A stretch of DNA of 33,597 nucleotides. Origin: an uncultured Alphaproteobacteria bacterium. Its GTDB lineage: Bacteria > Pseudomonadota > Alphaproteobacteria > HIMB59 > GCA-002718135. Below, one piece after another: positions 1-33,597 of the stretch. Made by a program: the position numbers and the translations under genes. The notes below the pieces were generated by a model. That model saw nothing but the letters and a program-made list of their open reading frames with translations, searched no databases and was not told the DNA's origin. Numbering within the stretch: the first letter of the stretch is position 1; each line of letters begins with the position of its first letter. The stretch spans positions 1 through 33,597 of the forward strand of contig CACEMR010000015.1 of the NCBI GenBank assembly GCA_902560725.1. The letters are read 5' to 3'.

Positions 1-69
1 CTTGGCTCTAGATCTTAAAATAAATAAAATCATTATTATGACAGCTAAAACAATCAACAATCGGATCAT
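1..69 (-). CDS. Partial small membrane-anchored ORF at left edge
   Basis: An ATG at 67-69 on the minus strand opens a frame that runs off the left edge after 23 codons. The visible part reads as one short hydrophobic helix (MIRLLIVLAVIIMILFI) followed by basic residues, as in an N-terminal anchor. An A/G-rich run (AAAAAAGA) lies just upstream. It is divergent from the gene starting at 144. No family can be named from this much. It could be chance in such A+T-rich DNA. Confidence 0.4.
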   Translation of the reverse strand, partial: MIRLLIVLAVIIMILFILRSRAK

Positions 70-143
70 ATCTTTTTTGTATATTTAGATAATAAAATTT
101 GCAATCTTAAATATTTATAAATAAGTATTTATTCTTAATTAAT

Positions 144-527
144 ATGATTAGATTAAGTTTATTAGTATTATCAATTTTTTCATTAATATACGGAGTATAT
201 TTTCTTTTATTTCCATTTAATTTTGTAAGTATAACAAATGCAGAGGAAATAAATGTTGCCTGGTTAAGAAATATAGGGGCATCTATAACTGGTTTATTAT
301 TTATTGGACTACTTTATATTTATATTAGTCCACAAAAATCATTAAAATTACTTATAATAATAACTATTACTTCGATTATACAAACTACTGCTTTGATTTA
401 TTCTAGATTCTTTAATGAGTTTTCTGCAAAGAAACTTTTATTGATTGATATAACTATATATAGCGCAATAATTGTAACAGTTTATTTAGTTATTATTTCA
501 ATAAAATATAAAAAATTATTTTATTAA
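144..527 (+). CDS. Small four-helix membrane protein, function unknown
   Basis: A 127-residue integral membrane protein with four predicted helices (about residues 4-25, 42-63, 68-88 and 100-121) and a basic C-terminus (KYKKLFY). The WLRNIGASITG stretch at the start of helix 2 loosely recalls the DUF4345/DoxX-like group of small four-helix proteins, but I cannot assign it. It converges with the TVP38 gene on the other strand: both stop codons share one TTAA at 524-527. Start chosen as the first ATG; there is no clear Shine-Dalgarno, as for most genes here. Confidence 0.65.
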   Translation: MIRLSLLVLSIFSLIYGVYFLLFPFNFVSITNAEEINVAWLRNIGASITGLLFIGLLYIYISPQKSLKLLIIITITSIIQTTALIYSRFFNEFSAKKLLLIDITIYSAIIVTVYLVIISIKYKKLFY

Positions 528-1129
528 TTTTTCTTTAAATTAATATTAGCGAAAATTCTAAATATTATAATTACAGCAAAAATTATTAATACTAGTATGA
601 TTTCAATAGAAAAAAAATTTTTAATAGAAAAATATTTTATTTCCAATAAATTAGATATTCTGTCTCCAGCATAGGAAAATATTAAAAAATATGGAGTGAA
701 ACCTATTATTGATGAAATTATGAATTTGAGTTTTGAAATTTCTAAAGTTGATATAAATAGGTTTTGAACAATTAGCGGTATGCCAAATATAAGTCTTATT
801 AATATTAAATATTCATAAGAAGATTTCTTAATAATTTTATTTAATTTATCAGTATATTTTGAAAGATATTTATTAAAATAATTTATAAAATAATATTTTG
901 ATAAGATTGTGAAAAATAAACTACCAATAGTTATCGATATAATATTTATTAAAAAACCAATATAAAAACCAAAGAAAAAACCAGATGATAGAGTTACAAT
1001 TAACCCCCCTGGCAAGGAAAGAAAGAAGAAAGAAATGCAAAATAAAAAATATATCATTAAGGCTAATGTATAATTTTCCTCAATTAACAATTGTGTATAA
1101 TTTAATATAATAAGAATATAATCAATCAT
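524..1129 (-). CDS. TVP38/TMEM64 (DedA-like, VTT domain) membrane protein
   Basis: A 201-residue inner-membrane protein. The family hallmarks are visible: the LPGGLIVTLSSGFFFG motif near residue 39, a helix with GSLFFTILSKYYF, and a second conserved block LIRLIFGIPLIVQNLF followed by GFTPYFLIFSYAGDRI. Members are proposed to move lipids between leaflets or otherwise support membrane homeostasis; the cargo here is unknown. Its ATG overlaps the stop of the upstream ABC-2 permease gene as ATGA, so the two are probably translationally coupled. Family assignment is fairly secure, substrate is not. Confidence 0.82.
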   Translation of the reverse strand: MIDYILIILNYTQLLIEENYTLALMIYFLFCISFFFLSLPGGLIVTLSSGFFFGFYIGFLINIISITIGSLFFTILSKYYFINYFNKYLSKYTDKLNKIIKKSSYEYLILIRLIFGIPLIVQNLFISTLEISKLKFIISSIIGFTPYFLIFSYAGDRISNLLEIKYFSIKNFFSIEIILVLIIFAVIIIFRIFANINLKKN

Positions 1130-1887
1130 TTTATAATATTATATCCTCTAAAATAAACATAAGCTGTAATTGTAAACGAGAAAATTATAAAAAATAAAAT
1201 ATAGATATTTTGCTGTAATTGAAATGTATAATCGTTGTTAAAACAATTTCTAAAAAAACTTACTACATAATAATAAGGATTGTAATACAGTATGAATTTT
1301 AAATTTTCAGGTAAATACCCGATTGAAAAAAAAGTACCAGATAGAAAATTTAATGGTATTACAAAAAAATTTGAAAAAGTACTTTGAGTATCCCAGGTAT
1401 TAAATAAAATACCGACAAAACATCCTAAGCATGAAAAAAAAATTATTACTATTATTAAATAATAACAAAAAAATAAATAATTGTAGATTTGTATATCTAT
1501 AAAAAATGAAAAAATAAATAAATTAGAAACTGCAATAATAAATCCAATAATAATTGAACTAATTAATAATGAAATTAAAATTTCAATTCTAGAAATGGGT
1601 GCAATCAACCAATCATTTAAAGAACCGATTTGTTTCATGTTAACTAAAGCAACCGATGGAATATCATAACTTTCTTGAGCTACAATCATTATGATTAATC
1701 CTGGGGCAATAAAATATACAAAGGATTTTGAGTCTATAGATAAAGAATAATAACTTTCTATAGTTATAAAAACTAAAATAAAAAGTACATTAGTTGTAAT
1801 TGGAGCAAGCAATGAATACTGATACTCAGAAAAAAACTCCTTTAATCTAAATGCAATTATTGAATAAATTGCACTGAAATTAATCAT
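1126..1887 (-). CDS. ABC-2 type transporter permease
   Basis: A 253-residue membrane protein with six predicted helices. The typical ABC-2 features are an N-terminal amphipathic stretch, FVYFIAPGLIIMIVAQESY (helix 2 region), and the late NFLSGTFFSIGYLPENLKFI and YNPYYYVVSFFRN block that precedes the last helix. This family forms the membrane half of exporters for lipids, glycans or drugs. No ATPase gene lies beside it; the partner must be encoded elsewhere or be shared. Downstream it is coupled by ATGA to the TVP38-type gene, which hints at a lipid or envelope role. Cargo unknown. Confidence 0.85.
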   Translation of the reverse strand: MINFSAIYSIIAFRLKEFFSEYQYSLLAPITTNVLFILVFITIESYYSLSIDSKSFVYFIAPGLIIMIVAQESYDIPSVALVNMKQIGSLNDWLIAPISRIEILISLLISSIIIGFIIAVSNLFIFSFFIDIQIYNYLFFCYYLIIVIIFFSCLGCFVGILFNTWDTQSTFSNFFVIPLNFLSGTFFSIGYLPENLKFILYYNPYYYVVSFFRNCFNNDYTFQLQQNIYILFFIIFSFTITAYVYFRGYNIIK

Positions 1888-1892
1888 AAAAA

Positions 1893-3071
1893 TTATTTAG
1901 AAAAATACTTTTTTACTAATTCAACCCAAAAATTTACACCTACTGGTAGAAGATTATCATTAAAATCATAATTAGTTGTATGAAGATGAGCCTTATGATT
2001 ATCATCACCCTGTCCTAAATATAAATAAGTTCCTGGTTTTTCTTCTAATAAATAAGAAAAATCCTCTCCCCCCATGGACGGATCAATATCCGTTATTACC
2101 ATGTCATCTCCAACCAACTTTTTGGCAACATTTGCTGCAAATATTGTTTCTTTCTTTGAATTTATTGTTGGCGGGTATTTATTTACTAAATCAAATTGGA
2201 TCTTAATTTCAGCACCATGAGCTTCTGCAATTCCATTACATAATTCTCTGAGTCTTTTTTCAATATAAGATCGAGTTTCTTTTTTAAAAGTTCTAATTGT
2301 ACCACCCATTTTTACCTGATCATCAATAACATTATATGCTGTGCCAGCATTAATTTTAGTAATACTAATTAAAGCTTTATCTACAGGATCAGTTGATCGA
2401 CTGATTATAGTTTGGACTGCAGATATAACTTGAGCAGATATTACAACAGGATCAATTGCTAGATGAGGTGACGCAGCATGACCTCCCTTTCCTTTTACTA
2501 TAATATCAAATTCATCAACTGCCGCCATCATTGGTCCACTATTTACTCCAAATGTTCCTAATGGTAACTCAGGCCAATTGTGAAGTGCATATACTTCATC
2601 AATTTTAAAATCATCAAACATACCATCTTCGATCATTTTTTGACCTCCAGCAAAACCCTCTTCTCCTGGCTGAAAAATAAAATAAACTCTTCCGTTAAAA
2701 TTATTGTTTTCACTTAGATATTTAGCTGCTCCCAGAAGCATTGTGGTATGACCATCATGACCACAACCATGCATCATGCCTTTATTTTGAGATTTATGAT
2801 TAAATTCATTTTGTTCTGGCATAGGAAGAGCATCGAAATCTGCTCTTAAACCAATTGTTTTATCATTAGAAACTTCATTACCATCCACCCAAGCAACAAC
2901 ACCTGTATTAGCATAACCATCTTTAAATTTAATATTAAATTCTTTTAATTTATTTTTGATATATTTTGATGTTTCAAATTCTTGAAGTCCTATCTCAGGA
3001 ATTTTATGTAAATCCTGACGCCATTCTGTCATTTCATTTAACATTTGATTAATACTATTTAAAATGGGCAT
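1893..3071 (-). CDS. M20D family metallo-amidohydrolase (hippurate hydrolase/aminoacylase type)
   Basis: A 392-residue cytoplasmic zinc or manganese peptidase-like amidohydrolase that releases amino acids from N-acyl derivatives. Metal-binding motifs are in order: LRADFDALP (about 75-83), HGCGHDGH (101-108, ligands Cys103 and His105), GEEG (Glu137/Glu138), ALHNWP (His164), then the dimerisation lid (GKGGHAASP) and a C-terminal GGEDFSYL. Length is normal for the family. Its ATG overlaps the stop of the preceding lysozyme-like lipoprotein gene as TAATG, suggesting joint translation. The exact acyl-amino-acid substrate cannot be read from sequence; HipO, AmaA and IAA-amino-acid hydrolase are all annotated on proteins like this. 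Confidence 0.9.
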   Translation of the reverse strand: MPILNSINQMLNEMTEWRQDLHKIPEIGLQEFETSKYIKNKLKEFNIKFKDGYANTGVVAWVDGNEVSNDKTIGLRADFDALPMPEQNEFNHKSQNKGMMHGCGHDGHTTMLLGAAKYLSENNNFNGRVYFIFQPGEEGFAGGQKMIEDGMFDDFKIDEVYALHNWPELPLGTFGVNSGPMMAAVDEFDIIVKGKGGHAASPHLAIDPVVISAQVISAVQTIISRSTDPVDKALISITKINAGTAYNVIDDQVKMGGTIRTFKKETRSYIEKRLRELCNGIAEAHGAEIKIQFDLVNKYPPTINSKKETIFAANVAKKLVGDDMVITDIDPSMGGEDFSYLLEEKPGTYLYLGQGDDNHKAHLHTTNYDFNDNLLPVGVNFWVELVKKYFSK

Positions 3072-3703
3072 TAGAATATTCCAAATAAACCTTTTTTGTT
3101 AAGTTTATTTTCACAACTTTTTAATTGTTTATTAAACATATTCGTATTTCTTTCTACATTTTTAGCTACTTCAATCAACCATTCTTTAGATTTAAATGTC
3201 TCTTTGGACCAGCCATTTTGTCCCTCATGATAAGCTAGATATTGATTATAATAATCTTTCTTTGATATACCAACCATGTTTTCAGATTGTGTTGTGTACC
3301 AACCAATAAAATCAGTTACATCATTAAAATTAGCTCTAGATGCATTTTTATTTCCAGTTTTATTCTTATACCAATCCCAAGTTGGATTTGTAATTTGTGC
3401 ATACCCAAAAGCTGAAGACGGTCTAGAACTAGGAATAAAGCCTAAAATTTTTTTTCTTTTTGGTTTTGCAAATTGAGTAAAAGAAGACTCTTGCTTAATT
3501 ATAGCTAATTGAAATGCTATGGGAGTTTCCCATTTATCGTAAGATTTCTTTGTTGATTTATACCAATTCTTCTTTTGATCAAATATAATACAACTATCTG
3601 CAGTATTTGTTAGTTGATTAGAAGTACAAGCGTAAAGAAATAATATAGAAATACATATTATTTTTAGACAATTATCTAATTTCATTAATATTCTGATTAT
3701 CAT
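3071..3703 (-). CDS. Lysozyme-like (SLT fold) lipoprotein, putative lytic transglycosylase
   Basis: A 210-residue secreted lipoprotein. The signal sequence ends in a good lipobox, LYAC, with the acylated cysteine at residue 26; initiation at Met7 (3685) would give a more usual signal length than Met1. The body carries a lysozyme-like pattern: IIKQESSF with the candidate catalytic Glu, then SSAFGYAQITNPTWDWYK, and YLAYHEG later. Such proteins cleave peptidoglycan glycan strands or hold to them. It shares a TAATG junction with the M20 amidohydrolase downstream. It is divergent from htpG across an 85-base gap with no clear promoter that I can name. Confidence 0.72.
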   Translation of the reverse strand: MIIRILMKLDNCLKIICISILFLYACTSNQLTNTADSCIIFDQKKNWYKSTKKSYDKWETPIAFQLAIIKQESSFTQFAKPKRKKILGFIPSSRPSSAFGYAQITNPTWDWYKNKTGNKNASRANFNDVTDFIGWYTTQSENMVGISKKDYYNQYLAYHEGQNGWSKETFKSKEWLIEVAKNVERNTNMFNKQLKSCENKLNKKGLFGIF

Positions 3704-3788
3704 AAGTTTTGACTATATAGTCTTAAATGTGGCAAAAAATTATTGCTTACTATTGAATTATGAATATGAATGCTTAAATCTTTAAAAA

Positions 3789-5648
3789 ATGGTAGAAAAA
3801 TCTAAAGAAAACTTAACTTTTCAAGCTGAAGTTAGTAAGCTTTTAGATCTAGTAGCAAATTCTTTATATAGTGAAAGAGAGATATTTTTACGCGAATTAA
3901 TCTCTAATTCTGCAGATGCATGCGAAAAATTAAGGTACCAATCACTTTCTAAAAAAAATCTTCTTAAAGATGATAAAGATTTAAAAATTAACATAAGAGT
4001 CTCAAAAAAGAAAAAAATTATAGAAATTGAAGATAACGGCATAGGTATGAATAAACAAGAGTTAATAGATAATCTTGGTACAATTGCTCGATCAGGTACA
4101 AGTCGTTTTATAGAAGCTATGAAAAATAAAAAAGAAGGTGATATTTCTGCTATAGGTCAATTTGGTGTAGGTTTTTATTCTTCCTATATGGTTTCAGATA
4201 AAGTTGATGTGCTATCAAGAGATGCAGCAAATAATGAAATAAATCTCTGGTCATCAAATGGTAAAGAAAATTATTCAATAGAAAGTTCTGAAAAAGAAAA
4301 AAGAGGAACATGCATAACTCTTAATATTAAAAAAGATGCAGATGAATTCTTAGATTCTTTTCGATTAAGATCAATAATTACAAAATATTCAAATTATATA
4401 CCTTTTCCGATATACCTAAATGATTTGGATGATAAAGAAAAAGAAGAAAAAATTAATGAGGGTAGTCCCTTATGGCTTAAGGATAAAAATGACATAAAAG
4501 ATGAAGATTACAAACAATTTTATAACAATATTTCATTTAACTTTGATGAACCTCTTAAAACTATTCACTACAATGCTGAAGGTGTAATAAGTTATAGAGC
4601 TTTAATTTATATTCCTACTAATCAACCAATGGATTTATTTAATGCTGAAAGAAAGAATAAGATTAAGTTATATGTTCAAAAAGTTTTTATAACTGATGAA
4701 TGTGATGATATCATGCCAAACTGGTTAAGATTCATTCCTGGTGTTGTAGACTCTCAAGACATTTCTCTAAACATAAGCAGAGAAATGTTACAAAATAATC
4801 CAATTATATCTAAAATTAAAAAAGGTTTAACAAATAAAATACTTAACGAGATTGAAAATTTGTCAAAAAAAGAGAAGACTAAGTTTGAAACTTTTTGGAA
4901 TAATTTTGGAGCTGTTTTAAAAGAAGGAATTTATGAACAAAATGATCATCATGAAAAAATACTTCCATTACTTAGATTTGAAAATTCGATAAATGATAAC
5001 AAAATATCACTTGAAGAATACATAAAAATAATGGCCAAGGATCAAAAAGAAATTTACTATTTTGCAAATACTGACAAAGATCATATAAAAAACTCACCTC
5101 AATTAGAGGTTTTTGCAGATAAAAAAATTCCAGTTTTATTTATGGTTGATGCAGTTGACGAATTTTGGATCCAAAATGTAAGTAAATTTAAAGATCTTGA
5201 GTTTAAATCAATTACAAAAGGGAAAGTAGACGTATCAAAAGTTGGAGAAAAAACTAAAGATAAAAAAGATGATAATAAAAAAATAGATAGTAAAATCAAA
5301 GACTTAATTAATATACTTAAAGAAGAACTTAAAGATAATATTTCAGAAGTTTTAATCTCAGAAAGATTAACAAAGAGTCCAATTTTGTTGGTTGCTGAAG
5401 AGTCAGGTATGGACATTAATATGGAAAAATTAATGAAAATGCATAATCAAAAAACTCCTGCTTCAAAAAAAATACTAGAAGTTAATCCTTCTCATCCAAT
5501 GATAGTTAATTTAGCAAATAATTTAACTAAAGTTGATCATAAAAAAATGTCAAATCTTTTATTAGATCAAGCAAATATTTTAGATGGCAATATCCTTTCA
5601 AACCCCTCTGGATATTTAGAAAATTTGACTGAAATTTTTATTAAGTAA
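3789..5648 (+). CDS. htpG: Chaperone protein HtpG (Hsp90)
   Basis: A 619-residue cytosolic ATP-dependent chaperone, normal length for bacterial Hsp90. The GHKL ATPase domain occupies about residues 1-230, with LRELISNSADA (Asn for Mg-ATP), DNGIGM and GQFGVGFYSSYMV. The middle domain follows with the catalytic-loop region LNISREMLQ, and the dimerisation domain ends the protein. A Lys/Asp-rich linker (KTKDKKDDNKKIDSKIKD, about 492-510) lies near the start of the C-terminal domain. It is a single-gene unit on the plus strand; its 3' end overlaps the convergent serA by 8 bases. No CIRCE or other heat-shock operator was seen upstream. Confidence 0.97.
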   Translation: MVEKSKENLTFQAEVSKLLDLVANSLYSEREIFLRELISNSADACEKLRYQSLSKKNLLKDDKDLKINIRVSKKKKIIEIEDNGIGMNKQELIDNLGTIARSGTSRFIEAMKNKKEGDISAIGQFGVGFYSSYMVSDKVDVLSRDAANNEINLWSSNGKENYSIESSEKEKRGTCITLNIKKDADEFLDSFRLRSIITKYSNYIPFPIYLNDLDDKEKEEKINEGSPLWLKDKNDIKDEDYKQFYNNISFNFDEPLKTIHYNAEGVISYRALIYIPTNQPMDLFNAERKNKIKLYVQKVFITDECDDIMPNWLRFIPGVVDSQDISLNISREMLQNNPIISKIKKGLTNKILNEIENLSKKEKTKFETFWNNFGAVLKEGIYEQNDHHEKILPLLRFENSINDNKISLEEYIKIMAKDQKEIYYFANTDKDHIKNSPQLEVFADKKIPVLFMVDAVDEFWIQNVSKFKDLEFKSITKGKVDVSKVGEKTKDKKDDNKKIDSKIKDLINILKEELKDNISEVLISERLTKSPILLVAEESGMDINMEKLMKMHNQKTPASKKILEVNPSHPMIVNLANNLTKVDHKKMSNLLLDQANILDGNILSNPSGYLENLTEIFIK

Positions 5649-6579
5649 TAGAATTAATTATATTATTTTTATTAAAATAATCACAAAACTGATTAGCAAT
5701 CATTTCAGCAACAACAATTTGAGCTTCATCAGTAGAAGCAGCTATATGTGGTGTAAGAATAATATTTTTTAAGTTAAATAGAGGACTTTCTATAGCAGGT
5801 TCATTCGAAAATACATCTAGCGCGGCACCTTGAATTAATTCGTTTTCTAGTGCATTTTTGAGATCATTTTCATTAATTAAATTTCCACGTGCAGTATTAA
5901 TTAAGATGCAGTTCTTCTTCATTAATTTTATTTCATTCATAGTAATTATTGAACTATTATCTTGATTAGGTTTACAATGCAGGGAAATTATATCTGAGTT
6001 TTTGATAATATTATCTAAATCACTAGAGATATAATTTTTATAGTTATTTTTTACAGAATTAAAATGTGATGAATAAATGGATACACTCATACCTAAAGCA
6101 CTTGAGATTTCAGCAACTCTTTTACCAACATTTCCAAAACCAAAAATACCTATTTTTTTGCCCTTTAGCTCGCTTCCTTTCATTTTCTTCTTTTCCCACA
6201 ATCCTCTATGAGTTGTATCATTAGCTAAAGGTATTTTTCTAATTAGAGCAAATATTAGACCTACAGTATGTTCAGCAGTAGCATTTGTATTTCCACCAGG
6301 AGTATTCATTACAACAATATTTTTATTTTTTGCAGCTTCTATGTCAATATTATCGACTCCAGCCCCTGCTCTTCCAATAATTTGTAAATTCGATGTTAAG
6401 TTAATTATATCTTTTGTAACTTTTGTTGCAGATCTAACAATTAAACCATCATAATTTAAAATTATTTTTTTTAATTCATCTGGTTGTAAATTAGTTTTTG
6501 TATCAACCTCGAGACCATTATTTGAGAGAATTTCTGATGCAATATTATCCATTGCATCTGAAATTAATATTTTAGGCAT
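5641..6579 (-). CDS. serA: D-3-phosphoglycerate dehydrogenase, short form without ACT domain
   Basis: A 312-residue NAD-dependent 2-hydroxyacid dehydrogenase that should oxidise 3-phosphoglycerate to 3-phosphohydroxypyruvate in serine synthesis. GRAGAGVDNID (69-79) is the SerA-type signature. The Rossmann motif is GFGNVG (147-152) and the catalytic set is Arg231 (NTARGNL), Glu260 and His278 (TPHIAAS). It stops after the catalytic core, so the regulatory ACT/ASB domains of long SerA are absent and feedback by serine through ACT is not expected. It overlaps the end of serC by 8 bases, which supports the serine assignment over glyoxylate or hydroxypyruvate reductase. Confidence 0.88.
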   Translation of the reverse strand: MPKILISDAMDNIASEILSNNGLEVDTKTNLQPDELKKIILNYDGLIVRSATKVTKDIINLTSNLQIIGRAGAGVDNIDIEAAKNKNIVVMNTPGGNTNATAEHTVGLIFALIRKIPLANDTTHRGLWEKKKMKGSELKGKKIGIFGFGNVGKRVAEISSALGMSVSIYSSHFNSVKNNYKNYISSDLDNIIKNSDIISLHCKPNQDNSSIITMNEIKLMKKNCILINTARGNLINENDLKNALENELIQGAALDVFSNEPAIESPLFNLKNIILTPHIAASTDEAQIVVAEMIANQFCDYFNKNNIINSIT

Positions 6580-7735
6580 GTTTTGATTTTATCTCGTTGT
6601 ATGCCCAATCTATCCATGGAAGCACAAGTTCAACATTAGAAGTTTCCACTGTTCCTCCTGCCCAAATTCTAAATGAAGGTGGTGCTTTAGGGTACCCATT
6701 ACAATCTAATCCGACATTATTTTCTGATAATAATTTACATATTTCAGCCATAATAGATCTTTGTTGAGATTCGTCTTTACTCGTAAACCAATTTTCAGTT
6801 ATTTTAAAAGTTATACCTGTATTTGAAATATAATTCATGTCTTTATATTCAGAAAGAAAAGTTAAATAATTATTCTGATCAATCCAATCACTAATTTTTT
6901 TAAGTGAATTTTGAGATTTTGATATTAAAGAATTTAAACCTCCCTGACTAGAAACCCAATTCAATGAGTCAATTATGTCTTCTACACAAATCATAGATGG
7001 AGTGTTAATGGTATTACCTTCAAAAATACCTTTTATTAATTTGTTTTTTTCAGCAAGTCTAAACAATTTTGGAACAGGCCAAGAAGGTGTGTAACTTTCT
7101 AATCGCTCTACAACTCTTGGTGATATTGCAATCATTCCATGAGCAGCTTCACCACCTAATATTTTTTGCCAAGACCAAGTAATTACATCACATTTTTCAT
7201 AATCAATTGGCATTCCAAAAATTGCAGAAGTTGCATCACAGATAGTTAATCCCTTTCTATCATCTGGTATCCAATCGCCATTTGGAACTTTAACACCTGA
7301 GGTTGTTCCATTCCAAGTAAATATTACGTCATTATCAAAGTTTACTTTACTTAGGTCTGGTAGCCTTCCATAATCTTCTTCATGGATATTTAAATTTTCT
7401 ATTTTTAATTGACTGATTGCATCAATAACCCAATCTTTACCAAAATTTTCCCAAGCTAAAATATCAACCCCAGTTTTTCCAAGAAGACACCACATCGCAG
7501 CCTCTAAGGCTCCAGTGTTCGATCCTGGCATAATTCCTAACAAATAATTATCAGGTAAACCTAAGATATCTTTGGATTTATCAATTGCCTCTTTAAGTCT
7601 TGCTTTACATTCAACAGATCTATGTGATCGACCTGTTAAAGCACCACTTAATGCCGTTATATCCCAACCTGGTCTTTTTGAAGTTGGTCCACTTGAAAAG
7701 TTTGGGTTAGCAGGTTTGATATTAGGTTTATTCAT
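6572..7735 (-). CDS. serC: Phosphoserine aminotransferase
   Basis: A 387-residue PLP-dependent class V aminotransferase converting 3-phosphohydroxypyruvate plus glutamate to phosphoserine. It matches the alphaproteobacterial SerC subtype: FSSGPTSKRPGWD near the N-terminus, PGSNTGALEAAMW (70-82), CDATSAIF with Asp167 for the pyridine nitrogen, and TWSWQKILGGEAAHG with the Schiff-base Lys191. The pair serC-serA is translationally coupled (8-base overlap), and a DUF1015 gene ends 3 bases upstream. No serB (phosphoserine phosphatase) is in the window. Confidence 0.95.
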   Translation of the reverse strand: MNKPNIKPANPNFSSGPTSKRPGWDITALSGALTGRSHRSVECKARLKEAIDKSKDILGLPDNYLLGIMPGSNTGALEAAMWCLLGKTGVDILAWENFGKDWVIDAISQLKIENLNIHEEDYGRLPDLSKVNFDNDVIFTWNGTTSGVKVPNGDWIPDDRKGLTICDATSAIFGMPIDYEKCDVITWSWQKILGGEAAHGMIAISPRVVERLESYTPSWPVPKLFRLAEKNKLIKGIFEGNTINTPSMICVEDIIDSLNWVSSQGGLNSLISKSQNSLKKISDWIDQNNYLTFLSEYKDMNYISNTGITFKITENWFTSKDESQQRSIMAEICKLLSENNVGLDCNGYPKAPPSFRIWAGGTVETSNVELVLPWIDWAYNEIKSKHA

Positions 7736-7737
7736 TA

Positions 7738-8946
7738 TTATTTTTCAAATTCATAAACTACTAAACCATCCAAAGGCTTCGGATCAAACCATGTTGATTT
7801 CGGAGGCATAGTTAATTTATTATCCGCAACTTTCATAACATCACTTATGTTAGAAGGAAAGATAGAAAATGCCACACTGTCTTTGTTTTCATTAACTTTT
7901 TTTTCTAATGCATCAAGACCATGACAACCAGCGATAAAACGTATTCTCTCGTCATTATTGACATCTTGAATATTTAAATATTTTCTAAAAATAGAATTAT
8001 TTAGTATATTAATATCAAGAGTATCAATAAAACTATTATTTTTTAATAATTCTTTATACTCTAAAGAGTACCAATTATTTTCATGATACATCCCAAACTG
8101 CTTATTTTTAATAGGTTTGAATGGCTTATCTTCTTTCTTAATTTTGAACTTTTCTGATATTAGTTCTAAAAATTTTTCTTCAGATAGTCCATTTAAATCC
8201 TTAACTACTCTATTATAATCAAAAATTTTTGCTTCATTGCTAGGAAATGCAGCGATCATAAAATTGTCCTGAATAATATTTTTATTATATTTTAACTCAC
8301 TTATTAATTTCATTGCCCCCATACGGTGATGACCATCAGCAATATAAAAATTGTTTACTTCTTTAGAAAACACGGATGATAAATCTAAAATAAAATCTTT
8401 ATCTGAAATGCACCAAAGTTTATGTACAGATTTATCAAAACTTTCAAAATCATAATCTGGAATTTTTTTAGTTTTTTTATTCAATAGATCAGACACATTG
8501 TTATTTTTCTCAAAGAAGACATAAATTGGTCCTATTTGAGTTTTTATATTGAGCATTTGTTCAGCTCTTTCTCTCATTCTATTTTCATAAATTTTTTCAT
8601 GAGCTTTTATTTTTTCATTTCTAAAATCATCAATATTTGCAAGAGATAAAAAACCAGTTTGAGTATGTCCTTTAAAAGATATTTGATATACATAATAGTG
8701 ATTATCGAAATCTTTTTTGATTACATTATTTTGTTTCATTTCATCAAAATGAAGTTTAGCCTCTAATAAAGTATCAGTTTCTTTTAATTGACCAACAGGA
8801 TTAAGTATTTTTAAATAATTCCAGTAATTATTTTTTCTAAAAATCTCTATATTTTCAATGCTTAAATGATCAGTTGAAGGAGCAATTAAAGATTTAGCTT
8901 CCTCGTTAAATGGACGTGTTCCTTTAAAAGGTTTTATATCAACCAT
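7738..8946 (-). CDS. DUF1015 family protein
   Basis: A 402-residue soluble protein of the DUF1015 family. Hallmarks: the N-terminal IKPFKGTRPF, the central RMRERAEQMLNIK segment followed by GPIYVFF, the strongest family motif YIADGHHRMGAM (Asp204-Gly-His-His-Arg208), and the C-terminal KLTMPPKSTWFDPKPLDGLV block. Biochemical function is not established to my knowledge. The DGHHR motif resembles the one in ParB/sulfiredoxin-fold free serine kinases (SerK/SbnI), and the gene sits 3 bases upstream of serC, so a role in serine or phosphoserine metabolism is a reasonable inference, not a demonstrated fact. Confidence 0.88.
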   Translation of the reverse strand: MVDIKPFKGTRPFNEEAKSLIAPSTDHLSIENIEIFRKNNYWNYLKILNPVGQLKETDTLLEAKLHFDEMKQNNVIKKDFDNHYYVYQISFKGHTQTGFLSLANIDDFRNEKIKAHEKIYENRMRERAEQMLNIKTQIGPIYVFFEKNNNVSDLLNKKTKKIPDYDFESFDKSVHKLWCISDKDFILDLSSVFSKEVNNFYIADGHHRMGAMKLISELKYNKNIIQDNFMIAAFPSNEAKIFDYNRVVKDLNGLSEEKFLELISEKFKIKKEDKPFKPIKNKQFGMYHENNWYSLEYKELLKNNSFIDTLDINILNNSIFRKYLNIQDVNNDERIRFIAGCHGLDALEKKVNENKDSVAFSIFPSNISDVMKVADNKLTMPPKSTWFDPKPLDGLVVYEFEK

Positions 8947-8993
8947 AATTCGGAAATACTATTAAGTTATATATTTAAAAATAAAACTTAAAT

Positions 8994-10358
8994 TTAAGCA
9001 ACTTCTGGTATTAGAGAGATAGATTTATTAATTCCTTCTTCGTCAACTACATCATCTGCCATATTGCCATTTAAATAATCATCATATGCAGTCATGTCAA
9101 AATAACCATGCCCGCAAAGATTGAAAAGAATAGTCTTAGACTCACCCTTTTCTTTGCATTCAAGAGCAGCATCTATTGCGCCTTTAACTGCATGATTACC
9201 CTCAGGAGCAGGAATAATACCTTCTTGTTTTGCAAATATTAAACCAGCTTCAAAACAATCTTTTTGAGCATAAGCCTTTGCTCTCATCAAACCTAATTCA
9301 TATAAATGACTCAAATGATAAGACATACCATGATATCTCAATCCTCCAGAATGATTTGCTGGAGGTAAGAAATCAGATCCTAATGTATGCATTTTAATTA
9401 GCGGAGTCATTTTAGCCATATCTCCATGATCATAAGCATATTTACCCTTTGTAAAAGAAGGACAGGATGCTGGTTCACATCCAATAATATCTATTTTTTG
9501 ACCACCTCTTAATTGTTGACCTAAAAATGGAAACATTAACCCTGATAAATTACTTCCTCCCCCTGTACAACCAACAATAATATCTGGATAATCCCCGGCC
9601 ATTTCCATTTGCATAATTGCTTCATTACCATTGATTGTTTGATGCATTAATACATGTCCCAAAACACTTCCCAGTGAATATTTAGCTTTACCTCCACTTT
9701 TGACTGTAGCTTCAATAGCTTCAGATATTGCTATACCCAAACTACCTGGGTTATCAGAATTTTCTGAAAGAAGTTTTTTACCAAAGTCAGTCAATGATGA
9801 AGGACTAGGATGACAATTAGCACCGAAAGATTGCATCATAAGTTTTCTATAAGGTTTATGATCAAAACTTACTTTAACCATAAACACTTCAATATCTATT
9901 CCAAAAATTTGACCGGCAAAAGCAAGTGAACTACCCCATTGTCCTGCTCCTGTTTCCGTAAAAATTTTACTAATACCTTCTTCTTTATTATAAAAAGCTT
10001 GAGGTACTGCTGTGTTCGGTTTATGACTACCCGTTGGACTTACTCCTTCATATTTATAATATATTTTTGCCGGAGTATCTAAAAATTTTTCTAATCTTCT
10101 AGCTCGAAATAACGGTGAAGGCCTCCATTGTTTATACACTTCTCGAACTGGTTCAGGAATTTCAATTTCTCTTTCTGTAGAAACTTCTTGCATAATTAAA
10201 CTCATAGGGAATAAAGGTGCAAAATCGTCTGGTCCAGCTGGTTGTTTTGTTCCGGGATGTAATGGTGGTGGAGGTGGACTTGGCAAATCCGAGTTAATAT
10301 TGTACCAAAACTTAGGAGCTTTGCTCTCTTCTAAAAAATATTTAATTGAGTCAGTCAT
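8994..10358 (-). CDS. TrpB2-type tryptophan synthase beta-like PLP enzyme
   Basis: A 454-residue fold-type II PLP enzyme of the TrpB2 class, longer at the N-terminus than canonical TrpB. Visible features: a Pro-rich N-terminal stretch (PSPPPPPLHPG), the PLP-lysine motif SPTGSHKPN (Lys113; canonical TrpB has GAHKxN), ETGAGQWGSSLA, and the phosphate-binding GCTGGGSN around 263-270. TrpB2 enzymes make tryptophan from indole and serine, without a TrpA partner next to them; some may act on phosphoserine. There is no trpA here. It heads the minus-strand run DUF1015-serC-serA after a 47-base gap, which fits a link to serine supply or use. Confidence 0.88.
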   Translation of the reverse strand: MTDSIKYFLEESKAPKFWYNINSDLPSPPPPPLHPGTKQPAGPDDFAPLFPMSLIMQEVSTEREIEIPEPVREVYKQWRPSPLFRARRLEKFLDTPAKIYYKYEGVSPTGSHKPNTAVPQAFYNKEEGISKIFTETGAGQWGSSLAFAGQIFGIDIEVFMVKVSFDHKPYRKLMMQSFGANCHPSPSSLTDFGKKLLSENSDNPGSLGIAISEAIEATVKSGGKAKYSLGSVLGHVLMHQTINGNEAIMQMEMAGDYPDIIVGCTGGGSNLSGLMFPFLGQQLRGGQKIDIIGCEPASCPSFTKGKYAYDHGDMAKMTPLIKMHTLGSDFLPPANHSGGLRYHGMSYHLSHLYELGLMRAKAYAQKDCFEAGLIFAKQEGIIPAPEGNHAVKGAIDAALECKEKGESKTILFNLCGHGYFDMTAYDDYLNGNMADDVVDEEGINKSISLIPEVA

Positions 10359-10402
10359 AATAAAGATATATTGAACTAAAAATAATAAAATATCAATATT
10401 AA

Positions 10403-10489
10403 ATGAAGTATTTTAATTTTAAAAATGTATCTATTCTTGTAGCTATATTATTAATCTTATACGTATTTTTTGGATATTTTACTCACTAA
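10403..10489 (+). CDS. Candidate 28-residue single-helix microprotein
   Basis: A short plus-strand frame from ATG at 10403 to TAA at 10487-10489. It encodes a basic N-terminus (MKYFNFKN) followed by one hydrophobic helix (about residues 9-25) and FTH at the end, the shape of a single-pass membrane microprotein. Its last 33 bases overlap the 3' end of the convergent EamA gene; its first half lies in the 98-base gap left of trpB2. No Shine-Dalgarno is visible. It may be chance in A+T-rich DNA, so support is weak. Confidence 0.3.
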   Translation: MKYFNFKNVSILVAILLILYVFFGYFTH

Positions 10490-11377
10490 TTTGCTTTGTC
10501 CCAAATAAACTCCAATTAATATAAGGGATATTCCAATAAATGAGTTAATACCGATACTTTCAGATAAAATAATATATCCCCATATAACTGCAAATGCTGG
10601 AATTAAATAAGCAACATAAGATAAAAAAACAGGTCCAGATGTCTTTGTAATATAATATCTAAATTGAAAAGCTATTGCCGTAGGAAATATTCCTAAATAA
10701 ATTACTGCGTATAAAGAATTATAATTAAAACTTAGTTCCGTATAATTAATATCAATTATAAAAAAAGGCAATGAAAAAATAGCTGCAAAAGTAGTAGCAA
10801 AAGTTGTTATTGTAAATGAATCAACATTTTGTAATTTTTCATATGCTAATATATTTGAAAACATATAACCAAAAGCTGATAATATAACTAAAAATTTTGC
10901 AATTAAATCTATGTAATTGTTACTATAAAAATTATCTAGAGATTGAATATTAAAAATAAATAAAACACCTATTAATCCAACTATTATTGAAAAAAATTTA
11001 ATAATTGTAAATCTGTCATTTTTTGTCAAAAAATGAGACATAACTAAAGTGATGATTGGTCCAATAGCCATTAACATTCCAGCAGTTGATGATTGTATAT
11101 ATTGCTCTGCCCAACTAATAAGAAAAAAAGGAATAAAGTTTCCAATGATTCCAATTATGATTAATAAAAATACTGTTTCTTTAGTAAATTTAAAATTTTT
11201 TTTTTGTAAATAAAAAAAAAATAATAAAAAAATTGATGCGATAATTAACCTTAAAGAAGCAATAGAAATTGGTGAGAAACCATCTAATCCAACTTTAATA
11301 GCAAAAAAAGCTGAACCCCAAATTGCAGATAATAAAACTAATAAAAAAAAATTATTAAAAGGTATAGTTTTAGACAA
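10457..11377 (-). CDS. EamA/DMT family transporter (RhaT/YdcZ-like exporter)
   Basis: A 306-residue inner-membrane protein with ten predicted helices arranged as two EamA repeats (about 8-145 and 158-298). Repeat signatures: LLSAIWGSAFFAIKVGL and the amphipathic end SISLRLIIASIFLL in repeat 1; AYLIPAFAVIWGYIILSE and FIGISLILIGVYLG in repeat 2. Family members export amino acids, nucleotides or other metabolites. The cargo here is unknown. It starts 4 bases after the stop of the 99-residue gene on the same strand, so the two are likely co-transcribed. Confidence 0.9.
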   Translation of the reverse strand: MSKTIPFNNFFLLVLLSAIWGSAFFAIKVGLDGFSPISIASLRLIIASIFLLFFFYLQKKNFKFTKETVFLLIIIGIIGNFIPFFLISWAEQYIQSSTAGMLMAIGPIITLVMSHFLTKNDRFTIIKFFSIIVGLIGVLFIFNIQSLDNFYSNNYIDLIAKFLVILSAFGYMFSNILAYEKLQNVDSFTITTFATTFAAIFSLPFFIIDINYTELSFNYNSLYAVIYLGIFPTAIAFQFRYYITKTSGPVFLSYVAYLIPAFAVIWGYIILSESIGINSFIGISLILIGVYLGQSKLVSKISKKYV

Positions 11378-11380
11378 AAA

Positions 11381-11680
11381 TTAAATTTTATTTTTTGGTT
11401 GTGGTATTTGAATTTTTTCAGTTTCTTGCATTAACTCATCTCTTCTTCCATCCCAGAGATAATCAGCATAATCAAACTCAGTTATCATTCTGTCAGATCT
11501 TTCAAAAGTTAAACCGTATTTTCTACAATAACTTGCAAACTCTTCAGCATTATCAATTGGAAGATTTTCAACTGTCCATCTTCTAGAGCTTCTATCAAAT
11601 TTAAAACCATTTTTTTTAAACCAGTCTCTATGATAGTATGAGTCTCTGCCAAAAGCTGAAAAGGTAATTTTTTTTGTCAT
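11381..11680 (-). CDS. Small conserved-looking soluble protein, unknown function
   Basis: A 99-residue hydrophilic protein, rich in aromatic and charged residues, without signal or membrane helix. It contains a WFKKNGFKFDRSSRRWTVE pattern (about 20-38), which resembles the short beta-hairpin 'G-x-K-W/F-D-x-x-x-x-x-W' modules found in phage and replication-associated proteins, followed by a helical segment AEEFASYCRKYGLTFE. I cannot name a family. Its codon use and composition look coding (balanced Asp/Arg/Trp rather than Lys/Asn/Ile filler). It precedes the EamA gene by 4 bases and is divergent from the rhodanese across 116 bases. Confidence 0.65.
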   Translation of the reverse strand: MTKKITFSAFGRDSYYHRDWFKKNGFKFDRSSRRWTVENLPIDNAEEFASYCRKYGLTFERSDRMITEFDYADYLWDGRRDELMQETEKIQIPQPKNKI

Positions 11681-11796
11681 TTTGAAATTGAAGCTTTTAT
11701 AAAGAAATAATTCAAATAAACAATTAATATTTTTTAGATAATAATCATAATAATTAAATAGTAGATATTATTTTTATAATTATGTAGAATAAAAGA

Positions 11797-12132
11797 ATGG
11801 ATCTATATAATAGTACCGAAATTACTGTACACCAGCTAAATGAACTTAGACAGGATGATATTAACAAAATTCAGATTATTGATGTTAGAGAAGATACTGA
11901 GAGAGATCATGCCTCTATAAAAGGTACAATTCATATGAAACTTTCAGAAATAGCAAAAAGGCATACAGAACTTGATAAGGATAAAAATATTTTTGTTATG
12001 TGTCACACTGGCACAAGAAGCCAAGCTGTATGTAAATGGCTTAAAGCTCAAGGTTATCAACATTGTGTAAATGTTCTTGGAGGGATAGATGCATGGGCAG
12101 CTTTAATTGATAGAAATATAAGAAGATATTAA
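11797..12132 (+). CDS. Single-domain rhodanese-like sulfurtransferase
   Basis: A 111-residue cytoplasmic single-domain rhodanese. The fold markers are IIDVRE (27-32) and GTIHMKLSEI, and the active-site loop CHTGTRS (69-75) with the persulfide-forming Cys69. A C-terminal VLGGIDAWA completes the domain. Such proteins carry sulfane sulfur in sulfur transfer, tRNA thiolation or cyanide/thiosulfate chemistry; the partner is not apparent. It converges with a 62-residue membrane ORF: the two TAA stops share one TTAA at 12129-12132. Confidence 0.92.
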   Translation: MDLYNSTEITVHQLNELRQDDINKIQIIDVREDTERDHASIKGTIHMKLSEIAKRHTELDKDKNIFVMCHTGTRSQAVCKWLKAQGYQHCVNVLGGIDAWAALIDRNIRRY

Positions 12133-12317
12133 GTATTACTTTGTAAATACAAACCATAAAATATTATAATTATGCTTACAAAAAATATCAAAACTCTAAA
12201 TACTATTTGAAAAAATAAATTTAATTCTATTCTTTTTTTAATAATCAATCTGTATAAAGGATTACTTATTGATATTGAAATAAGAATAGTGCCTATAATT
12301 ATAATTATCCAATGCAT
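12129..12317 (-). CDS. Small two-helix membrane protein, unknown
   Basis: A 62-residue frame encoding two hydrophobic helices (about 2-20 and 36-57) joined by a short basic loop (RLIIKKRIE). It shares its stop with the rhodanese (TTAA) and its start with the divergent nitroreductase gene: the two start codons overlap in the palindrome ATGCAT (12312-12317). The perfect fit between neighbours supports it being real, but no family is recognised and A+T-rich DNA easily yields such frames. Confidence 0.5.
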   Translation of the reverse strand: MHWIIIIIGTILISISISNPLYRLIIKKRIELNLFFQIVFRVLIFFVSIIIIFYGLYLQSNT

Positions 12318-12989
12318 AAGATTAATAAATACATAACTGAAGATTTAAATTTTTCAAATCAAACGATTGAAAAAATGAAATTAAATTCAAAAAAATTTTA
12401 TAATTTAATTAAAAAAAGAAGAAGCGTTAGAGAATTTAGCAATAAATCATTTGATATTAATATAATTAATAATGCTATTCTTTCAGCTGGTACAGCACCA
12501 AGTGGAGCAAATCTTCAACCATGGCACTTTGTGATTATAAAAAATAAGCAATTAAAAAAGAAAATTCGAATTGCTGCAGAAAAAGAAGAAAAAGAGTTTT
12601 ATAATAAAAAGGCACCTAAAGAATGGCTTGATGCCCTAAAGCCTCTAGGAACTGATCAAAATAAAGAATTTTTAGAAACAGCTCCATATTTGATTGCAAT
12701 TTTTGAAAAAAAATTTTCAATAAATAATGATACAAAAGTTAAAAATTATTACGTTAGAGAGTCAGTTGGAATAGCTACTGGGATATTAATTTCAAATTTG
12801 CATCTTTCTGGATTAGCAATGTTAACTCATACACCGAGCCCAATGAATTTTTTAAATAAAATTTTAAAAAGACCTGATAATGAGAAAGCTTTTGTATTAT
12901 TAGTTGTTGGGTACCCCAAAAAAAATACAAAAATTCCAAAATTTGCTAGACAAAAAAAACGATTACAGGAAATATCAACTTTGATTTAA
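12312..12989 (+). CDS. Nitroreductase-fold flavoprotein, iodotyrosine deiodinase (IYD)-like
   Basis: A 225-residue FMN enzyme of the nitroreductase superfamily. FMN-binding features are RRSVREF (36-42), TAPSGANLQPWHF (61-73) and the late TPSPMNFL. Over the whole length it reads like the IYD subgroup (RIAAEKEEKEFY, APYLIAIFEK, YYVRESVGIATGILISNL, VLLVVGYPKK). The three lid residues that hold the amino-acid zwitterion in mammalian IYD (Glu, Tyr four later, Lys 21 after the Tyr) have counterparts here at Glu93, Tyr97 and Lys118. Reductive dehalogenation of halotyrosines is therefore plausible. Start: the ATG at 12312; Met22 (12375) is an alternative that would open a gap to the divergent neighbour. 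It ends in a shared TTAA with the phosphoribosyltransferase. Confidence 0.87.
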   Translation: MHKINKYITEDLNFSNQTIEKMKLNSKKFYNLIKKRRSVREFSNKSFDINIINNAILSAGTAPSGANLQPWHFVIIKNKQLKKKIRIAAEKEEKEFYNKKAPKEWLDALKPLGTDQNKEFLETAPYLIAIFEKKFSINNDTKVKNYYVRESVGIATGILISNLHLSGLAMLTHTPSPMNFLNKILKRPDNEKAFVLLVVGYPKKNTKIPKFARQKKRLQEISTLI

Positions 12990-13489
12990 CCTAATTCCTC
13001 AGGTTTCATTGTTTCGTATTTTTCATAAGGCATGTGTATCCAGGGAGAGTCCTCTAAGTAATCTACGTAATAATCTGGTTTAAATTTAGAAACCGCTTTA
13101 TAAAAAAGCACTCCAGTTCTAATAGGTTCATCAATATAAAAGCCATATGTATGTTGCAGCCATTCAATACTTTTTTTTAATGTTATGCCTGAGTCAGCAA
13201 GATCGTCCACTATTAATACTTTCGATCCAATATTAGGACTAGTTTTCGCTAAATCTCTTGAAAAAGTTATAGCTCCTCTTTTATTTTTAACACCTTCTCC
13301 TCTATATGACTCAACAGATAATATAGCTAATGGAACATCAAATACTCTTGCCATAATATCTCCTACTCTCATTCCTCCTTTAGCAATGCAAACTACTTGA
13401 TTAAAATTCCAGTCATCTTTGTATATTTGACTAGCTAATTGTTCAGTTTTTTTTCTATATTCATCAAATGAAATATGCAAATCAGCCAT
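12986..13489 (-). CDS. Purine phosphoribosyltransferase (xanthine/guanine type)
   Basis: A 167-residue type I phosphoribosyltransferase that joins a purine base to PRPP to make the nucleotide. The PRPP-binding loop is VLIVDDLADSGITL (91-104); an early CIAKGGMRVGDIMA supplies the pyrophosphate loop. The C-terminal hood WIHMPYEKYE resembles xanthine or guanine enzymes (Gpt-like), but base specificity cannot be fixed. It lies directly downstream of the purine importer's binding-protein gene, separated by a hairpin, and so could divert imported bases to salvage before they reach the catabolic enzymes. Confidence 0.85.
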   Translation of the reverse strand: MADLHISFDEYRKKTEQLASQIYKDDWNFNQVVCIAKGGMRVGDIMARVFDVPLAILSVESYRGEGVKNKRGAITFSRDLAKTSPNIGSKVLIVDDLADSGITLKKSIEWLQHTYGFYIDEPIRTGVLFYKAVSKFKPDYYVDYLEDSPWIHMPYEKYETMKPEELG

Positions 13490-13516
13490 TATTAATCCTT
13501 TTAATTGAAATAATTA

Positions 13517-13542
13517 AAACCTCTCTCAAAAGAGAGAGGTTT
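13517..13542 (-). terminator. Perfect 11-bp hairpin after the binding-protein gene
   Basis: AAACCTCTCTC, loop of four, then the complementary GAGAGAGGTTT: an 11-base-pair stem with eight G-C-containing positions, exceptional in this A+T-rich window. It sits 13 bases after the stop of the BMP binding-protein gene and 27 bases before the phosphoribosyltransferase start, both on the minus strand. The run after it on that strand (TTTTAATTATTT) is an imperfect U-tract, so it may terminate, partly terminate, or protect the 3' end of the upstream message. A TTTTT tract also follows on the plus strand. Confidence 0.65.
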
Positions 13543-13555
13543 AAGTTTTTAAATA

Positions 13556-14623
13556 TTATTGTGGAACTTCTCCGTCAATACCTTGAACATAAAAGTTCAT
13601 ACCTAAAAGCATTCCATCTGGTGCAACTTCACCTTCAGGAACAACTAATTCACCAGCTTGATTATAAATAGGACCAGTGAAGGGGTGTAATGTTCCATCC
13701 TTAATCCCAACTTCCATATTTACAGCTTCTTGAATTAAGCTAGCTGGCATTAATTTGTTATTATATGGTGACATAACAACCATACCTTTATCCATACCAT
13801 CCCAAGTATCTCCAGATGACCAAGTGCCGTCTACAACAGCTTTTGCTCTTTCAGCATAATATGGTCCCCAGATATCCTCAATTGATGTTAAATGTGCATC
13901 TGGACAAAAAGCTTCTTGATTTGATGCTTGACCAAATGCATATACTCCTGCCTTTTGAGCAGCTTGGCATGGGGCATACGTATCAGTATGCTGAACAATA
14001 ATATCAGCTCCTTGATTTATTAATGTATTTGCAGCATCAGCTTCTTTTCCTGGATCATACCATGTAAAAACCCAAATAATTTTCATTTTAATATCTGGGT
14101 TTATTTTAGCAGCTGCTAAATAAAAAGCATTAATACCTCTTACAACTTCAGGAATTGGAAAGGATGCTATATATCCGATAGTACCTGTTTTTGACATATG
14201 TCCCGCTATGTGACCTTCAATCATTCTACCTTCATAAAATCTTGCTGAATATGTAGCTACATTATCTGCTTGCATGTAACCAGTAGCATGTTCAAATTTT
14301 ATATCAGGAAAATCTTTTGCCACTTCATGAGTTTGATCCATGTAATTAAAAGAAGTAGTAAATATTAGATCATGACCGGAATCTGCTAATTTTCTAATTG
14401 CTCGAACTGCATCAGCATTTTCAGGAACGTTTTCTATATAAGTAGAAGTAATTGAGTCTCCTAACTGACTCTCCATATATTTTCTACCAACATCGTGCAT
14501 ATAAGTCCAACCATGATCACCTGGAGGACCTATGTAAATAAAACCAACCTTTTTAGGGTCTGCATTGGCTGATCCAAAAGCAAATACTAAAAAAGAAGAT
14601 AAAAATATAATAAATTTAATCAT
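13556..14623 (-). CDS. BMP family ABC transporter substrate-binding protein
   Basis: A 355-residue periplasmic binding protein of the BMP/PnrA (Med) family, which typically binds nucleosides or purine-like ligands. A Sec signal peptide ends at a clean ANA|D site (residues 19-22). The mature protein has the family opening VGFIYIGPPGDHGWTY, then TTSFNYMDQTHEVAKDFPD, IEGHIAGHMSKTGTIGYI, and GADIIVQHTDTYAPCQAA. Two permeases and a double ATPase lie upstream on the same strand, making a full importer. It has a strong Shine-Dalgarno and its own 96-base leader gap, fitting the excess a binding protein needs. Purine or ureide ligand is inferred from the surrounding catabolic genes. Confidence 0.92.
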   Translation of the reverse strand: MIKFIIFLSSFLVFAFGSANADPKKVGFIYIGPPGDHGWTYMHDVGRKYMESQLGDSITSTYIENVPENADAVRAIRKLADSGHDLIFTTSFNYMDQTHEVAKDFPDIKFEHATGYMQADNVATYSARFYEGRMIEGHIAGHMSKTGTIGYIASFPIPEVVRGINAFYLAAAKINPDIKMKIIWVFTWYDPGKEADAANTLINQGADIIVQHTDTYAPCQAAQKAGVYAFGQASNQEAFCPDAHLTSIEDIWGPYYAERAKAVVDGTWSSGDTWDGMDKGMVVMSPYNNKLMPASLIQEAVNMEVGIKDGTLHPFTGPIYNQAGELVVPEGEVAPDGMLLGMNFYVQGIDGEVPQ

Positions 14624-14628
14624 TTTAA

Positions 14629-14636
14629 CCTCACCT
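14629..14636 (-). promoter_or_regulatory. Strong Shine-Dalgarno (AGGTGAGG) of the binding-protein gene
   Basis: AGGTGAGG lies 5 bases before the ATG of the BMP binding protein; AGGTGA pairs perfectly with the 16S 3' end. Most genes here have no recognisable Shine-Dalgarno, so this marks an intended high translation rate and confirms the start. Confidence 0.8.
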
Positions 14637-14719
14637 GCTAAATATAATGACTACTCAACGATTTTTTTAAAGTTAGTTCAACGATTCTACATTAGATTAA
14701 TCTAAAAAAGAGTGGATAT
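14637..14719 (-). promoter_or_regulatory. Candidate regulatory gap: palindrome plus 9-base direct repeat
   Basis: Between the second permease and the binding-protein gene the sequence holds a perfect 14-base palindrome TTAGATTAATCTAA (14692-14705) and two exact copies of TCAACGATT (14655-14663 and 14678-14686) 23 bases apart, about two helical turns. On the minus strand the repeat reads AATCGTTGA. This is the longest non-coding gap inside the minus-strand purine operon and may hold a second promoter or operator for the binding protein. Short palindromes are common by chance at this A+T content, so the repeat pair is the better evidence. Confidence 0.45.
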
Positions 14720-15589
14720 TTATCTACCTTTATAAAAAGGTAGGGTCAAAGAAGCTGGTGCACTTAGTTTAATTCTCAGTTTATTGCTGGAAATAAGAAC
14801 AAGAACTACAATAGTTGCTAAATATGGCGCCATACTAAAAAATTGACCAGGAAAACGCAAACCTAAGGCTTGAAGATTCATTTGCAGAATTGTTACACCT
14901 CCAAAAATATATGCACCTATTAATACTCTCTCTGGCTTCCAAGTAGCGAAAACTACTAAAGCAAGAGCAATCCAACCTCTTCCGGCTGTCATACCTTCCT
15001 GCCACATTGGTGCATAACATATTGAAATATATGAACCAGCTAATGCACACATTGAACCTCCAAATAGTATTGATAAAAATCTAATTTTAATAACACTGTA
15101 ACCTAATGCATGAGCTGAATTATGTGATTCACCGACGGCTCTTAAAATTAGTCCCATTTTTGTTTTGTAAAAAAAATAACTGACTAAAAAAACAATAACA
15201 AAAGAAAAAATCACAAAAAACCAAGGTGACAATCCATCAATAGGAGTACCAATATATTCTTTTCCAAGCATAGAACTTAATCCGATACCAAAAATTGTTA
15301 ATGCTAAACCAGTAGCGATTTGATTAGACATTAAGAATAAAACTAAAACTGCAAATAAACCAGACATAATTACACCTGATAATAAAGAAATGAAAAAAGC
15401 AAAAAAATAACTTCCTGTAATTACAAGTGTCACAAAAGCTGTAACAGCTCCAACTAACATCATTCCTTCAACACCTAAATTTAAAACTCCTGATTTTTCA
15501 GTAACAAGTTCTCCAATTCCTGCAAATACTAAAGGTGTAGTTGCAATTAAAACAATCTGTAAAATACCTAAAATTAAATCTACACTCAT
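14720..15589 (-). CDS. BMP-type ABC importer, permease subunit 2
   Basis: A 289-residue inner-membrane permease of the branched-chain/ribose/nucleoside permease group (BPD_transp_2), about eight to nine helices. Family features are GELVTEKSGVLNLGVEGMMLVGA near the N-terminus and the EAA-like loop LRAVGESHNSAHALGYSVIKIR (about 149-170) that docks onto the ATPase. It overlaps the preceding permease by one base (TAATG). An 8-bp hairpin CTACCTTT/AAAGGTAG covers its last codons (14724-14743). It works with the adjacent permease, ATPase and BMP binding protein. Confidence 0.93.
   Translation of the reverse strand: MSVDLILGILQIVLIATTPLVFAGIGELVTEKSGVLNLGVEGMMLVGAVTAFVTLVITGSYFFAFFISLLSGVIMSGLFAVLVLFLMSNQIATGLALTIFGIGLSSMLGKEYIGTPIDGLSPWFFVIFSFVIVFLVSYFFYKTKMGLILRAVGESHNSAHALGYSVIKIRFLSILFGGSMCALAGSYISICYAPMWQEGMTAGRGWIALALVVFATWKPERVLIGAYIFGGVTILQMNLQALGLRFPGQFFSMAPYLATIVVLVLISSNKLRIKLSAPASLTLPFYKGR
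14724..14743 (-). terminator. 8-bp hairpin over the permease stop region
   Basis: CTACCTTT-ATAA-AAAGGTAG forms an 8-bp stem within the final codons of permease 2. On the minus strand a TTTTTT run follows only about 14 bases later, so it is a weak terminator at best; it could instead attenuate read-through or slow 3' decay, helping set separate levels for the membrane subunits and the binding protein. Confidence 0.3.
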
Positions 15590-16668
15590 TATGTTCTCTT
15601 AAATGATAATTTATAATTTATCAGTAATTCAGCACCTAATAAATAAAACAAAACTAGACCTTGAAAAATAAATCCAACAGCTGAAGGAATTTGCAAAAAT
15701 AATTGAGCATCCTCAGCTCCTAAATAAGTTAAAGCAATTATTAATGAGGCAAATATTATTCCTACTGGATGTAATCTACCTAAAAAAGCAACTATAATTG
15801 CAGTAAATCCATAATTAGGAGATATATCTCTATACAATAACCCAATTGGTCCTGATACTTCTGATAAACCTGCTATCCCTGCAAATGCACCACAAATACC
15901 AAACGCTAAAAAAATAAGTGTTGTTTGATTAAAACCTGCATATCTTGCTGCTTTAGGGCTAAAGCCAGATACCTTCAATTGAAAACCAAACATCGTTTTT
16001 GAAAAAACAAACCAAGAAACAAATATTAAAAATATAGTTATAATTAACCCAAAATGGACTCTTAACCCGTCAAAGAGCAAAGGCATTCTTCCAGAGTCAC
16101 TAAATGCTCTAGATTTTGGAAAGCTAAAACCATTTGGATCTTTCCATGGACCAACAACCAAAAAATCTAAAATAAATAACGCAACATAAACTAACATTAA
16201 ACTTGTTAAAATTTCATTAGTATTAAATTTAGTTTTAAGAAGTGCAGGAATAAGCCCCCAAATTGCCCCTCCTATTGCTCCTGCAAAAATCATAACAGGA
16301 AGAAGCCAAAATGTATTCGTATCGTGAAAAAGTATTCCTATTCCTCCTCCAAATATTGCACCCATTGTTAGCTGACCTTCTGCACCAATATTATAAATAT
16401 TATTTTTGAAACAAAAGGCTAAACCAATAGCGATTAAAGCAAGAGGGGTTGCTTTCACAAGTAATTCAGATATTCCATATGAAGAAGAAATGGGTGATAT
16501 AAAAAAAGTATATAAGGCATAAAACGGATCAAATCCTAATAATAAAAAAATAATAAAGCCCGTTATTAAAGTTAAAAAAATAGCAATAATTGGTACAAAA
16601 AAATTCATAATATTTGAAGTTTGAGATCTCGAAACAATTATAGGTAAAAAGTTATTCATCTTTGCCAC
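15589..16668 (-). CDS. BMP-type ABC importer, permease subunit 1
   Basis: A 359-residue inner-membrane permease, the larger partner of the pair, as usual for nucleoside importers. It shows KATPLALIAIGLAFCFKNNIYNIGAEGQLTMGAI (about 71-104), the ALLKTKFNTNEILTSLML loop, and the ATPase-contacting LKVSGFSPKAARYAGFN stretch (about 231-247). Predicted helices number about nine to ten. Its start lies 17 bases inside the ATPase gene and its stop overlaps the next permease, so the transporter is a tightly coupled unit within the ureide operon. Confidence 0.93.
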   Translation of the reverse strand: MAKMNNFLPIIVSRSQTSNIMNFFVPIIAIFLTLITGFIIFLLLGFDPFYALYTFFISPISSSYGISELLVKATPLALIAIGLAFCFKNNIYNIGAEGQLTMGAIFGGGIGILFHDTNTFWLLPVMIFAGAIGGAIWGLIPALLKTKFNTNEILTSLMLVYVALFILDFLVVGPWKDPNGFSFPKSRAFSDSGRMPLLFDGLRVHFGLIITIFLIFVSWFVFSKTMFGFQLKVSGFSPKAARYAGFNQTTLIFLAFGICGAFAGIAGLSEVSGPIGLLYRDISPNYGFTAIIVAFLGRLHPVGIIFASLIIALTYLGAEDAQLFLQIPSAVGFIFQGLVLFYLLGAELLINYKLSFKRT

Positions 16669-18157
16669 CCATTAATAAACCTATTTTTTCTATTTCAACT
16701 TCATTTGTTTTAAATGGATTTGATAATTTACCATTATAAATTACAGAAATTTTATGTGTAATTTCTATAAGTTCGTCTAAATCTTGAGAGATAACAATTA
16801 TAGATGTACCGTTTTGAGAAAGTTCTATTAGAGACTCTCGGATTGAATGTTCTGCTCCAGCATCTATTCCCCAGGTAGGATGAGAAATTATTAACATTTT
16901 TGGATTTGATGAAATTTCTCGTCCAATAACATATTTTTGTAAATTACCGCCAGATAAACTAGAAGCTTTAGCATCATTTCCTGGAGTTATTACATTAAAA
17001 TCTTTTATTACGGTATTTGCATAATCATCAATATTATTTTTAAGAATTATTCCATTCTTCAAAAAATTATTTTTTGGAAACTGACTTAGTAAAATATTTT
17101 CAGAAAGACTTAATTCAGGAACAGCACTATGCCCTAATCTATTTTCAGGAACAAAAGCAATAGATAAATCTCTTCTTTTTTGGGGACCTAAACTTTGAAT
17201 TTTGTTTTTGTTAAAAATAATTTCACCTGAAGAAATTTTAATATTTTCTCCAGTCAAAACATCCATTAATTCTGATTGACCATTTCCAGCAACTCCAGCG
17301 ATTCCATATATTTCACCAACTCTAACTTTAAAGGAAATATTTTTTAAATCTGTAAGAAATGGATCATTAAATTCACAAGATATATTATTAACTTCAAAAT
17401 TATATTCTTCTTTAATATGATCATAATTTGTTTTTAAATCATCAAGTTTTTGACCTAACATTTTAGTTGCTAAAGTTTTTGCAGTGAAATTAGATGTTGA
17501 AGAGGTATCAATAACTTCGCCATTACGCATTATTGTAACAGTGTCACAAATAGAAATTACTTCTTCTAATTTATGAGTAATGTATAATATTGTTCTTCCT
17601 TCTTTTACTAAAGCATTTAGAGTTACAAACAAACTCTCAACCTCTTGTGGGGTTAAGACTGAGGTTGGTTCATCCATAATTAATATTTGAGGATCCTGAA
17701 GTAAAATCCTTACAATCTCAACTCGTTGTTTTTCTCCTGCTGACAATGAAGTAATTGGAGCATCTAAATCTAACGGAAGATTGTATTGAGAACTAATATT
17801 TTCTAATTTTTTTTCTAGATTTGAATAAGACATAGCTTCATCTATTCCTAAAATTAAATTTTCTCTGACTGATAAAGACTCAAACAAGGAAAAGTGTTGG
17901 AAAACCATTCCAATTCCATTTTTTCTTGCTTCAGCTGGAGAGCTAACTTTAAAGAACTTATCATTGTATTTGATATAACCCTCGTCAGGTTCTAATAATC
18001 CATATAAAATTTTAACAAATGTTGATTTACCTGCTCCATTTTCACCCAATATTGCATGAACGGAGTTTTTTTTAATACCGAAAGTAACCTTATTATTAGC
18101 AATTACTCTTGGAAAGGACTTAGTAATATTTTGAATATCTAAAATTAAATCACTCAT
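16652..18157 (-). CDS. BMP-type ABC importer, double ATPase subunit
   Basis: A 501-residue cytoplasmic protein with two fused ABC domains. Domain 1: Walker A GENGAGKST (38-46), signature LSAGEKQRVEI, Walker B ILIMDEPTSVLTP and the His-switch ITHKLEE. Domain 2: a degenerate P-loop GVAGNGQSE, signature LSGGNLQKYVIGREI and a degenerate Walker B (SHPTWGIDAGAE). That asymmetry, with domain 1 active, is typical of the ribose/nucleoside class. It overlaps allA by 8 bases at its start and permease 1 by 17 at its end, which ties uptake to ureide breakdown at the mRNA level. Confidence 0.95.
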   Translation of the reverse strand: MSDLILDIQNITKSFPRVIANNKVTFGIKKNSVHAILGENGAGKSTFVKILYGLLEPDEGYIKYNDKFFKVSSPAEARKNGIGMVFQHFSLFESLSVRENLILGIDEAMSYSNLEKKLENISSQYNLPLDLDAPITSLSAGEKQRVEIVRILLQDPQILIMDEPTSVLTPQEVESLFVTLNALVKEGRTILYITHKLEEVISICDTVTIMRNGEVIDTSSTSNFTAKTLATKMLGQKLDDLKTNYDHIKEEYNFEVNNISCEFNDPFLTDLKNISFKVRVGEIYGIAGVAGNGQSELMDVLTGENIKISSGEIIFNKNKIQSLGPQKRRDLSIAFVPENRLGHSAVPELSLSENILLSQFPKNNFLKNGIILKNNIDDYANTVIKDFNVITPGNDAKASSLSGGNLQKYVIGREISSNPKMLIISHPTWGIDAGAEHSIRESLIELSQNGTSIIVISQDLDELIEITHKISVIYNGKLSNPFKTNEVEIEKIGLLMGGKDE

Positions 18158-18644
18158 AATTTAATTCAAAAATCTCTGATTTATCAAAATTATAGATCTC
18201 AATATTGTTTTGTGCATCTTTTTTATCTATAGTAATATACTTAGCATTGTCTAAAGAAATTAATGGGAAATGCCACACTTTAGGATTAAAATTTATACCA
18301 TCACCATCAGAGACTTTAAAAATTTCAATTTCATCTAAGTTTGGTTTTATTGCAATAGGGGCAACTAAAACTAAAAAAGTTGTATTTAAAAAAGGTAAAA
18401 AAACTTGTGAACTATAAGGATGATTCTCTAACATATTAATTTGAAGTGGAAAAATTCTTTGCTTAGCTTCAAAAATATTCAAACGAGACCTTTTATCCTC
18501 TCCCTCAATTTGTATATTTGCTAAATCAAAAAAACTATTAGTAGTTTTTTTATTAATTTCATCATAGTTTTTTTCTTTTATAGATATTAAATCACCAAAC
18601 TTTTTAAAATTTTGATTATTTATATTTTTAATTTGATAATTCAC
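18150..18644 (-). CDS. allA: Ureidoglycolate lyase
   Basis: A 164-residue cupin-like enzyme that splits (S)-ureidoglycolate to glyoxylate and urea, the last step of the ureide route. AllA features: RLNIFEAK (54-61), ENHPYSSQVFLPF (73-85), FLVLVAP (90-96) and GINFNPKVWHFPLISL (116-131). The size is normal. Start overlaps the allantoicase stop as ATGA, and the stop overlaps the transporter ATPase. The sequence is divergent, but context makes the role firm. The alternative, an amidohydrolase releasing ammonia, belongs to other folds. Confidence 0.88.
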   Translation of the reverse strand: MNYQIKNINNQNFKKFGDLISIKEKNYDEINKKTTNSFFDLANIQIEGEDKRSRLNIFEAKQRIFPLQINMLENHPYSSQVFLPFLNTTFLVLVAPIAIKPNLDEIEIFKVSDGDGINFNPKVWHFPLISLDNAKYITIDKKDAQNNIEIYNFDKSEIFELNYE

Positions 18645-19624
18645 GCAATCTTACCCAAAGATCTTATTCGAGAAATACCTCCATCAGGATAGATATTAAG
18701 TTTTAAATAATTTATTTTTTTTGATTGTTTTAATAATTGTTTTTTAATTGAAGAATGAGCTTTTAATTTTAAGTATTTAATTAAATATTCCCAATTTTTG
18801 CTACTATTAACAACTGAATTTATATTCATATTTTTATTTGAAAAATAACCTTGAACTGAACAATGTGACGGAAAATTACCTTTAAAATAATGAGTTTGAA
18901 TATCAAATTTTTGAATAAATCCAGGTTTTCCTAATTTTATTATAACCCAGTCAAAACCTGCACCTCTTCTTCTTTTTGTTTCCCAGCCATTACCCATATT
19001 TCTAGATTTAAATGGTAAAAGTAAGTTTTCTGCTTTTCCAAAATGCTCATCACTACAAGCAACAATTTTAGAACCTTTAAGAACATTAAGTAAATCAAAT
19101 TTATTTTTTGAAAACTTAATTTTATCTACGACAACATCACCAAGAAGTTTTAATCTTGCTACACCGCCGTCAGGATAAATATTTAGCCTTATGAAATTAA
19201 ATATTTTTTTTGAATTTATTATTTTAAACCCATGTTTTGCATCTGGTTTTAATTTTTGTTTAGATAGAATACTGGACCATTTAAATTTTTTTGATTTATT
19301 ATCTAAATAACAAGCATCAATACTTGCATACTGTGGTTGGTTTCCATTAAAATAACTTGTATCAATTTCGGCAAAACTAATTTTTCCAGGTAAACCTAAT
19401 TTAATTATTACAAAGTCATTTCCTTTAACTCTTTTTCGTCTTGTTTCCCATCCGTCCATCCATTTACCATTTTTGTCATATACACCATCTTTAAACACTG
19501 GAGGTTCATCTTTTAACATTCTGCTTGCTAATCCAAAAAACTGATCAGAATAATCATAAATTTTTGTACCCATAACTGGACTAGATAGATTGATATAATT
19601 TTTCTGAATATATTTTTTAATCAT
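18641..19624 (-). CDS. alc: Allantoicase
   Basis: A 327-residue cytoplasmic enzyme hydrolysing allantoate to ureidoglycolate and urea. The two tandem allantoicase repeats are plain: GWETRRKR (58-65) ... NIYPDGGVARLKLLG (148-162), and GWETKRRR (213-220) ... NIYPDGGISRIRSLG (about 310-324). Each repeat also contains FVIIKLGLPG or WVIIKLGKPG and an aromatic-F-G/K-N turn (YFNGNQP, YFKGNFP). Length matches bacterial allantoicases. It overlaps uraD by 8 bases and allA by 4. Using Alc rather than AllC means both nitrogens leave as urea, not ammonia. Confidence 0.95.
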   Translation of the reverse strand: MIKKYIQKNYINLSSPVMGTKIYDYSDQFFGLASRMLKDEPPVFKDGVYDKNGKWMDGWETRRKRVKGNDFVIIKLGLPGKISFAEIDTSYFNGNQPQYASIDACYLDNKSKKFKWSSILSKQKLKPDAKHGFKIINSKKIFNFIRLNIYPDGGVARLKLLGDVVVDKIKFSKNKFDLLNVLKGSKIVACSDEHFGKAENLLLPFKSRNMGNGWETKRRRGAGFDWVIIKLGKPGFIQKFDIQTHYFKGNFPSHCSVQGYFSNKNMNINSVVNSSKNWEYLIKYLKLKAHSSIKKQLLKQSKKINYLKLNIYPDGGISRIRSLGKIA

Positions 19625-20126
19625 TAATTATTTCCTCTAATCTTAATTTAGCAATTTCTCTAACTTGATTAATTGATATTTCTATTTCTTTTTCAACATC
19701 ACTATTATTAAGTCTATTTTTAAAATCCTCAATAATTTCATTTTTATTTTTATTACGAACAGCCAAAATAAATGGGATATTAAATTTTTCTTTAAAATTA
19801 GAATTTAACTTTTGAAACATATTGAATTCTTTTTCTGTACAATCTTTTAAACCTGATCTACTTTGTTCGTCATTAGATAATCGTGATAATCCTTTATTTA
19901 TTTTAACTTTATCAGCTAAGTCTGGATGTTTTTTTATAATATTTATTTTAATATCTTGTTCAAGATCATCAAATATCATTAAGAAATTTGTAATCATGTG
20001 ATTCTTGTTTTTAAAAGGTCTTTTCGTTTCGACTATTTCAGTAATAAATCTCGATTCTTCAAATATGTTTTCAAAAGAAGATATAAAATCAATTTTGTCT
20101 ATTTGATTAATATTATTAAGATTCAT
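19617..20126 (-). CDS. uraD: 2-oxo-4-hydroxy-4-carboxy-5-ureidoimidazoline (OHCU) decarboxylase
   Basis: A 169-residue all-helical enzyme producing (S)-allantoin from OHCU. The catalytic histidine lies in KKHPDLADK (His67, the family's usual position), followed by LSNDEQSRSGL (Glu87-Gln88) and the IPFILAVRNKNKNEII segment that closes the active site. It overlaps puuE by 11 bases and alc by 8. UraD is encoded as a stand-alone protein, not fused to UraH or PuuE as in some genomes. Confidence 0.94.
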   Translation of the reverse strand: MNLNNINQIDKIDFISSFENIFEESRFITEIVETKRPFKNKNHMITNFLMIFDDLEQDIKINIIKKHPDLADKVKINKGLSRLSNDEQSRSGLKDCTEKEFNMFQKLNSNFKEKFNIPFILAVRNKNKNEIIEDFKNRLNNSDVEKEIEISINQVREIAKLRLEEIIND

Positions 20127-21027
20127 TATTAAAGTTTGAATACCAATATTCAGCTATATCTTTTCTTTTGCAAATCCAAATATCTTTGAAGCTTTCAACA
20201 TAATCTAGAAATTTTACTAAAGAAAGAAACCTACCTGGTCTTCCAATTATTCTACAATGCAAACCAACATTCATCATTTTTGGTAAATTATACTCAACAG
20301 ATTCATTGTAGAGAGTATCAAAAGAATTTTTTAAATAGTTAAAAAAATCATCTCCTGTGTTGAATCCTTGATACGTTGTAAACCTCATATCATTATTATC
20401 TAATGAATATGGAATTATTAAATGTTTTTTATTATTATGACTTATCCAGTAAGGTAAATCATCTGCATATGAATCACTATCATAAATAATATTAGTATTT
20501 TCCAAAATAATTTTTCTTGTATTAGGACTAGTTCTTCCAGTGTACCAACCTAAAGGATAATAACCAAATATTTTTTTAATTATATTATTGCATAAAATAG
20601 TGTGTTCTTTTTCAGTTTGCTCATCAATATTTTGGTAATCTATCCACCTATAGCCATGACTAACAACTTCATAGTCTGATTTAATAATTTGTTCACAAAC
20701 ATCTGGATTTTTTTCCAAAGCCATTCCAACACCGAATATTGTTAATGGTATTTTTCTTTTATTGAATTCTTTATGAATTCTCCAAAAACCCCTTCTAGAA
20801 CCATACTCATACATAGACTCAATATTCATGTGTCTATTTCCAACAATAGGTTTTGCATTAATTATCTCTGAAAGAAATATTTCTGAAGATGAATCTCCAT
20901 TAAGTATTGAATTTTCAGCACCTTCTTCATAATTTAAAACAAATTGAAGTGCTAGTTTACTTTTATTAGGCCATTCAAAACTAAAATCTTTAGCTCCATA
21001 TCCAATGTAATTTCTATTATCTTTCAT
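20116..21027 (-). CDS. puuE: Allantoinase, polysaccharide-deacetylase type (PuuE)
   Basis: A 303-residue enzyme of the metal-independent PuuE class that hydrolyses (S)-allantoin to allantoate. Features: IGYGAKDFSFEWPNKSKLALQFVLNYEEGAE at the N-terminus, the PTIFGVG-equivalent LTIFGVGMALEKNPD, EVVSHGYRWIDY (the NodB-like His motif), GWYTGRTSPNTRK, and YDSDSYADDLPYW. All match PuuE and not the AllB/cyclic-amidohydrolase allantoinase. It is the first gene of the minus-strand purine operon, 54 bases from the divergent uraH. Confidence 0.95.
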   Translation of the reverse strand: MKDNRNYIGYGAKDFSFEWPNKSKLALQFVLNYEEGAENSILNGDSSSEIFLSEIINAKPIVGNRHMNIESMYEYGSRRGFWRIHKEFNKRKIPLTIFGVGMALEKNPDVCEQIIKSDYEVVSHGYRWIDYQNIDEQTEKEHTILCNNIIKKIFGYYPLGWYTGRTSPNTRKIILENTNIIYDSDSYADDLPYWISHNNKKHLIIPYSLDNNDMRFTTYQGFNTGDDFFNYLKNSFDTLYNESVEYNLPKMMNVGLHCRIIGRPGRFLSLVKFLDYVESFKDIWICKRKDIAEYWYSNFNNES

Positions 21028-21081
21028 ACATAAATGCTTGATTTAATATTTAAATAAATACTGTATAAAAGAAATATTATT
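21028..21081. promoter_or_regulatory. Shared divergent control region of the purine island
   Basis: Only 54 bases separate the starts of puuE (minus) and uraH (plus), so both promoters of a ten-plus-gene island must overlap here. For the plus strand, TATAAA (21064-21069) is a fair -10 with TTGATT (21038-21043) as a poorly spaced -35 (20 bases). The gap also has a 10-base palindrome TATTTAAATA (21047-21056), a possible but weak operator. No regulator gene is present in the island. It is too short to hold a purine riboswitch. Confidence 0.6.
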
Positions 21082-21438
21082 ATGTCTAAAGGATATTTAA
21101 CAACTCATGTACTGGATACATTCAATGGAAAACCTGGGTCAGGAATTCAAGGATCTTTATTTAAGATAGAAGGTGAAAATAAGATTAAACTTAACGATTT
21201 CAGACTAAACAATGATGGCAGATGTGATGGTCCTATTCTTGAAAAAGAGAAATTTTTAGAGGGTAAATATGAGTTATTATTTCTTTGCGGGAGTTACTTT
21301 AGTGAATATACAAATCTTGAAAAACCATTCTTTCTTGACGATGTAATAATAAGATTTGGAATTAACAAAATAGATGAACATTATCATGTTCCTTTATTAA
21401 TTACCCCGTGGAGTTATTCAACTTATCGGGGTAGCTAG
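21082..21438 (+). CDS. uraH: 5-Hydroxyisourate hydrolase
   Basis: A 118-residue transthyretin-related enzyme opening 5-hydroxyisourate to OHCU. The N-terminal LTTHVLDTFNGKPG contains catalytic His9; NNDGRCDGP gives Arg47; HYHVPLLITPWSYSTYRGS supplies His102 and the diagnostic C-terminal tetrapeptide YRGS that distinguishes enzymes from transthyretin. No signal peptide, so it acts in the cytoplasm. First gene of the plus-strand operon; its TAG overlaps the GTG start of xdhA (TAGTG). Confidence 0.97.
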   Translation: MSKGYLTTHVLDTFNGKPGSGIQGSLFKIEGENKIKLNDFRLNNDGRCDGPILEKEKFLEGKYELLFLCGSYFSEYTNLEKPFFLDDVIIRFGINKIDEHYHVPLLITPWSYSTYRGS

Positions 21439-22853
21439 TGTTTAATTCCAAAATAGAATTTGTTTTAAATAACAAATTAATATCAATAAATAATTTAGAT
21501 ACAAATACAACAGTATTAAATTTTTTAAGAAATGAAAAAAATTTAACAGGTACAAAAGAAGGTTGTGCTTCTGGAGATTGTGGAGCTTGTACAGCAGTAG
21601 TTGGAGAATTAAAAAAAAATAAAATTGAATATAAAAGTATCAATACATGTATTACTTTTTTATATACTCTTAATGGAAAACAATTAGTGACAATTGAACA
21701 TCTAGGAAATCGTAGTTTACATCCAGTACAAAAAGCAATGGTAGATAGTGATGGATCACAGTGTGGATTTTGTACTCCAGGAATTGTAATGTCTATGTAT
21801 TGTATGTATGAAAATAAAGTAAAACCTACTAACGATAATATAGATAAATATTTATCTGGAAATCTGTGTAGATGTACTGGTTACATTCCAATAAAAAAAT
21901 CAATTAGAAATATGTATAATTATAAGAAAAATAAATCTGATCAAAAAAATATAATTTCATTATTAAAAAATATAAATAGAAATGATATAATGATAGAAAA
22001 CAATGAATCCAAGTTTTTTGTTCATTACAATTTAAAAGGTCTCATTAAAGATTATCAAAAAAATAACAATTCATATTTATTAATAGGTGGAACAGATTTA
22101 GCATTGGAAGTAACAAAAAAAAGAAATAATTTAAAAAATATTTTTTATTTGGGTTCAAACAAAGAATTGAATTTTATTAATATTAAAAATAATAAAATTC
22201 ATATTGGTGCTGCAACTCCAATTAGCGACATCATACCAAAACTTGATAAAATTTATCCAACTTTTTCAAAAATGTTTGAAAGATATGGATCCGAACAAAT
22301 CAGAAACTCTGCCTCTTTAGGTGGAAATCTTGGCAGTGCTTCTCCTATAGGAGATAGTCTTCCTGTCCTTATTGCTCTAGATAGTAAAATTGTTATTCAA
22401 GGAAAAAAACAAAGGACTGTATCTTTAGATGATTACTTTATTAGCTATAGAAAAACAAAACTTAAAAAAAATGAATTTATTAAAGAAATAATAATTCCGA
22501 TTAACCAAGAGAATATTTTAAAATGTTATAAAATATCAAAAAGAATTGATGATGATATTAGCTCCGTATTTATGGCTATTAATGCTAATTTAAAAAATAA
22601 TACTTTCAAATCTATTAAAATCGTATGTGGTGGTATGGCAGAAATACCTAAAATAGCAAAATCTACTCAAAAATATTTACTAAACAAAAAATTTAATCAA
22701 GAAAATATAAATGAAGCAAAAAAAATTATTGCTAAAGAATTTAATCCCATAGATGATATGCGTGCGTCAAAAGAATATAGAGTAAAAATAAGTAAAAATC
22801 TTCTTGAAAGATTTTTTAATGAACAAAATAAAATAAATACCCTTGTTTACTAA
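21438..22853 (+). CDS. xdhA: Xanthine dehydrogenase small subunit ([2Fe-2S]/FAD)
   Basis: A 471-residue subunit that takes electrons from the molybdenum centre through two [2Fe-2S] clusters to FAD and NAD+. Plant-type cluster cysteines: Cys43, Cys48, Cys51 and Cys71 (GCASGDCGAC ... NTC). Second cluster: Cys109, Cys112, Cys144 and Cys146 (QCGFC ... CRC). The FAD domain starts near residue 195 with LLIGGTDLALEV and SASLGGNLGSASPIGDSLP. The layout matches the XdhA fusion of Rhodobacter type. Translation begins with GTG overlapping the uraH stop; xdhB follows with a one-base overlap. Confidence 0.96.
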   Translation: MFNSKIEFVLNNKLISINNLDTNTTVLNFLRNEKNLTGTKEGCASGDCGACTAVVGELKKNKIEYKSINTCITFLYTLNGKQLVTIEHLGNRSLHPVQKAMVDSDGSQCGFCTPGIVMSMYCMYENKVKPTNDNIDKYLSGNLCRCTGYIPIKKSIRNMYNYKKNKSDQKNIISLLKNINRNDIMIENNESKFFVHYNLKGLIKDYQKNNNSYLLIGGTDLALEVTKKRNNLKNIFYLGSNKELNFINIKNNKIHIGAATPISDIIPKLDKIYPTFSKMFERYGSEQIRNSASLGGNLGSASPIGDSLPVLIALDSKIVIQGKKQRTVSLDDYFISYRKTKLKKNEFIKEIIIPINQENILKCYKISKRIDDDISSVFMAINANLKNNTFKSIKIVCGGMAEIPKIAKSTQKYLLNKKFNQENINEAKKIIAKEFNPIDDMRASKEYRVKISKNLLERFFNEQNKINTLVY

Positions 22854-25126
22854 TGGATAAAATATTTACAAAAAATATTGAACATGAAAGTGCTATTAAA
22901 CATGTAACAGGCAAAGCAATTTACACTGATGATATCGCAGAACCAAAAAACATATTACACGCTGTAATTGGATACAGTAGTTGTAGCAAAGGTATTATTA
23001 AGAAAATTAATTTTGATGAAGTTTATAAATCAGAAGGTGTTGTTGATATTATAACTGAAAAAGATATTGAAGGTATAAATGATGTTGGGCCAATCTTTAA
23101 GGGTGATAAAGTTTTTACTTCAAAATATATAGAATATTATGGTCAGCCAATTTTCGCAGTTGTAGCTAAGACCAATAATTTAGCAAAAAAAGCAGCTTTA
23201 AAAGTAAAAATTGATATTAAAAAAACAAAACCAATAATATCAATTGAAGAAGCCTTAAAGAAAAAATCATATGTTTTAAAACCCAAATATCTTAAAAGAG
23301 GAAATATTAAAGATGGATTTAAAAAATCTAAAAATATCTTAAAAGGTAAGCTATATTCAGGAGGTCAAGATCATTTCTATTTAGAAGGGCAAATTTCAAT
23401 GACTGTTCCACAAGAGGATAATAATTTTTTAGTTTATTCTTCAACACAACATCCTTCTGAAACACAACAAATTATAGGAAAGGTTTTAAATCAAAATTAT
23501 AATAGTATCCATGTAGTGGTAAGAAGAATTGGTGGTGGTTTTGGTGGTAAAGAAACGCAGTCTTTCTTATTCGCAGCAATAACAAGTATTGCAGCCAAAA
23601 AATTATCAAGACCTATTAAATTAAGAGTAGATAGAGATGATGATATGATCATGACTGGTAAAAGACATGATTTTTTATTTGATTATGAAGTTGGTTTTAA
23701 TAATGAAGGTGAAATACAAGCTCTAAAATTGATGATGGCTTCAAGGTGCGGTATATCCGCAGATTTATCAGGAGCTATAAATGATAGAGCAATATATCAT
23801 ATTGATAATGCATACTTTATTCCTAACATCGAGATTAATTCTTACAGATGTAAAACTAATACTGTTTCAAATACTGCTTTTCGAGGTTTTGGAGGTCCAC
23901 AAGGAATGTTTTGTATTGAAAATATAATAGAAAACATATCACAAAAATTAAATAAAGATTCAAGTGAAATAAGAAAAATAAATTTTTATAAAGAAAAAAG
24001 TAGAAATACAACTCATTATGGGATGAAAATTAATGATAATGTAATTGAAGATATTTTTAATAAACTCATAAAGAAATCAAACTTTAAAAAAAGAAAACTT
24101 CGGATTAAAAACTTTAATAAAAATAATAAAATTCTTAAAAAAGGAATTGCGATTACTCCAGTAAAATTTGGTATATCTTTTACAACTACTCATTTAAATC
24201 AAGGTGGGGCTTTAGTACATATCTACACTGATGGATCTATTCATTTAAATCATGGTGGAATTGAAATGGGACAAGGATTAATGACAAAACTTGCTTTAGT
24301 AGCATCAAATGAATTTGGTCTTAACTATGAAAATATAAATATTTCTTCAACAGATACAGAAAAGGTTCCAAATACATCTGCTAGTGCTGCTTCAGCTACA
24401 ACAGATATAAATGGAGCAGCTATTGTTAATGCAATTAATAAAATCAAATCTGGTCTTGATCAATTCATATATGATTATTTTAAAACAAATAGTAAAATTA
24501 GATATGAAAATAATTTTGTTTATTTTGATAAAAGAAAAATATCTTTTAAAGAGTTAATTAATACTGCTTATCTGAACAGAATACCATTATCCTCCTCTGG
24601 ATTTTACAAAACTGATAAGATTAATGTTAATACCAAAACACTACAAGGTAGACCATTTTTATATTTTACATATGGTGCTGCTGTGACAGAAGTAATTATT
24701 GATAAATTAACAGGTGAAAATAAAATTGTTCAAGTGGACATAATTCACGATGTGGGTAATTCAATTAATAGGAGAATTGATATCGGTCAAATTGAAGGAG
24801 GTTATATTCAAGGATTAGGTTGGCTTACAACTGAAGAAGTATCATGGAAATCAGATGGAATTCTTACAACTCATAGTCCTTCAACATACAAAATACCAAC
24901 TGCTAGTGAAACACCTTTTAAATTTAATGTAGAAATATATGATCGTGGATTTAATAAAGAAAAAGTTATTAATCGTTCAAAAGCTGTTGGTGAGCCTCCA
25001 TTTATGTTGGCAATTTCAAGTTTTATTGCAATAAAAGATGCTGTCTTTAATGCGAATAATAATAAAGACTCTAATAATTTAATTGCTCCAGCAACTGCAG
25101 AAAATATATTAAAAAGTTTAAATTAA
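22853..25126 (+). CDS. xdhB: Xanthine dehydrogenase large subunit (molybdopterin)
   Basis: A 757-residue molybdenum hydroxylase subunit converting hypoxanthine and xanthine to urate. Substrate and cofactor residues line up with XDH: GGGFGGKETQ (228-237, Glu234), TAFRGFGGPQG (Arg344, typical for xanthine-binding enzymes), EMGQGL, and the base catalyst Glu714 in KAVGEPPFML. Presence of the Glu/Arg pair favours xanthine over aldehyde or CO as substrate. It works as (XdhAB)2 with XdhA; XdhC downstream sulfurates and inserts the cofactor. Confidence 0.97.
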   Translation: MDKIFTKNIEHESAIKHVTGKAIYTDDIAEPKNILHAVIGYSSCSKGIIKKINFDEVYKSEGVVDIITEKDIEGINDVGPIFKGDKVFTSKYIEYYGQPIFAVVAKTNNLAKKAALKVKIDIKKTKPIISIEEALKKKSYVLKPKYLKRGNIKDGFKKSKNILKGKLYSGGQDHFYLEGQISMTVPQEDNNFLVYSSTQHPSETQQIIGKVLNQNYNSIHVVVRRIGGGFGGKETQSFLFAAITSIAAKKLSRPIKLRVDRDDDMIMTGKRHDFLFDYEVGFNNEGEIQALKLMMASRCGISADLSGAINDRAIYHIDNAYFIPNIEINSYRCKTNTVSNTAFRGFGGPQGMFCIENIIENISQKLNKDSSEIRKINFYKEKSRNTTHYGMKINDNVIEDIFNKLIKKSNFKKRKLRIKNFNKNNKILKKGIAITPVKFGISFTTTHLNQGGALVHIYTDGSIHLNHGGIEMGQGLMTKLALVASNEFGLNYENINISSTDTEKVPNTSASAASATTDINGAAIVNAINKIKSGLDQFIYDYFKTNSKIRYENNFVYFDKRKISFKELINTAYLNRIPLSSSGFYKTDKINVNTKTLQGRPFLYFTYGAAVTEVIIDKLTGENKIVQVDIIHDVGNSINRRIDIGQIEGGYIQGLGWLTTEEVSWKSDGILTTHSPSTYKIPTASETPFKFNVEIYDRGFNKEKVINRSKAVGEPPFMLAISSFIAIKDAVFNANNNKDSNNLIAPATAENILKSLN

Positions 25127-25127
25127 A

Positions 25128-25958
25128 ATGTATCTTAAAAAATTAAGCCAAAATATAAAATTTAACAATGAGATAATAAAAGGGAAAATTTTAGATGTTA
25201 AAGGATCATCACCAAATAATATAGGTGACATAATATTAATTTGTAAAGATGCTATTTTTGGAACTATCGGTGGGGGAAATTTAGAATATTTAGTAATAGA
25301 TGAAGCTAAAAAACTATTAAATAAAAAAATAAAAAATAAAATTCTAAGTATACCTCTTGGTCCAGGAATTGGACAATGTTGTGGTGGATATGTACAAATT
25401 AAACTTAGCTTTCATAAAAATTCCAAAGAAGCATTAAAAAATGAAAGTTTAAAAAAAAATAATAAACCTAATTTATATATCTTTGGATCAGGACATATTG
25501 GTCAGGCAATAATTTCTAAATTAGAAGATATAAATTTCAATACTTTCATAATTGACTCAAGAGAAGATTATTTAAATATGACTAATATTAAAGATGTAAA
25601 TTATTTACTCTCTAAAAAACCTTGGGAAGTTGTGTCTAAACTAGATGATAATTCCTATTTTATAGTTTTAACTCATAGTCATGATTTTGATTTAAAAATA
25701 TTAAATGAAGTTTTAAAAAAAAATAATACTTTCGTGGGTTTAATTGGATCTATTACAAAGAAAAAAAGGTTTTATAAAAGATTAATTACCAATGGTCATA
25801 ATAAATCAATAGTTGAGAAAATTGAATGCCCAATTGGAATAGATATTGGTAATTCAAAAGATCCAAATGAAATAGCTTTTTCTATAATAACAAGAATATT
25901 ATGTATTAAAAATAATATGAAATATTTATCAAATAATAAAGTTAAAGAAGTAATATGA
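25128..25958 (+). CDS. xdhC: Xanthine dehydrogenase accessory protein XdhC
   Basis: A 276-residue cytoplasmic chaperone that binds molybdenum cofactor, guides its sulfuration, and loads it into XdhB. Family motifs: GSSPNNIGD near residue 27, FGTIGGGNLEYLVIDEA, LGPGIGQCCGGYVQI with the conserved Cys pair, a Rossmann segment LYIFGSGHIGQAI (about 115-127), VGLIGSITKKKRF and the C-terminal CPIGIDIGNSKDPNEIA. It starts 2 bases after xdhB and overlaps guaD by four (ATGA). Confidence 0.95.
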   Translation: MYLKKLSQNIKFNNEIIKGKILDVKGSSPNNIGDIILICKDAIFGTIGGGNLEYLVIDEAKKLLNKKIKNKILSIPLGPGIGQCCGGYVQIKLSFHKNSKEALKNESLKKNNKPNLYIFGSGHIGQAIISKLEDINFNTFIIDSREDYLNMTNIKDVNYLLSKKPWEVVSKLDDNSYFIVLTHSHDFDLKILNEVLKKNNTFVGLIGSITKKKRFYKRLITNGHNKSIVEKIECPIGIDIGNSKDPNEIAFSIITRILCIKNNMKYLSNNKVKEVI

Positions 25959-26422
25959 CAAAAATAGATTTTATGAAAAGAGCTATTGATCTATCAATTC
26001 AGAATATTAAAAATAATGGAGGTCCATTTGGATGTGTAATAGTTAAAGATAATAATATTATTGCAGAAGGAGTAAATAGAGTAACATTTAACAATGATCC
26101 AACTGCACACGCAGAAATAGTAGCTATAAGAAATGCATGTAATAAGTTGAATACTTTTAACTTAGAGGGATGTGAATTATATTCTAGTTGTGAACCATGT
26201 CCTATGTGTTTAAGTGCTATATATTGGTCTCATGTAGACAAAGTATATTATGGTAATTCAAGAGATGATGCTGCGAAGATTCAATTTGATGATAAATTTA
26301 TTTATGATGAATTATTGTTAAATATGGAAGAGAGAAAAATTCCAATAAGTCAAATTTCTAGAGATGAAGCAATAAAAGCGTTTAATCTCTGGGAAAATGA
26401 AGAAAATAAAATAAAATATTAA
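25955..26422 (+). CDS. guaD: Guanine deaminase, cytidine-deaminase fold
   Basis: A 155-residue zinc deaminase converting guanine to xanthine plus ammonia, feeding xanthine dehydrogenase. Zinc site: TAHAEIVAI (His52, proton shuttle Glu54) and SSCEPCPMCLSAIYW (Cys82, Cys85). The tail segment KVYYGNSRDDAAKIQFDDKFIYDEL matches the Bacillus-type GuaD rather than tRNA adenosine deaminase TadA, which has a shorter, different C-terminus. Coupled to xdhC by ATGA and one base from puuD. Confidence 0.9.
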   Translation: MTKIDFMKRAIDLSIQNIKNNGGPFGCVIVKDNNIIAEGVNRVTFNNDPTAHAEIVAIRNACNKLNTFNLEGCELYSSCEPCPMCLSAIYWSHVDKVYYGNSRDDAAKIQFDDKFIYDELLLNMEERKIPISQISRDEAIKAFNLWENEENKIKY

Positions 26423-26423
26423 A

Positions 26424-27866
26424 ATGGAATTATTTCTAAAAATTGTCTCACCAATTCAATCATACGACTTTCAGACTTTTTCACATAATTTATTATTAAC
26501 TCTACCTGCATCAATATTAATTGGTGTAATTCTTTTTTTTGTTCTTGGTGCTTTTGTTGGTTTTAAATCAAAAGAACAAAGAATTTATATTGTTGGCGCA
26601 ACTACAATTGTTATTTCTTTTACTGCTGCATTTTATAATTTAGGAGTTCCTTTAGAGACTTTAATTTCAGTATATACTGAATGGTTACATTTAATTGTAA
26701 GATGGGTTCATATTGTTGTTGGTGTAGCCTGGATAGGTACATCATTTTATTTTAACTGGTTAGATAGCAGACTTGAGAGAGACGATCCAGATTTCAAACA
26801 TCTGGACGGTTATTTATGGTCTGTACATTCTGGTGGTTTTTATAGAATTGAAAAGTTAAAGGGCCCTCCAAAATCACTACCTAAGGTACTTCATTGGTTT
26901 AAATGGGAAGCCTACGCAACATGGATTAGCGGATTTGTACTTTTAATTTTAGTTTATTATCTAAATGCTAGTTCAATGATGTTGGGGGGAAGCGGTATAG
27001 AATTAACACCTCTTCAAGCAATAATAATTTCAATAGGTTTATTAATAGGATCATGGATTTTGTATGATTATTTATGTAAAAATGCATTAAAAAATAATGA
27101 GCAAATCTTAATTGGAATAGGTTTCTTATTGTTTGTTATCTTAAGTTATTTTTTAACTCAAATATATGGATCTAGAGCTGCATATATTCATGTAGGCGCT
27201 ATTATAGGTACTATTATGGCTGCTAATGTTTTTCGAGTAATAATTCCTGCACAAAGAAACCTTGTAACTTCAGCAGAAAATAAAGTTACTCCTAATTTAA
27301 ACCTATCTATAGAAGCAAAAAATAGATCGATTCATAATAATTACTTTACACTACCTGTTTTATTTATAATGATCAGTTCGCACTTTTCATTTACCTATGG
27401 AGCAGTAAATAATTGGTTGATACTTGCTTTTATATCAATTGCTGGAATATTAACGCGTCATTATTTTAATTTACGAAATAAAAAACAGTATAAATTTTGG
27501 ATTTTACCATCTGCAGGTTTAATAATGTTTTTTTTAATGACATTAAGTAGTTTATCTGTTTTTGAAAAAAAAGATGTAGATGCGGCTATCTCACTAGAAT
27601 TAGTTAGCTTTAATGAAGTTGAGAATATAATTAAATATAGATGTGCAACATGTCATGCTAAAAACCCGACATTTGAAGGTATAGAAGCAGCACCAAAAGG
27701 CGTAGTATATGATACAGCTCAAGATATTATAAACAATATAAAGTTGATAAAAGCACAAGCAGTTGATGCAGAGATTATGCCTCCTAATAATCTAACGGGC
27801 ATAACTAAAAATGAAAGAGAAACACTGAGAGTGTGGATTGAACAAGGAGCAAAAACTAATAATTAA
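26424..27866 (+). CDS. puuD: Membrane-bound urate oxidase with cytochrome c domain (PuuD)
   Basis: A 480-residue inner-membrane enzyme oxidising urate to 5-hydroxyisourate. The N-terminal part (about 1-375) is the urate-oxidase N domain with about eight helices and RWVHIVVGVAWIGTSFYFNWLD (about 92-113), whose histidines are typical of the family. The C-terminal periplasmic domain carries one c-heme motif CATCH (407-411) and the axial Met452 in AEIMPPNN. Electrons should pass to the respiratory chain instead of making H2O2 as in soluble uricase. Last gene of the plus-strand operon; the end overlaps the convergent glycosylase gene by 11 bases. Confidence 0.95.
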   Translation: MELFLKIVSPIQSYDFQTFSHNLLLTLPASILIGVILFFVLGAFVGFKSKEQRIYIVGATTIVISFTAAFYNLGVPLETLISVYTEWLHLIVRWVHIVVGVAWIGTSFYFNWLDSRLERDDPDFKHLDGYLWSVHSGGFYRIEKLKGPPKSLPKVLHWFKWEAYATWISGFVLLILVYYLNASSMMLGGSGIELTPLQAIIISIGLLIGSWILYDYLCKNALKNNEQILIGIGFLLFVILSYFLTQIYGSRAAYIHVGAIIGTIMAANVFRVIIPAQRNLVTSAENKVTPNLNLSIEAKNRSIHNNYFTLPVLFIMISSHFSFTYGAVNNWLILAFISIAGILTRHYFNLRNKKQYKFWILPSAGLIMFFLMTLSSLSVFEKKDVDAAISLELVSFNEVENIIKYRCATCHAKNPTFEGIEAAPKGVVYDTAQDIINNIKLIKAQAVDAEIMPPNNLTGITKNERETLRVWIEQGAKTNN

Positions 27867-28473
27867 CAGGAATTGGATCTAATGATCTCCATAAATACCA
27901 AGTAGCTTGAGAACTATAAGGGCTCCATTTTTTATTAAGGTATTTAAGTTTTCTTTCGCTTATTGGAAGTTTAAGATTATAAAGTTTTGAAATCGCTTTT
28001 AAAAAACCTAAATCACCAATAGGAAAAATATTTGAACTGCCATAACTAAACATTAAAAACATATGTATAGTCCACTTACCTACTCCTTTAATTTGAATCA
28101 AACTGTTAAAAATTTCCTCTTCAGAATATTTTTCAATATTTTTTATAAAACTTTTATTTTCAAGAAAATATTTAGAAATATTTCTTATATATAATATTTT
28201 TTGTCTCGATAGACCGCATTTTCGCAAATCATTAGTCTTAATTTTTGAAACATTAAGTGGTGTTATATTTTTTTTGATACTAAAAAATTTATTTTTAATA
28301 GAATGTGCTGCAGAAACTGAAATTTGCTGACCTATAACTGAATTAATCAATGAGTGAAAGTAATTATTATTTAGATTTAGATGTTCTTTTTTGTAAGTTT
28401 TAATTAATTTCTTCAAAACTTTATCTTTATTTGATAAATAATTTATACCTTTATTCCAATAAGAGGGCTTCAT
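27856..28473 (-). CDS. DNA-3-methyladenine glycosylase II (AlkA-like, HhH-GPD)
   Basis: A 205-residue base-excision repair enzyme removing alkylated bases. The HhH-GPD fold is clear: SLINSVIGQQISVSAAHSI (41-59), the helix-hairpin-helix IQIKGVGKWTIHMFL (127-140) and the catalytic Asp154 in FPIGDLGFLKA. It lacks an Ada-like or N-terminal AlkA domain, and no iron-sulfur cysteines are seen, so MutY/Nth are excluded. The start codon abuts that of the divergent 62-residue gene as CATATG, leaving no intergenic space. Confidence 0.9.
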   Translation of the reverse strand: MKPSYWNKGINYLSNKDKVLKKLIKTYKKEHLNLNNNYFHSLINSVIGQQISVSAAHSIKNKFFSIKKNITPLNVSKIKTNDLRKCGLSRQKILYIRNISKYFLENKSFIKNIEKYSEEEIFNSLIQIKGVGKWTIHMFLMFSYGSSNIFPIGDLGFLKAISKLYNLKLPISERKLKYLNKKWSPYSSQATWYLWRSLDPIPVNY

Positions 28474-28662
28474 ATGAGTTATTATAACAAATTTAAAAAA
28501 ATATTATCATATATAAATTTTATTTTTGGAATTTATTTATGGGCATTAATTATATATGCTTTATTAAGAGCTACAGGATTAATAAAAAGATTTGCTTTAC
28601 AAGAACATCTTTTAGGAGAGTATTTATCATTACCTATTAAATTGATTTTGAGTTTATTTTAA
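28474..28662 (+). CDS. Small membrane protein, unknown
   Basis: A 62-residue frame with one clear hydrophobic helix (about 13-33, IYLWALIIYALLR) and a second weaker one at the C-terminus (LSLPIKLILSLF). AAGAGGG lies 6 to 12 bases before the ATG, a better ribosome site than most genes here have, and the gene fits exactly between the glycosylase start and the EamA start 5 bases downstream. It is probably real and co-expressed with the transporter. No family recognised. Confidence 0.58.
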   Translation: MSYYNKFKKILSYINFIFGIYLWALIIYALLRATGLIKRFALQEHLLGEYLSLPIKLILSLF

Positions 28663-28667
28663 AATAA

Positions 28668-29561
28668 ATGATTTACTATTATTGGATAGCAATAGCAGCG
28701 GCTTTATGTTGGGCTATAGCTTCATTAATTTCTGCTGATGTAACAAGAAATTTAGGTGGTCTTGCATTTAATAGACTCAGATTATTTTTTGTCTCAATAA
28801 TGTTAATTTCATATACTTTTTTTATTGATACATGGTCTACAATTAATGCAGATTATCTAAATGTGATATTAATATCTGGAATAATAGGAATATTTATTGG
28901 AGACACTCTATTGTTTGTAGCGCTTCAAAAAATAGGCCCTAGAAGAAACAATATTTTATTTTCTTTAGCGGCTCCTTTTACAGTTATAATAAATATTATT
29001 TTTTTAAAAGAAATAGCATCTTTTATAAGTATTCTAGGATGTTTTATTGTATTCTTTGGAGTTGTAATTGCAATAGCATATGGAGACAGAAAAAATATTA
29101 ATCATAGATGGGAAACTATAGAAGGTTCTCTAAAAATTGGTATTTTTTTGGCAATTTGTGCAGCTCTTTGTCAAGCAATCGGAGTTGTTATGATGAAACC
29201 TATTTTAAATCTAGGTGCAGATCCTATTGCATCTGCTGCAATAAGAACAGCATCCTCCTGTGTTTTATTATCATTTACTTTTCTTTTAAATTTTGAAATA
29301 TTTAAAGCTAAAAGAAGTTTAAATATAAAAATAGTACTTCAATCAATACTAAGTGGATTTTTAGGTATGGCATTAGGTATGAGTTTATTATTAATTGCAT
29401 TACAAAAAGCAGATGCAGGAATAGTGGCTACTCTTTCATCAACAAGTCCAATTATGATTTTATTTTTATTATGGATATTTACAAAAAAGATTCCAAATAT
29501 AGCAGCTTGGATAGGTACTATAGTTGCAATCTTTGGAACAGGATTAATTTTTGTCTATTAA
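28668..29561 (+). CDS. EamA/DMT family transporter
   Basis: A 297-residue inner-membrane protein with ten predicted helices in two EamA repeats. Repeat 1 has [20 protein letters not shown] and [34 protein letters not shown]; repeat 2 has [24 protein letters not shown] and [33 protein letters not shown]. It belongs to the same superfamily as the 10457-11377 gene but is not a close copy. Cargo unknown. Its last 18 bases overlap the 3' end of the convergent aspS. Confidence 0.92.
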
Positions 29562-31310
29562 TTTTATACCTAATTCTTCTAATCGTTCTTTATCCATACT
29601 TGCAGGTGCGTCCATCATCAAATCCATAGCTTGTTGATTCATTGGAAAAGCTATAACTTCTCTTATATTAGGTTCATTCGCAAGTAACATTACTATTCTG
29701 TCTATACCCGGAGCACTACCTCCATGAGGAGGGGCACCAAATTTTAAAGCATTCAACATTCCTGAAAATTTATCTTCAAGTATTTTTTTGCTATAACCAG
29801 CAATTTCAAATGCTTTATACATAATCTCAGGTTTATGATTTCTAATGGCACCTGACGATAATTCAACACCGTTACAAACAATATCATATTGAAAAGCCTT
29901 TATTTCTAAGGGATCTTTTTTTTCTAATGCTTCCATTTCGCCTTGTGGCATAGAAAAAGGATTATGACTAAACTGAATTTTGTTAGTTTTTTCATCTATC
30001 TCAAACATTGGAAAATCTACTATCCAACAAAATTCAAATGAGTCTTTTTTTAACAAACCTAGATCGTTACAAATTTTATCTCTAACAATTCCAGAAAAAG
30101 TTTGAGCTTCTTTTAATTTATCACATATAAAAAAAATTGAGTCATTATTTTGTAGTTTAAGCATCGATAATTGATTTTCATTTAAGTTTTTAGCTATGGG
30201 TCCCTTAAAATCATTCTCAATAAAAGAAATATATCCTAAACCAGCTGCTCCTTCATCTCTTGCCCAATTATTAAGTTTATCAAAAAAACTTCTTGGTTGA
30301 TTGGCCGTATCATTTACAATAATACCCTTAACTACAGAATTTTTTTCTATTTGATTACTAAAGATTTTAAAATTAGATCCCTTAAATACATCTGTATAAT
30401 CAGAAATTAATAAAGGATTTCTTAAATCTGGTTTATCAGTTCCATATTTTTCCATTGATTCATTATAGGGTATTCTTTTAAAAGGATAATTGCTTACTTT
30501 TATTTCTTGATTTTTTTTATTTTCATCAAATATTTCAAATAAAACTGGTTCAATTGCATCAAAAACATCATCTTGAGTTACAAAACTCATTTCGAAATCT
30601 AATTGATAAAATTCACCAGGAGATCTATCAGCTCTACTATCTTCATCTCTAAAACAAGGTGCAATTTGAAAATATTTATCAAATCCGGAGATCATTAATA
30701 ATTGTTTAAATTGTTGAGGAGCTTGTGGAAGGGCATAAAATTTACCTTGATGAATTCGTGAAGGAACTAAATAATCTCTTGCTCCTTCAGGTGAGGAAGA
30801 AGTTAAAATAGGTGTTTGAAATTCAACAAAACCTCTTTCGTTCATTTTTGTTCTTATATCCGATATAATTTTATTTCTAAGTAAGATATTTTTATGAAGC
30901 TTGTTTCTTCTAAGGTCTAAAAAACGATATTTTAATCTTATTTCTTCTCCATATTCAATATCAGAATTAACTGGTAATGGAAGAACACTTGATTTTGATA
31001 ATAATTCATAGTCTTCAATTTGAATCTCAATTTCACCAGTTTTTAGATTTATATTTTTAGTCTCTTCAGATCTTTTAACAACATTGCCTGAAATTTTTAT
31101 AACACTTTCATTTGTTAAATTACTAATTTCAGAAAATAGACTGTGCTGACCATCAATAACACATTGCGTAACTCCATAATTATCCCTTAAATCAATAAAT
31201 AACAAATTACCATGATCTCTAATTGTATCCACCCATCCACATAAAATCACTTTATCATTTAAATTTGAAATAGATAAATCAGAACAGAAATGAGAGCGAT
31301 ATTTATTCAT
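29544..31310 (-). CDS. aspS: Aspartyl-tRNA synthetase
   Basis: A 588-residue class II synthetase charging tRNA-Asp (possibly also tRNA-Asn, if the non-discriminating form). It opens with the OB anticodon-binding domain ([23 protein letters not shown]), then motif 1, motif 2 [24 protein letters not shown], the bacterial GAD insertion (about 280-410), and motif 3 [18 protein letters not shown]. The length is normal for the bacterial type. It lies 11 bases downstream of the Hda homolog on the same strand. Whether gatCAB is present elsewhere would decide tRNA-Asn mischarging. Confidence 0.97.
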
Positions 31311-31321
31311 AAAAAAGATCT

Positions 31322-31951
31322 CTACAATATTTCTTTAATTAATGGTATTGTTAATTGTCTTTTTTTTTCTATCGATAAAGTATCTAATTTTTTTACAAGA
31401 TAATACATATCCTCATATGATCTATTTGCAGTTTTTAAAATAAATTGAAATATTTCATTAGAATTTATTATGAATTGTTTTTCTATAAATAGTTTGGTCA
31501 GTACATGAATTAACATATCATCATCCGGATTATTGATCTTAGAATAAGTAAATGTTTTTAATCTTGAAGTTAAATCGTTCAAAGAAAAATTTATTTCATT
31601 AATTTCATAATGAGATGTAATTAAAACTTTTAGATTATTAGAATTGTAATGATTTAACATATGAAACAGTTCTTCCTGATTTAATAAATTATTAATGTTA
31701 TCAATTAAAAGATTTTTTTTATTATTTATTATATAATTAAAATTATTTTCATAAATAATTCCTTTATTAATTTTTAACCAAATATTTGAAAGAATAGACT
31801 TCCCAGATTTTTTGGGACCTTTTAAATATATATTTAAATTATTTGAACTATTAATTAAATTATATGCATCTATATTAGTCTTATTAACATAAAAATCTAA
31901 ATTACTATTGTTATTAGAAAAATCAAAATTAAATATTTTTACATTTAATAT
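31322..31951 (-). CDS. hda: Hda-like DnaA-family ATPase, no conventional start codon
   Basis: The minus-strand frame is open from 31960 to the TAA at 31322. Read from an ATA at 31951 it gives 209 residues that look like a complete Hda homolog (regulatory inactivator of DnaA): FNFDFSNNN then [16 protein letters not shown] at the N-terminus, Walker A GPKKSGKS (45-52), a Walker B-like [19 protein letters not shown], sensor 1 VLITSHYE and an arginine-finger LTSRLKTF. No ATG, GTG or TTG occurs in frame before the Walker A. The first in-frame ATG is at 31660, which would remove the whole nucleotide-binding half. Upstream, ATG TTG AAA AAA TAG (31975-31961) is in frame but interrupted. True start uncertain: ATA, frameshift or sequence error. 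Confidence 0.7.
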
Positions 31952-32069
31952 TGCTTGTTTCTATTTTTTCAACATTATCAAAGCTAAAAATATTTGCAAT
32001 TAAACCCTCATATGTTTTCAGTTCTTTTTTAATAAAAATAAGTGATAGAAAATCATTATTTTCAATCAT
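31929..32069 (-). CDS. 46-residue ORF coupled between lptF-like and hda
   Basis: ATG at 32069 overlaps the stop of the lptF-like gene as ATGA; the frame ends with TAA at 31929, overlapping the open hda frame by about 30 bases. The peptide is soluble, with a helical YEGLIANIFSFDNVEKIE segment and no membrane helix. No family recognised. The frame is also open for about 12 codons upstream of the ATG. A one-base contraction in the A5 run near its end (31936-31940) would fuse it to the hda frame, so it may be an N-terminal extension split by a frameshift. Confidence 0.45.
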   Translation of the reverse strand: MIENNDFLSLIFIKKELKTYEGLIANIFSFDNVEKIETSNIKCKNI

Positions 32070-32758
32070 AAAGAAATTATTTTTAGTAAGTAATTTGCGA
32101 ATTTTAATTTTTCAATTTCATTGTCTTTAATACTTAATTTAAAACCTTCATTTAATTGAAATACAAATTGATTTTTTTCATTATATATATACCCTTCTTT
32201 AGCATATATAATATTCTCTTCTTTATCAAAAAAACTAATAAAAATATCTTTAAAAATATTATTACTTTTTTTAAAATCTAATGTAGTTGTTTCATTCAGT
32301 TCAAGAAAATTAGATGTTAGCATTTGATTAAAATCTATTGTGTTTCTTAAATCAAATTCTTTAACTTTATATTTTTCATATATTTTTGGAGAAAAATAGA
32401 AGTTTAGTGAAATATAAAAAATAATTAAAAGTAATGAAAATAAAATTAATGAAAACTTTATTGGCTTTAATTGCATCCCCAAACTATATATCGCAATTAT
32501 TTCTTTATCTTTCTGGAGTTTGATAAAACATAGTAATATTCCAAAAATAATAATAAAAGGGAGAATTACTGATATTAAATTTGGTATAAGATAAAAAGAT
32601 AAAAAGATTACATTTAGTATATCGACTTGAATTAAGTTTGTTAAAGTAAATAACCTCGTTAATTGCAATAACCAAGCTATTGAAATAAAAATAAAAAAAA
32701 TCAATGTGCATGATTTTAAAATATTGAAAAAAACATACATATTTATTCTATTAATCAT
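32066..32758 (-). CDS. LptF/LptG-type permease lacking the C-terminal membrane half
   Basis: A 230-residue protein matching the N-terminal part of LptF/YjgP permeases, which extract lipopolysaccharide from the inner membrane. Three helices are seen (about 16-33, 48-79, 101-121), with the family stretch KDKEIIAIYSLGM between helices 2 and 3, followed by the start of the periplasmic beta-jellyroll (LNETTTLDF, GYIYNEKNQFVFQLNEGF). Full-length relatives are about 350-390 residues and end with three more helices; none is encoded in any frame of the following 140 bases. So it is truncated or an unusual short form. It is the first gene of the run to orf46-hda-aspS. Confidence 0.72.
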   Translation of the reverse strand: MINRINMYVFFNILKSCTLIFFIFISIAWLLQLTRLFTLTNLIQVDILNVIFLSFYLIPNLISVILPFIIIFGILLCFIKLQKDKEIIAIYSLGMQLKPIKFSLILFSLLLIIFYISLNFYFSPKIYEKYKVKEFDLRNTIDFNQMLTSNFLELNETTTLDFKKSNNIFKDIFISFFDKEENIIYAKEGYIYNEKNQFVFQLNEGFKLSIKDNEIEKLKFANYLLKIISL

Positions 32759-32972
32759 AATTATTAAATTAACTTTTATATCAAAAAGAATGAATTTAAA
32801 TAATTGTTTCTTAATAAATGTTTAATTAATTCAAATAAATAACCACTAATTTTAAATTTATAATTATAAATTCTATGTTTATTCTTATGTAGACAAAAAT
32901 AATTAAGTAAATTAGATAACTAAATACAAATATTTTATCTAATAATTAATATTTAAAATAAAGGAAATAAAT

Positions 32973-33389
32973 ATGAGTAGAACTTTCTCAATAATTAAAC
33001 CAGATGCAACTAAAAGAAATTTAACAGGATCAATTAATAAAAAAATAGAAGAGAGTAACCTAAAAATTATTGCCCAAAAAAGAATTAAACTCTCAAAAGA
33101 TCAAGCTCAAGGATTTTATGCAGTTCATAAAGAAAAATCATTTTTTAATGAACTCATTGAATATATGACATCTGCTCCAGTAGTAGTACAAGTTCTAGAA
33201 GGTGAAAATGCAGTAAATCTATATAGAGAACTAATGGGTTCAACAAACCCAAAGGATGCTAAAGTAGGGACAATAAGAAATGAATTTGCAATAGATATTC
33301 AAGAAAACTCTGTTCATGGATCAGACTCAGATGAAAATGCAAAAATTGAGATAGATTATTTTTTTAATAATGAAGAAATTGTTGGTTAA
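32973..33389 (+). CDS. ndk: Nucleoside diphosphate kinase
   Basis: A 138-residue cytoplasmic enzyme exchanging gamma-phosphate among nucleoside di- and triphosphates. It opens with [14 protein letters not shown], and has the VLEGENAV segment, [17 protein letters not shown] and the phosphohistidine motif NSVHGSDS (His118). A Shine-Dalgarno AAGGAA (32961-32966) precedes the ATG. Divergent from the lptF-like gene over a 214-base gap, the longest true gap of the window; there I see only A/T-rich sequence with an 18-base all-A/T palindrome (32855-32872) and no convincing promoter. Confidence 0.98.
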
Positions 33390-33515
33390 TTAAAATAGTG
33401 AAAAAATTATAATAAGGATTATAGCAATAAAAATAATTGTATAAATTGTTAATTTATTGAATGATTTCCATGTTTCTGCCTTATCTTTAGCTAAATTATC
33501 TTTATTATAATCCAT
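33390..33515 (-). CDS. 41-residue single-helix protein resembling aa3-type cytochrome c oxidase subunit IV
   Basis: ATG at 33515 to TAA at 33390, abutting the ndk stop: together they form TTAATTAA. The peptide has a charged N-terminal half ending in KDKAETWKSFNKL and one hydrophobic helix to the C-terminus. That layout (short charged head, T-W-x-x-F, single helix, about 40-50 residues) is that of the small alphaproteobacterial aa3 oxidase subunit IV family (COX4_pro_2). The family match is from memory of the pattern, not a search. It could be another single-pass microprotein. Confidence 0.55.
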   Translation of the reverse strand: MDYNKDNLAKDKAETWKSFNKLTIYTIIFIAIILIIIFSLF

Positions 33516-33557
33516 ATAAACTTATTAAATTAAAAAATATTTTTTACAATATAATAT

Positions 33558-33597
33558 ATGAGAATCTTTTTAATATTATTGATATTATTTTTTTCTA
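33558..33597 (+). CDS. 5' end of a probable exported protein, cut by the window edge
   Basis: ATG at 33558 opens a frame reading MRIFLILLILFFS before the sequence ends, the start of a Sec or lipoprotein signal sequence. TATAAT (33550-33555), a perfect -10 consensus, lies immediately before the ATG, which would place the transcript start at or after this codon, so the true start may be further right. Divergent from the 41-residue gene with a 42-base gap. Confidence 0.4.
   Translation, partial: MRIFLILLILFFS

Follow-up and report, generated by a model that had tools for sequence, protein, structure and literature searches.

A set of 14 genes at positions 13556–27866 of the window, by which we mean the whole 33,597-nucleotide stretch of DNA analyzed, is very probably the purine-nucleobase scavenging locus of the AEGEAN-169/HIMB59 genus AG-337-I02, to which the host, with a genome of 1.43 Mb, belongs. 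As the preliminary description had proposed, guaD, xdhABC, puuD, uraH, uraD, puuE, alc, and allA form a divergent locus with a BMP-type importer, and all frames are open at the positions given there; the oligotrophic marine host that it supposed is a member of AEGEAN-169. Judged by sequence, the genes supply the four parts of a BMP-type ABC importer together with each step from guanine to glyoxylate and two urea, with one open gene per step along the allantoicase branch, in agreement with the earlier claim of a complete route with dedicated uptake.

Reading enzyme activities, importer substrate, flux, and ecological role from these genes, we infer that the high-affinity ABC importer would bring in purine bases, to be either salvaged by an adjacent phosphoribosyltransferase (PRT) or degraded. 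GuaD would convert guanine to xanthine; xanthine dehydrogenase (XDH), matured by XdhC, would turn hypoxanthine and xanthine into urate; and PuuD would oxidize urate at the membrane, with its cytochrome c domain relaying the electrons to the respiratory chain. Allantoin would then be formed by UraH and UraD, and PuuE, allantoicase, and AllA would convert it to glyoxylate and two urea. A urease whose genes lie in another part of the genome could release ammonia, and malate synthase could take up the glyoxylate. Phytoplankton and bacteria trade dissolved purines as a nitrogen-rich currency; if the reading is true, a marine group outside SAR11 is usually able to carry purine nitrogen through to ammonia, a complement to the proposal that SAR11 mostly hands urea back.

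Gene Content and Enzyme Families

The minus strand carries the importer genes, namely bmp for the periplasmic binding protein, probably of purine bases (13556–14623; PF02608, 173 bits), two ABC permease genes (14720–15589 and 15589–16668; both PF02653), and atp for a double ABC ATPase (16652–18157; PF00005 in two stretches). On the same strand lie allA/ugl for a ureidoglycolate lyase yielding glyoxylate and urea (18150–18644; PF04115, 120 bits), alc for allantoicase (18641–19624; TIGR02961, 360 bits), uraD for OHCU decarboxylase (19617–20126; TIGR03164), and puuE for allantoinase (20116–21027; TIGR03212, with a match to the solved PuuE 3cl6 at E 1e-112). The plus strand holds uraH for hydroxyisourate hydrolase (21082–21438; TIGR02962), xdhA for the FeS/FAD subunit of XDH (21438–22853; TIGR02963), xdhB for its Mo subunit (22853–25126; TIGR02965, 1073 bits), xdhC for the XDH accessory protein (25128–25958; TIGR02964), which starts a block found replaced in some relatives, guaD for a guanine deaminase of the Bacillus subtilis GuaD type (25955–26422; PF00383), and puuD for a membrane urate oxidase with a C-terminal cytochrome c, here in a long form of 480 aa (26424–27866). 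XdhA, XdhB, XdhC, UraH, UraD, PuuE, and allantoicase all score over their NCBIfam cut-offs; AllA is above the Pfam cut-off and below the NCBIfam ones.

Genes overlap by 1–17 bases at nine of the 13 junctions; two further junctions have a 1-base gap, 54 bases separate the divergent puuE and uraH, and 96 bases lie between bmp and the permease gene. At its 3' end, puuD overlaps by 11 bases the convergent flanking gene hhh (27856–28473, minus strand; PF00730), which is HhH-GPD glycosylase-like. An Rfam search at the gathering threshold gave no match, a tRNA search found none, and a promoter scan of the puuE/uraH gap found 2 against 2.4 expected.

Residue evidence agrees with the family assignments. 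XDH is of the XdhAB type by its family scores, and an alignment to 1jro shows the Glu, Arg, and Glu of Rhodobacter capsulatus E232, R310, and E730, which we take to be the catalytic residues, to be kept. For GuaD, the best solved relative is the B. subtilis guanine deaminase 1wkq, matched over residues 5–155 and thus at full length (E 3e-48); with weaker matches to guanosine deaminase (E 2e-30) and to the best TadA (5.6e-21), this suggests a GuaD rather than a TadA. In one relative, L101, guaD was not found, and both neighboring genes are present. PuuD matches PF06181 at residues 83–373 with 376 bits (cut-off 26.9) and keeps the heme ligands, CXXCH (C407, C410, H411) and M452, a Met 41 residues on; the Urate_ox_N domain and c-type heme site together point to a cytochrome c urate oxidase.

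Importer Substrate and Fate of the Nitrogen

The binding protein resembles those of purine-base importers, with matches to 3s99 at E 6e-129 and to AtzT (6pi5) at E 2e-106. AtzT binds guanine with a Kd of 110 nM, and 3s99, from Brucella, was deposited with adenine modeled. Of eight pocket residues in AtzT, Ser97, Phe98, Glu165, and Trp194 are kept in the window, while Tyr45, Asn169, Asn218, and Asn220 are replaced by Trp, Gly, His, and Asp, as in 3s99. The pocket is thus that of the purine-binding 3s99, which would place the protein in the AtzT/3s99 group, and given the four differences from AtzT, guanine may not be the preferred base. It is identical in 30 of the 31 rows aligned, the odd row being a different BMP protein with 29% identity.

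Proteins of the BMP/PnrA family often take up purine nucleosides, and the importer could do likewise, with the linked enzymes acting on bases freed inside the cell. Such a reading has on its side the Pfam family name, PnrA-like, and the label "purine nucleosides" that one AEGEAN169 paper, in the available part of its text, gives to Bmp transporters (PMC11366302). We nevertheless regard nucleoside uptake as quite unlikely here: the nearest solved relatives bind bases, and a second BMP protein in the genome, adjoining upp, is a better nucleoside candidate, since at a greater distance the same contig carries cdd and add as well as genes for a purine nucleoside phosphorylase and thymidine phosphorylase. 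The PRT gene next to bmp (12986–13489, minus strand) appears to encode a purine-type, xanthine/hypoxanthine PRT-like enzyme and is a likely salvage partner of the importer; it scores 85 bits with PF00156 and 48 bits with the XPRT model, under the NCBIfam cut-off of 138. All 26 loci fetched from the genus that hold a window-type bmp have it too, and it lies next to that gene, so we count it as belonging to the locus. An importer of the same kind in Sinorhizobium meliloti has no purine enzymes listed alongside in a gene table that is incomplete, and linkage alone is therefore no proof of function.

Further down the route, the host genome has a urease operon, ureDABCEFG together, as well as malate synthase, which makes ammonia and malate possible end products of the route. 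The suggestion that purines serve as a nitrogen source thus becomes plausible, with the presence of urease in the same genome fitting a nitrogen-harvesting use, and a role as carbon source is possible. We also found moaA and ccmE, which count in favor of purine scavenging. One may argue instead that the pathway serves energy and carbon and that the cells give off the urea, as has been concluded for most SAR11, where urease, according to the available text of PMC11698098, is rarer than the catabolic genes; in the genus studied here, 20 of the 75 genomes with PuuD show no urease. With the urease operon in the host's own genome and urease alpha in the other 55, although most assemblies are incomplete, we consider this unlikely for the host. 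Urease alpha occurs in the host, and 62 of the 101 genomes of the genus show it. Seven of these 62 show no PuuD, and in three of the seven (G056, G085, and G087) other genes of the cassette are present; from the mismatch of PuuD and urease, some relatives may excrete urea, as has been proposed for SAR11.

Distribution and Known Systems

Throughout the genus and the family, having the complete purine route is the rule. PuuD is found in 75 of the 101 genomes of the genus and in 81 of 110 family genomes, covering all six family genera searched; the control genome, Caulobacter vibrioides, also has a PF06181 match. In addition, the gene order from atp to hhh is kept in 53 of the 80 relatives fetched by PuuD similarity; of the 27 without the complete order, 25 are interrupted by contig ends. 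The preliminary description had considered such a route notable in a streamlined genome, a view that these numbers do not support. While the gene order is widespread in the lineage, it does not seem to have been characterized there, as a literature search found no description of a purine operon for AEGEAN-169. Decay of xdhB or puuD in close relatives, the other possibility raised, was not found; instead, the whole cassette has been cleanly lost in two of 102 genomes.

Among the 26 genus genomes negative for PuuD, 16 were fetched. Ten of them hold other cassette genes (G012, G030, G056, G067, G071, G080, G085, G087, G088, and G099), scrambled in G067; two (G004 and G029) show an empty site; and in four (G014, G075, G082, and G097) the contig ends before the cassette. 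The remaining ten (G001, G002, G013, G022, G043, G051, G053, G076, G084, and G096) lay outside the fetched set. With ten of the 16 keeping other cassette genes and two having a clean empty site, we do not take a missing PuuD as a sign of decay.

The closest known counterpart is the purine catabolism operon of a minority of SAR11 (Braakman 2025, PMC11698098). According to the available text of that paper, the operon shares XDH, PuuD, a TadA-like purine deaminase, HiuH, UraD, PuuE, allantoicase, ureidoglycolate lyase, and PRT, and it also has an ABC transporter connected with the harvesting of nitrogen; most of the genes occur in ∼18–22% of SAR11 genomes and urease in ∼5%, in contrast to 75 of 101 for PuuD and 62 of 101 for urease here. 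Neither HIMB59 nor AEGEAN is named in the main text of that paper. As here, the ATPase, two permeases, and a BMP protein are encoded beside xdhABC on three plasmids, from Pseudoalteromonas sp. CuT4-3, Paroceanicella profunda, and Ruegeria sp. THAF33, but in another gene order than in the window. The Pseudoalteromonas and Paroceanicella clusters also hold guaD, puuD, uraD, and uraH; by the coordinates, their guaD is of a longer type, with 432 and 454 aa, and their PuuD has 394 and 401 aa; for the Ruegeria stretch, PuuD is not listed.

Loss of the Cassette and Exchange of a Block

The ten catabolic genes act as a cassette: they can disappear together, leaving the importer and the salvage enzyme in place. 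In two of 102 genomes they are cleanly gone, and hhh lies next to the importer ATPase gene; the importer remains, as does the PRT gene, still beside bmp. The cassette flanks are 9.7–10.0 kb apart in 50 other genomes. Compared with cassette genomes and the window, the empty-site spacer gave only short AT-rich matches, none counted as a remnant. On whether the cassette was lost once or twice the trees differ: the bmp tree joins the two genomes (94/87), whereas the aspS tree does not (6% of bootstrap trees); in the atp tree, rows L182 and L183 duplicate L160 and L171. Urease was not seen in either genome, but at completeness of 88% and 56% this is no more than a hint that cassette and urease are lost together, and completeness confounds the Fisher test (p 5e-5). 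As natural knock-outs, the two genomes set uptake and salvage apart from degradation.

The small number of empty-site genomes, the aspS tree, and the suspected misjoin in which the window itself ends might speak for an assembly artifact, or the site could represent the state before the cassette arrived. We find either very unlikely: two different genomes share the same junction and an alignable spacer of ∼98 bases, and gene order is conserved on both sides in the contigs concerned, which measure 133 and 37 kb. Both genomes are nested among cassette-bearing lineages, and deeper branches have the cassette at the same site, which makes loss simpler than late gain. Besides whole loss, the block xdhC–guaD–puuD has been replaced in one lineage, with a DNA identity of 60–79% inside against 97–99% over most of the flanks, and the puuD tree disagrees, at high support, with that of the backbone. 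The case rests on these trees and on the comparison of L093 with L097, L099, L104, and L217, four genomes having a short block in the same backbone; the L104 block is 93–98% identical to those of L097 and L217. L093 is the only long-block genome of its tight group, and its block is 79–88% identical to the neighboring clade L087/L089/L091, like most of its other genes, and thus looks plainly inherited. The pair L087 and L097 says little about the replacement, since allA, alc, and uraD are also just 63–68% identical between them. Most simply, the block has been exchanged between lineages by homologous recombination. Most of the genomes come from single cells, in which chimeras occur, and L093, a single genome, belongs like L099 to the AG-414 series, so a chimera of amplification or cross-contamination has to be weighed; with four genomes sharing the short block, L093 looking inherited, identity falling gradually at both block edges, and the well-supported tree conflict, we consider it very unlikely.

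Two Forms of PuuD

The two block types differ in PuuD, which is either an ordinary 404-aa protein or, as in the window, the 480-aa form with two additional predicted transmembrane helices. The extra N terminus spans residues 1 to ∼80, with helices predicted at 16–42 and 50–72 and ten-residue blocks of the predicted structure at 72–93 pLDDT; the core aligns over its full length with the 404-aa forms, and the first 110 codons hold no alternative ATG, GTG, or TTG. A literature search found no description of such a 480-aa PuuD. Compared with the PuuD of Agrobacterium fabrum, as described in the available text of PMC4562309, the Urate_ox_N membrane domain, the C-terminal cytochrome c, and the CXXCH and Met spacing are shared, but the ∼80 additional residues would bring the number of helices from eight to ten. 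More broadly, and as a tentative and rather doubtful proposal, the locus could be a recombining multistate trait of an abundant oligotroph, alternating between a block with ten-helix PuuD, an eight-helix block, and salvage only by importer and PRT. The block might then move as one functional unit whose products cooperate in XDH maturation, deamination, and electron-linked urate oxidation, and the PuuD forms might differ in their coupling to the respiratory chain. Comparing the two forms would be a direct way to test how a urate oxidase of the membrane supplies that chain.

Completeness and spread of the locus

The purine degradation locus of the window is complete, lineage-wide and ordinary in kind. 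The preliminary description had proposed a full guanine-to-glyoxylate route with its importer at 13556–27866, and this is borne out: the 14 genes, every frame open, are arranged in two divergently oriented runs separated by 54 bases and encode a BMP-type ABC importer together with GuaD, XdhA, XdhB, XdhC, PuuD, UraH, UraD, PuuE, allantoicase and ureidoglycolate lyase, and a phosphoribosyltransferase gene (12986–13489) adjoins the importer genes. The window, positions 1–33597 of contig C15, has a GC content of 26.9% and comes from a genome of 1.43 Mb in 47 contigs, 90% complete. That such a route is notable in a streamlined genome, as also proposed, did not hold among the relatives: PuuD (PF06181) occurs in 75 of 101 genomes of the genus and in 81 of 110 of the family, in 6 of 6 genera searched. 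The relatives are mostly single-cell genomes catalogued as uncultured Alphaproteobacteria; AG-337-I02 itself is among them (locus L071, PuuD 88% identical), and excerpts of PMC8692485 use this name for an AEGEAN-169 genus of the order HIMB59. A search of HIMB59/AEGEAN-169 relatives for the gene order, suggested in the same description, recovered it: among 80 loci fetched by PuuD match and scored over twelve genes, from the importer ATPase gene (atp) to hhh, a HhH-GPD glycosylase-like flanking gene, 53 have all twelve in identical order and orientation, and the other 27 are partial, 25 of them broken off by a contig end. The partial loci include L111, a distant Ferruginibacter. Locus L101, from a deep relative (MarineAlpha5_Bin9), is otherwise complete, but its stretch from xdhC to puuD contains no match to guaD; this organism perhaps uses hypoxanthine and xanthine only.

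The enzyme assignments agree with solved or characterized proteins. GuaD gives a full-length match to the guanine deaminase of B. subtilis (3e-48), and weaker ones to guanosine deaminase (2e-30) and TadA (6e-21); PuuE matches the solved PuuE allantoinase; and in the alignment XdhB retains the catalytic residues of R. capsulatus XDH, E232, R310 and E730. The window PuuD has C407, C410, H411 and Met452, the methionine lying 41 residues past the histidine, the same spacing as between His344 and Met385 of A. fabrum PuuD, and the genome encodes CcmE, a cytochrome c maturation protein. It also carries moaA, of the molybdenum cofactor route, a malate synthase gene and, on contig C5, a ureDABCEFG operon (8448–13243 of locus L121); from this gene content, the urea produced could pass to urease and the glyoxylate to malate synthase. 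Some 1.3 kb upstream of the operon is a dimethylargininase-like gene (6329–7099 of L121). Across 101 genomes, 55 have both PuuD and urease, 20 PuuD only, 7 urease only and 19 neither; the resulting 75/101 for PuuD and 62/101 for urease differ from SAR11, where excerpts of PMC11698098 give catabolic genes in about 18–22% and urease in about 5% of genomes. Portions of PMC11366302 report highly expressed Bmp transporters in AEGEAN169 and urea-use genes in 80% of the genus Ca. Indicimonas. A full-text literature search returned nothing joining HIMB59 with xanthine, or AEGEAN-169 with urease and purine; two papers bring AEGEAN-169, HIMB59 and purine together.

Probable cassette loss and block exchange, and an extended PuuD

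For three features no earlier report was found: a clean loss of the cassette, the ten catabolic genes between atp and hhh, with the importer kept; an exchange of xdhC-guaD-puuD; and a PuuD with two extra predicted helices. The first concerns genomes G029 (133-kb contig) and G004 (37-kb contig), in which hhh sits next to the importer ATPase gene, with about 98 bases and no cassette gene between them, while the importer, the phosphoribosyltransferase and the examined flanking genes keep their usual order. Of 102 genus genomes, these 2 match a 701-base junction query, taken from one of them, along its whole length; among the matches listed, both halves lie on one contig, with starts 9,716–10,032 bases apart, in at least 50 genomes including the window's. 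In the aspS and bmp (binding protein) trees both empty-site genomes are nested within cassette-bearing lineages, and deeper branches have the cassette in this same position, which makes loss the simpler reading. The ATPase genes of the two (loci L160 and L171) group together with full support on a long stem (0.51) and are 69–70% identical to that of the window, against 92–93% for bmp, and the retained importer therefore seems to be evolving unevenly. Neither genome has a urease match.

The exchange is seen between loci L093, with the long PuuD, and L104, with the short one. Their DNA is 97–99% identical across most of the locus and 60–79% over L093 ~8,700–11,670 (xdhC, guaD, puuD), with shoulders of 82–92% in the final part of xdhB and within hhh; the proteins are correspondingly at 60% (xdhC), 69% (guaD), 64% (puuD), 92% (xdhB) and 87% (hhh), and at 97–100% from allA to xdhA and in the flanking eamA and aspS. 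L097, L099 and L217 differ from L093 in the same pattern. As the block is 93–98% identical among L104, L097 and L217, whereas that of L093 resembles the neighbouring clade L087/L089/L091 (79–88%) as most other L093 genes do, the likely newcomer is the short block, which would have been acquired by the ancestor of L097, L099, L104 and L217 or have come into their gene pool. In accord with this, the puuE and xdhA trees group L093 with these four (support 100/99 and 99/99), and the puuD tree places all long forms, L093 included, in one clade (100/100); changes of PuuD form number three on the backbone trees and one on the puuD tree. Between L104 and L097 or L217, identity is 93–99% from atp to puuD and 83–86% in hhh, eamA and aspS, which hints that the whole cassette may also spread between lineages as a unit.

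Long PuuD (480 aa in the window) is found in 65 of the 80 loci and the short form in 15, L111 among them. Since the PuuD open frames of six genomes from other genera are 405–408 aa, the long form is probably derived. Its N-terminal extension is real, because the window puuD has no other ATG, GTG or TTG among its first 110 codons and 480-aa database proteins retain the extension down to 63% identity (120 of 7979 matches listed). Two helices are predicted in it, at 16–42 and 50–72; PMC4562309, one of two papers found to contain the terms PuuD, urate and transmembrane, describes PuuD with eight. Three database proteins (P0040, P0041 and P0042) join a short-type N-terminal part to a long-type C-terminal part and represent either mosaic genes or assembly chimeras.

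The importer and its substrate

Among solved structures, the window binding protein is nearest to Brucella 3s99, deposited with adenine, and then to AtzT, for which a part of PMC6834077 gives binding of guanine at 110 nM and of adenine at 2.5 uM. It keeps Ser97, Phe98, Glu165 and Trp194 of AtzT, whereas Tyr45, Asn169, Asn218 and Asn220 are replaced by Trp, Gly, His and Asp, the residues that 3s99 has at those four places. All eight pocket places are as in the window in 30 of 31 binding-protein rows, the exception being L129, a different BMP protein with 29% identity. On contig C2 of the same genome, a second BMP protein adjoins upp, followed by three ORFs that resemble ATPase and permease by size only and, further along, by cdd, purine nucleoside phosphorylase, thymidine phosphorylase and add (adenosine deaminase); this region (L227 4909–10286 and L228 4837–18357) likely serves nucleoside uptake and salvage. 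We infer one importer for bases, in the window, and one for nucleosides, on C2. Importers of the type in the window also occur next to purine enzymes in Pseudoalteromonas, Paroceanicella and Ruegeria, but the gene table of one S. meliloti stretch lists none beside such an importer.

Minor observations

Separate ORFs of ~204–249 aa (G034:C47, G094:C21, G060:C27, G102–G104, G106 and G108) match the urate oxidase model at positions 165–243 only, with E values from about 1e-10 to 4e-8, and reflect a short relative or chance likeness. The contig of L170 (G067:C13) is scrambled, with an xdhB piece against puuE and a series of flanking genes inverted, and looks like a chimera. At 32077–33597 of the window, an LptF-like ORF of 230 aa (342 aa in L172) and an ndk gene are inverted relative to all 5 of 5 relatives compared; this segment of the contig end probably arose by misjoining or as an amplification chimera, and it leaves the purine finding unaffected.
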